From: Clostridiaceae bacterium
Lineage (GTDB): Bacteria > Bacillota > Clostridia > Lachnospirales > Lachnospiraceae
Length of the DNA: 58,450 nucleotides
Assembly: GCA_910574345.1 (NCBI GenBank)
Contig: CAJSZV010000028.1
Span: 1-58,450 of the forward strand
Reading direction: 5' to 3'
Notes under the pieces: model-generated
What the model saw: only the letters and a program-made list of their open reading frames with translations
What the model was told of the DNA's origin: nothing
The model's database searches: none
Part shown: piece after piece, positions 1 through 58,450 of the stretch
Position numbering within the stretch: the stretch's first letter is position 1
Layout of the letters: every line of letters starts with the position of its first letter
Made by a program: the position numbers and the translations under genes

Positions 1-37
1 TCACGGTACTTTGACTACAACTATATCTTGTATCTAT

Positions 38-119
38 AGGCGGCTCCCAAGCATTAAAATAAGAACAGATTTCAGGTGGCTCTCAAGCTTTAAATTAGTG
101 GCTCCCAAGCTTTAGAATA
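38..119. repeat. three 23-bp direct repeats, possible IS21-family end
   Basis: Three near-identical units of the form AGTGGCTCCCAAGCTTTA begin at about 38, 74 and 97. The second and third abut; the first is 36 bp upstream of the second. Multiple short repeats at the termini are typical of IS21-family elements, where they are thought to bind transposase. Recombinase homology of the next feature begins right after the third unit, around 121-124, after the bases TCA, which fits an insertion-sequence end lying inside the recombinase gene. No transposase gene is in the window, so the element identity is inference. Confidence 0.5.
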
Positions 120-120
120 A

Positions 121-1014
121 TCACATACAGTAAATTTTAAAACTTACTCCAAGTCCTACAAATTCAGAAAGCGATACCCCACCCCAGAAGAACAGCAGAT
201 GATTTTCAAAGATACCCATGAGGCAATTATCACCGAGGAAGTATGGGAAACGATACAGCGGTTAGCGCAACATCGAAGAAGGCGTACAAATGACCATGAG
301 CCTGGACTTTTCTCCGGTATGCTTTACTGTGCGGATTGTGGCTCTCCCCTTCACTTCTCCACTGGAAGTAATACTTCCGGCAAAGATCCCCGATATATCT
401 GTGGGGGCTATCGGAAACGAAGCGCCGAAAAATACTGCACCGCCCACTATATCCGCCAGCCCGTGCTGGAGGAACTGGTTCTTGAAAACCTGCGGCAGAT
501 CGTAAAACTTGCCACGGAGCAGGAAAAGGAATTTGTAAGGCTTATTATGAATTATACACTTTCCAAACAGCAGGAAGATGTAAAAACCCTGCAAAAGAAC
601 CTTGCGCCAAAAGAACATCGTATCTTAGAGTTGGATAGGATTATTTAAAAACTGTATGAAGACAATTTTTCCGGGAAACTGTCAGACGAACGCTACATGA
701 TTTTTTCCAGGGATTACGAGAATGAACAGCATATCCTGAAAACGGAGGTCGAGGACTTAAAGAACCAGATTGTTGAGCAGGATTCCAAGGTAGTCAATAT
801 CAACAGCTTTGTGGAACTTGCCAGGAAGTATACTTCCTTTGAAAAACTGACCCCTGGAATGCTTCACGAACTGGTTGAGAAGATTATCGTCCATGAAGGC
901 GATAAAAGCAGCGGCCACCGCATACAAAAAATTGAAATCTATTATTCTTTCGTTGGCGACCTGGAGAGTTCTCATGTGGTCGCCCAACGAACTCGAAAAA
1001 CACCAGCAGCGTGA
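121..1014 (+). pseudogene. large serine recombinase, 3' remnant (Tn4451/TnpX-like)
   Basis: This is the C-terminal part of a large serine site-specific recombinase of the type carried by integrative and mobilizable elements. Recognisable parts, in order, are the linker HTVNFKTY, the recombinase domain end (THEAIITEEVWE), a zinc ribbon with cysteines in LYCADCG, YICGGY and KYCTAHYIR, and a long coiled coil. The N-terminal catalytic domain with its serine is absent. An in-frame TAA at 646-648 interrupts the coiled coil after LDRII, and the same frame resumes with KLYEDNFSGKLSDERY through a TGA at 1012. The gene is thus truncated at the 5' end, probably by the repeat-bearing element at its left, and inactivated by a nonsense mutation. 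It marks a former mobile element at the window edge. Confidence 0.85.
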
Positions 1015-1017
1015 CAT

Positions 1018-1579
1018 ATTTCTTTATTTTGCACTGCCAGTCTTTTAAATCTAAAAAGGTTCGCTAAGAATATTCCCCTAAAACAACCCCAAAACAAAAG
1101 TTCGTACCCTCTCTAATGTAAAAATGCCCTTAAAGGCACACGGAAATAATGCAACTCTGAAACCTATGTAGTGCCAAAAGTGCCGTGTTTACGGGCTTTC
1201 TCGGCTTTCCGTGTCCGTATCTGCCGGGGAAGGAGACGCCTTTGGAAGCCAGAGTTATCGCTCCCAATTTTGGAGGGGGCACACTGGACAGGGGGAGGGG
1301 GCAAAACAGCCACAGAGGGGGGCAGATTCGTGACCACTGTGACCGTCCGTAACCGCCTCTCCCGTGCTGCCCTGGCACAACCCCAAAATCAAACAAGGGA
1401 TTCCGGCAACACCTAATGTGCCGGACCCCCTTGTTTTCAGCGGTTTTCCCAATATTCTGTTCATGCCCTTTGTATCAAATAAGCGGTTTACATTTCGGTA
1501 AAGCGGCGTATGCCCGTAAAACCGTTCTTTTCCACATAACTGTGAATGTAACTGCCTATTTCCATCAGCACTGATCATC
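1018..1579. other. gene-free stretch between recombinase relic and exonuclease gene
   Basis: I see no credible coding region here. The open frames at 1130-1420 on both strands are G/C-run driven and resemble nothing I know. The stretch holds purine-rich G runs at about 1260-1320 and one strong hairpin at 1391-1436. It is probably left-over mobile-element DNA. Confidence 0.5.
1391..1436. terminator. strong two-tier hairpin
   Basis: The outer arms AAACAAGGG (1391-1399) and CCCTTGTTT pair exactly, and the inner arms TCCGGCA and TGCCGGA pair exactly across a short loop. T-rich sequence follows on both strands, so it could terminate transcription in either direction, for instance rightward readthrough from the recombinase relic. 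No intact gene directly feeds it from the left. Confidence 0.5.
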
Positions 1580-2266
1580 TCACTGCTGCACATTCCTGGT
1601 ATACCGACACCCCGGATAATTGCTGCACCCAAAGAAAGGACCATACCTGCCGTTCCTTTTCATCAGCTCCCCGCCGCATCGGGGGCATTTCTCCGGTGCC
1701 TTAAGCTCATCTCCGGCCAGGCCCATACGCCGTCCCATCTCCTCATAACATTTCTGATTCATGATGCAGTCATTGAGAGCCCGATGGGCCCCTTCCGTGC
1801 TGATATGGAAGTGCGCCGCCAGATCTACCAACCGATGATGGGACAGCTCTTTTACACAGCTTCTGGCCATGTACAAGGTGTCAATGTAATCATTGCCCAG
1901 ATCCCGCCTGTATAACTCCTGCATAGCATGATTTAAAAATTTCATGTCAAAGCTGTGGATATTGTGGCCCACCAGAATGTCCTGTTCGATAAAAAGAAGA
2001 AAATCCGCCAATGCATCCTCTATCACAGGGGCATCCGCCACCATGGCGTCCGTAATTCCGTTGACCCTGGAGGCAGCCGCCGGTATCTTTCGGCCGGGAT
2101 TGACCAGGGTGGAAAAATTCTTCTCTGCCTTTCCCCCCCTTACTCTCACCGCCGATATCTCTATAATCTTGTCTGTCTCGGGGCTCAGTCCCGTGGTCTC
2201 CAAGTCAAAGACCACATAATCCGGCTTGTATCCGGACAGACGTCTTCCCTTCTTTTGTTCTTCCAT
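1580..2266 (-). CDS. DnaQ-like 3'-5' exonuclease with C-terminal zinc finger
   Basis: The 228-residue protein is a DEDDh-type 3'-5' exonuclease related to the proofreading subunit of DNA polymerase III. Exo I is FDLETTGL with metal ligands D21 and E23; Exo II is GHNIHSFD (D107); Exo III is HRALND with H161 and D166. The C-terminus adds a topoisomerase-type C4 zinc finger (C194, C197, C214, C220; CPRCGGEL then GCSNYPGC), which suggests nucleic-acid binding. Proteins with this exonuclease plus zinc-finger layout are common in clostridia as stand-alone genes; the substrate is not known from the sequence. The start ATG at 2264-2266 follows AGAGGG. It stands alone, divergent from the next gene. 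The fold is certain, the cellular role is not. Confidence 0.88.
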
Positions 2267-2379
2267 CTTTCCCTCTTTTCTATTGTTACGGTTATGGTTA
2301 TGATTTTTCCTTGATGATTTCTGAGTTTTATTGTATTGTATTTAACAGAAACAGTCAATCAGGAAATGAGGTGAACATA

Positions 2380-2778
2380 ATGTGGCAATGCCCAAAATGC
2401 AAACGTACTTTTAAACACACCAATCAGGATCATTACTGTGGGGACGCCCCTCGAACCATCGAAGAATATATAGAACGCCAGCCGGAATATGCCCGGCCTT
2501 ATCTGCGGCAGATTAACGAAGCTATCCGGTCAGCAATACCGGAAGCAAAAGAAAAAATATCCTGGAGTATGCCCACCTACCGGAAAAACCATAACCTGAT
2601 ACACTTTGCCGCTTTCAAAAAACACATCGGCCTGTATCCCGGCACCGAAGCGGTGGAGGCATTTGCAGATAAACTGAAAGACTTTAAGACAAGCAAGGGA
2701 ACCATTCAGCTGCCTTATGATAAGCCCCTGCCTCTTGATCTGATTGTTCAGATTGCCAAATGGTGTGAACAGGTATAA
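2380..2778 (+). CDS. DUF1801 domain protein with N-terminal zinc-knuckle motif
   Basis: This is a small cytoplasmic protein of 132 residues. It begins MWQCPKCKRTF with a CxxC pair followed by HYCG, a likely zinc site, and continues into a DUF1801 (YdhG/frataxin-like) fold recognisable from EYIERQPEYARPYLRQI, SWSMPTYRK and HFAAFKKHIGLYPG. Family members have been linked to iron handling, but function is unproven, so none is assigned. ATG at 2380 was chosen over an upstream in-frame start at 2311 because AGGTG lies at proper distance (GAGGTGAACATA before it) and homology begins there. It is monocistronic, followed directly by a bidirectional terminator. Confidence 0.8.
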   Translation: MWQCPKCKRTFKHTNQDHYCGDAPRTIEEYIERQPEYARPYLRQINEAIRSAIPEAKEKISWSMPTYRKNHNLIHFAAFKKHIGLYPGTEAVEAFADKLKDFKTSKGTIQLPYDKPLPLDLIVQIAKWCEQV

Positions 2779-2801
2779 GGGACTTTGCGTCATCAAAATA
2801 C

Positions 2802-2852
2802 AATCCCTTCCATGACTGGCATATTCCAATCAGCGGAAGGGATTTATTTTAT
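2802..2852. terminator. bidirectional rho-independent terminator
   Basis: Arms AATCCCTTCC (2802-2811) and GGAAGGGATT (2835-2844) pair perfectly and the inner part extends the stem. TTTATTTTATC follows on the + strand, ending the DUF1801 transcript. The same hairpin lies just beyond the last gene of the leftward TPR operon and can end that one too, although the T run on that side is weaker. Confidence 0.8.
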
Positions 2853-2861
2853 CTAATCAGC

Positions 2862-3668
2862 CTAAACACCAGCCTGCTTCCCCGCAGACAGTTCCACTTT
2901 CGACGCAAGATAGGCAAAGGCAAAATAGCAGTCACTTTGATCTCCCGACCGAATTACCTGCTCCATCACTTCATAACCTTTTTCCTTTTCTCCCTGCATC
3001 AGATAATAATTGCCTATGCCGAATCCCATGGTTACAATCTCAAGATCCGTCACTTTGTCAGGATCTGCCGAAAGAAGTTCCTCCGGTTTTTTTATCCCCT
3101 TATACATGAGCAGTCGGGCATAGTAAGCCGTGTTATCGCCGGGTTCCATATGCTCCGTAATACGATCCAGTACTTTCTCTGCCTCTTCATCCCATCCAAG
3201 ACGCTTAAGGGTCATGTAATACCAGTCACTGACGGCGATGAGCTCCGGCTGGGCATCTGTCAGCTCATAACACCTGCGGTAAGCCTTTGCCGCCCTCTTA
3301 TAATCCCGAAGAAGGAAAAAGGAAAGGCCCAGATGGTAAAATACATTCCAGTCATCAGGATTTAATCTGGCTGCTATGGTAAAATCCGCCGCCGCATCCT
3401 GAAAGCGCCAGCAGGACAGCATGCGATGAGCCCTGTGGCGGTAATACTCCCAGTTAAAAGGGTTGCAGGCAATGGCTAAGGCATAGCACTCCTCCGCCTC
3501 TCTCATAAGGGAAAGGCGGGCATAGGCATGACCCTTCTTCATCCACAGGTCTCCGTCTTCCGGATCTTTTTGCACCGCAGCCGCGGCTGCCTCGATCTGC
3601 TCGTCTTTGGGAATCTCGCATCTCTCCCAGCTGGCGGTCTCATAACTTTGGTTTATCTTAATGCTCAT
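2862..3668 (-). CDS. TPR-repeat protein, operon paralogue A (last gene)
   Basis: This 268-residue soluble protein consists almost entirely of tetratricopeptide-like helical repeats, with no signal peptide or membrane segment. It shares a family signature with three other proteins of the same operon: PFNWEYYRHRAHR, LNPDDWNVFYHLGLSF, AVSDWYYMTL, a PGD motif near residue 180, LLMYKGIKKPEELL and GFGIGNYYLMQG. TPR proteins usually act as scaffolds for protein partners; no catalytic residues are visible. The start ATG at 3666-3668 follows GGGAGGGATAAAC; the longer frame from a GTG at 3734 overlaps the upstream gene and lacks homology. It lies 13 bp downstream of paralogue B and is the last gene of the operon. 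Function is unknown. Confidence 0.85.
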   Translation of the reverse strand: MSIKINQSYETASWERCEIPKDEQIEAAAAAVQKDPEDGDLWMKKGHAYARLSLMREAEECYALAIACNPFNWEYYRHRAHRMLSCWRFQDAAADFTIAARLNPDDWNVFYHLGLSFFLLRDYKRAAKAYRRCYELTDAQPELIAVSDWYYMTLKRLGWDEEAEKVLDRITEHMEPGDNTAYYARLLMYKGIKKPEELLSADPDKVTDLEIVTMGFGIGNYYLMQGEKEKGYEVMEQVIRSGDQSDCYFAFAYLASKVELSAGKQAGV

Positions 3669-3681
3669 GTTTATCCCTCCC

Positions 3682-4524
3682 CTACTTTCCAAGACTCTGT
3701 TTGTCCGCCCGTGAAGCCAGGCAGGCAAAGGCACTGTACCACCGGCTGTTGGAAGCCGTCTCGATTACCTGGTCAAGAAGCTCTTCATACTTTTCCTGCT
3801 GCCCCTGATTCAGATAATAATTGGCAAGGCCAAAACCCTGAGTTACCACTTCCAGAGCCGCTCCTGCTTTAGGATCTACACCATTGAAAAGTTCCTCCGG
3901 CGAAACCAGCCCTTTGTATAAAAGGAGACGCTTAAAATAAGAACCGCTGACCGAATCATCAACCTCCATGTCTTTGGTAATGGGGTCCAGAAGTTTCTGT
4001 GCATCTTCCTTTCGTCCCAGACGCATAAGCGTCATATAATGCCAGTCTGTAACCGCCACCAGATCATCATTGCATTTATTCAGTTCCTCGCATCGGATAT
4101 AGGCCCAATCCGCTTTGTCGTATCTTCCCAGAAGGAACCAGGCCAGTCCCAGATGATACCATACATTCCAGTCATAGGGGTTCAGCCGGCTTGCTATGGT
4201 AAAATCAGCCGCTCCGTCGGCAAACAGTCCGCAGGAAATAAAACGATGCGCCCTGTGGCGATAGAACTCCCAGTTAAAGGGATCTATGGAAATCGCCTTG
4301 GAATAACACTCCGCCGACTCTCTGTAATATCCCATGCCTGCAAGACACAGTCCCTTCTCCATATACAGCCTGGCATTGTCCGGTTCCTTTTCAATTTTTT
4401 GCTCAATTTCCTCCAATTCCTCATTTCCATGAATCTCATTGCGTTCCCAGCTCATTACCTGATACGCCTGTACCAAAGTGCTGGAGCGCGCAAGATCCAG
4501 CCCTATCTTTTTCTCTTCGCTCAT
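3682..4524 (-). CDS. TPR-repeat protein, operon paralogue B
   Basis: A 280-residue soluble TPR-like protein and the closest paralogue of its downstream neighbour: both carry a SWER motif near the N-terminus, PFNWEFYRHRAHR, AAD/GAADFTIASRLNP, DWNVWYHLGLAWFLLGRY, VAVTDWHYMTLMRLGR and LLLYKGLVSPEELF. The pair looks like a tandem duplication. No signal peptide, membrane segment or catalytic motif is seen. ATG at 4524 has AGGAGG ten bases upstream. It lies between paralogues A and C, with about 86 bp to C. It was probably selected to bind a protein partner, perhaps another operon product; this is inference only. Confidence 0.85.
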   Translation of the reverse strand: MSEEKKIGLDLARSSTLVQAYQVMSWERNEIHGNEELEEIEQKIEKEPDNARLYMEKGLCLAGMGYYRESAECYSKAISIDPFNWEFYRHRAHRFISCGLFADGAADFTIASRLNPYDWNVWYHLGLAWFLLGRYDKADWAYIRCEELNKCNDDLVAVTDWHYMTLMRLGRKEDAQKLLDPITKDMEVDDSVSGSYFKRLLLYKGLVSPEELFNGVDPKAGAALEVVTQGFGLANYYLNQGQQEKYEELLDQVIETASNSRWYSAFACLASRADKQSLGK

Positions 4525-4610
4525 AGCAAACCTTCCTCCTTTTTATATCGGCTTCCATTTTGCCTCTGTATCCTCACAGCAGCATGCCATATCCCCTGCC
4601 GTCCAAAGGC

Positions 4611-5426
4611 TTATTTCCAGGTCTTCAGGCGTTCTGCCGCCCCATGCTCCGCAAAGCCGCCCCATGTCTCGTCACGTCCGGCAATCTTATCCAAAATCTT
4701 CTTTGCTTTCTCTTTCTCTCCTGTCACACACTCAAAATATACAGCCAGCCCATATGCTCCCGTTGCAAACATATGATCATCTTTTTTCTCTGCCTGTGCA
4801 AGGACCTCATCCGCTTGTAAAGTTCCGTTATAGACCAGAACACGCTCAAAATAACCTGCGGAATCACCTGGTATCATGTCCGGTCTGATACGCTTTGCAT
4901 ACTCTCTCATCTCATCAATCCGTCCCATCTTCATTAAGGTCATGCACATCCAGTCCACAGTACAGATGCGAAACTCATCAGAGGCAGCCAATTCATAACA
5001 GGTATCATAAGCCTTTAAAGCCCTCTCATACTCTCCCATCAAATGGTAGGAAAGTCCCAGATGATACCAGCAGTCCCAATTCTCAGGATTCAGGCGCAGG
5101 CCCATCTCAAAATCCGCCGCAGCCTGATGATACAGCCCCAGATTCACATAGGCGTGTCCCCTGTGACGGTACAAGAGGCATCGGAAAGGATCATAGCTGA
5201 TTCCCACAGAATACGCTTCCACTGCTTCACGGAAAAACATCTGCCTCCTCAGACACAGTCCAAGCTCCATATATCCGTCAGGGTCATCTTTATGTTCTTT
5301 TACGTACGCCTTAGCCCTGGCTGTCTCCTCACTGGCGGTCACATCCTCCCTTCTGTCAAAAATCTGGTTTTCCTTTGACGCCTTTAAGCTCATCTCCTTA
5401 TTTTCTCCTCTCTGTTCTTTTCCCAT
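4611..5426 (-). CDS. TPR-repeat protein, operon paralogue C
   Basis: A soluble TPR-like protein of 271 residues (260 if translation starts at the second methionine, ATG at 5391-5393, which has GAGGAG 11 bases upstream and may be the better start; the first ATG has only a weak site). The shared signature is present: YDPFRCLLYRHRGH, LRLNPENWDCWYHLGLSYHLMGEYERA, CTVDWMCMTLMKMGR, a PGD motif and VLVYNGTLQADEVL. It is more diverged than A and B. The gene begins 3 bp after the stop of the triple-Rid gene, so the two are surely co-transcribed and probably translationally coupled. Function is unknown. Confidence 0.85.
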   Translation of the reverse strand: MGKEQRGENKEMSLKASKENQIFDRREDVTASEETARAKAYVKEHKDDPDGYMELGLCLRRQMFFREAVEAYSVGISYDPFRCLLYRHRGHAYVNLGLYHQAAADFEMGLRLNPENWDCWYHLGLSYHLMGEYERALKAYDTCYELAASDEFRICTVDWMCMTLMKMGRIDEMREYAKRIRPDMIPGDSAGYFERVLVYNGTLQADEVLAQAEKKDDHMFATGAYGLAVYFECVTGEKEKAKKILDKIAGRDETWGGFAEHGAAERLKTWK

Positions 5427-5429
5427 CTT

Positions 5430-6509
5430 CTAATCGTCCAGCGACACAATAAACTGCAGTTCCACCTGGTTTCCTTCTCCCCATGGAACCGCCTCAACCA
5501 GAACCCCTGCCGGAGGACGCATCTGATCCCTCCAGGTTTTCATAGGACCTTCAAAGTCTTCATACTGCTCAATATCCCGTACAAAACCATAGGACATAAC
5601 AATATTTTCCCTCTTGTAGCCAAACTGCTCCATAAGTTCATTATACCGCTTCATAAGCCCTTCTGTCTGGCCCTTTAAATCCGCTGCCTGGAAATTGCTG
5701 TGACCGGAAAACCATGCCAGACCGTTATACTCCACTACCCGGCTCATTCCCGGCATCACCTCTCTCCGCACCAGATCAGGCTCATCCCCTATAGCTACAA
5801 ACAAGGCCACTTCCGCCTCGATTCTTGGGCCAAAGGAAGTATTCTGATTGGGGCATGCCTGAACCAATATGCCTGCCGGAGGATTAGTGCCGAAGAAATC
5901 CGCCAGAACCTTCATTGTCTCCTCATAACTGTCAATATTTTTCAAAAATCCATAGAGAGCCACTGCATTTTTCTTCTTCAGATGAAAGCGTTCGAACAGC
6001 TCCTCGTATCGGTGAAGAATTCCTTCCATCTGACTGCCTGCCGAATCCGCCTTAGGACTTACATGACCTGTAAAATATGCCATGCCGTCATAAAAAGCCA
6101 CTCTGCATCCGTTGGAAATATCATAGCGCTTAATCTTTGCCTCCGGATCCGTTGCGACAATGAACTGCAGTTCAATCAGAACATTGTCTCCTACAGGACT
6201 GTGCTGGATGGGAATTCCGCTCACCGTATACCCTGCCGGAGGATTCTTAGGATCATACCATTTGGTGTAGACCTTAATAAAATCCTTTTCGTCATCTGCA
6301 TTTTTCAAAAAGCAGGCTGCATAAATAATATTCTTTTTCAAAAGACCGAACTGCTCAAAAAGCTGATCATAACGCTTAAGTACTGCCTTGGACTGTTCCT
6401 CTAAGGTCTCGTACTGCGGCGCAGCATGGCCTGTAAAAAATGCCAGATTGTGGCTGAACACTACCCGGGCCGCCTGACCCGGACTCACATCCAGAAATTG
6501 AGAAGCCAT
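5430..6509 (-). CDS. three tandem Rid (RidA/YjgF) domains in one protein
   Basis: Members of the Rid family are normally about 125-130 residues and form homotrimers whose subunit interfaces hold a site for enamine/imine hydrolysis. This 359-residue protein contains three such domains in a row, roughly residues 1-120, 121-240 and 241-359. Each repeats FFTGHA/YFTGHV/WFSGHS, an RYDQLFEQF-like helix, and an end segment PPAG...(I/V)E(L/A)Q(F)IV. It could therefore fold as a covalent trimer. In canonical RidA the catalytic arginine lies in a PARS/T motif; here all three copies read PPAG, so classical 2-aminoacrylate deaminase activity is doubtful and the protein belongs with Arg-lacking Rid subgroups. 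ATG at 6509 follows GGAG. It sits 28 bp downstream of the ABC ATPase gene and 3 bp upstream of TPR gene C. Confidence 0.88.
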   Translation of the reverse strand: MASQFLDVSPGQAARVVFSHNLAFFTGHAAPQYETLEEQSKAVLKRYDQLFEQFGLLKKNIIYAACFLKNADDEKDFIKVYTKWYDPKNPPAGYTVSGIPIQHSPVGDNVLIELQFIVATDPEAKIKRYDISNGCRVAFYDGMAYFTGHVSPKADSAGSQMEGILHRYEELFERFHLKKKNAVALYGFLKNIDSYEETMKVLADFFGTNPPAGILVQACPNQNTSFGPRIEAEVALFVAIGDEPDLVRREVMPGMSRVVEYNGLAWFSGHSNFQAADLKGQTEGLMKRYNELMEQFGYKRENIVMSYGFVRDIEQYEDFEGPMKTWRDQMRPPAGVLVEAVPWGEGNQVELQFIVSLDD

Positions 6510-6537
6510 ATTTTTTCTCCTTTTTCTTTATTCATCG

Positions 6538-7503
6538 CTATTCACACCGAAAGCAGGCTGCCAGATGGCCCTTGCCGTATTCCTTTAACTGGGGGCGTTC
6601 CTGCCTGCACCGGTCCGTAGCATAAGGACAGCGGGTATGGAATACACAGCCCTTGGGCGGATTCACCGGACTTGGCACGTCTCCCTCCAGCGTCCCCGTC
6701 ATGGACTTAATATCCGGATCGGGAACCGGGATAGCATCCAAAAGAGCTCTCGTGTAAGGATGAAGAGGCTTGTCAAAAAGATCTTTCTTATCTGCAATCT
6801 CCATCATATTGCCCAGATACATGACCGCAATCCTGTCGCAGACATGCTTTACCACGCTTAAATTGTGAGAGATAAATATATAGGTTAAATTGTATTTCCT
6901 TTGAAGCTCCTTCATCAGATTTAAAATCTGTGCCTGGATCGAAACATCCAGCGCAGATACGGGTTCATCACATACCACAAGAGACGGTCTTAATGCCAGA
7001 GCTCTTGCCACACCGATCCTCTGTCTCTGCCCACCGGAAAATTCATGAGGATACCGGGTGTACTGCTCCGCCTTCAGGCCCACATCATACATTAGTTCGG
7101 CAACCCTGTTATATCTTTCCATGGCATTGCCCATGTGATGGACGATTAAAGGCTCCTCTATACATCTTCCTATGGAAAAACGGGGATCCAGGGAAGAGTA
7201 AGGGTCCTGAAAAATAATCTGAATCTTCTGGGTCAATTCCATAACCTCCCGCCGGTTAGCGTTAAGGCTTAAATCTTTTCCCTCAAACAGTACGGTTCCG
7301 GCTGTCGGTTTGTTCAGGCGAACCAGGGTCTTTCCCGTAGTTGACTTGCCGCATCCGGACTCACCTACGATACCGAAGGTTTCTCCCTCATAGACGGAGA
7401 AGCTAATGTCATCCACTGCCTTGACAAAAGCCTTTTCCGATTTCTGGCGGACAGGGTAATAGACTTTCAGATTCTTCACTTCCAGTATTTTTTTTCGTTC
7501 CAT
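6538..7503 (-). CDS. dipeptide/oligopeptide ABC transporter ATPase (DppF/OppF type)
   Basis: The ATP-hydrolysing subunit of a peptide or nickel-type importer, acting at the cytoplasmic face of the membrane. Walker A is GESGCGKST, the Q-loop follows, the signature is SGGQRQRIG, Walker B is LVVCDEPVSALD, and the H-loop is FISHNLSVV. The C-terminal oligo/dipeptide extension with cysteines (GCVFHTRCPYATDRC...) is characteristic of the Opp/Dpp class. At 321 residues the length is normal. The ATG at 7501-7503 overlaps the stop of the preceding ATPase gene by one base (TGATG), so the two are translationally coupled. Substrate specificity cannot be read from the ATPase. Confidence 0.93.
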   Translation of the reverse strand: MERKKILEVKNLKVYYPVRQKSEKAFVKAVDDISFSVYEGETFGIVGESGCGKSTTGKTLVRLNKPTAGTVLFEGKDLSLNANRREVMELTQKIQIIFQDPYSSLDPRFSIGRCIEEPLIVHHMGNAMERYNRVAELMYDVGLKAEQYTRYPHEFSGGQRQRIGVARALALRPSLVVCDEPVSALDVSIQAQILNLMKELQRKYNLTYIFISHNLSVVKHVCDRIAVMYLGNMMEIADKKDLFDKPLHPYTRALLDAIPVPDPDIKSMTGTLEGDVPSPVNPPKGCVFHTRCPYATDRCRQERPQLKEYGKGHLAACFRCE

Positions 7504-8486
7504 CAATCCACACCCCCATCATAAAGAAAACAGCGAACCATATGCCCCGGCTTTGCTTCTTTCAGTTCCGGTTTCTCTTTTAGGCACCGCGGGCCGCACT
7601 TTGTGCATCTTGGCGCAAAACGGCATCCCTTTGGCAGTTCTCCCGGAGACGGCACCATACCCGGAATACTGGGCAGCTCCTCCAGATCTTCGTCTGTCAG
7701 TTTAGGAATAGATGCTAACAGGCCTATGGTATAGGGATGGAGGGGATCCTTATAAGCCGTGCGGACATCGCAGCTTTCCACTGCCTGTCCGCTGTACATA
7801 ACCATAATCCGCTGAGCAATCTGAGCTACGATTCCAAGATCATGAGTAATTAATATAATGGACGTGCCTGTCTTCTCTTTCAATTCTTTCAAAAGGCGCA
7901 GAATCTGAGCCTGAATGGTCACGTCAAGGGCCGTAGTGGGTTCATCCGCAATCAGCAGTTTGGGGTTGCATGCCAGAGCCATGGCAATCATGACTCTCTG
8001 GCGCATGCCTCCGGAAAGCTGATGAGGATAATCATCCGCCACTTTTTCAGGACTTGGAATTCCCACCATCCGCAGCATATCCACGGCCTTCTCGTGAGCC
8101 TGGGCCTTTCCCATATTCTGGTGGAACCGAAAAGACTCCGCAATCTGCCGTCCCACAGTAAACACGGGATTCAAGCTGGTCATAGGCTCCTGAAACACCA
8201 TGGATATCTCGTTGCCCCTGATGGCCTGCATCTGCTTTTCCGTCTTTTTTAATAAATCTTCCCCGTTATAAATAATCTCACCGTCAAGAATCTTACCTGG
8301 CGGACTGGGAATCAGACCAAGAATGGAAAGTGAAGTAACGGATTTGCCGCAGCCCGATTCCCCTACGATGGCAAAGGTCTCCCCCTGCTCTACCTCGAAA
8401 TCCAGCCCGTCTACTGCCGGCACCACACCCTCTTCCGTGTAGTAATATGTTTTCAGATTTTTTACCTGAAGCATTTTTTCAGCCAC
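7503..8486 (-). CDS. dipeptide/oligopeptide ABC transporter ATPase (DppD/OppD type)
   Basis: Second ATPase of the peptide importer, forming a heterodimer with the following gene product. Walker [10 protein letters not shown], signature LSGGMRQRV, Walker [14 protein letters not shown]-loop LITHDLGIV, and the DppD-type C-terminal cysteine segment ([15 protein letters not shown]). The longest frame begins at a GTG at 8498 that overlaps the AAGGAGG ribosome site, so I prefer the GTG at 8484-8486, which sits 11 bases behind that site; ATG at 8474 is a further option. The gene follows the DppC permease gene closely. Assignment to the family is secure, substrate unknown. Confidence 0.92.
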
Positions 8487-8502
8487 TGTATCCGTCACCT
8501 CC

Positions 8503-9363
8503 TTAATTGTTCTTCAGTTTCGGGTCAAGGGCATCCCGAAGACCGTCGCCTACAATACTGAAACTCATAACAACTAATGTAATCGCAATACCCGGAACCA
8601 AAACTCCCATGGGATACGTACGCACAACCTCCCGCATGCCGGAAAGCATGGCTCCCCATTCCGCTTCCGGCGGTGTCACTCCAAGTCCTAAGAAGGACAG
8701 GGAGGAAGCTGTCAGAATAGCGCTTCCCAGGCTCAAGGTCACATTGACAATAATCTGAGACATGGCATTGGGAATAATGTGGGTAAAGATGATCCGCATA
8801 TCACTTTCCCCCATGGTATAACAGGCCTGCACATACTCGGAATTTTTCAGGCTGATGACACAGCCACGCACCATTCGGGTCAGTCCCGGTATGGTGAAAA
8901 TCGTAATGGCAATCACCGTATTGACGGAGCCTGCTCCCAGAATCGCCACGATGGCAATGGCAAGCAAAAGTCCGGGAAATGCCAGAAGCACATCCACAAA
9001 ACGGCTGATCACCGCGTCAACCCAGCCGCTGAAATATCCGGCACACACTCCAAGAAGAATTCCGATGGCAGCCCCTGAGAGAACTCCGGCAAAACTGATG
9101 GAAAGAGAGGTTCTGGCTCCATGTATCATGCGGGCAAGGGTATCACGGCCCAGATTATCTGTTCCTAAAGGATGCTCCAGGGTTATGGGACCGTATTTTT
9201 TCATAACACTCTGTTTTAACGGATCAACCGTCCACACCATGGGACCGAAGATTGCAATGAGCACAAAAAGGATCAGGATGACTGCTGCCAGAACAGAAAT
9301 CTTCCGGCGCATAAAACGGCGGAGAATGGGATGTTTTTCTAAAAATGTTTTTTCTTTCTTCAT
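8503..9363 (-). CDS. peptide ABC transporter permease (DppC type)
   Basis: Inner-membrane permease of 286 residues with the architecture of DppC/OppC/NikC: a cytoplasmic N-terminus rich in Lys/Arg, a first hydrophobic segment (VLAAVILILFVLIAIFG), a periplasmic-type loop with the family motif HPLGTDNLGRD, five further helices, and an EAA loop (YVQACYTMGESD...HIIPN). It pairs with the DppB-type permease encoded just upstream. ATG at 9363 follows GGAGG. Nine bp separate it from its upstream partner. Only the transport class can be stated; peptides are the usual cargo. Confidence 0.93.
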   Translation of the reverse strand: MKKEKTFLEKHPILRRFMRRKISVLAAVILILFVLIAIFGPMVWTVDPLKQSVMKKYGPITLEHPLGTDNLGRDTLARMIHGARTSLSISFAGVLSGAAIGILLGVCAGYFSGWVDAVISRFVDVLLAFPGLLLAIAIVAILGAGSVNTVIAITIFTIPGLTRMVRGCVISLKNSEYVQACYTMGESDMRIIFTHIIPNAMSQIIVNVTLSLGSAILTASSLSFLGLGVTPPEAEWGAMLSGMREVVRTYPMGVLVPGIAITLVVMSFSIVGDGLRDALDPKLKNN

Positions 9364-9372
9364 CTCTGCCTC

Positions 9373-10293
9373 CTAATCATATTTGACTCTGGGGTCAACG
9401 GCTGCATACAAAAGATCCACTGCCGTATTGACAACGACAAAGGTGAAAGCCAGCACCAGAATGGACCCCTGTACTGCCGGGTAATCTCTGTTTCCCACGG
9501 AATCCACCACAAACCGTCCGATTCCCGGAATGGAAAATACGGTCTCCACCAGGGTGGCACCTGCAAGAAGGCCGCCGAACCGCAGGCCCACTGCTGTCAG
9601 AATAGGAATGAGAGCGTTTTTAAACCCATGAAGATAAATAACAATATGCTCCGGTACGCCTCTTGCCCTTGATGTACGGATATAGTCCTGATGGATTACA
9701 TCCAGCATGGCGCTTCTGGTGGTCCTGGCGATGGAACCTACGGCCTGAGCACCCAGGGTAATGATGGGAAGCACTGCTCCCTTCCAGGAATCCATGCCTA
9801 TACTGGGAAACCATTTCAGCTGAAGACAAAAAATCAGCATTAAAATCAGGGCCAGGAAAAATGAGGGGGTAGAGACCGCCATAAGAGAGGTTACCGCTAT
9901 GATGTTATCTGCCATCCGGTTGCGGTGAACAGCCGCTATAATACCTAGAATAATTCCCACCAAAGCTCCGAACACCGTTCCGCCTATGGCTAAGATCAGC
10001 GTCTTTGGAAAACGCTTTGCCAGCTCCTTTACCACAGGCTCACCGGAAAAGATGGAAGTACCCAGGTCCCCCTTGAGAGCATTGCCCACAAAACGTATAT
10101 ACTGCTGAGGAAGAGGGTCGTTAAGCCCTAACCTCTCCCGCTCAAATTCCTTGGTGTCTTTCGGTACGTCAAACCCCAGCATCAGGTCTACCGGATCTCC
10201 CGGAATCATCCGGACCATAAGGAATACGATCAGGGAAAGAACCAGCATCATGGGGATCATCTGCAAAATCCGCCTCATAATATATTTCAACAT
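9373..10293 (-). CDS. peptide ABC transporter permease (DppB type)
   Basis: Inner-membrane permease of 306 residues, DppB/OppB/NikB family. Visible features are the N-terminal RRILQMIPMMLVLSLIVFLM helix, the family motif FLMVRMIPGDP, and an EAA loop (YIRTSRARGVPEHIVIYLHGFKNA spread over about residues 215-245). Six transmembrane helices are expected. ATG at 10293 follows AGGAG. It is separated from the binding-protein gene by 72 bp that contain a strong hairpin, an arrangement often used to lower expression of permeases relative to the binding protein. Confidence 0.93.
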   Translation of the reverse strand: MLKYIMRRILQMIPMMLVLSLIVFLMVRMIPGDPVDLMLGFDVPKDTKEFERERLGLNDPLPQQYIRFVGNALKGDLGTSIFSGEPVVKELAKRFPKTLILAIGGTVFGALVGIILGIIAAVHRNRMADNIIAVTSLMAVSTPSFFLALILMLIFCLQLKWFPSIGMDSWKGAVLPIITLGAQAVGSIARTTRSAMLDVIHQDYIRTSRARGVPEHIVIYLHGFKNALIPILTAVGLRFGGLLAGATLVETVFSIPGIGRFVVDSVGNRDYPAVQGSILVLAFTFVVVNTAVDLLYAAVDPRVKYD

Positions 10294-10315
10294 CAGAATC
10301 TCTCCTTTAAAGTTA

Positions 10316-10353
10316 AGCGGCAGGAATTCCTTTTATGGAACCTTCCTGCCGCT
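10316..10353 (-). terminator. intercistronic stem-loop after the peptide-binding protein gene
   Basis: AGCGGCAGGAA (10316-10326) pairs with TTCCTGCCGCT (10343-10353), and TTCC/GGAA extends the stem around a short loop. There is no good T run on the leftward transcript, so it is more likely a partial terminator or 3' mRNA stabiliser than a full stop. It would favour excess binding protein over permease. Confidence 0.65.
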
Positions 10354-10365
10354 CTGGGGTATCAA

Positions 10366-12018
10366 CTATTTCCTGCAGCGAAGATGCACTAAATCCATTG
10401 TGTTAGTTGGACTAACAGAAAAGTTTTCGATTTTATCAGAAAGTGCATATACATTTTTGCGCAAATTCATGTAGCATCCAAAGGGATCCTCATAGAACAA
10501 AATTCTGGCAATCTCTTCATAGCATGCATTCCGTTCCTTTTCATCCATGGTGACGGAACCTTTCTCCAGCAATTCGTCTACCTGTGAATTAGAATAGAAA
10601 CCATAGTTGTTGATATTGGTATCCGCTGTGTGGATAATGCGGTAGAGTAAAGTATCTGCATCGGCATCACCGCCGGAACCCATAATAAACATATCCCATC
10701 CAAACTGGCTGTTGAACTCTTCGGGAGTAAATCCTCCCCATGCAGAGCTGAATACGGCTTTCTCCACTACTTCCAAAGTAACATTAATGCCTGCTTCCTT
10801 TAACTGTTCTACCAGAATCTCTCCCATCTCCACGCCGCGGTTATATACAGCAGTGGTCATAATGGTCATATCGAATCCGTCGGCATATCCGGCCTCAGCC
10901 AGAAGTGCTTTCGCTTTCTCCACATCATAGGGCAGAACGCCTACAGATGTATAACCAGCTACGGAAGGAGCCATAACAGAATCTATAGGCTTTTCTCCAA
11001 GTCCGCTGTACAGGTAATCACAGATGGTATCCCGGTCAATGGCATAGCAGATTGCCAGACGTACCTTGGGATCCTGAAGAGGAAGGTTGTCGGACTTACA
11101 GTTAAACTGGAATAAATGACATCCGTTTCCGTCTGTTTTACTTACACTGATGCCGTCAATCCCATCAAGACGCACCGCGTCGTCTGGTGATACACCGTCT
11201 GCAATGTCCGCCTGCCCTGTTTCGATGGCTATGGCTCTGGAAGTCTGTTCTGACACAATCTTCATGACAATCTTTTCTGTTTGAGCTACATCGCCATAAT
11301 AATCATCAAACCTTTCAAAAACCATTTCCTCTCCCTTTGTCCAGCCGCCGCATTTAAAGGGACCGCATCCGTCTACGCTTTCTGCTGTACTTCCAAGATC
11401 CGTTCCGTATTTTTCGATATATTCCGGATTCAGCACAGCCGTCTGATGTTTTGCAAAAGACTGGAGGAAGAAAGATTTGGGCTCTGCCAGAGTAACTACA
11501 AAGGTGTAATCATCCGCAGCCTTTGCTGACTCAATGTAGCTGTAATTAGTTGTATAACGAACCGGATTTTCTTTGTCCAGAAGACGGTCAAAAGTAGCTT
11601 CTACATCATGGGCGGTACAGTGGCGTCCTGAATGGAAATACACGTCTTCTCTCAAATGGAAGGTCCACACCATCTTGTCGTCACTGGACTCATAGCTCTC
11701 AGCAATTTTGCACACAATGTTGTTATCACTGTCAAATCCCAAAAGTCCGTCATAATACTGAGGAATTACCTTGGAATTGGAAACATTCATCTGCGGGTCA
11801 AGATAATCCTGATCATTGCCGATTACCCATGTAATGGTGTCTTTATACTCTCCGTCTCCCCCTGCGCCCTGAGAAGCATCCTGAGTCTGGGAGCCTGATT
11901 CTGGGGCCTGGGTTGAACCTGCGCCGCCCTGCCCGCTGTCTGACTGCCCTGAACCGCAGCCTGCTGCCATGGATAAGGTCAAAACAAGAGCCATAGCCAT
12001 ACAAATTTTCTTTTTCAT
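10366..12018 (-). CDS. peptide-binding lipoprotein of ABC transporter (SBP family 5)
   Basis: The extracellular solute receptor of the importer, 550 residues. A lipoprotein signal peptide ends in MAAGC with C21 as the lipidated residue, followed by a low-complexity Ser/Gly/Gln linker to about residue 50. The mature part matches the SBP_bac_5 family (DppA/OppA-like): ITWVIGNDQDYLDPQMN, the internal AEATFDRLLD-type segment, GCGPFKCGGWTKGEEMVFERFDDY and late VRLAICYAIDRDTI. It delivers peptides or similar molecules to the DppBC channel. ATG at 12018 follows GGAGG. It lies 12 bp after the first operon gene. Which ligand it binds cannot be told from sequence. Confidence 0.92.
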   Translation of the reverse strand: MKKKICMAMALVLTLSMAAGCGSGQSDSGQGGAGSTQAPESGSQTQDASQGAGGDGEYKDTITWVIGNDQDYLDPQMNVSNSKVIPQYYDGLLGFDSDNNIVCKIAESYESSDDKMVWTFHLREDVYFHSGRHCTAHDVEATFDRLLDKENPVRYTTNYSYIESAKAADDYTFVVTLAEPKSFFLQSFAKHQTAVLNPEYIEKYGTDLGSTAESVDGCGPFKCGGWTKGEEMVFERFDDYYGDVAQTEKIVMKIVSEQTSRAIAIETGQADIADGVSPDDAVRLDGIDGISVSKTDGNGCHLFQFNCKSDNLPLQDPKVRLAICYAIDRDTICDYLYSGLGEKPIDSVMAPSVAGYTSVGVLPYDVEKAKALLAEAGYADGFDMTIMTTAVYNRGVEMGEILVEQLKEAGINVTLEVVEKAVFSSAWGGFTPEEFNSQFGWDMFIMGSGGDADADTLLYRIIHTADTNINNYGFYSNSQVDELLEKGSVTMDEKERNACYEEIARILFYEDPFGCYMNLRKNVYALSDKIENFSVSPTNTMDLVHLRCRK

Positions 12019-12030
12019 AAATTATACCTC

Positions 12031-12783
12031 CTACTCTTCAGGTACTATATAATCAATTCCCAGTTCGTCAAGCTGCCCCATAGACTGCTTTACTGCGAAA
12101 AGATTGCGGTTGTCCCGGCTCTCAGCAAGTTCTTTGAAAAGCGCCGTTGCCTTCTCTGTCTGTCCTTCATAATACAGATAATTGGCAAGTCCGAAGGTGA
12201 GCATCTGCTCATAGATTCGGGGCCGTTCCGGATTCTTGATTTCTTTCATGCGCTCTTCCACAAAATTTTCCGGTTTATAATATCCCTTATAAAGCAGGGT
12301 GCGGGCCAGGTAATCCCCGTCCTCCGTAGGCATATCGGGAGTGATGCACTCCAGCGCCTTTTGGGCTTCCTCCTTTTGCCCCAGCTTCATGCAGGTCATC
12401 CAGTACCAGTCAACTGCTGCAGGAAGCGCGTTGATTCCATATTTTTTCATGTTCACATGTGATTTTCCCATGGCTGCTTTGGCCTCCTCATACATCCCGG
12501 ACAAATAGGAGGCAACTCCCAGATAATACCAGCATTCCCAGTCTTCCGGATTAATCATAGCCGCCAGCTTTAAATCGCTTGCAGACTGGGTATACATCTC
12601 ACGGCCAATATACTTGCGGCCTCTCCAGAAGCGCATCAGGGAGTCAAAGGGATTGTAAACCAGTCCTTTTGAAAAAATCTCCACAGCCTCGTCCACACGG
12701 TTTTCGTCCAGCAGCCACAATCCATATTCCCGATGGAGATTGGGATTATAAGGATCGTTTTTCAGCTTTTCTTCAAAATTCAT
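12031..12783 (-). CDS. TPR-repeat protein, operon paralogue D (first gene)
   Basis: A 250-residue soluble TPR-like protein that opens the operon. It shares with paralogues A-C the ordered signature YNPFDSLMRFWRGR, INPEDWECWYYLGVASYLSGMY, AVDWYWMTCMKLGQ, a DMP..DGD motif, TLLYKGYYKPENF and FGLANYLYYEGQ. No signal peptide or catalytic motif is visible. Having one paralogue before the transporter genes and three after the Rid gene argues that the TPR proteins belong to the system and were not simply captured next to it. ATG at 12783 follows AAGGAG. A near-consensus promoter lies about 80 bp upstream. Confidence 0.85.
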   Translation of the reverse strand: MNFEEKLKNDPYNPNLHREYGLWLLDENRVDEAVEIFSKGLVYNPFDSLMRFWRGRKYIGREMYTQSASDLKLAAMINPEDWECWYYLGVASYLSGMYEEAKAAMGKSHVNMKKYGINALPAAVDWYWMTCMKLGQKEEAQKALECITPDMPTEDGDYLARTLLYKGYYKPENFVEERMKEIKNPERPRIYEQMLTFGLANYLYYEGQTEKATALFKELAESRDNRNLFAVKQSMGQLDELGIDYIVPEE

Positions 12784-12861
12784 TGTATCTCTCCTTCCGC
12801 CTGGTGTGTGTCTTCCAGTTACAAAAACCGCTCATGCACGTCAGGACTTTAAATTTTTATG

Positions 12862-12890
12862 ATTATAACAATTTAATCAACTAAAGTCAA
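12862..12890 (-). promoter_or_regulatory. sigma-A promoter of the TPR/peptide-transport operon
   Basis: Read leftward, -35 TTGACT (12885-12890) and -10 TATAAT (12862-12867) are separated by exactly 17 bp. It points into the first TPR gene, whose ATG is about 80 bp further on. This is one of the best promoter matches in the window. Confidence 0.8.
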
Positions 12891-13118
12891 ATGCACTTTG
12901 ACCGTTTTGAGAGAAATTTCTGGCTATTTATCACATAATATCGGAATATAAACTAGCCATTTTTTGATATTTATAAACCAGTATTCCCTTTCTAGGATTA
13001 AATATTGTATGTTTTTCGGAATTTATAGAGATATATAAGAATTTTTATAATAGTCAATTTTTGTTATTCAATTCGTCGATTTTTGAGTTGTTTTCTGTAA
13101 TCGAAAACCTCTCTCGTC

Positions 13119-13147
13119 TTGACACCGGTCTTAAATGATTTTATAAT
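13119..13147 (+). promoter_or_regulatory. sigma-A promoter of the AraC-type regulator gene
   Basis: -35 TTGACA (13119-13124) and -10 TATAAT (13142-13147) both match the consensus fully, with a 17-bp spacer. The regulator ATG at 13224 lies about 70 bp beyond the expected transcription start. Confidence 0.85.
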
Positions 13148-13223
13148 AAAGAATTATATATGAAAATTCTGAAACACCAAGAAAATTTGCAATACATTGG
13201 CAGACGCGCCAGGAGCTTTGAAC

Positions 13224-14072
13224 ATGAGTAAAAATCCCAGTATCCTTTCTGACGGGTATATCTTCGGCCTGATTGAGAATCTATACTATATCCCTCATCT
13301 TCACAAAGGGATTGAGGGTGTATATGTGCGCCATGGTTCCATTGTCGCCACTCTGGATGGGAAAAACTATACGCTCCAGGAAGGTGATTTCTGCCTGATT
13401 ATGCCCTTCTGCTGCCACAGCTTTCAGACTCCCCGATATTCGGAGGTTCTGGGGTTCAGCATTATCTCTGATGATGTCCTTCTTACCAACCGCTATTTTT
13501 CAGGAAAATATAAACTGATCAATCCCGTATATCGCGATGGACAATACCCTCCGCCCGTATTCCAATTACTGAACCTGCTGACAGACGCAGAGACAGAAGA
13601 CGGGATGTTGGTTCATATCGGTCTTCTTCATGCTGTCATCGGCTACCTTTTTGACACCAACCCGCCCAAAGCCGTTGAAAAATCAGAATTAACCCAGGCG
13701 GAACAGATACTTTTCTATCTCCACGAAAACTATCAAAAGCCTATTACCCTGACGGGAGCGGCGGAAAGCCTGAATATGTCGCAATTCAAGCTTTCCCGCA
13801 TCTGCAGCCAGGAAATAGGCATTCATTTTCATACATATTTAAAGTCCATGCGCATATCTTCTTCCAAAACCAAACTTGCTTTTACAGATTATAATATCAG
13901 CGACATCGCCTCTCTCTGCGGTTTTGAAAGCCTGCGCACTTTTAACCGGGCATTCCAGGAAGAAACCGGGATCACCCCCAGGGAGTACCGAAAAAATCAT
14001 AAAAATAAACTGTCCATGGATGTGCGGACTTCCCAGCCTACCAAGAGAAACTTTACCCATGTGATGACTTGA
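13224..14072 (+). CDS. AraC-family transcriptional regulator
   Basis: A 282-residue regulator with an N-terminal cupin-type sensing domain (IPHLHKGIEGVYVRHGSIVATLDGK spread over about residues 20-50, then EGDFCLIMPFCCHSF) and a C-terminal double helix-turn-helix (about residues 165-265; LTGAAESLNMSQFKLSRIC and ISDIASLCGFESLRTFNRAF, ending GITPREYRK). It probably controls the divergent peptide-transport/TPR operon, whose regulatory region it shares. ATG at 13224 was chosen because AGGAG lies eight bases upstream; the longer frame starts from TTG at 13197 with no site. It converges on the lyase gene, with only 29 bp between the stops. Confidence 0.9.
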   Translation: MSKNPSILSDGYIFGLIENLYYIPHLHKGIEGVYVRHGSIVATLDGKNYTLQEGDFCLIMPFCCHSFQTPRYSEVLGFSIISDDVLLTNRYFSGKYKLINPVYRDGQYPPPVFQLLNLLTDAETEDGMLVHIGLLHAVIGYLFDTNPPKAVEKSELTQAEQILFYLHENYQKPITLTGAAESLNMSQFKLSRICSQEIGIHFHTYLKSMRISSSKTKLAFTDYNISDIASLCGFESLRTFNRAFQEETGITPREYRKNHKNKLSMDVRTSQPTKRNFTHVMT

Positions 14073-14101
14073 TTTTATATGTCCGTTTCCATTTCAGGCT
14101 T

Positions 14102-16117
14102 TTACCACTGCAAAACCGTCATGGATTCCGGCTTCTTATTCAGATCGCACACCATGGTTCTGCCAAGGCCGTATACTCCCTCAATGCCGTTATAGTCAAC
14201 GCCGTTGCCCACTTCATGATGCAAAAATACGACTCCGGTTTTTCGTTTTCCAACCTGGATGATATATCCTTCTGCATCCTGGGGGCTCATTGCCTGGCCG
14301 CTGACAGCGTTAAGAACCGGCTCCGGGGTAATTTCCACGGTCCCGCCCTCTTGACGGCTTACCAAAATAGTAGTCAGAGTCTTTGTGTCTTTTTGGCTGA
14401 CGCTTAAAGATACGGTCTCTTCCAGCTGGTTGTAATGCCTGGAGATCATTGCTGTATCTTTCTCCATGGAGGCAGCTTTTCCTTCGGAAAATGACTGCAT
14501 CACAAAACTGGTTTTATTCCCTTTTCCCTCCGCCCTATTTTCTGTCGCCGACAGACGGATGGTCTCTCCAAAATGGAACATCTGAACGATTTCACCGGTT
14601 ACATTTCCAAAAAAAGTATCACTGACAGCCAGAATATCAAAATCTACCGCTACAATACGCCGCCGCACCACAATTCCCTGAGCCTCATATCCTCCGTGAG
14701 CTCCCTCGATAAACAAATACCCATCCTTTTTGCACACCTGGTTGGGATAGCATTGAGGAAGTCCGTAATACGTCCAGGTATCTTTACTCTCTGCGTATTC
14801 CTGTCCTTTTATCATAGGCACATTGTGGGCCCTGGCCTTTTTTAGCTCATATCTTTCAGCTGTATCCGTGTAGGTATAGCGCCCGCTGTCGGTCAGCACT
14901 TCTTCCCCGTTCAGCCACAATCCGATATGCAGCTTATCCTGATGTCCATGACCTCCGCCTAATGGCCCGTTTATAAAATACAGCCATCCGGCATTTTCTT
15001 CCCAGCTGCTGCGTATTACAACCTGCCCCGATTGGGGAAACTCCATAAGGCCTGCTTTCAGCTCTCCTGCCTCTAAGTTTTGATACTCTTCAAATCCCTG
15101 AGAACCGAACATCCAGATACTCTCATAATCCAGGTGCCTGAAGGCTCCTGCCTTTAAACGGCTGTTTTTGAGGATCAGCGCTGCCTGACTCAAAAGGTCT
15201 CTCACATCCGTATCATCGGAATCTCCTGTCATGGGCTGGCGTCCTGCCGGGTTTTTCAGTCCCAAAGTCCCAAAGGCCATGTTCTCAATGATTCCAAGCT
15301 CTTCTTTTGTAAAGGGTGAATCATTCCAGATATCCCCAATCCTCAGTACCTCCAGGTAAGCCATAAAAACTTCATTGTGGTACATAGTGGAAGCTTCCCA
15401 GTGCATCCCGTCATCCATAACCTGGGTATGGAGACCATTCTTTAAGTACCGCTGTGCATTCTCCACATACGCCTCATTCTCCAGAATAAAGCCCAGGAGG
15501 TAAAGTCCTGTATATTCCATGATACCCCAATTGCTCTTTTTGGAAAACCCTGTATTGGGATTCTCATACAGTCTTTTTGCGTGAACCTCAAGTCCTTCCA
15601 AAAACCTGGCTGCCACATCCTCTGTCACTGCCGGACTGTCCGCGCACAGAGCCATGGCACGAACCCAATAGTCCGCCCGAAGTCCCGCCTCCAGGGTACG
15701 CCAGGTAAGCTTTGCGCTTTCATCAGTCCATGGTACGTTCTGAACCCAGTCCTGAATCTGATATGCAAGTTCTTTGACATAGACTTCGTCACCGGTCAGG
15801 CCATATGCCTGCCCTAAACAGATCCAATAGCGGTGGCGGTTCATCTGATATGCAAACTCCGGATCATCATGGAGGGTGTAATTCCAGTCAATTTTTTCCG
15901 AAAAATGTACCGGCTCCTGAGTCTGTTCCATATCCCATGGAAGCTGAAATAAAAATGTATGTTCCAATACTTCGTCCGCCGTTTTCATTGTCCGTCGGCA
16001 GTCGTCCGGCCAATATTCACGGCACAATCGGGCGCACTGCTCTTTCACAGCTGCCCCTGCCGCCATTTTTTCCTTGAAACGGTTCCATTGCCTTCTCTGT
16101 CTCTCATTCAATGCCAT
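14102..16117 (-). CDS. heparinase II/III-like polysaccharide lyase, cytoplasmic
   Basis: A 671-residue lyase-like protein: an N-terminal alpha/alpha toroid (about 1-340) followed by a heparinase II/III-like beta-sandwich domain. Likely active-site residues, by analogy with PL12-type lyases, are N196 in KKSNWG, Y246/H247 in STMYHNE, and the HGHQDKLH cluster at 390-397 preceding DSGRYTY. Such enzymes cleave uronic-acid-containing polysaccharides (heparan, chondroitin, hyaluronan, alginate or exopolysaccharides) by beta-elimination. No signal peptide is present, so it should act inside the cell on imported oligomers. The ATG at 16117 lies inside the end of the sulfatase gene (14-bp overlap) behind AAGGAG, implying translational coupling. 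The exact substrate cannot be read off, but the sulfatase and GH88 neighbours favour a sulfated glycosaminoglycan. Confidence 0.88.
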   Translation of the reverse strand: MALNERQRRQWNRFKEKMAAGAAVKEQCARLCREYWPDDCRRTMKTADEVLEHTFLFQLPWDMEQTQEPVHFSEKIDWNYTLHDDPEFAYQMNRHRYWICLGQAYGLTGDEVYVKELAYQIQDWVQNVPWTDESAKLTWRTLEAGLRADYWVRAMALCADSPAVTEDVAARFLEGLEVHAKRLYENPNTGFSKKSNWGIMEYTGLYLLGFILENEAYVENAQRYLKNGLHTQVMDDGMHWEASTMYHNEVFMAYLEVLRIGDIWNDSPFTKEELGIIENMAFGTLGLKNPAGRQPMTGDSDDTDVRDLLSQAALILKNSRLKAGAFRHLDYESIWMFGSQGFEEYQNLEAGELKAGLMEFPQSGQVVIRSSWEENAGWLYFINGPLGGGHGHQDKLHIGLWLNGEEVLTDSGRYTYTDTAERYELKKARAHNVPMIKGQEYAESKDTWTYYGLPQCYPNQVCKKDGYLFIEGAHGGYEAQGIVVRRRIVAVDFDILAVSDTFFGNVTGEIVQMFHFGETIRLSATENRAEGKGNKTSFVMQSFSEGKAASMEKDTAMISRHYNQLEETVSLSVSQKDTKTLTTILVSRQEGGTVEITPEPVLNAVSGQAMSPQDAEGYIIQVGKRKTGVVFLHHEVGNGVDYNGIEGVYGLGRTMVCDLNKKPESMTVLQW

Positions 16118-17504
16118 CTCGCTCCTTCTCCCATAAAAACGGGTCGTCCAGCATAGCTAAATATTCTTTCAGCAGCCTCCTGAATTCTAATATTTCAGGT
16201 TCTTCACAATCTCTCTCTATCACCTGAGGATGAATCTGCCATGGGTCGTGAATATCATCATACAGGTATTCTTTCTGTTTTTCCCCAGGCATATAGCCGT
16301 TGGTTATGACATAAGTGTATTCCGGCGTCTTTATCCCTCTCCATCCAAATGCCTTATGAGTCATGCCCAGTTTTGCAAATGCAGAGACGCTTTCCGCAGA
16401 TCCGGGATAAGAACAGAGAAACATATAATCCGGCGACTCTTCTTCTTTTCCCAATACGGAAGCGGCATGGCTGATTCCTTCACAGGTGTCCGGTACGGGA
16501 AGTCCAAGAAGTTCAAGAAGAGTAGGCATATGATCAGGGCTGGCAAATACCGTGCTGCATTTTCCCGGACAGATCCGATTTTTCTGTCTCATCACCAAAG
16601 GGATATGTATGGACTCTTCATACCACACATTCTTGCTCATAAGTCCGTGAGACCCCAGCATCTCTCCATGGTCCGCCGATAAAACAACCAGGGTGTTTTC
16701 TTCCATGTTGTTTTCTCTCAGATAACTTAAGATCCGGCCAAACTGTTCGTCAATTCCGTAGACAGCTGCAAAATACTGTCTGGCGATGACTTCCATCTCA
16801 GGCGTTCTCTTTTCCTCCGGCACATTGGGACGCCACTTGATCTCAAGATCCTTAAACTTCTCATAATAAGGTTCCGGAACCAGCTCATAGGGAAGATGAG
16901 GAGGATTATAAGACACAAAAAGGGCAAAGGGGCACTCTCCATCCTTATGATCTCCCAGGTATTCCAAAGCTTTGTCCGTCTCGTACTGCGCCGACCATTT
17001 TCCCGGACAGATCTGCTCCGGGGAATCCGCCCAATAATGGGGGTTTAAGTGATCGTCGCAGGCTCCATAGGACAGCCAATACTCAAAACCCTGCCTCCGC
17101 TCTCCCGGAGGCGTATAGGCATCCCAGTTCTCTGCGCCTGACTTAGGATGAGAGGTAAAATTCTGCTCCGGCGAATCCAGATGCCATTTTCCGATATAAC
17201 CGGTGTGAAATCCTTCGTCCTGCAGCACATTGCCGATGCAGGTTTCCTGAGGCTTTAACATGATCTTCTCTTCCAGACCGATTTTGCAGTTGGTCCACAG
17301 ACCCACAGAAAACGGATACTTTCCTGTCATCAGACTGCCCCGATGGGGCGTGCATAAGGGGAAGGTACTGTATGCATTGTCAAAGCAAAGACTTTCCCGG
17401 ACAAAACCGTCCATATTAGGGGTAATCACCTGATCTTCCCGGTTGCAGGCCATGGCATGATAGCGCCATTGGTCAGCGAAGATATAGATTAAGTTTGGTT
17501 TCAT
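16104..17504 (-). CDS. Cys-type sulfatase (sulfatase family S1), cytoplasmic
   Basis: A 466-residue arylsulfatase-family enzyme that removes sulfate esters from sugars. The N-terminus KPNLIYIFADQWR carries the first metal ligands, and the maturation motif is C51-T-P-H-R55 within LCTPHRGSLMTGKYP, where the cysteine is converted to formylglycine. Later family motifs are GYIGKWHLDS and LSADHGEMLGSHG. Being Cys-type in an anaerobe, it needs an anaerobic sulfatase-maturating radical-SAM enzyme (anSME), which is not in this window. There is no signal peptide. It lies between GH88 and the lyase and should desulfate imported glycosaminoglycan fragments. ATG at 17504 follows AAGGA. Confidence 0.92.
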   Translation of the reverse strand: MKPNLIYIFADQWRYHAMACNREDQVITPNMDGFVRESLCFDNAYSTFPLCTPHRGSLMTGKYPFSVGLWTNCKIGLEEKIMLKPQETCIGNVLQDEGFHTGYIGKWHLDSPEQNFTSHPKSGAENWDAYTPPGERRQGFEYWLSYGACDDHLNPHYWADSPEQICPGKWSAQYETDKALEYLGDHKDGECPFALFVSYNPPHLPYELVPEPYYEKFKDLEIKWRPNVPEEKRTPEMEVIARQYFAAVYGIDEQFGRILSYLRENNMEENTLVVLSADHGEMLGSHGLMSKNVWYEESIHIPLVMRQKNRICPGKCSTVFASPDHMPTLLELLGLPVPDTCEGISHAASVLGKEEESPDYMFLCSYPGSAESVSAFAKLGMTHKAFGWRGIKTPEYTYVITNGYMPGEKQKEYLYDDIHDPWQIHPQVIERDCEEPEILEFRRLLKEYLAMLDDPFLWEKERDGIE

Positions 17505-17528
17505 TATGATTCCTTTCTTATGCTCCGG

Positions 17529-18707
17529 TTACCAATACATCTTCCAGTCCGTAAGGATCCTGGTCAGGGCTTCCATATAGAAGTAGTCGCCCCAGGTGTT
17601 GCATTCATCCACGCCTCTGTTTTTACAGGTATTATCCTTGGAATCTCTGGCATAGGTTCCGTGGAGTAAGATGCCGTTTGACTGTTTCACGTCTTTGTTT
17701 GCACATCGGTCAATCAGGGCGGCCATGATTCGGTATGCCATATCCGTGTACTTTTTGGCATGTTCCTCATCCAGGTACTTGGCCATCTCCAGCATTCCGC
17801 ACACGGCGATTGCCGCTGCAGAAGAATCTCTTGGTTCTGTGCTTCCCGTATCAAAGTCAAAATCCCAGTATGGAATCAGATCGTCAGGCAGATGGCGGAT
17901 AAAGAAATCCGTCACCCGGCAAAACAGGTCTATGTAAGATTCGTCTCTCAGATAATAATAGCTGAGAGCGATTCCGTAGATCCCCCATGCCTGGCCTCTG
18001 GCCCAGGCCGAGTTATTCCGGTTGCCCTGATGAGTCACTCCATAAGCCGGCTGCCCTGTCTCCATGTCAATAAAGTAGGTATGGTAAGTGGAATCATCTT
18101 CCCGAAGGACGCACTTCATGGCTGTCTTAATATGATTCTCTGCCATTCGGGCATAATGTTTCTTTCCAGTCACCTCGCTGGCCCAGTAAAGAATGGGCAG
18201 GTTTAAGAGACAGTCAATAATCAGCCGGTACTCAGATGCTTCCCCTACATTGCCCCATGCCTGAAGAAACTTTCCGTTTTCCCGGTATCTCTCAGCCAGA
18301 TGATCTGCCGCCATAAGGGCCGCTTCTTTTCCCGCCTGGCTGCCTGTCAGCTTGTAGGCCGCCACGCAGGATAAACTGAACAGAAATCCCATATCATGAT
18401 GATTCACGTCAATCTTATTCTTAATGCGCTCAAGGAAACTGTCCACCTGAATAAGGGCCGCTTCTTTAAAAGCCTCATCTTTTGTATGCTCATAAGCCAG
18501 CCATAGGACCCCTGTCCAGAACCCGGTAGTCCACTCCACATTGTCCGTGGCCTCATAGAATCCGCCGAAACTATTGGAAGACGGAAACTTTTCCGTAAAT
18601 TCTCCCAGATCCGCCCGGACAATCCTGACGGCCTCTTCCATAGCCTTTCCGGCCATCTCCTTATCCGCCGCAGGATACTTCATAATTCCTTCAAATGTCT
18701 GTGCCAT
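17529..18707 (-). CDS. GH88 unsaturated glucuronyl/galacturonyl hydrolase
   Basis: A 392-residue (alpha/alpha)6-barrel enzyme of glycoside hydrolase family 88. It hydrates and releases the 4,5-unsaturated uronic acid that polysaccharide lyases leave at the non-reducing end. The two essential aspartates are visible: D105 in NHHDMGF and D165 in RLIIDCLLNLP. Other family features are ARGQAWGIYG and DSSAAAIA. No signal peptide. It completes the lyase-sulfatase-GH88 set and is encoded just downstream of the ABC permeases. ATG at 18707 follows AGGAG. Family assignment is secure; the GAG type is inferred. Confidence 0.93.
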   Translation of the reverse strand: MAQTFEGIMKYPAADKEMAGKAMEEAVRIVRADLGEFTEKFPSSNSFGGFYEATDNVEWTTGFWTGVLWLAYEHTKDEAFKEAALIQVDSFLERIKNKIDVNHHDMGFLFSLSCVAAYKLTGSQAGKEAALMAADHLAERYRENGKFLQAWGNVGEASEYRLIIDCLLNLPILYWASEVTGKKHYARMAENHIKTAMKCVLREDDSTYHTYFIDMETGQPAYGVTHQGNRNNSAWARGQAWGIYGIALSYYYLRDESYIDLFCRVTDFFIRHLPDDLIPYWDFDFDTGSTEPRDSSAAAIAVCGMLEMAKYLDEEHAKKYTDMAYRIMAALIDRCANKDVKQSNGILLHGTYARDSKDNTCKNRGVDECNTWGDYFYMEALTRILTDWKMYW

Positions 18708-18722
18708 AATGCGTCACTCCTT

Positions 18723-19550
18723 CTATCCTTTTATACCGCTTGCCGCCACACCCTCCACGAAGAACTTCTGGCAGCTTAAGAACACGATCACAATGGGAAT
18801 CAGAGAGCAGACAGACGCTGCCATAATCCATGCATAATCGGCCCCGTACTGAGAGATAAACATTCGGATACCAAGCTGTACTGTCTTTAACTCTTTGGTC
18901 TTTAAGTAGATCAGAGGACCCATAAAATCGTTCCACACATTGGTAAAGGTAAAGATGGTCAGGGTAGCCATAGCAGGCTTTCCTAAAGGAAATACAATTT
19001 TTCTGAAAATACCAAACTCATTAAGCCCGTCGATCCTGGCTGCTTCGCACAGTTCATCAGGAATGCTGATGTAAAACTGCCTGATGAGGAACACTCCGAA
19101 TGCGGAAAACGCCTGCATAAGGATCAGGCCGAGATGCGTATCATTAAGCCCCATCTTAGATACCAAAATAAACTGAGGAACCATATATACCTGCCAGGGA
19201 ACCGCTATGGTAGTCACATACATAAGAAAGATTAAATCTCTTCCCACAAATTTACATTTGGTGAATCCGTAAGCCGCAAAACAGCTGGTGCACAGCTGAA
19301 CAATGGTGGTAATAATGGTCAGCTTGGCAGTATTTTTAAAGAAAATGAGCAGTGGAAGCTTCTTCCAGATTACACTGTAGTTCTCCGGGTGCATAGTCTC
19401 CGGCCACCATCTCATGGGAATGGAAAATACGTCCTTATTCAGCTTCAGGGAAGAGATCACCATCCAGTAGAAGGGAACCATCATGGTTATTCCCAGACCG
19501 ATCAGAAGAATGTACAGGATTATTTTTGTTGCTTTTCTCTTTGCATTCAT
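18723..19550 (-). CDS. sugar ABC transporter permease (MalG/UgpE type)
   Basis: Second membrane component of a carbohydrate ABC importer, 275 residues with six predicted helices. The N-terminus is Lys/Arg-rich followed by IILYILLIGLGITMMVPFYW; the EAA loop near residue 170 reads ELCEAARIDGLNEFGIFRKI, and the C-terminus ends in FVEGVAASGIKG, as in other MalG-type proteins. ATG at 19550 follows GGAG. It is 13 bp downstream of its MalF-type partner. No ATPase is encoded in the cluster, so the importer must use a shared MsmK/UgpC-type ATPase made elsewhere, as is common in Firmicutes. Confidence 0.93.
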   Translation of the reverse strand: MNAKRKATKIILYILLIGLGITMMVPFYWMVISSLKLNKDVFSIPMRWWPETMHPENYSVIWKKLPLLIFFKNTAKLTIITTIVQLCTSCFAAYGFTKCKFVGRDLIFLMYVTTIAVPWQVYMVPQFILVSKMGLNDTHLGLILMQAFSAFGVFLIRQFYISIPDELCEAARIDGLNEFGIFRKIVFPLGKPAMATLTIFTFTNVWNDFMGPLIYLKTKELKTVQLGIRMFISQYGADYAWIMAASVCSLIPIVIVFLSCQKFFVEGVAASGIKG

Positions 19551-19563
19551 AACAATTCTCCTC

Positions 19564-20481
19564 CTATAAGTCTTTTGACCACTTCTTCTCGCCGCTGAAC
19601 TGGATCAAAGTGATAACCAACACAATAGCAAACAGCACGATGGCTCCCGCACTGGCAGGCCCGAACTCCCAGCTGGTAAAGGCCTTCTCATAGATATAGT
19701 TAACCAGTGTCTTAGTGGCATTGCCCGGACCGCCGCCTGTCATGACGTACACCAGGTCGAAAACTTTAAAACACTGAATGGTCAGCATAATCAGTACAAA
19801 AAATGTAGTTGGGGTTAACATGGGTACGGTAATGTACAGCAATTTCTGCCACCCGTTTGCCCCGTCAATGCTGGCCGCCTCATACAGGGAAGAAGAGATG
19901 CCCTGGAGTGCTGCCAAGTATACAATCATGTAATATCCCATGTACTTCCAGACACTGACGATGGACACGGCTACCATGGCCCAATCTTTATCCACCACCC
20001 ATCTGGGAGGATTTTTCAAACCCAAAAACTTTAATATCTCATTGACCGGGCCGAAATCCGGCTGGAACAGCATGTTCCACACAGCGCCTACGGCCACGAT
20101 GGATGCGATGTAGGGAAAATAAAATGCGGTTCGGAAGATGGCCACTCCTTTAATCTTATTATTTAAGAGCACTGCCAGCAAAAGGGCCAGCACAAGAGTA
20201 GGCAGCACGGTCATTAAGGCGTAGCTGACTGTATGCACCAGAGTTCCCCTGAAAATCTTGTCTCCAAAGATATCCGCAAAATTTGCTAAACCCACAAACT
20301 CCATGGGTCTCTGGGAACCGTCCCAACTCATGACGCTCAGCACAAAAGAGAAGATAACCGGTATGAAAACAAATACGGTATATCCCACCAGATTGGGGAT
20401 GATAAACGCATACCCTGTCAGATTATTCCGTATCTTTCTTCTCTGCTTGGAAGTAAGAAAACTCGTCTTTTCTCCACTCAT
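19564..20481 (-). CDS. sugar ABC transporter permease (MalF/UgpA type)
   Basis: First membrane component of the carbohydrate importer, 305 residues. After a basic N-terminus come the helix YAFIIPNLVGYTVFVFIPVI, a further five helices and the EAA loop LYEAASIDGANGWQKLLYIT; the late motif DLVYVMTGGGPGNATKTL is characteristic. The longest frame starts with TTG at 20487; ATG at 20479-20481 with AAGGAGG six bases upstream is the true start. It is preceded by an intercistronic hairpin after the binding-protein gene. Confidence 0.93.
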   Translation of the reverse strand: MSGEKTSFLTSKQRRKIRNNLTGYAFIIPNLVGYTVFVFIPVIFSFVLSVMSWDGSQRPMEFVGLANFADIFGDKIFRGTLVHTVSYALMTVLPTLVLALLLAVLLNNKIKGVAIFRTAFYFPYIASIVAVGAVWNMLFQPDFGPVNEILKFLGLKNPPRWVVDKDWAMVAVSIVSVWKYMGYYMIVYLAALQGISSSLYEAASIDGANGWQKLLYITVPMLTPTTFFVLIMLTIQCFKVFDLVYVMTGGGPGNATKTLVNYIYEKAFTSWEFGPASAGAIVLFAIVLVITLIQFSGEKKWSKDL

Positions 20482-20505
20482 ATGCAACCTCCTTTATATT
20501 TTAAG

Positions 20506-20551
20506 ATACTCTCGGAATCTCTTGTTTTGCCTGAAGGGATTCCGAGAGTAT
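20506..20551 (-). terminator. intercistronic stem-loop after the sugar-binding protein gene
   Basis: A perfect 14-bp stem: ATACTCTCGGAATC (20506-20519) pairs with GATTCCGAGAGTAT (20538-20551). No T run follows on the leftward transcript, so a partial terminator or mRNA stabiliser is likely, lowering permease relative to binding protein. The peptide operon uses the same arrangement. Confidence 0.7.
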
Positions 20552-20573
20552 TCTCTGTTAACGGGTATTTGAC

Positions 20574-21950
20574 TTAATTCCAGCCTTTGATTTCCGCAAC
20601 TCGCTCAGTCAATTCCGCAAGTCCCTCATCCACGCTGTAGGAATGAATCATGATCATCTCGTGTACCTCATTGAGTACGGTACGAATCTCCTCAATCTGC
20701 GGATCCAGCGGACGGTCAAAGGAATAATGTACGTATTTCAGCGCTTCTACGTTGCTGTCTCCCTCCGGGAAAAGCTCTGCAGATGCAATGGTATTAATGG
20801 CAGCATCAGAAGGAATACCTGTAAACACGCCCTGATCGGCCAGAATCTCCGCCGCTTCCTCAGAAGACGCAAACTTTATGAAATCCCATGCCAGATCAGC
20901 CTGATCGGTAAATGCGCTGATTGCAATAGGTGTAAGAGCTCCTACTGTATAGCCTGCCTCTGTATCCGCCGGGTGAGGAATCGTTGCAACACCCCAGTTG
21001 AAATCAGTCTCGCCTTCTGCCTGTGACTGCATCATGGTAGCGATAAACCAAGTACCCATAGGCATCATGGCGCACTGCTGATTCTTAAATACAGAAGAAT
21101 AGTGAATGTTAGCTGTCTTTAATGTAGAGTAATCCTGAATGTAGCCGCCGTCCTGAAGAGCCACAGCCTCCTCATACCAAGACTTCATGAAACCGTAATC
21201 TTTCTCCACAACCGTGTGCTTTCCGTCCTGTACTGCCCAGTTGGTTACCAGTGCCTGCCATGTGTGGTTGTGGGAGCCATATACTTTGCTGCTGCCTTCG
21301 CCGCTGGTCATCTTGGCAGCCAGTTCATAGTACTCTTCCCATGTCATATCATTGGAAGGATATTCTACGCCTGCCGCATCAAAGAGATCCTTATTATAGT
21401 AGAGAACATACCAGTCGTTTCTGTAAGGAAGAGCATAGGCTTTTCCGTTGTACATAAGCTGCTCTGCCGCTCCCTTGTAGATAGACATATCAAAATTATC
21501 TTTTGCAATAAAATCATCAATAGGCATGAGCTGCTCTTTGTCCGCCATCTGAAGCATGGAACCCATATCCTTTACCCAGATTACGTCGGGGTCAGGCTGT
21601 GCCGCGGAAAGGCTGATTCCCAGGGAATTGTTGTACTCGTCCGCTGAGGTGTCGATAATCTTAATCTCCACATTGGGATTCTTTTCCTCGTAAGCGTCGA
21701 TCACTGCCTGGAACTGAGGGCTGGAATCATTATCCCAGGTGGTTACAGACAATACCTGCTTCTCCCCTGAGGCTTCTTTGGCGCTGTCCCCTGACTGAGC
21801 CGCTGTTGTCTGATCTGCCTGGGCTGCTGTAGTCTGATCTGCTCCGCCTCCCTGGCTCTCAGCCGGTGTGCTGCCGCCGCCGCAGGCTGCAAGTGTGCCG
21901 CAAACCATTGCTCCTGCCATTAATGCTGCTACTAATTGTTTCTTTCTCAT
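20574..21950 (-). CDS. sugar-binding lipoprotein of ABC transporter (SBP family 1)
   Basis: Extracellular receptor of the carbohydrate importer, 458 residues. The lipoprotein signal ends in TLAAC (C23), followed by a Gly/Gln/Thr linker in which DQTTAAQ is repeated twice. The mature part matches extracellular solute-binding family 1 (LSVTTWDNDSSPQFQAVIDAY, PDVIWVKDMGSMLQ, YNGKAYALPYRNDWYVLYYN, TPIAISAFTDQADLAWDFIKF). It should bind glycosaminoglycan-derived oligosaccharides, given the enzymes downstream. ATG at 21950 follows AAGGAGG. It is the first gene of the leftward operon and lies divergent from the sensor kinase gene. Confidence 0.92.
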   Translation of the reverse strand: MRKKQLVAALMAGAMVCGTLAACGGGSTPAESQGGGADQTTAAQADQTTAAQSGDSAKEASGEKQVLSVTTWDNDSSPQFQAVIDAYEEKNPNVEIKIIDTSADEYNNSLGISLSAAQPDPDVIWVKDMGSMLQMADKEQLMPIDDFIAKDNFDMSIYKGAAEQLMYNGKAYALPYRNDWYVLYYNKDLFDAAGVEYPSNDMTWEEYYELAAKMTSGEGSSKVYGSHNHTWQALVTNWAVQDGKHTVVEKDYGFMKSWYEEAVALQDGGYIQDYSTLKTANIHYSSVFKNQQCAMMPMGTWFIATMMQSQAEGETDFNWGVATIPHPADTEAGYTVGALTPIAISAFTDQADLAWDFIKFASSEEAAEILADQGVFTGIPSDAAINTIASAELFPEGDSNVEALKYVHYSFDRPLDPQIEEIRTVLNEVHEMIMIHSYSVDEGLAELTERVAEIKGWN

Positions 21951-22188
21951 AATAACTTTCCTCCTTTTTTATTCCTTCAATTTCTTTCTGTACTTAGTTT
22001 AACAGATCAGAGCTTCTTTCTGAATCCACAATTTTCGGATTAAGATTTCCTTTTTTTAGAAGTCCCCTGTTGGGGCTCATAAAATAATGTACTTTTTTCA
22101 TTTTCTGTTACTTTTTATATGTATTGCACAATTTATTGTTGTAAGCATTCTTTTTTTTAGGTATGATATGATAAGAAAGGAGGATTAT

Positions 22189-23985
22189 ATGAAAAAAATA
22201 CCAATTACTTTCCGAAAGAGAATGATACTGTACAATCTTTTGATCATTATCTGCATTGCATTTACCATCAGTATCTATACTTATTCCTCCTACCGAAAAG
22301 ATCTTATTGCCAACGAAACCAGCAGTTCTGTCAACCGCCTCCATTCCCTTTCCTTCCGATTGGAGATTGCCTGCGACGAGATGATTAATATTGTCCAGAA
22401 CTGCGCCGGGCGGAAGTCCTTGTTTCTTACTTCCCTCCTGTCTGGCAGCGACTCCCGCTCCACCAAGCAGTCCGGAATCTATGCGGCTGATGTATTGAGA
22501 GATCTCTGTGCCATCTCCGGATACAATCAATACATCTACAAAATTACGGTATATGAAAAGAATTCCCTTTTTATCCAGGCAGGAACATCTTCCGGCAGCT
22601 ACAATGATGCCGACTGCATCATGACGGCTTCCTGGTTTGACGAACTGTTAAATAAAGATATGAGAGAATACACCCTGACGCTCAAGGATAATCCCTTTAC
22701 CGTCAACACCATAACGGCCCCCCAGCTTCTTCCGCTGATCCGTCCCCTCCAGTATTCCAAAAAGGAACTGCCCCAGGATGCCTGGGTATGCCTGACCATC
22801 TCTCCAAAATTATTTCGCGATGCTCTGGAGCTTTTGCCTCAGGATAAGTCCATCTTTGTCATGACGGATGACTTTTCTCTGGTCGGCAGCATGAACATGG
22901 ATGACTTTTCTATCCCGGAAATACAAATGCTTCTGAGTACACTTCCGGAACAGGCAGGCGATACGCGCACCCGGCTTTCCGGCATGGACTGCATCTTCAC
23001 ATGGGAACGCCAGCCTGTAAGCGGCCTGATTCTCTGTGAGGTGCTTCCTCTGAAAAACATGTCCCTTAATCCAAGAGCCATACGTGCCACGGTAGGGTTG
23101 GTTTTTCTCTCCATCATTGCCATCGGTTTCTTCCTGTCTCTTTTATTTACCCGCTATCTGACCCAGCCTATTATGCGTCTGAGCCAGCATATGGATGTGA
23201 TTGCCTCCGGAGATTTCAGAAGAAATTCCGATATTGAATCCGATGATGAGATTGGGCTCATCGGGCGGCAGATTAACCAGATGTCTTCTCAGGTTTCTGT
23301 TCTCATGGAAAACCGGATCCGGGATGAACAGGAAAAAATGGGACTTGAGATCAAGATGCTTCAGGCACAGATTAATCCCCATTTCCTTTATAATACTCTG
23401 GACTCCATCAAATGGATCGCAACTCTGCAGCATAATTCGGGAATCGTAAAGGTTGTTTCCGCCCTGTCTTCTCTGCTGAAAAATATGGCAAAGGGCTTTA
23501 ATGAAAAGGTAACGGTCCGCCAGGAACTGGACTTTCTTGACAGTTATGTTACCATTGAAAAAATCCGCTATATTGAGCTTTTTGATGTTGAGATATCTGT
23601 TGATGACCCTGCCCTCTACGATGCCAGAATCATTAAGCTGACTCTGCAGCCCTTAGTGGAAAACAGCATTTTTTCCGGCATTGAACCCAGCGGAAAACCG
23701 GGACTGATCCAAATCCATGTTTACACCCAAAAACAGGTGCTCTATATCAGTGTCCGCGACAACGGAATCGGCATATCCGAAGAAAACATTGCCCGGATGC
23801 TCACCGATACATCCCGGGTTACCAAACATTATATGAGCGGAATCGGCCTTCCCAATGTTGACCGGAGAATAAAACTGGTGTATGGAGAGGAATACGGCCT
23901 CCACATCGAAAGCCAGATAGGCGTCTATACCTGTGTAACCGTATCCCTTCCATTGGAATTTTTACAAGATGATTATCAAGAATAA
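22189..23985 (+). CDS. YesM-type sensor histidine kinase
   Basis: A membrane sensor kinase of 598 residues. One N-terminal helix (about 8-30), an extracellular sensing domain to about 300, a second helix (about 302-322), a HAMP segment, then the His_kinase domain with the phospho-acceptor in INPHFLYNTLDSI (about residue 397) and an HATPase domain with N box LVENSI and DNGIGIS (about 524). This is the YesM/LytS class that partners with AraC-type regulators to sense sugars. ATG at 22189 is chosen for AAAGGAGG five bases upstream; the longer frame from 22087 has no site. The next gene, 17 bp on, is its response regulator; together they likely control the divergent GAG operon. Confidence 0.93.
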   Translation: MKKIPITFRKRMILYNLLIIICIAFTISIYTYSSYRKDLIANETSSSVNRLHSLSFRLEIACDEMINIVQNCAGRKSLFLTSLLSGSDSRSTKQSGIYAADVLRDLCAISGYNQYIYKITVYEKNSLFIQAGTSSGSYNDADCIMTASWFDELLNKDMREYTLTLKDNPFTVNTITAPQLLPLIRPLQYSKKELPQDAWVCLTISPKLFRDALELLPQDKSIFVMTDDFSLVGSMNMDDFSIPEIQMLLSTLPEQAGDTRTRLSGMDCIFTWERQPVSGLILCEVLPLKNMSLNPRAIRATVGLVFLSIIAIGFFLSLLFTRYLTQPIMRLSQHMDVIASGDFRRNSDIESDDEIGLIGRQINQMSSQVSVLMENRIRDEQEKMGLEIKMLQAQINPHFLYNTLDSIKWIATLQHNSGIVKVVSALSSLLKNMAKGFNEKVTVRQELDFLDSYVTIEKIRYIELFDVEISVDDPALYDARIIKLTLQPLVENSIFSGIEPSGKPGLIQIHVYTQKQVLYISVRDNGIGISEENIARMLTDTSRVTKHYMSGIGLPNVDRRIKLVYGEEYGLHIESQIGVYTCVTVSLPLEFLQDDYQE

Positions 23986-24002
23986 CAGAACAGGAGTATT
24001 TT

Positions 24003-25640
24003 ATGTATCGAGTAATTCTGATTGATGATGAACCTTTGATTCTGGCCGGTATTGCGTCTTTGATCTGCTGGGAAGACCATAACTGCTGTATCGTAGGCAA
24101 AGCAACTAATGGCCATACTGCCATTGATCTGATTCTGGAGACAAAGCCGGACATCGTCATAACAGACATCCGCATGCCGGTTATGAACGGACTGGAGCTT
24201 ATTGAAGCATGCAAAGCGAAAAACTGCGAGTTCGCTTTTATTTTCCTGACTAATCTGGAAGATTTTCAGCTTGCCAAGCAGGCTCTGCACTTAGGCGCTA
24301 CAGATTACCTGGTGAAACTGGACCTTCGTCCGGAATCGCTGATTCAGGCTCTGGAAAAAGCAAAAGAAGATTATTCCCGTATAGAGAGCCACCACAACAA
24401 GGAATTATATACGCTTCTTATAAAAGACAACCAAAAACAGCTGGAGCACAATTATTTTTCTCAACTGATTTTAAATCCTTCAGAAACCGATTTTTTTGAC
24501 GACCCCGAAATCTCCGCCAGATATCCTGCTGCATACCTGATTCTGTTTCAGATGAAGCCGGAACAGATTCTCTTCGGGCAAACGGAAGATTATGACTTCC
24601 AGTTTATCAGCAGTCAGCTTCAGGATGTGGTCCTGGGTATAGCGGCCCGTTACTTCTGCAGTTATACCATGCTGATGCCTCAAAAAGACCGGATGCTCCT
24701 CATTATCTCTCCCAAGGCCGAGAGTGACAGCGAAAAATCTCTGTCTGATTTTTGCACAAAAATCAATGTGGCTTTGGGTACGTATTTTGCCCTCACCGCC
24801 ATGTTCGGCATAAGCAAAAAGAAAACGGAGCTGTCCAATCTTCCCGAAGCCTTCAGAGAAGCTCAGACAGCTCTTAACAGCTGCTACTATGACTCTGTGT
24901 CCCGCATTGCGTTTTACAGGAATCAGTATAACCGCCCGGAGTTTTTAAAGGAACGGGAATTCAACATTAATTTCCTTAAAAAATCCATGTTGGCCGCTGT
25001 ACAGGAGAATGAGAGCCATAATTTGAAGGAAATTTTCCGTGAACTTACGGAATTGTTCGCGCAATATAAGCCCAATAAAACCCAGGCAGTCAGTGCTTGC
25101 ATTAATATCTATACATATCTCCATGATCTGCTGCAAAGCGAAATCGCCGAAGACGGAGAGTTTCCTTACAGCATTGATATCGCCAAACAGCTGTCCCAGT
25201 TGGGAAGCCTGGATGATATACTGACCTGGCTTAACAGTTTCTGTGAAAAGGTATGTGCCCTGCTGACGGACAGGAAGGAGAAGCGTTCTGACAAACTTGT
25301 CTATATGGCAAAACGCTATATTCATGAACATTACAAAGAAAAACTGGCCTTATCCGACATTGCAGACTATCTAAAGATCAGTTCCGGCTATCTCAGCTCT
25401 ACCTTCAGCCGTTATATGAACCGGACTGTTTCCGATTATATTGCGGAAGTGAAGATTGAGCATGCCAAAGAGCTGATCGACTCCGGACAATACCTGTTCT
25501 ACGAAATCGCAGACCAGCTGGGGTTTGAAAGCGCTTATTATTTCAGCAAAGTATTTAAAAAGGTAACAGGTATGTCCCCCAAGGATTATAAGTATTCACA
25601 GATGGCAAAGCCGGGAGACGGGGCAGGGGAGCAGGGGTAA
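24003..25640 (+). CDS. YesN-type response regulator with AraC output domain
   Basis: A 545-residue response regulator. The receiver (about 1-120) has the acidic pocket IDDEP, the phospho-acceptor D54 in ITDIRMPVMNG and the conserved lysine in YLVKLD. A long middle part (about 125-420) is weakly conserved. The C-terminal AraC-type double HTH (about 430-535) contains LALSDIADYLKISSGYLSSTF and LFYEIADQLGFESAYYFSKVFK, ending GMSPKDYK. ATG at 24003 follows CAGGAG. It is the target of the upstream kinase and presumably activates the divergent ABC/GH88/sulfatase/lyase operon. Confidence 0.93.
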   Translation: MYRVILIDDEPLILAGIASLICWEDHNCCIVGKATNGHTAIDLILETKPDIVITDIRMPVMNGLELIEACKAKNCEFAFIFLTNLEDFQLAKQALHLGATDYLVKLDLRPESLIQALEKAKEDYSRIESHHNKELYTLLIKDNQKQLEHNYFSQLILNPSETDFFDDPEISARYPAAYLILFQMKPEQILFGQTEDYDFQFISSQLQDVVLGIAARYFCSYTMLMPQKDRMLLIISPKAESDSEKSLSDFCTKINVALGTYFALTAMFGISKKKTELSNLPEAFREAQTALNSCYYDSVSRIAFYRNQYNRPEFLKEREFNINFLKKSMLAAVQENESHNLKEIFRELTELFAQYKPNKTQAVSACINIYTYLHDLLQSEIAEDGEFPYSIDIAKQLSQLGSLDDILTWLNSFCEKVCALLTDRKEKRSDKLVYMAKRYIHEHYKEKLALSDIADYLKISSGYLSSTFSRYMNRTVSDYIAEVKIEHAKELIDSGQYLFYEIADQLGFESAYYFSKVFKKVTGMSPKDYKYSQMAKPGDGAGEQG

Positions 25641-25668
25641 AACTCCTGCCCCTCCTGCTCCCCTGTCT
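25615..25668. terminator. G/C-rich hairpin between convergent genes
   Basis: AGGGGAGCAGG (25625-25635) can pair with CCTGCTCCCCT (25654-25664); an alternative GGGGCAGG/CCTGCCCC stem is mutually exclusive with it. It overlaps the end of the response-regulator gene and precedes the end of the convergent GH1 gene. Neither side has a clean T run, so termination strength is uncertain. Confidence 0.5.
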
Positions 25669-25710
25669 CAAAAATCTTAATCATATTTGTTCAGCCCTGT
25701 GGGATAATCC

Positions 25711-27168
<1,458 letters not shown>

Positions 27169-27173
27169 TTATG

Positions 27174-27202
27174 ATTATAACTAATTTTCCGCGGAAAAAC
27201 AA
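27174..27202 (-). promoter_or_regulatory. promoter with palindromic operator before the GH1 gene
   Basis: Read leftward, -10 TATAAT (27174-27179) and a weak -35 TTGTTT (27197-27202) are 17 bp apart. The perfect 14-bp palindrome TTTTCCGCGGAAAA (27185-27198) fills the spacer, the position expected of a repressor operator. Its form resembles LacI/GalR-family sites; no such regulator is in the window. Confidence 0.6.
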
Positions 27203-27367
27203 GCCGTCAGATCCTTAGTGGAAATTATCCAAATATCAGATGCATATTTGTATGCCGCTTTAAAGAATTTACATCCTTTTCAATATAGTCCCAAGTCTTC
27301 TGATATGTACCTTGAACAGCAATATTAGAAGACAATATAAAGTTTATACAGAATCTCCCCTTTTCTT

Positions 27368-28563
27368 CTATTTCGTTCTGCCTGCCTTTCTAAATGCCCG
27401 CGCAATTCTCAAGCTATCTGTTTCTTCATAGATTACTTCATCCTGTCCGCCAAGAGTAATGCCTCTAATATACATATCCCTTAAATTATTTGACGCCTTT
27501 ACATTTTTCATTCGGATATATCTTCTTTCCGGATTCACCGTGGAAAACATAATATTATCTTTATCCAGCATTTCTAAAGCACGCAGATTATGTGATGTGA
27601 ATATTAACTGCCCTTTTGCACTTTTATTAAAAATGCCAAGCAATTCCCCAAGCATATACTCAAAAATACCCGCATCCAATTCATCGACAGCAAGGCAGAT
27701 TGAAGGATTGCCAAAGGCTTGAATCAAGGCATTCAAAATAGAAATAATTTTAATAATCCCTTCAGATTCCATTCGGATGGGAATAGGCGGCATATTTTCC
27801 CGGACAGAAACAAGCTCCACCCGATAACCATTTTCCCCGGAATCCGTTAACTGCATTCCGTAATGATAAACATCTATTTTCATCCCCGGAATAATCGTAA
27901 ACAGAACCATATTAACCTGTTCTACAATCATATCCAAATTTTTTTTTCTTTCTTCACTTAAAACGACAGGTTCTGTCAGCGGAACGGCAAATTCTCCTTT
28001 CATCCCAATTTCATTCTGTTCAATTTTAAATGTCATAGGCAGTAAAAAGTTCGCAGAAATCACACCGGAATGTGTATTGCGAATCACAAATAAATCCTTT
28101 AAAGCAAATAGAAATAATGCCTTAATCACTTCTGAATAATCTTTAAATTTGTTTCTATAACTTCATCTAATCTTTTTTTCGGAGCAAACACACTTTCCTG
28201 TCTTGAACGCTGGTAATCTATAAACACAGTCTTATTACTTCTGGCATCGTCTTTATGGATAGCACAGCTCAATGTTTCCCGAACAATATTGGCGCCATCT
28301 CCACTTGTCTGCAAAATAATCCTATAACTTACTTCATAGATAACTGTTTCTATAAAAATATTAAAATCGGCTATGATCTCTGCCTGATTACTGGCTACAT
28401 CAATGTAATCTGCAATTCCCCCGTCAAGCGTACTGCCAATCATAATTTTTTGCAAATAGTACAACGTATCAATAACGGCAGTTTTCCCCGAACCATTTTG
28501 ACCATATAATCCTAACACTTCCGCCGTTGTATATGTCAGCTTTTTTTGGCAGGTATTTGGCAT
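27368..28563 (-). pseudogene. AAA-family ATPase, frameshifted
   Basis: Two overlapping frames together make one SMC/ABC-like AAA ATPase (AAA_15/AAA_21 type). The upstream part (28563-28126) holds Walker A GLYGQNGSGKT; the downstream part (28129-27368) holds the signature region ESEGIIKIISILNAL, Walker B CLAVDELDAGIFE and FTSHNLRAL. They join at a short T/A tract near 28145: adding one T would restore ...ETNFKDYSEVIKALFLFALKDL as one frame. The N-terminus is also short, and a stop precedes it in frame. Such stand-alone ATPases are often defence or abortive-infection components, but no partner nuclease is adjacent. I regard it as inactive. Confidence 0.75.
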
Positions 28564-28619
28564 AATAATATATTTAAAAATTCTATCCTAATTTCACTAT
28601 CAATTATAACCAAATGTAA

Positions 28620-28708
28620 TCTCCCGAATCGTTGCTCTTTCTCAACATTTTCCTCCCCCGCTCTTCCTCAAGCTTTTCCAGTTCTTTCATTGCAGACAAG
28701 CCAATTTT
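28620..28708 (-). pseudogene. short spmA-like fragment
   Basis: Translated leftward this piece gives KIGLSAMKELEKLEEERG, which parallels GLKAMEELAKLEEERG in the intact spmA product at 32930-33625. It lies directly after the stop of the larger spmA relic. It is only about 30 codons long and has no start or function of its own. Confidence 0.5.
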
Positions 28709-28713
28709 CAATA

Positions 28714-29010
28714 CTAGACCTTTTGTTTCCTATCCATACATTTACAATACAACACAGCAACCAATGTGCTCACCGCCGTAGCCACAATTGCCGGTCCTAT
28801 AATCATTGCCGGGTTTCCGCTCCCATACTGACTCCGATAGGCAATCATATTCACTGGTATCAGCTGTAAAGAAGAAATATTAATAATTAAAAATACACAT
28901 CTCATTGCTCGCCACCCCCTTTGGCACAGCAGAAAGTCTAAATCCCTCTCCGCCCTTACCCATGTTTTCCCTTCTCCGCTCCTCCAGCTCCTTCAATTTT
29001 TTCATGGCTT
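28714..29010 (-). pseudogene. spmA 3' fragment (spore maturation protein A relic)
   Basis: The C-terminal third of an SpmA-type nucleoside-recognition membrane protein. The frame from 28905 reads NISSLQLIPVNMIAY then AIVATAVSTL, closely matching NISSLQLIPVNMIAY and AIVATFVSTG of the intact copy. Upstream, in a different frame, KKLKELEERRR and VASNEM match the hydrophilic linker of intact spmA, so a frameshift lies near 28900. The DNA is clearly diverged from the intact gene, so this is either an old duplication or a fragment acquired from a related genome. Confidence 0.75.
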
Positions 29011-29160
29011 TCTATCCCCCTTGTGTCAAGATAGTGGCACGAACTTTTTGAATTGATTGTTTAAGCAAGATTTTTTTATTGTTTCCAATCCATTTTTCTA
29101 TTTATGCTTAGTGTTTTGATTATAACCTTATTTTCCACATAATCCCAGATATTTTCAACA

Positions 29161-30327
29161 TTATTCTTCAACCATTTTCAATATTTCCTCTCCAAAAATC
29201 TCTCTTACAAGATCTCTTTTAAATTTATTTAGAGGTTCCTCTAAAATTTTCTCCTTAGTACTAATTTTTCCTATAATAAATTTATATAGTTCTTGTTCTG
29301 AAAAAAATCCCATTTTTGCCAATTCCTTTATTCGTTTAGTCGGATATTTAAGCCTTTTTCTTAATAAATCTTTGGCATAACTTCTGTGAAATTCATACAA
29401 TTCTTCTATATTAAAAATTTCTTTATATTTATCAATGTCCTTGTCCTCTTCTTTTTTACAAAATTGTATTTTGCTGTGTGGAAAAAACTTGAATTCTGCT
29501 GAATCATCTATTGATATTTCATAAGGCGTTCTATCTTCAAAACTAAATTCCTTCATTCCTTTTAATGACGAATTGCAGGATTTACAACTTGGAATCAGAT
29601 TATAAATCGACATAGAGAAATAGGGATATTTACTTTTAGGGTAAAAGTGATCTAAATCTGCCCTGGCTCTCCCCGTCCTCGAATACATTGGAGTTATATA
29701 TTGCCTATTGCAATAGGGACAAGTTCTTATTTTTCTGTGAAATTGCATAATATATGGATTCCACTCCGCAAGTTTATCAATCAGTATATCTTTATCTACA
29801 ATATGTACTACTAATGTTTCCCCAATAATATTAACCAGTACTTTTTTGTTTATATCACCATTTAGATTTTTTATTTTTGTTTGAATCTCATCAGCTAATT
29901 CTACATTGCATTTTTCTAGTTCAGTATATAATTCCTTTAATATTTTTTTATCATCATATCTTCCATTTCGACATACTTTTGATTTTTTCTTTGCATATTC
30001 TAATAAGTTACAACCAATATCAGCACTACTAAAATTGTCATAACCAAATGCCTTCTCAACTTCTTCTTTAAACTTTTCATCTTTCTCAAAAATATCCGCA
30101 TAATTTTTTCCTATAATTTTTTGTATCTTCCTCAACTGATATGGTTTTCCTATCGCTAGTTGCTTTTTATAATACAAACAAAGTGATAAGAATTTCCATT
30201 GTTTTCTTGAAGTGGTCGCACCTTTTTTATATTTTTCTTTCATCTGATTTAAATTATCTACCACATTTTCATAAAAATATTTCTTATGACAAATTAACTC
30301 ATCTCTTGAAATTGTAATCTTTTGCAT
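29161..30327 (-). CDS. HNH endonuclease, probable defence effector (Septu PtuB-like)
   Basis: A 388-residue protein with a central zinc-bearing HNH nuclease: CPYCNRQY, then ARADLDHFYPKSKYP, then SIYNLIPSCKSCNSS, giving two CxxC pairs and the DH catalytic motif. The N-terminal half is Lys-rich and unassigned; the C-terminus is helical. The preceding gene encodes an OLD/PtuA-like ATPase fragment, and the ATG at 30325-30327 lies one base after that gene's stop behind AAGGAA, so they formed a two-gene unit. ATPase-plus-HNH pairs of this kind are known as Septu and as retron effector modules; this protein is longer than typical PtuB. The frame is intact, but its partner is broken, so activity is doubtful. 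Base use is markedly more AT-rich than in neighbouring core genes. Confidence 0.75.
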   Translation of the reverse strand: MQKITISRDELICHKKYFYENVVDNLNQMKEKYKKGATTSRKQWKFLSLCLYYKKQLAIGKPYQLRKIQKIIGKNYADIFEKDEKFKEEVEKAFGYDNFSSADIGCNLLEYAKKKSKVCRNGRYDDKKILKELYTELEKCNVELADEIQTKIKNLNGDINKKVLVNIIGETLVVHIVDKDILIDKLAEWNPYIMQFHRKIRTCPYCNRQYITPMYSRTGRARADLDHFYPKSKYPYFSMSIYNLIPSCKSCNSSLKGMKEFSFEDRTPYEISIDDSAEFKFFPHSKIQFCKKEEDKDIDKYKEIFNIEELYEFHRSYAKDLLRKRLKYPTKRIKELAKMGFFSEQELYKFIIGKISTKEKILEEPLNKFKRDLVREIFGEEILKMVEE

Positions 30328-30328
30328 C

Positions 30329-30945
30329 TTATTTCCTTTTAATCCTCTCCATAACTTCATCCAACTGTTCTGGTTGTAATTCATTTAATCTTTCAATCAG
30401 TGATGACATCATGGAATTTGTATGTCCCCCTTCCATGTTCCGCTCTATCATCGCAATCCTATTCTGCATGATTCTCTTGATAATAGGTTCTCCTATACAA
30501 TTGATCAACCTTTTCATTTCCTCCAAATGATCTAATTTATGTTCTTTCTCCCAATTGTTAAGCTTTTCCATCACATATTTCAGTTTATCTGATGCATATG
30601 ACCCTATGATACCCCAATCATCTTTCTCTAAAAACATCCCTTCCCTGTATAAATCATATATATTAGCACAAAATGTATTTTCCAAATTATTCGCTAATGT
30701 ATTATTAAGAAAAACAACGTTTCCTTTTAGCGCATCAGAAAGCATAATTGGTGAATGTGTTGCAACAATAATCTGAACATGCTTTTCATTGTAAAACTCA
30801 TTGAAAAAATTTACCAAGCTTTTCATGAATTTCTGTTGCCATTTCGGGTGATAAGAAAGATCGGCTTCATCCATCAATAAAATTATTGACTTTTTATCTT
30901 TTATGTCCTCATGCAGCGAATATATCCGTGAATACATATTTAATA
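30329..30945 (-). pseudogene. PtuA/OLD-like ATPase, C-terminal part only
   Basis: About 205 codons of an ABC/SMC-type ATPase survive: NMYSRIYSLHED, Walker B with switch ILLMDEADLSYHP, QQKFMKSLVNFFNEFY and the H-loop segment IIVATHSPIMLSDALKG. The Walker A half is missing. The reading frame runs upstream straight into the end of an IS4-family element at 30946, and the DNA beyond that element is an unrelated recombinase fragment, so the N-terminal half was deleted. It was the ATPase partner of the HNH protein encoded downstream. Confidence 0.85.
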
Positions 30946-32546
30946 ACTCAAACTTCGCACATAGATTTTAGCTATGCACCTTGAAAATTCAATATCTGGC
31001 AATGATTCAATTATCAAAGAACAGTCTTTTATACCGCTATGCCGCAACTAATTGCGATTGTAGAAGAGATGGCAAAGTGCTGATGAATGCTTCAACCAGT
31101 TCATCTATCTTTTCATCAACGAGATCGCAGTGTTCCTCTAAGAGTTTCCGGAACATTTGGAGTAGCATCTGAAATGCCTCTATCCATGTAATGTCAGACA
31201 TTTCATCAGTAAAGTACAGAAATAATTCCCCAAGAGACCGGTTGTCGTTTGATTCCCTGTTTTCGATGGACAGCATCATATATCTGGTAAAGACCACCGC
31301 TGTGTGGGCGCTCATTGCATCAAAGGAAAGGGAATGGCATTCTTTACTGAGCCTGAGATAACTCTTGCAGACTTTGAAGAATACTTCGATATCCCAGCGT
31401 TTCCCATAAAGGCGGATGATTTCTTCTCCGCTTAAAGACGTATCCGTTGAGATAAGGCAGAGGTACTCTTTCCGCTTATTCCGGTTGCGGACATATACGA
31501 CTCTTGCGGGGATGGATTTTTCTCCCCTGATAACTTCCACCTCCACCGATAAGAGATATCTGGAACGTCCCCTGCGTTTCTTGTTCCTTTTGTAGATATT
31601 GATAAGGGAGAGTTCTTCTTTATTGTATCGGAAGAACATTTTCGGGGTTTTCTTAATCATTCCAATTACTTCATAGCCAAGATTTTTTACGGCATGAAGC
31701 GATTTAGGAGAAGAAAACCAGCTGTCAAAGAGGACATATTTTGCGGGAATACCCCCTGTTTTAGCGGCTTTGAGAAGTTCCAACATGACTTCCGTCCCTT
31801 TGGTCATAGAAAGCTTGCGGCGCTTATAACCGACGGTTCTTTTATCGAGGCTGACGGCTTCATTCACACGGTTTTTCTTATTATCTGTGGATAAAAGGAT
31901 GCTGTTGACCGGAAGAAACGTACTGCCGTCAGTCCATCCCAGTGTCAGCATACGGAATCCGAACTTATAAGCATGTTTTGCATGGTCGTAAGTTTTTGCA
32001 AGGAGTTCCACCTTCTTGGAGCGGTTTCTCTCAAACATGGAGTCATCAATACAGAGGACATTTTCCCTGTCCGCATTATTCAGCGGGACAACGGCATCCT
32101 TGATAATTCTTGATGCAAGTATCGTTGTGAACCTGATCCAGTTGATCTGTGTTGATTTCATAAAGCGGTATACCGTATCTTTAGCAAAAGCCGGCGTATT
32201 TCTTCCCGACAGCAGATTCATGTACATGCTTCTGTTTGAAAAGATCAGAAGAAACAGATACTGAAAAATCTGTGTCACAGGCGTGCCTTTCTTATGATAA
32301 GCGCCCGCCGTTTTCAGGGCAGACGTCACATGGAATCTGGAGAAAAATTTTTTGATAGTTTTAGAAATCTGGTTATCATTCTGGCTGTCTTGTGTTATAC
32401 TGTTATTCATAGCATGAGCCTCCGGTGGTATGTTGTTTCTGAGCAATTCAATTATACCAAAACCAGAGTGTTTCATGCTATTTTATTGCCAGTTTTTATT
32501 GAATTTTCAAGGTGCATAGGCACTTATGCGAGTGCGAAGTTTGAGT
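30946..32546. mobile_element. IS4-family insertion sequence
   Basis: A 1.6-kb element bounded by inverted repeats ACTCAAACTTCGCAC (30946-30960) and its complement (32532-32546). A second, longer inner pair, CTATGCACCTTGAAAATTC (from 30972) and its complement (to 32519), continues the terminal symmetry. One transposase gene lies inside. No target-site duplication is seen, and the two flanks belong to different truncated genes, so a deletion accompanied or followed insertion. Confidence 0.88.
31037..32410 (-). CDS. IS4-family transposase
   Basis: A 457-residue DDE transposase. The first acidic residue lies in CIDDSMFER, the second in LFDSWFSSPK, and the third in the IS4 hallmark Y-(2)-R-(3)-E-(6)-K, seen as YGKRWDIEVFFKVCK. 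The frame is intact, so the element may be active. ATG at 32408-32410 with GGAGG eight bases upstream is preferred over the longer frame starting at 32476. The gene nearly fills the element, with terminal repeats within about 140 bp of each side. Confidence 0.93.
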   Translation of the reverse strand: MNNSITQDSQNDNQISKTIKKFFSRFHVTSALKTAGAYHKKGTPVTQIFQYLFLLIFSNRSMYMNLLSGRNTPAFAKDTVYRFMKSTQINWIRFTTILASRIIKDAVVPLNNADRENVLCIDDSMFERNRSKKVELLAKTYDHAKHAYKFGFRMLTLGWTDGSTFLPVNSILLSTDNKKNRVNEAVSLDKRTVGYKRRKLSMTKGTEVMLELLKAAKTGGIPAKYVLFDSWFSSPKSLHAVKNLGYEVIGMIKKTPKMFFRYNKEELSLINIYKRNKKRRGRSRYLLSVEVEVIRGEKSIPARVVYVRNRNKRKEYLCLISTDTSLSGEEIIRLYGKRWDIEVFFKVCKSYLRLSKECHSLSFDAMSAHTAVVFTRYMMLSIENRESNDNRSLGELFLYFTDEMSDITWIEAFQMLLQMFRKLLEEHCDLVDEKIDELVEAFISTLPSLLQSQLVAA

Positions 32547-32802
32547 AATTAAAAAATTGTCCTATAACTGTTGCATACCGTTTTGCTGTAGTTTTGCTTT
32601 TATATTTTTTGATTGTTTCAACATTATAGATTAAACTATGTAAAATGAAGTCTACATCGATTCCCTGAATCATAAAACGCAAAGTTTCATCGGATAATGA
32701 ACCTTTCCATTGCAATTCTAAATATTCATTAAAATTTTTAATGTCATGCCTATAATCTGGATATTCCTTTAAAAATTTGTCAGTAACAAGAAGATATTCC
32801 AT
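32547..32802 (-). pseudogene. tyrosine recombinase, N-terminal stub
   Basis: About 85 codons with a proper start (ATG at 32802, AAGGAG eight bases upstream). The last part, SKTTAKRYATVIGQFFNY, resembles the SAM-like core-binding domain of XerD/phage-type integrases. The catalytic domain is missing because the frame runs into the IS4 element and stops there. It lies immediately downstream of intact spmA, the usual place for an integrase gene of an element inserted at a gene's 3' end. Confidence 0.6.
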
Positions 32803-32929
32803 TACTTATGCTCCTTTATATTTTTTAATAGAATACCACATTTCATCTGATAAAACAATATTTTTATATTTTATATTATGCATATTTCAAAAAACATTTA
32901 AAATTGGACAGCTGAAAAAGCGAAGAGTC

Positions 32930-33625
32930 TCATACTCTCCGCTTTCCATTCTTTATTTTGCAATATATAATTGCCACCCCCGTACTCACAAACGTCGCCA
33001 CGATTGCTGGCGCAATGATTCCCGCCGGATTCACACTGCCGTACTGCTGACGATATGCGATCATATTCACAGGTATCAACTGCAAGGAAGAAATATTCAA
33101 AATCAAAAACGTGCACATTTCATTGCTTGCGACCCTGCCAGTTTTTCCACCTGCCGATGACAGTTCCCCGCCGCCTTTACCCTCCTTATTCCGCTTTTTC
33201 TTTCCGTCTGTAAAAATCCCTTCTCCTTCCAGCGCATATCCCACCGTCCCCCTCTCCTCCTCCAATTTCGCCAGCTCCTCCATCGCCTTTAATCCCGCCG
33301 GCGTCGCCGCCCACCCCAGCCCCAACACATTGGCGATCATATTGGTGGCAATAGCATCCCCCGCCGGATGTCCCTCCGGCAGATAGGGAAATAAAAATTT
33401 AAGAACGGGACGCATTCTTTTTACAATCTTCTCAATGAGTCCTGCTTTCTGCCCAATCTCAAGAATCCCTGTCCACAAAGACATAACGCCCAGCATAGTA
33501 ATACACAGGCTCACCGCCTCCTTGGCAGAATTAAGGGCGCCCTGAGTCACCGCGTCCATAGTTCCATGAAAAGCTCCCCAGAGAATCCCTGTCAGCACCA
33601 TAAATGCCCACAGATAATTTAGCAT
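32930..33625 (-). CDS. spmA: spore maturation protein A
   Basis: A 231-residue membrane protein of the nucleoside-recognition (Gate) family required, with SpmB, for spore core dehydration and heat resistance in Bacillus. Features are the N-terminal helix LWAFMVLTGILWGAFHGT, the conserved FLFPYLPEGHPAGDAIATNM, GLGWAATPAGLKAM, a charged linker longer than usual (KKKRNKEGKGGG, which adds about 30 residues over typical SpmA), and the end helix IIAPAIVATFVSTGVAIIYC. ATG at 33623-33625 with GGAG six bases upstream replaces the longer TTG frame. spmB normally follows directly; here the downstream DNA is the integrase stub, so spmB is missing from this locus. Confidence 0.9.
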   Translation of the reverse strand: MLNYLWAFMVLTGILWGAFHGTMDAVTQGALNSAKEAVSLCITMLGVMSLWTGILEIGQKAGLIEKIVKRMRPVLKFLFPYLPEGHPAGDAIATNMIANVLGLGWAATPAGLKAMEELAKLEEERGTVGYALEGEGIFTDGKKKRNKEGKGGGELSSAGGKTGRVASNEMCTFLILNISSLQLIPVNMIAYRQQYGSVNPAGIIAPAIVATFVSTGVAIIYCKIKNGKRRV

Positions 33626-33654
33626 ACGCTGCTCCAACAATGATTTTTTTTATC

Positions 33655-34103
33655 CTATGCTGTTAATCCTGTGTAATAGAACTTTACCCTCCGTGAACAA
33701 GGAAATGCACGAAGGGTAATTGATCTGCCATTACACATATTTTCTGTCATATCCTCACGAAAACTCGGCCAGCCCTTCAATCCCATGACCCGAACCGGAC
33801 AGGAATCCAGCCCCTTAATGGGAAGCGGAGTGTAAGACATGAAGAATACATCCCTCTCAAGTTGTTCCAGATTCTGCAGTACTTCCAAAAAGACAATATT
33901 CTCAGCCATTAAAATATCATGGAATGGCTTCACATCGTCACTGCTGCTCTCAATAGCCCCCCTTGACCAAAGCCTACTCATTTTACTCTATGGCTCCTGA
34001 ACCACATTGCGCTCTCCTCATTTACAAGAAGCCTTTTATCATCATCCGTATTGCTCATAGGTGTAAACGGCGGAATTTTATAGGATGAATCAATAATTAC
34101 GAT
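33655..34103 (-). pseudogene. cyclase/arylformamidase-family gene, truncated and frameshifted
   Basis: The C-terminal half of a cyclase-family (kynurenine formamidase-like) hydrolase. Leftward translation from about 34103 gives PGDIVIIDSS, then LLVNEESAMWFRSHRVK, a TGA stop near 33981, and after a frame change ESSSDDVKPFHDILMAENI and PLPIKGLDSCPVRVMGL, the conserved end of the family. The 5' part is gone; the break at about 34112 coincides with the broken 5' end of the GntR fragment on the other strand. The tail of the remaining frame (to 33655) is probably not native. Confidence 0.7.
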
Positions 34104-34114
34104 ATCTCCAGGAT

Positions 34115-34486
34115 ATGATAGAATCCATTCAGATTCGATGTGCTATAGAGGAATTCTGCGCACAGCTGATTGCAGAAGAGATTCATACCTCCAAAGGGCA
34201 GCGTACATTGAAAGAAATACAAAAGCTGTTGGAAAAGCAAGAGTGTCTGGCTTTAAAAGCAGCTGATAATACTGAAACGCTTGAGCAGTATCTGATCCAT
34301 CTTACCACAGCCAAGGCTCTGTTGGTTCCCGGAAGAATTAAGGATACTTTAGAAGAACACAGCCAATTTTATTCGGCATTAAAGGCCGGGAAAGCAGATG
34401 CAGCTTACAAACTTTTAATGGCTCATCTGATCATGCCTCTTTCTATGGATTTGGCGGATAACGAATGCCAGGTGTCAGCTACATGA
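34115..34486 (+). pseudogene. GntR-family regulator, FCD-domain fragment
   Basis: About 123 codons from the ligand-binding FCD domain of a GntR/FadR-type regulator: IQIRCAIEEFCAQLIAEEI at the start and ALKAGKADAAYKLLMAHL at the end are typical. The N-terminal winged-helix DNA-binding domain is absent and the metal-binding FH motif in the middle is lost. It meets the truncated cyclase gene head to head. The fragment cannot bind DNA as a normal GntR protein. Confidence 0.7.
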
Positions 34487-34524
34487 AAGGAGTTTCAGGA
34501 AATACCCTGAAACTCCTTTTATAT
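34486..34524. terminator. bidirectional rho-independent terminator
   Basis: Perfect 14-bp stem AAAGGAGTTTCAGG (34486-34499) with CCTGAAACTCCTTT (34506-34519), loop of six. TTTTATATC follows on the + strand. On the leftward side it lies just past the stop of the phospho-beta-glucosidase gene and ends the PTS operon. Confidence 0.85.
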
Positions 34525-34542
34525 CTATAACCTCTGCTGTGT

Positions 34543-36135
<1,593 letters not shown>

Positions 36136-36456
36136 TTAGTTCTGCCTTTCCATCAGCATCTTTATAATCGGAAGCAGCTTCTTCGTCATGCGCAGTTCCG
36201 TATTAATAGTCATGATCGTATCCTGAGCATGGATGAACAGCAGGGAATACTCCATATTCTCTCCCCCTACCTGACTCTGAATCACTTCTGTCTGAGCATT
36301 GTGGGCCTTGACAACTAAGGCCTCGGCCTCCTTAAGCAATTCCCCGGCTCCTTCCAGATCCCCGTCTGCCATAGCGGCAAGGGCTTCATCGATCTTCATC
36401 CTTCCGTCTCCGGCATTCATAACAACCTCTATTGCAACAGCATTGATGTCTTTCAT
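36136..36456 (-). CDS. PTS lactose/cellobiose-type EIIA component
   Basis: A 106-residue soluble helical-bundle protein that passes phosphate from HPr to EIIB. The active histidine is H76 in SLLFIHAQDTIM, the hallmark of the lactose/N,N-diacetylchitobiose/cellobiose EIIA family. ATG at 36456 follows GGGAG. It lies between EIIC and the GH1 gene, 27 bp after EIIC. Length is normal. Confidence 0.93.
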   Translation of the reverse strand: MKDINAVAIEVVMNAGDGRMKIDEALAAMADGDLEGAGELLKEAEALVVKAHNAQTEVIQSQVGGENMEYSLLFIHAQDTIMTINTELRMTKKLLPIIKMLMERQN

Positions 36457-36483
36457 CTCAATACTCCCTTCTATATATGAAAT

Positions 36484-37758
36484 TTATGCATTCACTGCAG
36501 AAGCTCTGGCTGCTTTTGCTTCCTTGGCAGCGGCGCGCTCTTCTTCTTTCTTCAGTTCCGCCTTATCTGCTGCCTTAAAGAATGGATACCAAATCAAAGC
36601 GGCAATTACAAAGTTTATGCAGACTAAAAGTACATTCCGGATATCCCCACCGGACATAAAGAATGCGGAAACCGCGTTGGGTGCAAAATTCATATCAAAG
36701 TTTACATAGTTGATAGTGCCCCATCCCATGGCAAACCAGAGATAAGAAAATCCAGGTAAGATAATGGCGTTTAAAACAGTGGGAATCAGCATAAACGGAT
36801 TACCTACTACTGCGCCGTACTGCAACGGTTCGTTGATATTAAATATTGACGGAACCAGTGTTGCCTTACCTAACAGCCGGTATTTCCGGGATTTTGCACG
36901 GAGCATGTACAAAGCAAGAGGCAATGTGGCACCCTGACCTCCAATATGATGATAACGGCTGAAACCATAGGCATAAATATTCTTCGGAGCCATACCTGCT
37001 GCCACTAAAGACGCATTCTCTGCAATAGCTGCCTGGGTAATGCTTCGTGTAACGGGAGTAAACACCCATCCGGAAACACCGAAGAAATAAAAGATATTCT
37101 GTAAAAATACGATTAATACCACACCCGGAGCACTTTGGGCAAATCCGGTAACGGGTTTCATAATGATCTGTACCATGGTAAATACGTCAATCTTCAATAT
37201 GTAGGTAAATACATACCCCACAGTCAGACTCAGAATGATGGCAATAATATTATCAAACCAGTTCTTAATAAAATCCGGAAGAACACTGTCCTCACTGAAA
37301 AAAGAAAAGCGGTTCATGGCTTTATAGACAGCTGCCACCAATAAACCTACTACAATGGCAGTAAACATACCGCCGGCACCGAACTTGGATATTCCAACCA
37401 GCGAACCGCCCTCTACGGTTTCAAAATTCATACACATCATAAATGTGCCGATTCCGGTAAACCCAGCAATCATGGCCCGGTCCTTTTTGCCGATCTTGTT
37501 CATACAATTGTATGGGATCACATAGGCTACAAACAGACCGATAAGTCCAAAGGAAAACGTACTGAGCGGAGAAATATCCGGAAGCACTGGAAGAAAACGC
37601 CGCAGGATCGCCCACAGTGAAGGGATCGTACTTACCATGGAAAAGGGAACAATATAAAGGATGGCATCCGCCACAATACTGAACCAGAAATTCTTTGTAA
37701 TTTTATTGACAACCGGAACAAGATGTTTCTCGATCCATTCTTGAATTTTATTCATCAT
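36484..37758 (-). CDS. PTS lactose/cellobiose-type EIIC permease
   Basis: The membrane channel of the PTS, 424 residues, about ten hydrophobic helices. Family motifs include NKITKNFWFSIVADAILYIVP near the N-terminus split over residues 18-40, the substrate-region GGQGATLPLALYML and the conserved FNINEPLQYGAVVGNPFMLIP block near residue 300. A Lys/Glu/Ala-rich cytoplasmic tail follows. ATG at 37758 has AGGAG nine bases upstream. Sugar specificity (cellobiose or another beta-glucoside) is inferred from the phospho-beta-glucosidase in the operon. Confidence 0.93.
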   Translation of the reverse strand: MMNKIQEWIEKHLVPVVNKITKNFWFSIVADAILYIVPFSMVSTIPSLWAILRRFLPVLPDISPLSTFSFGLIGLFVAYVIPYNCMNKIGKKDRAMIAGFTGIGTFMMCMNFETVEGGSLVGISKFGAGGMFTAIVVGLLVAAVYKAMNRFSFFSEDSVLPDFIKNWFDNIIAIILSLTVGYVFTYILKIDVFTMVQIIMKPVTGFAQSAPGVVLIVFLQNIFYFFGVSGWVFTPVTRSITQAAIAENASLVAAGMAPKNIYAYGFSRYHHIGGQGATLPLALYMLRAKSRKYRLLGKATLVPSIFNINEPLQYGAVVGNPFMLIPTVLNAIILPGFSYLWFAMGWGTINYVNFDMNFAPNAVSAFFMSGGDIRNVLLVCINFVIAALIWYPFFKAADKAELKKEEERAAAKEAKAARASAVNA

Positions 37759-37828
37759 AACCTGATTCTCCTCATATCATAAAGTTGCTGTTTATGTAAG
37801 ACAGCATTGTTAAGGGTAATGCTCCGTC

Positions 37829-38140
37829 TTATCCCTCGTTGTAAAAATCAATGGCATCCATAAGAATGCTCTCTCCATCCAATGCACTGTAATCATCAGG
37901 GTCAATGGAGGTTACTTTCACATTGTGGTCTTTGAGCATCTCCCGATATTCCGGCACCTCTGCCGAAAAATGAGGGCCTAAAAGCAGCACATCAATTCTG
38001 TCTGCATATTCCGCCACCTGTGATTTGCTGACTGCATGGATAGTCACATCCAGCTTTTGCGCTTTCGCAGCTTTTCTCATATTAGCTGCCATAAACCCGG
38101 TAGAAGCCCCAATCCCGCATGCAAGTAAAATTCTGATCAT
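37829..38140 (-). CDS. PTS lactose/cellobiose-type EIIB component
   Basis: A 103-residue phosphoryl carrier. The phosphorylated cysteine is C8 in IRILLACGIGAST, as in the cellobiose EIIB family; the later LLLGPHF segment corresponds to the family LLGPQ motif. ATG at 38138-38140 with GGAG nine bases upstream replaces the ten-residue longer frame. It is the first gene of the PTS structural operon, about 70 bp before EIIC. Confidence 0.9.
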   Translation of the reverse strand: MIRILLACGIGASTGFMAANMRKAAKAQKLDVTIHAVSKSQVAEYADRIDVLLLGPHFSAEVPEYREMLKDHNVKVTSIDPDDYSALDGESILMDAIDFYNEG

Positions 38141-38229
38141 AAAACCATTCTCCTTTCTTTTTCGCATCATTTTCTGTTTCTTATGACATGATTTTAGGTT
38201 ATTTTATCCAATTAATAAAACAAAATTCT

Positions 38230-38273
38230 TTCCGGTATGGCGGCAATACAAACAGATTGCCGCCATACCGGAA
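38230..38273. repeat. perfect 18-bp inverted repeat upstream of the PTS operon
   Basis: TTCCGGTATGGCGGCAAT (38230-38247) and its exact complement (38256-38273) flank an 8-bp spacer. It lies between the regulator's terminator and the EIIB gene, about 90 bp before the EIIB start. It could be the operator or activator site of the PRD regulator encoded next door, or an additional hairpin in RNA. No T run follows on the leftward strand. Confidence 0.7.
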
Positions 38274-38287
38274 AATTCTTTATATTT

Positions 38288-38322
38288 TCCTAAAAAAATA
38301 TGACAGCCGTAAACCGGCTGTC
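38288..38322 (-). terminator. terminator of the PRD regulator gene
   Basis: Read leftward: GACAGCCG and CGGCTGTC (between 38302 and 38322) form a stem with a five-base loop, followed by ATATTTTTTT. It separates the regulator transcript from the PTS structural operon. Confidence 0.85.
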
Positions 38323-38344
38323 CTTAACATCATTTGATCCCTTT

Positions 38345-40237
38345 TTAGTAAATCCGTCTGCAAAATTCTTCAAACGTATTGGTCTTCAAAAGCTCAATAG
38401 TCCTGTTGGTGGAATTAAACAGATCCACCAGCAAATCAAATGCGTCTGTAAAATATTTCATCTCCTGTCGGGATATTCCCACCATTAAAATAAAGTGTAC
38501 ATTCTTTCTTCCCCATGGGATAGGCATACTGTTGTGTACCACGCAGATAAAAGATTTTTCCGCGCTCTCGCTGATGGCATGTGGCATAGCCAATACATCC
38601 GTAAATGCCGTACTGGAAACTGATTCCCGCAAAAGCACATCCTGAATGAAAGCTTCTTTTATATAACCATGTTCCAGACACCTCTCCCCCATAAATCTGA
38701 TATATGCTTCTTCATTCTCAAGAACCAGATTACGGAAATACAGTTCCTTATGAAACAGCCCCTGAAAAAAGATCCGTATATGCATCTGTTCTTTTTCCTG
38801 TTCAATCTCATCTAATTTTTCCCGGATCTGATCCAGGTTTTTCCTGGTGAGAATCGGACTGACCTGCACAATATGTTTTCCTTCCGTTTCCACCGGCAGT
38901 GTGGTAATGACCATATCACTGACTGTTGCGTGTTTTAGAAAACAGCTGATGGAAAGCACATTACGGATCAAAAGGCGACCCTTAAACATTTCATTTATTT
39001 CGTTGACCAGTTTCTTTGAGTAGGCGTGATAAGATTCCACTACAATGGTACAAGTAATCAATTCCCTATGTTGTTTGCTGTTTTCCAGATAAGCACCAAA
39101 ATGGAAAGCGATAAAAGCAATCTCATCCTCATGAAAAGTTACCCTGTAAATATTGGAAAAATTATGGGCGAAAAATACAGCCATATCATAAACCGGAGCG
39201 TAATCTTTTTTCAGCTGAGGGCCTACGGGATTGGGAATCCCCATCTGATATGCACACCTCTGATATGCATAATATACATGAAGAACAAACTGCATAATAA
39301 AATCATTATCAAATTCAGGAATACAGTACCGTTCAGATACCATAGAGAGAATGGAGGTTACATTGCTGATAAACTCATAGCTGATAACACTCCGGATATC
39401 CACAGTCTCATGTTCTGCAGACAATGCAATAAGAATCAGTATCTGCTGATAATCTTTTTCCGGAATCTGAATTCCATGATTCTCCAAAAAATTATCAGAA
39501 ATCATATCCGCCAGAACCTTGATCTCCTCTCTGTCATACAAAGACTCCATAATCCCTTCTGTAGAAACACGGGGCTCCTGCTCTTCTAAGTGATCCCCTG
39601 ACTGGAGCCGGATCAAAATCACCAGAATATGTACCATCAGGTTATTCAGAGAATAATCGTTCAAATAGATCTGAGCCTTTTCAAAAACAGGATACAGCTC
39701 CTTCATAATCCCATCCACATCCTGATCCGGGAACAGCTGAAGAAGTGACTCATCCGTATTCCAGAAACTATAAGAATCACTGGTTGCAATATATCCGATA
39801 AGTCTTCTTTTATTTCTCTCGCTTCCTTTAAGATAAAACTGATAATTGCTGGATTCGATGCGCAGCCCATATTCCTTCACCATACTTTTGATCTGAGGGA
39901 TGATCCCGTTCACCACCGTACTGGCACTGACAAAAAGCCGGTCCGCCTCATCAAAGGCATTGATCCCCTCTTTATTGGTCAGCAAATCCGATAAAACCTG
40001 CCAGGATCTGGACTTATTTTCAGAAAGGGTATTATCGCTCATAAGTGTCCCTTCCCTCAGACAATATCCTTCATGGGAAGAAACAATGGATACTTCCCCG
40101 CTTTCGTTGAGAATTCTGATATAATTGCGGATTGTCCTTTCACTGGTTCCCAGCATTCCCGCCAGAATCGCCGCCGGAATACTCTGCTTTGTTTCCGAAA
40201 GAATCCGAAGCAGTTCTTTTTGCTTGTTGGTTTTCAT
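38345..40237 (-). CDS. PRD-containing transcriptional regulator with C-terminal EIIA domain (LicR/ManR class)
   Basis: A 630-residue PTS-controlled activator. Order: N-terminal HTH (about 1-60; IPAAILAGMLGTSERTIRNYI), a second HTH-like segment, two PTS regulation domains in the middle with histidines that receive phosphate, an EIIB-like segment near 400-460, and a fructose/mannitol-type EIIA domain whose active histidine is about H553 in AMPHAIS. This is the DNA-binding class, not the RNA antiterminator BglG. ATG at 40235-40237 with AAGGAG nine bases upstream is chosen; the longer frame overlaps the HPr gene. It should switch on the PTS operon downstream, perhaps through the inverted repeat at 38230. 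Confidence 0.92.
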   Translation of the reverse strand: MKTNKQKELLRILSETKQSIPAAILAGMLGTSERTIRNYIRILNESGEVSIVSSHEGYCLREGTLMSDNTLSENKSRSWQVLSDLLTNKEGINAFDEADRLFVSASTVVNGIIPQIKSMVKEYGLRIESSNYQFYLKGSERNKRRLIGYIATSDSYSFWNTDESLLQLFPDQDVDGIMKELYPVFEKAQIYLNDYSLNNLMVHILVILIRLQSGDHLEEQEPRVSTEGIMESLYDREEIKVLADMISDNFLENHGIQIPEKDYQQILILIALSAEHETVDIRSVISYEFISNVTSILSMVSERYCIPEFDNDFIMQFVLHVYYAYQRCAYQMGIPNPVGPQLKKDYAPVYDMAVFFAHNFSNIYRVTFHEDEIAFIAFHFGAYLENSKQHRELITCTIVVESYHAYSKKLVNEINEMFKGRLLIRNVLSISCFLKHATVSDMVITTLPVETEGKHIVQVSPILTRKNLDQIREKLDEIEQEKEQMHIRIFFQGLFHKELYFRNLVLENEEAYIRFMGERCLEHGYIKEAFIQDVLLRESVSSTAFTDVLAMPHAISESAEKSFICVVHNSMPIPWGRKNVHFILMVGISRQEMKYFTDAFDLLVDLFNSTNRTIELLKTNTFEEFCRRIY

Positions 40238-40293
40238 CTGTTGTGACTCCTTATTTTGTACTGATGGAGATAATCCCGGGCAAAGACCTTCTG

Positions 40294-40551
40294 TCAGAGA
40301 TTCCTCTCTATAAAACCGCTTAGAACGTCCATAGCCTCTTCTTCCTGTTCCCCGTCTGTTTTCAGAATAATCTCTTCCCCACATTTCACCTGGAGACCGG
40401 CAACTGCCATGATTCTTTTGGCATCCGTTTCCTTTCCCCTGACACCTATAGTCACTTTACAGGGAAATGACATTGCCGTCTTTACCAGATATCCAGCTGG
40501 CTGGGCATGCAAACCCATCTTATCATGAATAACATATCTGAATTCTCTCAA
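40294..40551 (-). CDS. HPr-like PTS phosphocarrier lacking Ser46
   Basis: An 85-residue HPr paralogue. With TTG at 40549-40551 as start (AGGAGG seven bases upstream; no ATG fits), the numbering matches canonical HPr exactly: H15 in KMGLHAQPAG is present, but Arg17 of the usual GLHARPA is Gln, and Ser46 of the usual KSIMGV is Arg (AKRIMAV). It can still carry phosphate from enzyme I but cannot be phosphorylated by HPr kinase, so it should not serve as CcpA co-repressor. It is encoded directly before the PRD regulator and likely serves the local PTS or regulator. The housekeeping ptsH must be elsewhere. Confidence 0.88.
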   Translation of the reverse strand: MREFRYVIHDKMGLHAQPAGYLVKTAMSFPCKVTIGVRGKETDAKRIMAVAGLQVKCGEEIILKTDGEQEEEAMDVLSGFIERNL

Positions 40552-40671
40552 CCTTTCTCCTCCTGTACTTCCCAATATGGAATCTATTTCTTTTCTCCTT
40601 TTCTTTTCCAGAAAATTATATCATAAAGCGCTGTATAGAGACAATCCCATATACAATTTTTCCCTGGATAC

Positions 40672-40706
40672 AAAAAGGAGCCCCCGGATACATTCCGGAA
40701 AGCTCC
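40672..40706 (-). terminator. terminator of the fatty-acid operon
   Basis: Read leftward, GGAGC...TCCGG and CCGGA...GCTCC form a stem interrupted by a small bulge (40677-40706), followed by TTTTTG. It lies just past the stop of the nitronate monooxygenase-like gene. Confidence 0.8.
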
Positions 40707-40714
40707 AAACTTTC

Positions 40715-41860
40715 TTATTTTCCACCTGTCAATTCCCTCATTACCTCATCCACCGTCTCTATCTTCTCGGCCCTGTATGCATTGCTTCCGCAGAACAATA
40801 ATCCGTGATCCAGATCCCCCTCTGCCGCATTGACAAGAGCCTTTGTAATACAATAAGGGGTAGAAGAAGGATCACACATCTCCAGACACTGGTAACACCT
40901 CTCAGGGGCAATACGACCTCTCCCCGCCTCTCTTAAAAACGGATTCACAATGGCCCGCCCAGGCATTCCCACCGGGCTTTTAGTAATCACGATATCCTCT
41001 TTTTTAGCCTGGATATACGCCTCCTTGTAACACAGGGGTGCGTCACACTCCACCGTGGTTACAAAGCGGGTAGCTACCTGGACCCCCGATGCCCCCAGTT
41101 CAAACTGATGAAGCACATCCCCATGATCATAGATCCCTCCGGCTGTCACCACGGGAATCCTGGTCTCGTATTTCTCCTCATAGGCTCGTACAACCTTCAG
41201 GATTTCCCCTATCTCTCTGTCATAGGCATCCCTGTCGTACGTCCTGGCTGTATCCATAGTATCGACTCCGTACTCCTTAAGCTGTTCCCTGGAAAATCCC
41301 AGATGACCACCGGCCAGAGGGCCTTCGATTACCACCAGATCCGGCGCTTTTCCATACCTTCTGTCCCAGAATCTGCAGATCACACCGGCTGACTTTGCCG
41401 TGGAGACAATGGGGGCTATCTTCGTCCCGCCCTTTTCCTCCGGCTTCCTGCTGCCTTCTTTTACTGCCTCCTCTTCAGCTTCCTTCACATACTCAGGAAG
41501 AGACACCGGCAGCCCGGCTCCCGATATGATGATATCCGCCCCCGCCTTCACCGCTGCCTTCACATATTCTTTATACTGTCTTGTAGCCACCATAATGTTG
41601 AATCCTATGGCCCCATGGGGAGCAATCTCTCTTGCCATATCCAATTCCCTCTTTATGGCTCTTAAGTTTGCCCTAAGGGGCTTCTCTTCAAAATCCGGTT
41701 CACCAAATCCGATCTGAGCCGTGGAGATGATTCCCAGGCCACCGGCCACTGCCACTGCCCCGGCCAGGCCGTGAAGGCTGATTCCCACACCCATGCCTCC
41801 CTGAATCACCGGCTTTTCCACTGTCAGATCCCCTATTACCAACGGTTTTATCTGTCCCAT
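40715..41860 (-). CDS. nitronate monooxygenase / FabK-like flavoprotein
   Basis: A 381-residue FMN-dependent TIM-barrel oxidoreductase of the 2-nitropropane dioxygenase family. N-terminal VIQGGMGVGIS, the catalytic-type histidine in GPLAGGHLGF, the FMN-phosphate segment VVTAGGIYD and GASGVQVATRF are visible. It carries a cysteine-containing C-terminal extension (ERCYQCLEMCDPS) absent from the FabK of this operon. It is the last gene of the fab operon, 32 bp after accDA. It may detoxify nitronates or act as an accessory enoyl reductase; sequence cannot decide. ATG at 41860 follows AGGAG. Confidence 0.85.
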   Translation of the reverse strand: MGQIKPLVIGDLTVEKPVIQGGMGVGISLHGLAGAVAVAGGLGIISTAQIGFGEPDFEEKPLRANLRAIKRELDMAREIAPHGAIGFNIMVATRQYKEYVKAAVKAGADIIISGAGLPVSLPEYVKEAEEEAVKEGSRKPEEKGGTKIAPIVSTAKSAGVICRFWDRRYGKAPDLVVIEGPLAGGHLGFSREQLKEYGVDTMDTARTYDRDAYDREIGEILKVVRAYEEKYETRIPVVTAGGIYDHGDVLHQFELGASGVQVATRFVTTVECDAPLCYKEAYIQAKKEDIVITKSPVGMPGRAIVNPFLREAGRGRIAPERCYQCLEMCDPSSTPYCITKALVNAAEGDLDHGLLFCGSNAYRAEKIETVDEVMRELTGGK

Positions 41861-41892
41861 GCCTCTCTCCTGTTGTTGTGCATAAACATCTG

Positions 41893-43614
41893 CTATATCA
41901 CCCTGAACCGGTTATATCTCTGTTCCTGAAGTTCAATACTGCTCTTCTTCCCATACTCACTCAGAAATCTTCCGATTTCCTTATCCATCTCAAGAGCAAT
42001 CTCTCCTAAATTTTCGCCGTTTCCAGGCTCATGTTCCGGTATGATCTTCTCGATAATCCCTAACTTCAAAAGATCCCCGGCAGTAATCTTCATAACTCCT
42101 GCCGCTTCGTCGGCTCTCTTGCTGTCCTTCCATAAAATCGAAGCAAATCCTTCCGGAGACAGAACGGAATAGACGGCATTCTCCATCATCCATACCTCAT
42201 TGGCCACCGCCATAGCCAGGGCGCCGCCGCTTCCCCCTTCACCGATAACAATGGAAAGCACAGGAACCTTCAGATCCGACATCTCAAACAAATTTCTGGC
42301 AATGGCTTCCCCCTGGCCTCTCTCCTCCGCCTCAATACCGCAGAAAGCCCCCGGTGTATCCACAAAACATATAACAGGCCGCCCAAAGGCTTCCGCCTGC
42401 TTCATAAGCCTTAAAGCCTTCCGATATCCTTCAGGAGAGGGCATGCCAAAATTCCTCTTAATATTATCCTTTGTGGTTTTCCCCTTTTGCTGACCGATAA
42501 CCGTAACCGGCCTTCCATGGAACATGGCGATTCCGCCTATAATGGCTCCGTCGTCGCCAAAATACCGGTCACCATGAAATTCCATAAAATCGTCAAATAT
42601 CTCGTCTATATAATCACCGGCTGCAGGACGGTCCGATCTGCGGGACAGCTGTACATGCTCCCATGGAGTTTTTCCACCAACCGGAAAATTTTCAGAAGAA
42701 CAATCCACAGAACTTTCGTCCTTATCCACTTTCGTTTGTCCGCCTTCCGGCTCCGGCACATCAGTCTTATGCATCTTTAGGATTCTTCCCAGAGTACTCT
42801 TCATCTCCTCTCTGGGAACAATCCGGTCCACAAACCCATGGTCCAGCAAAAACTCTGATCTCTGAAAGCCTTCCGGAAGCTTCTGCCCTATGGTCTGCTG
42901 AATCACTCTGGGACCGGCAAAACCGATTAAAGCCCCCGGTTCCGCCAGGATAATATCGCCCAGCATGGCAAAACTAGCTGTGACTCCTCCCGTAGTAGGA
43001 TCCGTAAGAACGCTGACGAACAAAAGTCCCTCCTCGTGATGTCTCTTTAAGGCAGCGCTGGTTTTGGCCATCTGCATCAGGGATACGCACCCTTCCTGCA
43101 TCCTGGCGCCTCCTGAACAGGCGAATATAATGACGGGAATCCTTTCCTTCGTAGCCCGTTCCACCATACAGGTAATTTTCTCGCCTACCACATGGCCCAT
43201 ACTGCTCATTAAAAATCTGGCGTCGCAGACACCTATGGCCGCCTTTTCTCCCTCAATCGAACATGTTCCTGTGACTATGGCCTCATTTAATTTTGTCTTC
43301 TCCCTGGCTGCCCGGACTTTTTCCTCATAGCCTGGGAAATCCAGAGGATTATAAAATTCCGTCTCCTGGTTCCACTCTTCAAAAGTTCCTGCATCTGCGG
43401 TGATCTCTATTCTTCTCATGGCATGAACACGGAAATAAGAGCTGCATTTGGGGCAGATGTAGTAATTATTCTTCACATCCTCCCCAAGAATCGGCTGCCC
43501 GCATTTTCTGCATTTTCTCCACAAGCCTTCGGGAATGCCCGGCTTTGGCCCTGTTTGACCTTTGTACTTTGTATCAATTAATGTATATGTTTTCTTAAAC
43601 ATATCTCTGAGCAT
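41893..43614 (-). CDS. accDA: acetyl-CoA carboxylase carboxyltransferase, fused beta-alpha subunits
   Basis: Carboxyltransferase that moves the carboxyl group from biotin to acetyl-CoA to make malonyl-CoA. Normally two proteins (AccD and AccA), here one of 573 residues. The AccD half has the C4 zinc ribbon (CRKCGQPI ... ICPKCSSYF) and [12 protein letters not shown]; after a charged linker (about 280-320) the AccA half follows with [19 protein letters not shown] and [11 protein letters not shown] favour ATG at 43612-43614, which has AGGAG 11 bases upstream; ATG at 43633 is seven codons longer with a poorer site. It follows accC by about 50 bp. Confidence 0.92.
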
Positions 43615-43667
43615 GATCTTGGTTTCTCCTTTCATTCCCTGTCAGGCAGAATCAAAAGCAGTTTTTG

Positions 43668-45020
43668 TCATTTTCCATATTCGGGAAAATACGTGGGTAT
43701 AAAATGGGTATCCGTATCACCATTTTGAAATGCCTCATGATTCAGTATCTCATACTGAAAATCCAGATTGGTCTCGATTCCCTCAATCACCAGTTCTCCC
43801 AGGGCACTTCTCATCTTGGCCACAGCTGACTTCCTGTCCTTTCCGTGAACAATCAGTTTTAACAGCATGGAATCATAGTTGGGCGGAACCCTATAATCAC
43901 TGTAAATGTGACTGTCTACCCTGACTCCATTGCCTCCCGGAGTGTGCACATTGGTAATCAAACCGGGGCAGGGCATAAAATGTCTGGCCGGGTTCTCCGC
44001 ATTGATTCTGCACTCAATGGCATGGCCTTCAATCCGAATCTGATCCTGGGTCACGGACAAAGGCTCCCCTGCCGCTATCCTGATCTGCTCCCTAATCAGA
44101 TCCATGCCTGTCACCATCTCCGTTACAGGATGTTCCACCTGAATTCTGGTATTCATTTCCATAAAATAAAAATTCTTGTTCTTATCAAGAAGGAACTCAA
44201 TGGTCCCTGCATTTTCATACCCTACTGTCCTGGCAGCCAAAATGGCTGTCTCCCCCATTTTTTTGCGGAGCTCTTTGGAGATGGCAATAGACGGCGACTC
44301 CTCAAGAACTTTCTGATGCCGCCTCTGAATCGAACAGTCCCTCTCTCCCAAATGTACCACATGTCCCTGCTTATCCGCCAGGATTTGAAATTCTATATGT
44401 CTCGGCTTCTCAATATACCGCTCCAAATACATAGTATCATCCGAAAATCCTTTTACGGACTCCATCTGGGCATTTTGAAAATTGGCATCAAAATCTTCGG
44501 GGCCGTAAGAAATCCTCATACCCTTACCGCCGCCGCCTGAGGAAGCCTTAATCATTACCGGGTAGCCGATCTGTTCTGCCATGGCTTTTGCCTCTTCCGC
44601 CTTTCGAACCGGCTCCTTACTTCCCGGCACCACAGGAACACCGGCTTCCATCATGGTTTTCCTGGCCTCCGATTTATTGCCCATCTTATTGATCAGCTCT
44701 GCCGAAGGGCCGATAAATACAATATTGCACTTTTCACACAACTCTGCAAACCGGGCATTCTCTGACAAAAAGCCAAAACCCGGATGAATGGCCTCGGCTT
44801 TCATGGCCACAGTGGCGGAAATAATCCGCTCCATATTCAGATAGCTTTCCGAGGAAGGAGCAGGCCCGATGCAGATAGCCTCATCCGCCAGCAGCGTGTG
44901 AAGAGAATCCCGGTCCGCCTCCGAGTATACGGCCACGGTCTTGATTCCCATCTCCCTGCAGGCCCGGATAATCCGCACCGCAATCTCTCCCCGGTTGGCA
45001 ACTAATATCTTTGTAAACAT
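43668..45020 (-). CDS. accC: biotin carboxylase subunit of acetyl-CoA carboxylase
   Basis: A 450-residue ATP-grasp enzyme that carboxylates biotin on AccB. MFTKILVANRGEIAVRI is the standard N-terminus; the glycine-rich loop KASSGGGGKGMR, the metal site FYFMEMNTRIQVEHPVTE and GHAIECRINAE are all present. ATG at 45020 follows AGGTG. It sits between fabZ and accDA with 11 bp to fabZ. Length is normal. Confidence 0.96.
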   Translation of the reverse strand: MFTKILVANRGEIAVRIIRACREMGIKTVAVYSEADRDSLHTLLADEAICIGPAPSSESYLNMERIISATVAMKAEAIHPGFGFLSENARFAELCEKCNIVFIGPSAELINKMGNKSEARKTMMEAGVPVVPGSKEPVRKAEEAKAMAEQIGYPVMIKASSGGGGKGMRISYGPEDFDANFQNAQMESVKGFSDDTMYLERYIEKPRHIEFQILADKQGHVVHLGERDCSIQRRHQKVLEESPSIAISKELRKKMGETAILAARTVGYENAGTIEFLLDKNKNFYFMEMNTRIQVEHPVTEMVTGMDLIREQIRIAAGEPLSVTQDQIRIEGHAIECRINAENPARHFMPCPGLITNVHTPGGNGVRVDSHIYSDYRVPPNYDSMLLKLIVHGKDRKSAVAKMRSALGELVIEGIETNLDFQYEILNHEAFQNGDTDTHFIPTYFPEYGK

Positions 45021-45031
45021 AAGACAATCAC

Positions 45032-45454
45032 CTATCCGATCATAAATGTCAGTTCTGCCGATACTGCAACTTTTCCGTCCACCGTAGCCGTAGCCTGACC
45101 GATACCCATAGGCCCTTTCCGTTTGATAATCTCACATTCCAGACGCAGTTTATCTCCGGGAACGACTTTTCTTTTAAACCTGGCATGATTAATGGCCCCG
45201 AAATAAGCGGTTTTTCCCTTATTCTCTTCCAGACTTAAAATAGCCACAGCCCCTACCTGAGCCAGAGCCTCCACCATAAGCACTCCGGGCATCACCGGTT
45301 CCTGGGGAAAATGGCCTTTAAACTGAGGCTCATCATAAGTCACGCATTTATATCCCACGGCCTTCACTCCCGGCTCCAGTTCCTCAATACAGTCAATCAG
45401 CAGAAACGGATGGCGGTGAGGAATGATCTCCTGAATTTCTTTAATTCCCAACAT
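45032..45454 (-). CDS. fabZ: 3-hydroxyacyl-ACP dehydratase
   Basis: A 140-residue hot-dog-fold dehydratase of fatty-acid elongation. The catalytic histidine lies in [12 protein letters not shown] and the partner glutamate in [11 protein letters not shown]. It also has the conserved [16 protein letters not shown] at 45454 follows GGGAG. It sits between accB and accC, as in other clostridial fab operons. Confidence 0.95.
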
Positions 45455-45484
45455 ATTTATCTCCCTTTCTCTCAGGACATATGG

Positions 45485-46021
45485 TTATCGTATTCGGAAC
45501 AGAGGCTGGCCGTATTCCACCACATCCTCATTATTCACCAGAATCGCTTCCACTACACCGTCATATTCACTTTCAATCTCGTTCATCAGCTTCATGGCCT
45601 CGATAATTCCCAGCACCTGCCCTTTTTTCACCCTGTCTCCTACTTCCACAAAACTATGGGCTTCCGGTGAAGGTGCGCTGTAAAAGATTCCCACCAGGGG
45701 AGACACCACTACCTTATCGGAACTGATATCCCCTCCCGAAACTGCTGTTAAACCCTCAGAAACCATGGCTGCAGGCGCAGGCACTGCAGGACTCTGAGCC
45801 CCTTTGTTTGCCGCGGATACTTCCGGTGCTCCACCTGCTGCCGGCCCTCCGGCGGTCCCTTTGGTCAGTACAGAAGATACTGCAGCTGCCCCTCCTTCAC
45901 ACGGCACTGTCCCAGGCTCCCGTTTCAGGCAGACTTTCACGCCTCCGTCTTCCACATGGAGTTCTGTCAGAGAATGCTCCGTAAATGCCTGAATCAATGT
46001 AAGAATATTTTGAATCTCCAT
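45485..46021 (-). CDS. accB: biotin carboxyl carrier protein of acetyl-CoA carboxylase
   Basis: A 178-residue carrier. Short N-terminal helical part, a long Ala/Gly/Pro/Val-rich flexible linker (about 35-100), then the biotinyl domain with the modified lysine K144 in GIIEAMKLMNEIE. ATG at 46021 follows AGGAGG. It lies between fabF and fabZ, 24 bp after fabF. Confidence 0.95.
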   Translation of the reverse strand: MEIQNILTLIQAFTEHSLTELHVEDGGVKVCLKREPGTVPCEGGAAAVSSVLTKGTAGGPAAGGAPEVSAANKGAQSPAVPAPAAMVSEGLTAVSGGDISSDKVVVSPLVGIFYSAPSPEAHSFVEVGDRVKKGQVLGIIEAMKLMNEIESEYDGVVEAILVNNEDVVEYGQPLFRIR

Positions 46022-46045
46022 TATCTGCCTCCTGTTATCTTCCTG

Positions 46046-47281
46046 CTATTCAAACCGTTTTACAACCAGACTTGCGTTGTGGCCTCCGAATCCCAGAGAA
46101 TTAGTAATGGCATATCGAATATCCGCCTTTACGCCTTCCCCTTTTGTATAATTCAGATCGCACCCTTCATCCTCTGTTATAAGCCCTGCCGTAGCATGAA
46201 TGAAACCCTCTGTTATGGCTTTTATGCAGGCGATGAATTCCACCCCTCCTGCCGCTCCCAAAAGGTGTCCCACCATAGACTTGGTGGAATTAACAGGAAC
46301 CTGATAAGCATGATCGCCGAGAGCCAGCTTTATGGCCTTGGTCTCAAAAAGATCATTATGGTGAGTTCCCGTTCCGTGGGCATTGACATAATCAATTTCC
46401 TGAGGCTTCACTCCGGCATCATCCATGGCCGTTTCCATAGCCTTGGCTGCGCCGCTTCCGTCCTCTGCCGGCGATGTAATATGGTAAGCGTCACAGGTTG
46501 CGCCGTATCCCGCCAGTTCCCCGTAGATTTTTGCGCCTCTTGCAAGAGCATGGTCCAAATCTTCCAGAACCACAACGCCGGCTCCCTCCCCCATGACAAA
46601 TCCGTCTCTATCCTTGTCAAAAGGAATGGACGCCCTCAAAGGATCTGTGGAAGTGCTGAGAGCCGTCAATGCGCCGAATCCGGCAATGCTCAAAGGCGTA
46701 ATGGAACTTTCCGTTCCCCCTGCCACCATCACATCGGCTTCCCCATACTGGATGGACCGAAAAGCCTCGCCGATAGAATGGGTTCCTGTAGCGCAGGCGG
46801 TCACCACATTAAAACATTTTCCTTTGAGACCGAACTGAATGGCCACATTGCCGGCAGCCATATTGCTGATCATCATAGGCACCAAAAGAGGGTTCACTCT
46901 GTTCGGTCCTTTATCCAGCATCTTCTTATATTCCCGTTCAATGGACTGCAGACTTCCGATTCCCGATCCGATACATACGCCTACCCGGTAAGTGTCTTCA
47001 TTGTCCATGCAGATGCCCGAATTCTCCAAAGCTTCCTTTGCCGCTGCAACTGCAAACTGGGAAAACCGTTCCATTCTTTTGGCCGTCTTCGGATCCATGA
47101 AATTTTTTCCGTCAAATCCTTTTACTTCCGCCGCCAGTTTCACTTTATAATTCTCTGTGTCAAATGCGGTAATAGGCCCGATTCCAACCTTCTTACTCTT
47201 AAGACCCTGCCAAAATTCTTCCACACTGTTACCGATAGGGGTGATTGCTCCCATTCCGGTTACAACAACTCTCCTGCTCAT
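46046..47281 (-). CDS. fabF: 3-oxoacyl-ACP synthase II
   Basis: A 411-residue condensing enzyme for chain elongation. The thiolase-fold triad is C163 (VTACATGTH), H302 (AHGTGTHHND) and H339 (GHLLGAAGG). The longest frame starts at 47374 and overlaps fabG; ATG at 47279-47281, with AAAGGA upstream and the conserved MSRRVVVTGMG start, gives the usual length. It follows fabG by about 65 bp. Confidence 0.95.
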   Translation of the reverse strand: MSRRVVVTGMGAITPIGNSVEEFWQGLKSKKVGIGPITAFDTENYKVKLAAEVKGFDGKNFMDPKTAKRMERFSQFAVAAAKEALENSGICMDNEDTYRVGVCIGSGIGSLQSIEREYKKMLDKGPNRVNPLLVPMMISNMAAGNVAIQFGLKGKCFNVVTACATGTHSIGEAFRSIQYGEADVMVAGGTESSITPLSIAGFGALTALSTSTDPLRASIPFDKDRDGFVMGEGAGVVVLEDLDHALARGAKIYGELAGYGATCDAYHITSPAEDGSGAAKAMETAMDDAGVKPQEIDYVNAHGTGTHHNDLFETKAIKLALGDHAYQVPVNSTKSMVGHLLGAAGGVEFIACIKAITEGFIHATAGLITEDEGCDLNYTKGEGVKADIRYAITNSLGFGGHNASLVVKRFE

Positions 47282-47346
47282 AATCTTCATTCCTTTCCCA
47301 TCATCCATTATCCTGTCACGCTTTCCGCCTGAAGTTTTCGCCGGCA

Positions 47347-48087
47347 TTACATGGCCATGCCGCCGTCCACACACAGAACCTGGCCTGTAATATATCTCGC
47401 CTGATCAGAAGCCAGAAATGCCACTGCATCAGCCACATCCCTTGTGTCGCCAAACATTCCCATGGGAATCTGGGCGGCTGCACCTTCCTTCACTTTGTCA
47501 GGCAGAACCTCTGTCATATCCGTATTGATAAACCCAGGAGCAACGGCATTTACCGTAATGCCTCTGCTTGCCAGTTCCCTGGCCGCAGATTTTGTCATGC
47601 CGATAATCCCCGCCTTGGAAGCCGCATAATTAATCTGCCCTGCATTGCCAAGAACCCCTGACACAGAAGAGATATTGATAATTCGTCCGCTTTTCTGTCT
47701 GATCATCTGCCTGGCCACATGGCGCATACAGTGAAAGGCGCCCTTTAGATTCGTTCTTATAACGCTGTCAAAATCCTCTTCCGACATGCGCATCAAAAGT
47801 CCGTCCTTTGTGATTCCCGCATTATTTACTAAAATATCCACACGGCCATAGGTTTTTACCACATAGTCAAACAATTCCCCTGCCTTTTCAAAGTCAGACA
47901 CATCACACTTAAGGGCCTCCCCTTTTCCTCCGGCTCTCTTAATCTCTTCTATAACCTCTGCAGCCTTCCCTGCAGAGCCGTTATAATTCACAATCACCAG
48001 TGCACCCTGAACCGCCAGAGTCTTTGCGATCTCCCGCCCGATTCCCCGGCTCGCTCCTGTGACCACTGCCACTTTTTCCGCCATCAT
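47347..48087 (-). CDS. fabG: 3-oxoacyl-ACP reductase
   Basis: A 246-residue short-chain dehydrogenase using NADPH. TGASRGIG cofactor loop, NNAG, catalytic serine in ISSVSG and YAASKAG for the Tyr/Lys pair; the C-terminal YITGQVLCVDGGMAM is the FabG hallmark. ATG at 48087 follows GGAG; the next codon is also ATG. It follows fabD by 10 bp. Confidence 0.96.
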   Translation of the reverse strand: MMAEKVAVVTGASRGIGREIAKTLAVQGALVIVNYNGSAGKAAEVIEEIKRAGGKGEALKCDVSDFEKAGELFDYVVKTYGRVDILVNNAGITKDGLLMRMSEEDFDSVIRTNLKGAFHCMRHVARQMIRQKSGRIINISSVSGVLGNAGQINYAASKAGIIGMTKSAARELASRGITVNAVAPGFINTDMTEVLPDKVKEGAAAQIPMGMFGDTRDVADAVAFLASDQARYITGQVLCVDGGMAM

Positions 48088-48097
48088 AGTTTATCTC

Positions 48098-49009
48098 CTA
48101 TTTTAACTTTTCTAAATCTTCCATTTTTTCTATATTAAGAACTGCTGCGTTCTTTGTTATCTTTTTCACGAATCCGCTCAAAGTCCTGCCGGGGCCGATC
48201 TCGATAAAGGTATCCACTCCATCCTTTAACATGGTCTCAACGCTCTGCTGCCACCTTACGGAAGAAGATACCTGCTGCATCAGCAGAGGCTTTACCTGTC
48301 CGGCATCTCTTACATACATGGCTGTCACATTGGCCACATAGGGAATCCTGGGATCATTTACCTTTATGTGCTCCAACACTTTCCCTAATTTTTCTCCTGC
48401 TCCTGTCAGCATCCTGGAATGGAAGGGCCCGCTGACATTTAAGGGGATGACTCTCTTTGCTCCCGCTTCCTTTAACCTGGCTCCTGCCAGTTCCACGGAT
48501 TCTTTTTTCCCTGAAATCACGATCTGACCAGGACAATTATAATTAGCAATCTGTACATCCTCAATCTCTGCAATCACATTTTCTATGGCTGCCCCATCCA
48601 TAGCAAGGACTGCCGCCATGGAACCGACCCCTGCCGGAACCGCTTCCTGCATCAGAATTCCCCTCTGCCTTACCGTTGTTATGGCATCCTCATCCGACAT
48701 GACTCCGGCAGCTGCCAGAGCGCAATATTCTCCCAGACTCAAACCGGCTGTCACATCAGGTGTGATTCCTGTCTGTTCCATAAGTACCCTCATCATGGCT
48801 ATGCTGGTAGTCACCATAGCTGCCTGAGTATATTCCGTTATATCCAGCCGGTCATTTTTCTCAAAGCACAGCTCAGGCATGGAAAATCCCAAAAGTTCCG
48901 ATGCCTTATGGTATATCTTTTTTCCGGTCTCTGTCTGCTCATAAAAGTCTTTGCCCATACCGGCAGTCTGGGCTCCCTGTCCTGGGAAAATAAATGCAAC
49001 TCTGCTCAT
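48098..49009 (-). CDS. fabD: malonyl-CoA:ACP transacylase
   Basis: A 303-residue transferase that loads malonate on ACP. N-terminal FIFPGQGAQ, nucleophile S91 in GLSLGEY, R in the RQRGILMQ segment and H197 in GPFHSRM. ATG at 49007-49009 with AAGGAG 11 bases upstream starts at the conserved position; the frame from 49051 is 14 codons longer without homology. It follows fabK by 60 bp. Confidence 0.95.
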   Translation of the reverse strand: MSRVAFIFPGQGAQTAGMGKDFYEQTETGKKIYHKASELLGFSMPELCFEKNDRLDITEYTQAAMVTTSIAMMRVLMEQTGITPDVTAGLSLGEYCALAAAGVMSDEDAITTVRQRGILMQEAVPAGVGSMAAVLAMDGAAIENVIAEIEDVQIANYNCPGQIVISGKKESVELAGARLKEAGAKRVIPLNVSGPFHSRMLTGAGEKLGKVLEHIKVNDPRIPYVANVTAMYVRDAGQVKPLLMQQVSSSVRWQQSVETMLKDGVDTFIEIGPGRTLSGFVKKITKNAAVLNIEKMEDLEKLK

Positions 49010-49069
49010 TTTTACGAAAACTCCTTTTTTGCTGTAAAGCTCTCTCTTCATATCTGCCGTGTCAGCACA

Positions 49070-49996
49070 TTAGTTTCTTCCCAACAGCCCTTTGGCCTGG
49101 TCCATCATCTCTTCTATCATCTCTTTGCAAGTCTGTTCCTTTGTAATAAGACCTGCGATCTGCCCTGCCATAACCGTTCCCATAGCTACGTCGCCTTCCT
49201 GAACGGCCCGGCGAAGAGTTCCCAGAGTTAGATACTCCAGTTCCTCAAAAGATTTCCCCTCAGCCTCTAACTTCGCGTACTCTCTTGTCATCTGATTTCT
49301 CAGACAGCGCACGGGATGGCCGTGGCTTCTTCCGGTCACTGCAGAATCAATATCCTTTGCCTTGATGATTCTCTGTTTGTAATTCTCATGTACTACAGAC
49401 TCTTTAGATACCACAAATCTGGTACCGATCTGAACTGCCTGTGCGCCTAACATAAATGCGGCCGCAATCCCTCTGCCGTCTCCGATTCCTCCCGCTGCAA
49501 TCACGGGAATCTCTACGGCATCCGCTACCTGGGGAACCAAAGTCATGGTAGTCTGCTCTCCGATATGTCCGCCGGACTCACACCCCTCGGCTACTACCGC
49601 GTCTGCACCGTACCGCTCCATTCTCCTGGCAAGGGCCACGGAAGCAACTACAGGAATCACCTTTATGCCTGCTTCCTTCCACATATCCATATACTTTTCA
49701 GGATTGCCGGCACCGGTAGTCACCACCTTGATGCCTTCCTCCACAACTACCTTTGCCACATCGTCGGCATGGGGGCTCATAAGCATTACATTGACGCCAA
49801 AAGGCTTATCTGTCAGTTCTCTGGCTTTGCGGATTTCTTCTCTTACCACTTCACCAGGAGCATTGGCCCCTCCGATCAGTCCCAATCCTCCTGCCGCGGA
49901 AACTGCCGCCGCCAGATGATGTTCCGCCACCCAGGCCATACCGCCCTGAATAACAGGGTATTGGATTCCCAAAAGTTCTGTAATTCTCGTCTTCAT
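49070..49996 (-). CDS. fabK: enoyl-ACP reductase II (FMN-dependent)
   Basis: A 308-residue FMN flavoprotein that performs the last reduction of each elongation cycle, replacing FabI; it is the triclosan-resistant type. IQGGMAWVAEHHLAAAVS at the N-terminus, AEGCESGGHIGE, VIAAGGIGDGRGI and GAQAVQIGTRF are typical. ATG at 49996 follows GGAG and lies two bases from the acpP stop. Position within the fab operon distinguishes it from the related gene at 40715. Confidence 0.95.
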   Translation of the reverse strand: MKTRITELLGIQYPVIQGGMAWVAEHHLAAAVSAAGGLGLIGGANAPGEVVREEIRKARELTDKPFGVNVMLMSPHADDVAKVVVEEGIKVVTTGAGNPEKYMDMWKEAGIKVIPVVASVALARRMERYGADAVVAEGCESGGHIGEQTTMTLVPQVADAVEIPVIAAGGIGDGRGIAAAFMLGAQAVQIGTRFVVSKESVVHENYKQRIIKAKDIDSAVTGRSHGHPVRCLRNQMTREYAKLEAEGKSFEELEYLTLGTLRRAVQEGDVAMGTVMAGQIAGLITKEQTCKEMIEEMMDQAKGLLGRN

Positions 49997-49998
49997 TC

Positions 49999-50229
49999 TT
50001 ACTCCACGCCTTTTTCTTTCAGATAATTGATTACTTCACCTACAGTGAGAAGATTCTGCAGATCCTCCGCCGGAATCTCCACGGAATACTCATCTTCCAA
50101 AGCCATAACAAGTTCAAACAGATCCAGAGAATCCGCACCTAAATCGTCCTTAAAGCTGGAAGCCTCTGTAATGGAATCTGCATCTGCATTCAGCTGCTCT
50201 GCTATAATTTCTTTCATCTTCTCTAACAT
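49999..50229 (-). CDS. acpP: acyl carrier protein
   Basis: A 76-residue acidic carrier. The phosphopantetheine serine is S34 in GADSLDLFEL. ATG at 50227-50229 with AGGAG nine bases upstream gives the standard length; the longer frame from 50301 adds a non-conserved tail. It lies between fabH and fabK, with its own FabT-like operator upstream. Confidence 0.95.
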   Translation of the reverse strand: MLEKMKEIIAEQLNADADSITEASSFKDDLGADSLDLFELVMALEDEYSVEIPAEDLQNLLTVGEVINYLKEKGVE

Positions 50230-50322
50230 GATTTTAATCTCCTTTTTCTTTTCACTCTGTCCGGCGCCTTTATCCTGACAGGCATATTCTCTATATAGCA
50301 AGTTTTCGACATCAATCGAGAA

Positions 50323-50339
50323 ACTTTGACTATCAAATT
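50323..50339. promoter_or_regulatory. FabT-like operator before acpP
   Basis: ACTTTGACTATCAAATT matches the 17-bp palindromic consensus ANTTTGATTATCAAATT of the MarR-type fatty-acid repressor FabT, with one substitution. It lies in the 135-bp gap between fabH and acpP, about 95 bp before the acpP start. No fabT gene is in the window. Confidence 0.75.
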
Positions 50340-50364
50340 ATTTAGTTAAAAAATATATGACCCT

Positions 50365-51336
50365 TTACCATTCAACAAGAACAGCCCCCCAGGTAAGTCC
50401 TGCTCCGAATCCTGCTAAGACCAGCTTATCTCCCTTTTTCAGCTTTCCTTCCCGGTTCAGTTCATCCAGCAGTAAAGGTATGCTTGCTCCCGAAGTATTG
50501 CCGTACTTTTCAATATTCATAGGGATTTTATCCATGGAAATTCTAAGTCTTCGGGCAATGGACTCACAGATCCGGTAATTCGCCTGATGAAGAATCAGAT
50601 ACTTAACTTCATCCATGCCTATTCCCATACTTTCCATAAGCGCTTCCACACATTCCGGTACTTTTTTAACCGCAAACTTAAATACTTCCTGACCTTCCAT
50701 GACAATGTATCCGGGCTCAGGTTTTTTCCCTGTAAGAAAATTCCCCATGGTTCTTGACCAGCAGCTTAGCACGGCGGCTTTCTTTCCGTCGGAACCGATC
50801 TGTCCACCGATTATACCCTGACCGTTCTCATCACATGCTCTGACAACTGCAGCTCCCGCCCCGTCTCCAAACAACACACAAGTGCTCCTGTCGGACCAGT
50901 CCACTATCTTACTCAGATTATCCACACCGATGATCAGTGCTGTCTTATACATCCCTGTTTGAATCATGGCGTCAACGGTACTGAGTGCAAAGATAAAACC
51001 GGAACATGCGGCGCTGACATCCATTCCAACTGCATTAACTGCTCCCAATATTCCCTGAACCTCACAGGCTGCGCTGGGAAAACAGCAATCCGGAGTGCTG
51101 GTAGCCGCTATAATAAGATCGATATCCTCCGGCTTTACATGAGCATTCTCCAAAGCCCTTTTGGATGCTTCCGCTGCCATCTGTGAAGTTCCAAAACTAT
51201 CCGATATCCTTCTTTGGGCAATTCCTGTTCTGCTGCGTATCCATTCATCGCTGGTTTCCACCAGTTCCGCCAGGTGGTTATTGGTTACCACATGGTCAGG
51301 AACAAAAGAACCAGTTCCTATTATTTTTGTTCCCAT
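50365..51336 (-). CDS. fabH: 3-oxoacyl-ACP synthase III
   Basis: A 323-residue initiating condensing enzyme joining acetyl-CoA (or branched starters) to malonyl-ACP. Catalytic C111 in DVSAACSGF, histidine in LHQANYRI and asparagine in YGNTSGAS are present. The frame from TTG at 51351 is not used; ATG at 51334-51336 follows GAAGGA and gives the conserved GTKIIGTGSFVP start. It opens the operon behind a strong promoter with a FabT-like site. Confidence 0.95.
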   Translation of the reverse strand: MGTKIIGTGSFVPDHVVTNNHLAELVETSDEWIRSRTGIAQRRISDSFGTSQMAAEASKRALENAHVKPEDIDLIIAATSTPDCCFPSAACEVQGILGAVNAVGMDVSAACSGFIFALSTVDAMIQTGMYKTALIIGVDNLSKIVDWSDRSTCVLFGDGAGAAVVRACDENGQGIIGGQIGSDGKKAAVLSCWSRTMGNFLTGKKPEPGYIVMEGQEVFKFAVKKVPECVEALMESMGIGMDEVKYLILHQANYRICESIARRLRISMDKIPMNIEKYGNTSGASIPLLLDELNREGKLKKGDKLVLAGFGAGLTWGAVLVEW

Positions 51337-51353
51337 TATTTTGTCCTTCAAAT

Positions 51354-51370
51354 GTTTTGATTTTCAAACT
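51354..51370. promoter_or_regulatory. FabT-like operator before fabH
   Basis: AGTTTGAAAATCAAAAC on the leftward strand keeps the TTTGA...TCAAA half-sites and spacing of the FabT consensus. It overlaps the expected transcription start just downstream of the fabH -10 box, a position for repression. Confidence 0.7.
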
Positions 51371-51371
51371 A

Positions 51372-51400
51372 ATAGTATACAAAGACTCCCTGTTTGTCAA
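51372..51400 (-). promoter_or_regulatory. sigma-A promoter of the fatty-acid operon
   Basis: Read leftward, -35 TTGACA (51395-51400) and -10 TACTAT (51372-51377) with a 17-bp spacer, about 36 bp before the fabH ATG. Confidence 0.82.
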
Positions 51401-51427
51401 GAGGAATCTTACAATAATTGGAAAATT

Positions 51428-52279
51428 TTATTTTGCTGCTTCCCTTATGAGATACTGATATACTTCTCTCTTGCTGATCCCTCTGTCCCTGGCTGCCATC
51501 CTCATGGCCTCTTTCCGCTCAATTCCCTGATTCTCATAAAGAGCCACGTGTTCCCGGATGGACATCCGTTCCCAGCTTCGCTCCGATTCCTCTCTTTTTT
51601 CCTGAAAACTTCGTCCTGCTATTACAATAACATATTCGCCTTTCGGTTCCTCTTCCTCATAACGCCTCAAAGCGCCGCTTAATGTAGTCTGCCAGGCCTC
51701 CTCATACTTTTTTGTAAGCTCCCGGCACAGGGTGATCTTCCTGTCTCCCAATACCCCTTTCAGTTCCTCCAGCGTCTTTGCCAATCTGTGGGGCGCTTCA
51801 TATAATATGATGGTTCTTGTCTCCTCCTTTAACTCTTCCAGAATCCACTGTCTTTCCTTCTTATCCGGAGGAAGAAATGCCTCAAAACAAAACCGCCTGG
51901 TACTCATCCCTGACAAAGTCAAAGCAGTAATGCACGCCGCCGGCCCAGGGATGGAGGTCACAGGAATCCCTTCCTCATAGCATTGCTTCACCAATTCCTC
52001 CCCAGGATCCGAGATGCCCGGAGTACCTGCGTCTGTAACCAAAGCTATATTGATTCCTTCCTTCATCTGGTTTACAAGATATCTGGCCTTGTCAATCTTA
52101 TTAAATTCATGATAGCTGGTCATAGGTGTTTTTATGTCAAAATGGTTAAGAAGTTTGATGGTATGGCGTGTATCCTCCGCTGCTATTAAATCCGCCTCTC
52201 TCAATGTTCTCAAAACTCTGTAGGAAATATCCTCCAGATTACCTATGGGAGTCGCACATAAATATAATGTTCCCTTCAT
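51428..52279 (-). CDS. rsmI: 16S rRNA (cytidine(1402)-2'-O)-methyltransferase
   Basis: A 283-residue tetrapyrrole-methylase-fold enzyme that 2'-O-methylates C1402 in the decoding centre. Diagnostic segments are TLYLCATPIGNLEDI, EDTRHTIKLLNHF, VTDAGTPGISDPGEELV and GPAACITALTLSG. It is the distal gene of the conserved block tmk-holB-ricT-trmN6-rsmI. The SD is weak (GAGCGG). Length is normal. Confidence 0.95.
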   Translation of the reverse strand: MKGTLYLCATPIGNLEDISYRVLRTLREADLIAAEDTRHTIKLLNHFDIKTPMTSYHEFNKIDKARYLVNQMKEGINIALVTDAGTPGISDPGEELVKQCYEEGIPVTSIPGPAACITALTLSGMSTRRFCFEAFLPPDKKERQWILEELKEETRTIILYEAPHRLAKTLEELKGVLGDRKITLCRELTKKYEEAWQTTLSGALRRYEEEEPKGEYVIVIAGRSFQEKREESERSWERMSIREHVALYENQGIERKEAMRMAARDRGISKREVYQYLIREAAK

Positions 52280-52353
52280 ATCAGCCGCTCTTTTCCACGC
52301 TATTTCGGTTCACAGGCTTTCTGCAGACCGTAACGTTATTTCTCATTATTTCT

Positions 52354-53106
52354 TTAATATCCATAGATCTCATATATTTCATCTGTATAGACTCCAGGTT
52401 CCCCATAGACTACAACAGGCGCCTCTACCTTTATCATGGACTTTCCTCCCCTCACTGCCTCTATAAGAACCATATTTGCTTCCTTATCCACATAGGGATG
52501 AACCATTTTCATCCTTTTCGGTTCCAGCTTACAAGCCCTTAAGGCAGTGATAATCTCTGTCAGACGGTGAGGACGGTGAACCATATAGAAACGGCCTCCC
52601 GGCCGCAAAAGGCGGGAGGCCTCCCTTACCACATCCTCCAGAGTACATAATATCTCATGTCTGGCAATTGCTTTGGGAAGGCCAGGATTTTTCAGTCCAT
52701 GGGCATCATTCATATATGGAGGATTTGAGGTAACAACATCAAATCTGGCAAGTCCAAATATATTTCCCGCCTTTAAAATATCCCCTTCCACAATAGAAAT
52801 CTTTTTTTCCAGTCCATTGAGAGCTACGCTTCTGGCGGCCATGTCCGCCATTTCTTTCTGAATCTCAAGGCCTGTGTAATGTTCTCCATCATACTTTGCT
52901 TCCAGCAATATGGGAATGATTCCCGTTCCTGTTCCCAAATCAATCACTTTTTCTCCGGGCTTTACCTGGGCGAAACCTGACAGAAGAACCGCATCCATTC
53001 CAAAACAGAACTTTTCTTTATTCTGAATAATCACATACCCGTTTCTCTGAAGATCGTCAATACGCTCATTTTCTTTCAATTCCACTTTCGATTTGTCAAT
53101 CATCAT
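52354..53106 (-). CDS. tRNA1(Val) (adenine(37)-N6)-methyltransferase family protein
   Basis: A 250-residue Rossmann-fold methyltransferase (TrmN6/YfiC/YabB type). Motif I is VIDLGTGTGIIPILL, and the N6-adenine catalytic motif is SNPPYMND. The late GGRFYMVHRPHRL is typical. It is the Firmicute yabB position, between ricT and rsmI; its start overlaps the end of ricT by 11 bp, indicating coupling. The tRNA target is inferred from family and context. Confidence 0.9.
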   Translation of the reverse strand: MMIDKSKVELKENERIDDLQRNGYVIIQNKEKFCFGMDAVLLSGFAQVKPGEKVIDLGTGTGIIPILLEAKYDGEHYTGLEIQKEMADMAARSVALNGLEKKISIVEGDILKAGNIFGLARFDVVTSNPPYMNDAHGLKNPGLPKAIARHEILCTLEDVVREASRLLRPGGRFYMVHRPHRLTEIITALRACKLEPKRMKMVHPYVDKEANMVLIEAVRGGKSMIKVEAPVVVYGEPGVYTDEIYEIYGY

Positions 53107-54007
53107 TTAACTTGGACTTTCTCTCTTTTTTCTCCAGTGCTTCCAGCTTCTTAAGTTCATCATCCTGAACATGGATTTTTTCTCTTTTCTTTTTAGGCTT
53201 AAAGCGAAGCTGATCTACTCTGTATTCTCTGATTTCTTTCTCGTCTCTGTCCACAGTCACCACAACTTTGACTAATTGTCTCAGTACATTGACACTGTGG
53301 ACCTCTCCGCGAAGATTGTCATCCGTAGTTACATAGTCCCCGATTCCGGGAAGCTTGCTGTTCAAATATTCATATGTGTCCTCTTCATTTTTCAGACAGC
53401 ACATAAGTCTTCCGCAGACTCCCGATATCTTTGTAGGATTCAATGATAAATTCTGCTCCTTTGCCATCTTAATGGATACGGGTATGAACTCCGACAGATA
53501 AGAATGACAGCACAGCGCCCGTCCGCAGATGCCCATCCCTCCGACAATCTTTGTCTCATCCCTCACTCCTACCTGTCTTAATTCGATTCTTGTCTTAAAC
53601 ACTGCCGCCAGATCTTTTACCAATTCTCTGAAGTCAATTCTCCCGTCAGCCGTAAAATAAAAGAGAATTTTGTTATTATCAAATGTATACTCCACATCAA
53701 TAAGCTTCATCTCCAGCTCATGTTTTCTGATCTTTTCCAGACATATTTGAAAAGCCTCTTTCTCTTTCTTCTTATTGGCTTCCTCTATTGCTTCATCTTC
53801 CTTGGTTGCCATACGGATTACAGATTTCAGTGGCTGGATTACTTTAGAATCCTCTACTTCCCTGCATCCCAGTACAACATACCCATACTCAATTCCTCTG
53901 GCCGTCTCCACGATTACATGCTGTCCTGATTGAATCTCATATTTTCCGGGAGCAAAATAATAGATCTTCCCCGCATTTCTAAATCTGACTCCGATTACTT
54001 TTATCAT
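53096..54007 (-). CDS. ricT: PSP1-domain iron-sulfur protein RicT (YaaT)
   Basis: A 303-residue protein of the RicT/YaaT family; in Bacillus it forms the RicA-RicF-RicT complex that carries [4Fe-4S] clusters and promotes RNA processing by RNase Y and sporulation. The cysteine-rich part MGICGRALCCHSYL followed by GVCGRLMCCLKNE is present, as is the PSP1 N-terminus IKVIGVRFRNAGKIYYF. The C-terminus is Lys-rich. It lies between holB and trmN6, 2 bp after holB. RicA and RicF are not in the window. Confidence 0.93.
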   Translation of the reverse strand: MIKVIGVRFRNAGKIYYFAPGKYEIQSGQHVIVETARGIEYGYVVLGCREVEDSKVIQPLKSVIRMATKEDEAIEEANKKKEKEAFQICLEKIRKHELEMKLIDVEYTFDNNKILFYFTADGRIDFRELVKDLAAVFKTRIELRQVGVRDETKIVGGMGICGRALCCHSYLSEFIPVSIKMAKEQNLSLNPTKISGVCGRLMCCLKNEEDTYEYLNSKLPGIGDYVTTDDNLRGEVHSVNVLRQLVKVVVTVDRDEKEIREYRVDQLRFKPKKKREKIHVQDDELKKLEALEKKERKSKLNDD

Positions 54008-54009
54008 AA

Positions 54010-54999
54010 TTAATTCTCCTTCATAACAAGGAACATGAGTTCCATGGCAAGTTCCATATTTACATTGGCTTCCAGACGGACTTTGGCCTTGTCTATGGCT
54101 TCTAAAATATTTTCAAACCCGTCATAACCTGTCTTCTGGCTCATCTCATTGATAGCACTGTATTCATCCTTAAAAATTAACAGATTAGCGTCTTTTGTCA
54201 CCTTAAACATAAGGGCATCACGATACCATATCTGCATAAAGTCCAGGCATTCGATAAGATCCAGATTGTCTTCCTTCATTTTCTTTATAAACCCCAGAAG
54301 CATGGAAATGTCCATATCCCGGATATTCCTCAGCACATGAATCAGCTCTTCATACATATGCTTAAATTCTTCTGACTGGGCAATCTTTACAGCTCTTCCC
54401 ATATTGCCTCTTGCAAAAGCGGCATAAATATCAGCTTTTGTCTCAGGAACAGATAACTTGTTTATCAAGTAATCCCTGATTATGGAATCTTTGAGAGGCT
54501 TTAATTTCAGCTGGATACAGCGAGAAAGAATTGTTGGCAAAAATGTATTCTGGTTGGTAGTTAACAGAATAATAATGACATAAGACGGCGGTTCCTCTAT
54601 GGTTTTTAGAAGTGCATTCTGTGCCTGAATTGTCATCTTCTCCGCTTCATCCACAATATAAATTTTATATTGGCTGCTGTATGGACGAATCATGATAGTA
54701 TCATTGATCTGCTTACGGATATCATCCACTCCTATGCTGGCAGGCTTTTCATGGATTACATAAATTAAATCCGGATGATTTCCGGACAATACTTGTTTAC
54801 AGCTATGACAAGTAAGACAGGGGACCGTTCTGCCTGATTCGCACAGCAGAGTAAGGGCAAAGGCTTCAGCCAATAATTTATGGCCCATGCCTGATTCACC
54901 GGATAAAATGTAGGCGTGAGATATCTTTTTGTTGGATATTGCTTTTTGAAAATGATCTTTTATATGTTCCTGGCCTGGAATATCTTGAAAACCTGACAT
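54010..54999 (-). CDS. holB: DNA polymerase III delta' subunit
   Basis: A 329-residue AAA+ clamp-loader subunit. Domain I has a degenerate P-loop (GESGMGHKLL instead of GxxxxGKT), normal for delta', a zinc module (CESGRTVPCLTCHSC), IVDEAEKMTIQAQNALLKTIEEP spread over residues 103-125 and a sensor-like SRCIQLKL. ATG at 54999 follows GGAGG. It is followed directly by ricT, as in other Firmicutes. Confidence 0.94.
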   Translation of the reverse strand: MSGFQDIPGQEHIKDHFQKAISNKKISHAYILSGESGMGHKLLAEAFALTLLCESGRTVPCLTCHSCKQVLSGNHPDLIYVIHEKPASIGVDDIRKQINDTIMIRPYSSQYKIYIVDEAEKMTIQAQNALLKTIEEPPSYVIIILLTTNQNTFLPTILSRCIQLKLKPLKDSIIRDYLINKLSVPETKADIYAAFARGNMGRAVKIAQSEEFKHMYEELIHVLRNIRDMDISMLLGFIKKMKEDNLDLIECLDFMQIWYRDALMFKVTKDANLLIFKDEYSAINEMSQKTGYDGFENILEAIDKAKVRLEANVNMELAMELMFLVMKEN

Positions 55000-55130
55000 G
55001 GGTGGGATCCTCCGTTCTGTTATGCAGGGGTATTCTCTCCGCTATTTGACGGTACTGTCCTGCCTCTGCAATTATGCTCTATTCCGCACTGCTCATTACA
55101 TACGTGTCCATTATATCACTAATTGAACGT

Positions 55131-55805
55131 TTATTCAAATATCTTATCTCTTATCATCCTGTGAATCTCTTCCTTTTGCTTCATATCCCCATTCTCATCA
55201 CAGCATTCTATTTTTATCCAGTTATACTTTTCCCCCACTAAAATACTGTTCTCGTATGATTTTATTAAAAACCCATGGTTTGACTCATGAATATCTTTTA
55301 TCTGCTGGTGAGTTATCTTATTCTTTCTATCTTTCATTAAACGGAATGTTACTTCTGGTTTTACATCCAGGAAAAACACAAAATCAGGAATAGGAAGTCC
55401 TCCTTTTATATACTCAAAATCATATTCCCAGTCCAGGAATTCCTCTTTCTCTTCTCTCGATTCCAATTTTGATGTCTGATGCAGCATATTGCTGGTAACA
55501 TAGCGGTCACAGATCACAATGGAATCCTCTAATGATTCATAAAACATTTTCCACTCTTTTAAGTAGGATGAAAACCGATCCACTGCAAAAAATGATGATG
55601 TTACATAAGGATTGACCATATAAGGATCGTCCCCATATTCTCTTCCCAGATACATTTTTACTAAAGCAGATGAAGGGCTGTCATAGTTAGGATAGGAAAC
55701 CATCTTCACATTCTTCCCCTGCCCTTTCAGATAGTCATATAAAAGCTTTGTCTGCGTCGCTTTTCCGCTTCCGTCACTGCCTTCAATAACAATCAATTTT
55801 CCCAT
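55131..55805 (-). CDS. tmk: thymidylate kinase
   Basis: A 224-residue P-loop kinase converting dTMP to dTDP. P-loop EGSDGSGKATQ, the DR(Y/F) motif VICDRYVTSN, and LID-region FRLMKDRKN are seen. It belongs to the slightly divergent clostridial form (GKATQT rather than GKTTQ). ATG at 55805 lies 8 bp after the upstream decarboxylase gene. 131 bp separate it from holB, with no clear gene between (yaaQ and yaaR of Bacillus are missing here). Confidence 0.9.
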   Translation of the reverse strand: MGKLIVIEGSDGSGKATQTKLLYDYLKGQGKNVKMVSYPNYDSPSSALVKMYLGREYGDDPYMVNPYVTSSFFAVDRFSSYLKEWKMFYESLEDSIVICDRYVTSNMLHQTSKLESREEKEEFLDWEYDFEYIKGGLPIPDFVFFLDVKPEVTFRLMKDRKNKITHQQIKDIHESNHGFLIKSYENSILVGEKYNWIKIECCDENGDMKQKEEIHRMIRDKIFE

Positions 55806-55813
55806 AAAAATTT

Positions 55814-57253
55814 CTATTCTCCTTCTCTCAATACATAAATAAACCCATTAGCTGTATCCTGCATTCCCTGTACAGGCAATCCTGCCTTTTTATATTCCAT
55901 TATGGTTTGTACTATATACTCTGTAAGCAATTCTCCCGGCGCCACAACAGGAATCCCCGGCGGATACAGATACACGAATTCTGCCGCTGTTTTTCCTATA
56001 CTGTTTCTCAGCGGAATCTGTTCCTTCCTTCCCTCCCATGCCTCATACATAGCCGCAATGGGCCTGGCTTCCCATTCCTTCGGATCTTTATATAATCCTC
56101 TCCTTCTGTCCCTGTCCTTACGCAAGTCAAGGCTGCTGTCAATGGACAGCAGAGCTTCCTTAAGGCGCATCAAACCTTCTTTCGTATCCATCACCGAAGT
56201 AATGGCCGTCACATAATCCATGGTACACATTTCCATCTCCAGATGGTATTCTTTCCGAAGCCTTTCACTTAAGTCTGTCCCGCTAATCTCTGTATTTCCG
56301 ACAGAAATAATGATCTTCGATACATCTATATCATAAATATCCTTTTTCCCGATCTCCTGTCTGTCAAGTATCTTCAGATTTCTCATGACTTTCAATTCCC
56401 GGCGCAGAAGGGAAAGACATGACAAAAATTCTTTCATCTTCCTCTTTCCCTCTTCCTGTTCCATCCACCAGATTCCTCTTTCAATCCCTGACATTAACAG
56501 ATAAGAGGGACTGCTGCTTTGATAAACCTGAAGATACCATTCTATTTTTTCCATGTCCACATAATTTCCCTTTATATGCAGCAAGGCCGATTGTGTAAAA
56601 CATGGAAGGGTCTTATGAACACTCTGTATCACCACATCAGCTCCCAATTCCAAAGCTGATTTTGGAAATTCATGGCTGTACCGAAAATGCGCCCCATGAG
56701 CTTCATCTACGATCAAAGGGATATTATACTTATGACATACATGGGATATGGCGGCAATATCTGATACAATTCCGTCATAAGTGGGAGAAACCACAAAGAC
56801 CCCTTTTACCTCTCTGTTCTTTTTCAACAATTCCTCTATCTTTTCGGGAGATAATCCACACTGTATTCCATACTCTTCCATAAATTGTGGATAAACATAA
56901 ACTGTTTTTAAATGTTTGAGGATAACTCCATGATATGCAGCTTTATGGCAATTGCGGCTCATCAAAATCGTTCCATAGTCAGGAATAATTCCGCTTATAG
57001 CACTTAAAATTCCTCCGCTGCTTCCGTTTATAAGATAATAACTTCTGTCCGCACCGTAAAGGGATGCCACCCACTCCATAGATTCCTTAATGATTCCCTC
57101 CGGATGGTGCAGATTATCAAATCCTTCAATTTCTGTAATATCCATACCATACAAACCCGGAAACTGTCTCTTGTGCCCCGGCATATGAAAAGGATAGTAA
57201 TCTGTCGTGTTATACTCCATTAATTTTTTATATAGTTCAGGATTATTACTCAT
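55814..57253 (-). CDS. Orn/Lys/Arg decarboxylase family protein (YaaO-like)
   Basis: A 479-residue PLP-dependent fold-I decarboxylase without the N-terminal wing domain of the long inducible enzymes. The PLP lysine lies in QSVHKTLPCFTQ; DEAHGAHF binds the cofactor pyridine nitrogen; the N-terminal FHMPGHKRQFPG is the family hallmark. The substrate may be arginine or lysine, giving agmatine or cadaverine; its neighbour tmk matches the yaaO-tmk order of Bacillus. ATG at 57253 follows AAGGA. Confidence 0.92.
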   Translation of the reverse strand: MSNNPELYKKLMEYNTTDYYPFHMPGHKRQFPGLYGMDITEIEGFDNLHHPEGIIKESMEWVASLYGADRSYYLINGSSGGILSAISGIIPDYGTILMSRNCHKAAYHGVILKHLKTVYVYPQFMEEYGIQCGLSPEKIEELLKKNREVKGVFVVSPTYDGIVSDIAAISHVCHKYNIPLIVDEAHGAHFRYSHEFPKSALELGADVVIQSVHKTLPCFTQSALLHIKGNYVDMEKIEWYLQVYQSSSPSYLLMSGIERGIWWMEQEEGKRKMKEFLSCLSLLRRELKVMRNLKILDRQEIGKKDIYDIDVSKIIISVGNTEISGTDLSERLRKEYHLEMEMCTMDYVTAITSVMDTKEGLMRLKEALLSIDSSLDLRKDRDRRRGLYKDPKEWEARPIAAMYEAWEGRKEQIPLRNSIGKTAAEFVYLYPPGIPVVAPGELLTEYIVQTIMEYKKAGLPVQGMQDTANGFIYVLREGE

Positions 57254-57349
57254 ATGCTTCCTTCATAATTATTTATTTCCATTCATTGTATCATACACTC
57301 TTTACAGCGTCAAAAAAAAATAGTACCATACTATAAAAAGGAGATTTTT

Positions 57350-57580
57350 ATGAGAACAATTGAATTTAAAATGGAACGGCCAGGCCTTGTTCAAGGGGGG
57401 CAGGAAATAGAAATCACAGAACATGAAGCAGACAGCGGATGCAGTTATATTATTGAGCCGGCTGTAGCTATGTCGGGATGTTATAAAGGACGGGATCGTC
57501 TCAAATCGAGAAAAGGAATAATCAAGGAAATCAAACATAATGACCGGGGATATTATGTAATAGCAGAATTTGATGAATAA
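57350..57580 (+). CDS. small protein of unknown function
   Basis: A 76-residue soluble protein that I do not recognise. It has a good AAGGAG seven bases before ATG at 57350, a start and stop spanning the whole gap between the decarboxylase gene and the tRNA cluster, and is followed by a shared bidirectional terminator, so it looks real. The sequence is charged, with a basic middle (KGRDRLKSRKGIIKEIK) and acidic end (FDE), two cysteines (C31 and C44) and no membrane segment. It is on the opposite strand to everything around it. Confidence 0.65.
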   Translation: MRTIEFKMERPGLVQGGQEIEITEHEADSGCSYIIEPAVAMSGCYKGRDRLKSRKGIIKEIKHNDRGYYVIAEFDE

Positions 57581-57589
57581 TGTACTGAA

Positions 57590-57619
57590 AAATAAAAAAT
57601 CCAGTGTTTCACTGGATTT
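57590..57619. terminator. bidirectional terminator between small ORF and tRNA cluster
   Basis: Perfect 10-bp stem AAATCCAGTG (57597-57606) and CACTGGATTT (57610-57619) with a 3-base loop. The leftward strand continues with TTTTTATTT, ending the tRNA transcript right after tRNA-Lys. It also lies 10 bp after the stop of the rightward small gene. Confidence 0.85.
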
Positions 57620-57621
57620 CC

Positions 57622-57694
57622 TGAGCGTGCGGGGATTCGAACCCCGGACAACTTGATTAAAAGTCAAGTGCTCTACCGCCTGAGCTACACGCCC
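57622..57694 (-). tRNA. tRNA-Lys (anticodon TTT)
   Basis: Cloverleaf with acceptor GGGCGTG/CACGCTC (one G-U), anticodon loop CTTTTAA between CTTGA and TCAAG, and T loop GTTCGAATC. CCA is not encoded. Last tRNA of the cluster. Confidence 0.97.
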
Positions 57695-57715
57695 GCATAT
57701 AAAGAGTAAAAAGTA

Positions 57716-57788
<73 letters not shown>

Positions 57789-57825
57789 ACATCTCTTTGC
57801 GAATATCATAAAAATCTTCGCTTAA

Positions 57826-57899
57826 TTGCGGGGACAGGATTTGAACCTGCGACCTTCGGGTTATGAGCCCGACGAGCTTCCAGACTGCTCCACCCCGCG
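57826..57899 (-). tRNA. initiator tRNA-fMet (anticodon CAT)
   Basis: Acceptor CGCGGGG/CCCCGCA has the C1-A72 mismatch that marks the initiator, and the anticodon stem has the three G-C pairs GGG/CCC around CTCATAA. CCA is not encoded. Confidence 0.97.
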
Positions 57900-57938
57900 G
57901 CAATTATGAAATTAAATAACACAATATATTATTGTGAG

Positions 57939-58020
57939 TGGGGGAAGGTGGATTCGAACCACCGAAAGCACAGCTAACAGATTTACAGTCTGCCCCCTTT
58001 GGCCACTCGGGAATTCCCCC
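57939..58020 (-). tRNA. tRNA-Tyr (anticodon GTA)
   Basis: 82 nt with a long variable arm (class II). Acceptor GGGGGAA/TTCCCCC, anticodon loop CTGTAAA between CAGA and TCTG, T loop GTTCGAATC. Confidence 0.97.
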
Positions 58021-58044
58021 TTATATGATATATAATTCTTATCA

Positions 58045-58117
58045 AGCCGATGATCGGACTCGAACCGATAACCTGCTGATTACAAATCAGCTGCTCTGCC
58101 AATTGAGCCACATCGGC
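58045..58117 (-). tRNA. tRNA-Thr (anticodon TGT)
   Basis: Acceptor GCCGATG/CATCGGC, discriminator T, anticodon loop TTTGTAA between CTGA and TCAG, T loop GTTCGAGTC. Confidence 0.97.
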
Positions 58118-58144
58118 ACTATCTCTTACACTTTACAAAGAGAA

Positions 58145-58217
58145 TGGGGCCTATAGGGCTCGAACCTATGACCCTCTGCTTGTAAGGCAGATGCTCTCCC
58201 AGCTGAGCTAAGACCCC
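58145..58217 (-). tRNA. tRNA-Val (anticodon TAC)
   Basis: Acceptor GGGGTCT/AGGCCCC (one G-U), anticodon loop CTTACAA between TCTGC and GCAGA, T loop GTTCGAGCC. Confidence 0.97.
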
Positions 58218-58256
58218 TCTATTCACTTTACAGCATTACTCTACCTTTCGGTAAAA

Positions 58257-58330
58257 CGACCCGGATGGGATTCGAACCCACGACCTCCGCCGTGACAGGG
58301 CGGCGCTCTAACCAGCTGAGCCACCAGGCC
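58257..58330 (-). tRNA. tRNA-Asp (anticodon GTC)
   Basis: Acceptor GGCCTGG/CCGGGTC with G-U pairs, discriminator G, anticodon loop CTGTCAC between CCGCC and GGCGG, T loop GTTCGAATC. First tRNA after the rRNA gene. Confidence 0.97.
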
Positions 58331-58427
58331 AATTACTACTTTAAGGGAATCTATATACCCTCAAAACCACATACTGCACTATATCTCCTTCATCCTTCTT
58401 ACCCTTCAACACGCCTTCCCTCTTCCT

Positions 58428-58450
58428 TGGTCAAGCCCTCGACCTATTAG
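58428..58450 (-). rRNA. 23S rRNA, 3' end only
   Basis: The leftward strand at the right edge reads CTAATAGGTCGAGGGCTTGA followed by CC, the conserved 3' terminus of Firmicute 23S rRNA. The gene continues beyond the window. The 100 bp to tRNA-Asp hold no 5S rRNA gene. Confidence 0.8.

Follow-up and report, generated by a model that had tools for sequence, protein, structure and literature searches.

An AraC-linked Dpp-type importer operon with four TPR paralogues and a triple-Rid protein, and the recurrence of its TPR/importer pairing in other families

Why should a Dpp-type importer share an operon with four TPR genes and a gene for a protein of three Rid domains? The question is raised by a locus in a 58,450-nucleotide stretch of the genome of a gut-type Clostridiaceae bacterium (assembly GCA_910574345.1, contig CAJSZV010000028.1, positions 1 to 58,450; hereafter the window). 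To our knowledge, the cytoplasmic reception of peptides after ABC import has been little studied. We give about even chances to the following reading: the operon, under AraC control, encodes a Dpp/Opp-type importer that takes up short peptides or peptide-like compounds, and it has gained cytoplasmic TPR adaptors dedicated to that importer. Ten genes on the minus strand and one on the plus strand were all recovered where an earlier note on this DNA had placed them:

12031..12783, minus strand: TPR-D, operon gene 1, 250 aa, TPR repeats (Pfam)
10366..12018, minus strand: SBP_bac_5 substrate-binding lipoprotein (SBP), 550 aa (Pfam, 8e-87)
9373..10293, minus strand: DppB-type permease (Pfam BPD_transp_1)
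8503..9363, minus strand: DppC-type permease (Pfam BPD_transp_1)
7503..8498, minus strand: DppD-type ATPase (Pfam ABC_tran and oligo_HPY)
6538..7506, minus strand: DppF-type ATPase (Pfam ABC_tran and oligo_HPY)
5430..6509, minus strand: triple-Rid protein, 359 aa, three Ribonuc_L-PSP (Rid) stretches (Pfam)
4611..5426, minus strand: TPR-C, TPR repeats (Pfam)
3682..4524, minus strand: TPR-B, TPR repeats (Pfam)
2862..3668, minus strand: TPR-A, TPR repeats (Pfam), start refined to 3668
13224..14072, plus strand: cupin and AraC-type regulator (Pfam HTH_AraC and Cupin_2), longest reading frame from TTG 13197

Domains, order and gaps (12, 72, 9, 4, -4, 28, 3, 86 and 13 bp in operon order, a range of -4 to 86 bp) agree with the one-strand, ten-gene operon and divergent AraC gene that the earlier note had proposed, and none of the 13 terminator-like sites returned by a scan falls inside the operon's intergenic gaps. 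The importer is of the Dpp/Opp type: an SBP_bac_5 protein, two BPD_transp_1 permeases and two oligo_HPY ATPases, thus all five component types, stand in the standard order in one operon, with the difference that the unit has four TPR paralogues and a triple-Rid gene around it. DppF exceeds the NCBIfam cut-off for the dipeptide-importer ATPase subfamily (420.7 vs 408); for the other four subunits, no NCBIfam model among the matches listed reaches its cut-off. The importer family, as its NCBIfam models have it, also covers nickel, opine and glutathione importers. Elsewhere in the same genome there are seven other SBP matches, 24-32% identical to the operon's SBP.

The regulator gene probably starts at ATG 13224; its orthologue in a second species of the same genus (G303) begins at the corresponding place, is likewise divergent, and is split over two frames in the MAG. 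Candidate control elements lie between the regulator and TPR-D:

12862..12890, minus strand: operon promoter TTGACT-17-TATAAT, 11/12 consensus, TG ahead of the second hexamer
13119..13147, plus strand: AraC-gene promoter TTGACA-17-TATAAT, 12/12 consensus
13053..13084, minus strand: putative AraC operator, a pair of AAAAATYGRC half-sites at 22-bp spacing, conserved in G303
12956..12965, minus strand: possible third half-site, one mismatch, in a block conserved with G303 (matched by eye)

Taken by itself the promoter scan is weak (24 promoter-like sites against a shuffle mean of 21.9). The near-consensus operon promoter proposed earlier is borne out by its 11/12 match together with its conservation in G303, where hexamers and spacing are kept at the matching place. 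The AraC-gene promoter has identical hexamers and spacing there (read by eye and also aligned), and the putative operator, the sole match to its pattern within the window, has the identical 22-bp spacing.

The same comparison bears on the genes. G303 keeps the order Rid-TPR-C-TPR-B-TPR-A, and pN/pS between window and G303 is 0.07-0.20 for nine gene pairs (SBP and AraC excluded, Rid represented by its first part alone, with the second, broken G303 part omitted), a measure chosen because dS is saturated for DppD, DppF, TPR-B and TPR-C. By this measure the nine compared pairs are under purifying selection. The SBP is absent from the G303 locus, with no orthologue found elsewhere in that genome (best match 31%). 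Two further ideas were tried and rejected. For a plasmid origin, tblastn with TPR-B matched one of 72,556 plasmid records, at 24% identity, and the triple-Rid protein matched 29, none above 80% of the query; for anti-phage defence, the four proteins tested (TPR-B, TPR-D, triple-Rid and AraC) gave no PADLOC match at 0.001.

Is the company of TPR and importer genes more than local? The TPR family is rare, being found in 4 of 145 relatives, 3 of 391 genomes of the class and 5 of 299 of the phylum (own genome counted each time), and repeated adjacency to an importer is therefore unexpected by chance. Six of the eleven genomes that carry the family, the window's included, have it beside a Dpp-type importer, and these six span four families; two have no adjoining importer, and three are interrupted by contig ends. 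The class search scored up to six TPR candidates per genome and the phylum search up to eight, and the SBP search up to five SBP candidates, so genes may be missed. Members of the profiles match by construction: window, G397 and G758 for the SBP profile (A3), and window, G303, G397, G758, G371 and G329 for the TPR profile (A4), which holds no rows from the four genomes newly found in the phylum search. Among the eleven are drafts, some of them incomplete (G729 77%, G865 81%). The TPR gene of G729 has an in-frame TGA.

In G960, from another family of the same phylum, the order is TPR-SBP-DppB-C-D-F, as in the window. Two genomes of a third family (G397 and G758) link the TPR gene to an orthologous SBP-DppBCDF set and to M19 and M24 peptidase genes, with an AstE/AspA-type hydrolase gene in addition in G397. 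Identity of the window to these three genomes is 38-41% for the SBP (G960 41%), 61-64% for DppB, 60-63% for DppC, 65-69% for DppD and 64-65% for DppF (G960 permeases and ATPases together, 61-65%). The fourth family, with G977, has the order SBP-DppB-DppC-TPR-GntR-M19 dipeptidase-DppD, in a less related Dpp operon whose SBP is poorly related to the window's. Next-tier SBPs (273-387 bits) in G430, G483, G505 and G610 (f45) come with no TPR match, which ties the pairing to this importer subfamily and not to Dpp importers generally. What can be read from the DNA, then, is an operon with a divergent regulator, conserved promoters and an operator-like repeat, and a TPR/SBP/DppBCDF unit that other families have too, near peptidase genes. 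The pairing looks like a real partnership: co-occurrence across genomes upheld the proposed coupling of the TPR family to a Dpp-type importer, with conserved synteny in other families, and the earlier argument against chance adjacency stands, since synteny in G303, G397, G758, G960 and G977 rules out chance assembly of the ten genes. Titles and abstract openings in the open-licence literature searched describe no such unit.

The operon could still be a plain one for nutrient peptides, its TPR genes being paralogues that hitch-hike in it and do housekeeping work that has nothing to do with import. Scaffolds of the TPR kind are common, and neither G329 nor G865 has an importer adjoining its TPR gene, with at least 7 kb available on both sides. 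Against this stand the low pN/pS and an adjacency that holds in six of eleven genomes and four families, whether the SBP is orthologous or, as in G977, poorly related, and we consider such hitch-hiking unlikely.

A possible function at the importer is suggested by the fold of TPR-B. TPR-A to TPR-D are true paralogues (28-51% pairwise identity); in the tree TPR-A is sister to TPR-B (97/96), TPR-C clusters with the one TPR that G371 has (99/98), and TPR-D groups with the G960 TPR (89/96), though on long branches that leave this grouping unsure. For TPR-B, the one TPR protein modelled (AF2, mean pLDDT 87), the best 12 fold matches are all NlpI entries or NlpI complexes, with chains of 256-270 residues superposed nearly full length (TMq 0.63-0.66, 16-18% identity). 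Many TPR folds resemble one another. The NCBIfam NlpI equivalog model gives TPR-A, -C and -D 16-44 bits against a cut-off of 250, and no match to it is listed for TPR-B. NlpI of E. coli, the closest solved fold, recruits peptidases (PMC11211486); it is an outer-membrane lipoprotein, whereas the window TPRs, TPR-D among them, show no signal peptide on inspection by eye. As an adaptor, a TPR protein would dock at the importer's inner face and could keep incoming peptides, or a downstream peptidase, near both ATPases, a role comparable to that of NlpI towards peptidases in the envelope of E. coli. The recurring synteny of a rare TPR family with the importer and its nearby peptidase genes, the NlpI-like fold of TPR-B and the low pN/pS of TPRs and importer count in favour of this; the TPR genes without importer in G329 and G865, the low identity to NlpI and the missing G303 SBP count against it. 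The window operon has no peptidase gene, so any peptidase served by the adaptors would have to come from another locus.

TPR proteins that bind peptides imported by Opp-type systems are known as RRNPP receptors (PMC9765709; PMC10569065), and the window TPRs might be Rap-like members of that group, receiving signal peptides that the importer delivers, with AraC as the output. They share an operon with an importer, and their 17-row alignment has invariant residues (including R91, D107, Y123, W161 and Y196). Pfam finds no HTH domain in them, a difference from RRNPP receptors at large (Rap, NprR, PlcR, PrgX) and a feature described among these for Rap alone (PMC9765709). However, no Rap, NprR, PlcR or PrgX title appears among the best 50 of 96 fold matches (E <= 0.001), the relatives adjoin peptidases, pointing to nutrition, and the AraC-to-TPR-D gap holds tiny ORFs only, which by eye are unlike between window and G303, so that no conserved propeptide ORF was seen there; many RRNPP receptors are described as lacking a neighbouring propeptide gene (PMC9765709). 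Overall, signal reception strikes us as rather improbable.

A single chain of the triple-Rid protein carries three Rid domains in tandem, the Rid fold being found by Pfam, in the AF2 model and among fold matches. In this it resembles 3x-RidA proteins such as EF_0115, which are presumed to be covalently linked trimers (PMC4433059). Aligned with RidA, all three of its domains have Gly at the position of the catalytic Arg (R105 of TdcF), which three RidA controls and G702 keep. That arginine is required for RidA activity and imine hydrolysis, and Rid proteins without it were termed 'mysterious' in the subfamily-defining paper (PMC4433059). With Gly in all three domains imine deamination is therefore unlikely, and with it the earlier suggestion that the protein acts on enamine/imine intermediates. 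The model, from a three-row alignment (pTM 0.80, mean pLDDT 73.9), finds its best full-length matches in cyanuric acid hydrolase/barbiturase ('Toblerone') and chorismatases (TMq 0.42-0.58, 8-12% identity). The Toblerone fold likely evolved via concatenated trimeric YjgF monomers (PMC3758960), and its cyclic amide hydrolases have a Ser-Lys dyad active site (PMC4051656).

A multi-Rid protein occurs in three of the eleven TPR-family genomes and was not found in the other eight (drafts, some incomplete), G397, G758, G960 and G977 among them. Its adjacency to TPR genes is confined to the window's genome and G303, both of this genus, and the G303 Rid gene is broken. Rid as a core part of the system, which the earlier note had made it, is rejected on these counts, and it seems to be a local addition. 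Among the 145 relatives, all three multi-Rid genomes belong to the four with the TPR family; two of the three are one genus. The double-Rid gene of G329 is on another contig than its TPR gene, and tblastn with the window proteins found no importer within at least about 8.5 kb on either side of either gene; TPR and Rid genes away from the transporter, named beforehand as evidence against the coupling, were to that extent found.

The G329 double-Rid gene also lies near a GH88-family gene, and in the window a glycosaminoglycan-type locus (14102-25640: heparinase II/III, sulfatase, GH88, sugar importer) directly adjoins the operon, which might serve it by handling, for example, glycopeptides or breakdown products. 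The sugar locus, however, has its own importer and a two-component system, and the G303 operon lies instead beside a short-chain dehydrogenase gene and genes like those for an FAD-oxidoreductase and a xanthine dehydrogenase, these two identified by eye; service to the sugar locus seems very improbable. The faintest prospect is an imine/enamine deaminase that detoxifies imported compounds with the TPRs as assembly partners, which would suit the kept Rid-TPR gene order and the multi-Rid co-occurrence among relatives but not the loss of the essential Arg (PMC4433059), the lack of a multi-Rid find in G397, G758, G960 and G977 or the broken G303 gene.

On the preferred reading, that of an importer with its own TPR adaptors, this genus would have multiplied the adaptor to four and added a fused-trimer Rid protein, which may bind or hydrolyse a released small molecule in its inter-domain clefts and probably does not deaminate imines. 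A bolder proposal can be made tentatively: a new importer class in which dedicated cytoplasmic TPR receivers would pass peptides to peptidases or a regulator, and which a Hungatella-like lineage would have elaborated to four receivers and a fused-trimer Rid. That Rid protein would stand, as a living intermediate, between the Arg-dependent Rid deaminases and hydrolases of the Toblerone type, and would have a new activity, either enzymatic or in ligand binding. The Arg-less triple-Rid protein, with its stable gene neighbours, would be a concrete test case for the 'mysterious' Rid proteins, and if a Dpp-type importer has a TPR partner that is dedicated and recurrent, that partner would offer a handle on the cytoplasmic peptide-reception step.

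On the minus strand of the 58,450-base contig C28, from a 5.6-Mb draft genome, predicted domains run from 12783 to 2862 in the order TPR-D, SBP_bac_5 (SBP), DppB, DppC, DppD, DppF, triple-Rid, TPR-C, TPR-B and TPR-A, with a cupin/AraC gene divergent from these ten. Together with intergenic gaps of -4 to 86 bp, this order confirms the operon described in the earlier note. None of the 13 terminator-like sites found in the window falls in the operon gaps, and by eye a purine-rich stretch lies 5′ of the start in nine of the ten genes (the weak one is TPR-C). Adjoining the operon, at 14102-25640, is a glycosaminoglycan-type locus (heparinase II/III, a sulfatase (SGSH_C), GH88, an SBP_bac_1 sugar importer and a two-component system with an AraC-type response regulator). 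The contig edge (199-1014) holds two recombinase-domain fragments (Zn_ribbon_recom, DUF4368).

Linkage of a Dpp importer to a TPR gene is genuine and recurs. Where the earlier note joined importer, TPR and Rid, the pairing of TPR with importer stands, whereas the Rid gene, which lacks the deaminase arginine, is a lineage-specific addition. With the own genome included each time, TPR-family profiles matched 4 genomes among 145 relatives, 3 among 391 from the class and 5 among 299 from the phylum; in family f45 they matched 3 of the 22 genomes (own genome not counted). Pooled over all searches, these are 11 distinct genomes. A TPR gene lies beside an importer in the own genome (G000), a second species of the genus (G303), G397 and G758 (both f45), G960 (f203) and G977 (f167). 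No importer was found within at least 7 kb either side of the TPR gene in G329 and G865; in G371, G729 and G782 the contig ends about 770, 136 and 353 bp from it, placing these outside the eight decided cases. With eight SBP_bac_5 matches in the own genome, sequence no more than 6 kb from such a match makes up about 2% of the total. Adjacency in six of the eight decided genomes, the six coming from four families, is therefore far above chance, by a rough estimate that ignores kinship and uses the own genome, when others may carry more importers. The TPR-linked SBP of G397 and G758 is 38-40% identical to that of the window and DppBCDF 60-69%; G960 has the window order, TPR-SBP-B-C-D-F (SBP 41%, 418 bits; DppBCDF 61-65%). 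In G977 the SBP is just 26% identical, and the TPR gene lies between DppC and a GntR gene, followed by M19 and DppD. In a transporter control, the SBP profile at 1e-80 matched 19 of 283 class genomes, led by two profile members, the own genome (979 bits) and G397 (1076 bits), with the next at 387 bits and lower. No TPR-family match was found in G430, G483, G505 or G610, f45 genomes with next-tier SBP matches; the pairing is therefore a trait of this one subfamily rather than of Dpp importers generally. In G329, two TPR-family units are fused in tandem (L019:8952-10451), and this gene shares a 4-bp overlap with one for a GFO_IDH_MocA oxidoreductase.

Across the genome samples covered, the same triple-Rid arrangement was found, besides the own genome, only in G303 (its contig 71 is record CAMTAF010000071.1, uncultured Hungatella sp.; coordinates agree). 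One contig end (L017) carries AraC, TPR-D, DppB, DppC, DppD and DppF, and the end of another (L002) carries Rid, TPR-C, TPR-B and TPR-A; the two ends overlap by 29 identical bases that lie within a repeat, which suggests without proving that they adjoin. AraC is split over two frames, Rid is broken by a frameshift and a stop, and SBP is absent, with a tandem repeat of about 270 bp at its place and no orthologue found elsewhere in G303 (best match 31%). These lesions may reflect either decay or misassembly driven by repeats. Intergenic gaps of the G303 operon contain repeats of roughly 87 bp (L017:9640-9908, with three copies in L017; L002:1-60 and 2842-3010), which lie where the SBP is missing and where the contigs end; the window yielded no match to them. 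A full serine recombinase lies at L017:565-2208, about 5 kb from AraC. Because the flanking genes differ between G303 and the window, operon and regulator form a self-contained block. Values of pN/pS between the two species (TPRs 0.13-0.20; DppBCDF 0.07-0.10; first part of Rid 0.11) indicate that the gene pairs compared are under purifying selection.

When the AraC/TPR-D gaps of both species are aligned, similarity is patchy apart from conserved blocks: TTGACT-17-TATAAT before TPR-D and TTGACA-17-TATAAT before AraC. A conserved repeat, AAAAATYGRC-N12-AAAAATYGRC, has its halves 22 bp apart in both and no second occurrence within the window. Half-sites of AraC-family operators are typically spaced 21-22 bp. 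One further feature was noted:
12956-12965, candidate third half-site, one mismatch, by eye

In the triple-Rid protein, the second domain shares 37% identity with the first, and the third shares 39% with it. The architecture is already known, since excerpts of Niehaus et al. (PMC4433059) mention ‘3x-RidA’ fusions, but in the window protein the catalytic Arg column holds Gly (PPAG) in all three domains, with Glu kept; Arg is present at this column in G702 and in the three RidA sequences used as controls. The same excerpts report that Arg-to-Ala removes nearly all Rid activity and that subfamilies without Arg presumably have other functions. With the essential Arg replaced throughout, the protein falls outside the deaminases, and the proposed action on enamine/imine intermediates is unlikely. 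Its model (pTM 0.80, pLDDT 74; built on three rows only) gives full-length fold matches to chorismatases and to cyclic amide hydrolases, and single Rid proteins follow from rank 21. These hydrolases have a Toblerone fold that likely arose by YjgF monomer concatenation, according to an excerpt of PMC3758960. Multi-Rid proteins of this kind are rare: the domain profile at 1e-12 matched, among 391 class genomes, the own genome and two with single-domain proteins, and triple-Rid at 1e-20 matched no genome but the own among 299 from the family. Among 145 relatives, the three genomes with a Rid match all fall within the four with the TPR family, which hints at a Rid/TPR link even where the genes are unlinked (G329), in two independent lineages only. 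G329 also has an Arg-less double-Rid gene near a GH88-family gene (L020:9430-10347 and 11123-12202), with aldolase-, dehydrogenase- and sugar kinase-like genes in the vicinity, by eye.

The four window TPRs are 28-51% identical in pairs. In the tree, TPR-D groups with G960 (support 89/96), unsurely because both are on long branches, TPR-C groups with G371 (99/98), and TPR-A and TPR-B are sisters (97/96). Our reading is that TPR-D, the first-gene copy, would be the importer's original partner, TPR-C an old separate subtype, and A and B the products of a later duplication. The AlphaFold2 model of TPR-B is all-helical (mean pLDDT 87), and its closest PDB folds by Foldseek (ranks 1-12, designed TPRs after) are NlpI or NlpI complexes, with chains of 256-270 residues, TMq 0.63-0.66 and sequence identity of only 16-18%. 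NlpI joins an endopeptidase with a protease, according to an excerpt of PMC11211486. Because the nearest fold brings peptidase partners together, the TPR protein could serve as an adaptor at the importer's inner face, a mechanism with roughly an even chance of being right. A less probable rival reading is that the TPRs are RRNPP-type receptors; among the best 50 PDB matches to the TPR-B model, no title names such a receptor.

Around the paired importers, G397 has M19 and M24 peptidases, an AstE/AspA-type hydrolase and an aldehyde:ferredoxin oxidoreductase; these neighbors recur in G758, where the AstE/AspA-type gene matched over a 46-residue piece only. An M19 dipeptidase is present in G977 and an M24 peptidase in G960. 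Farther from the unit in f45 are what we take to be phosphotransbutyrylase-, butyrate-kinase- and 2-oxoacid-oxidoreductase-like genes. The neighbor set of TPR-linked importers looks like peptide fermentation.
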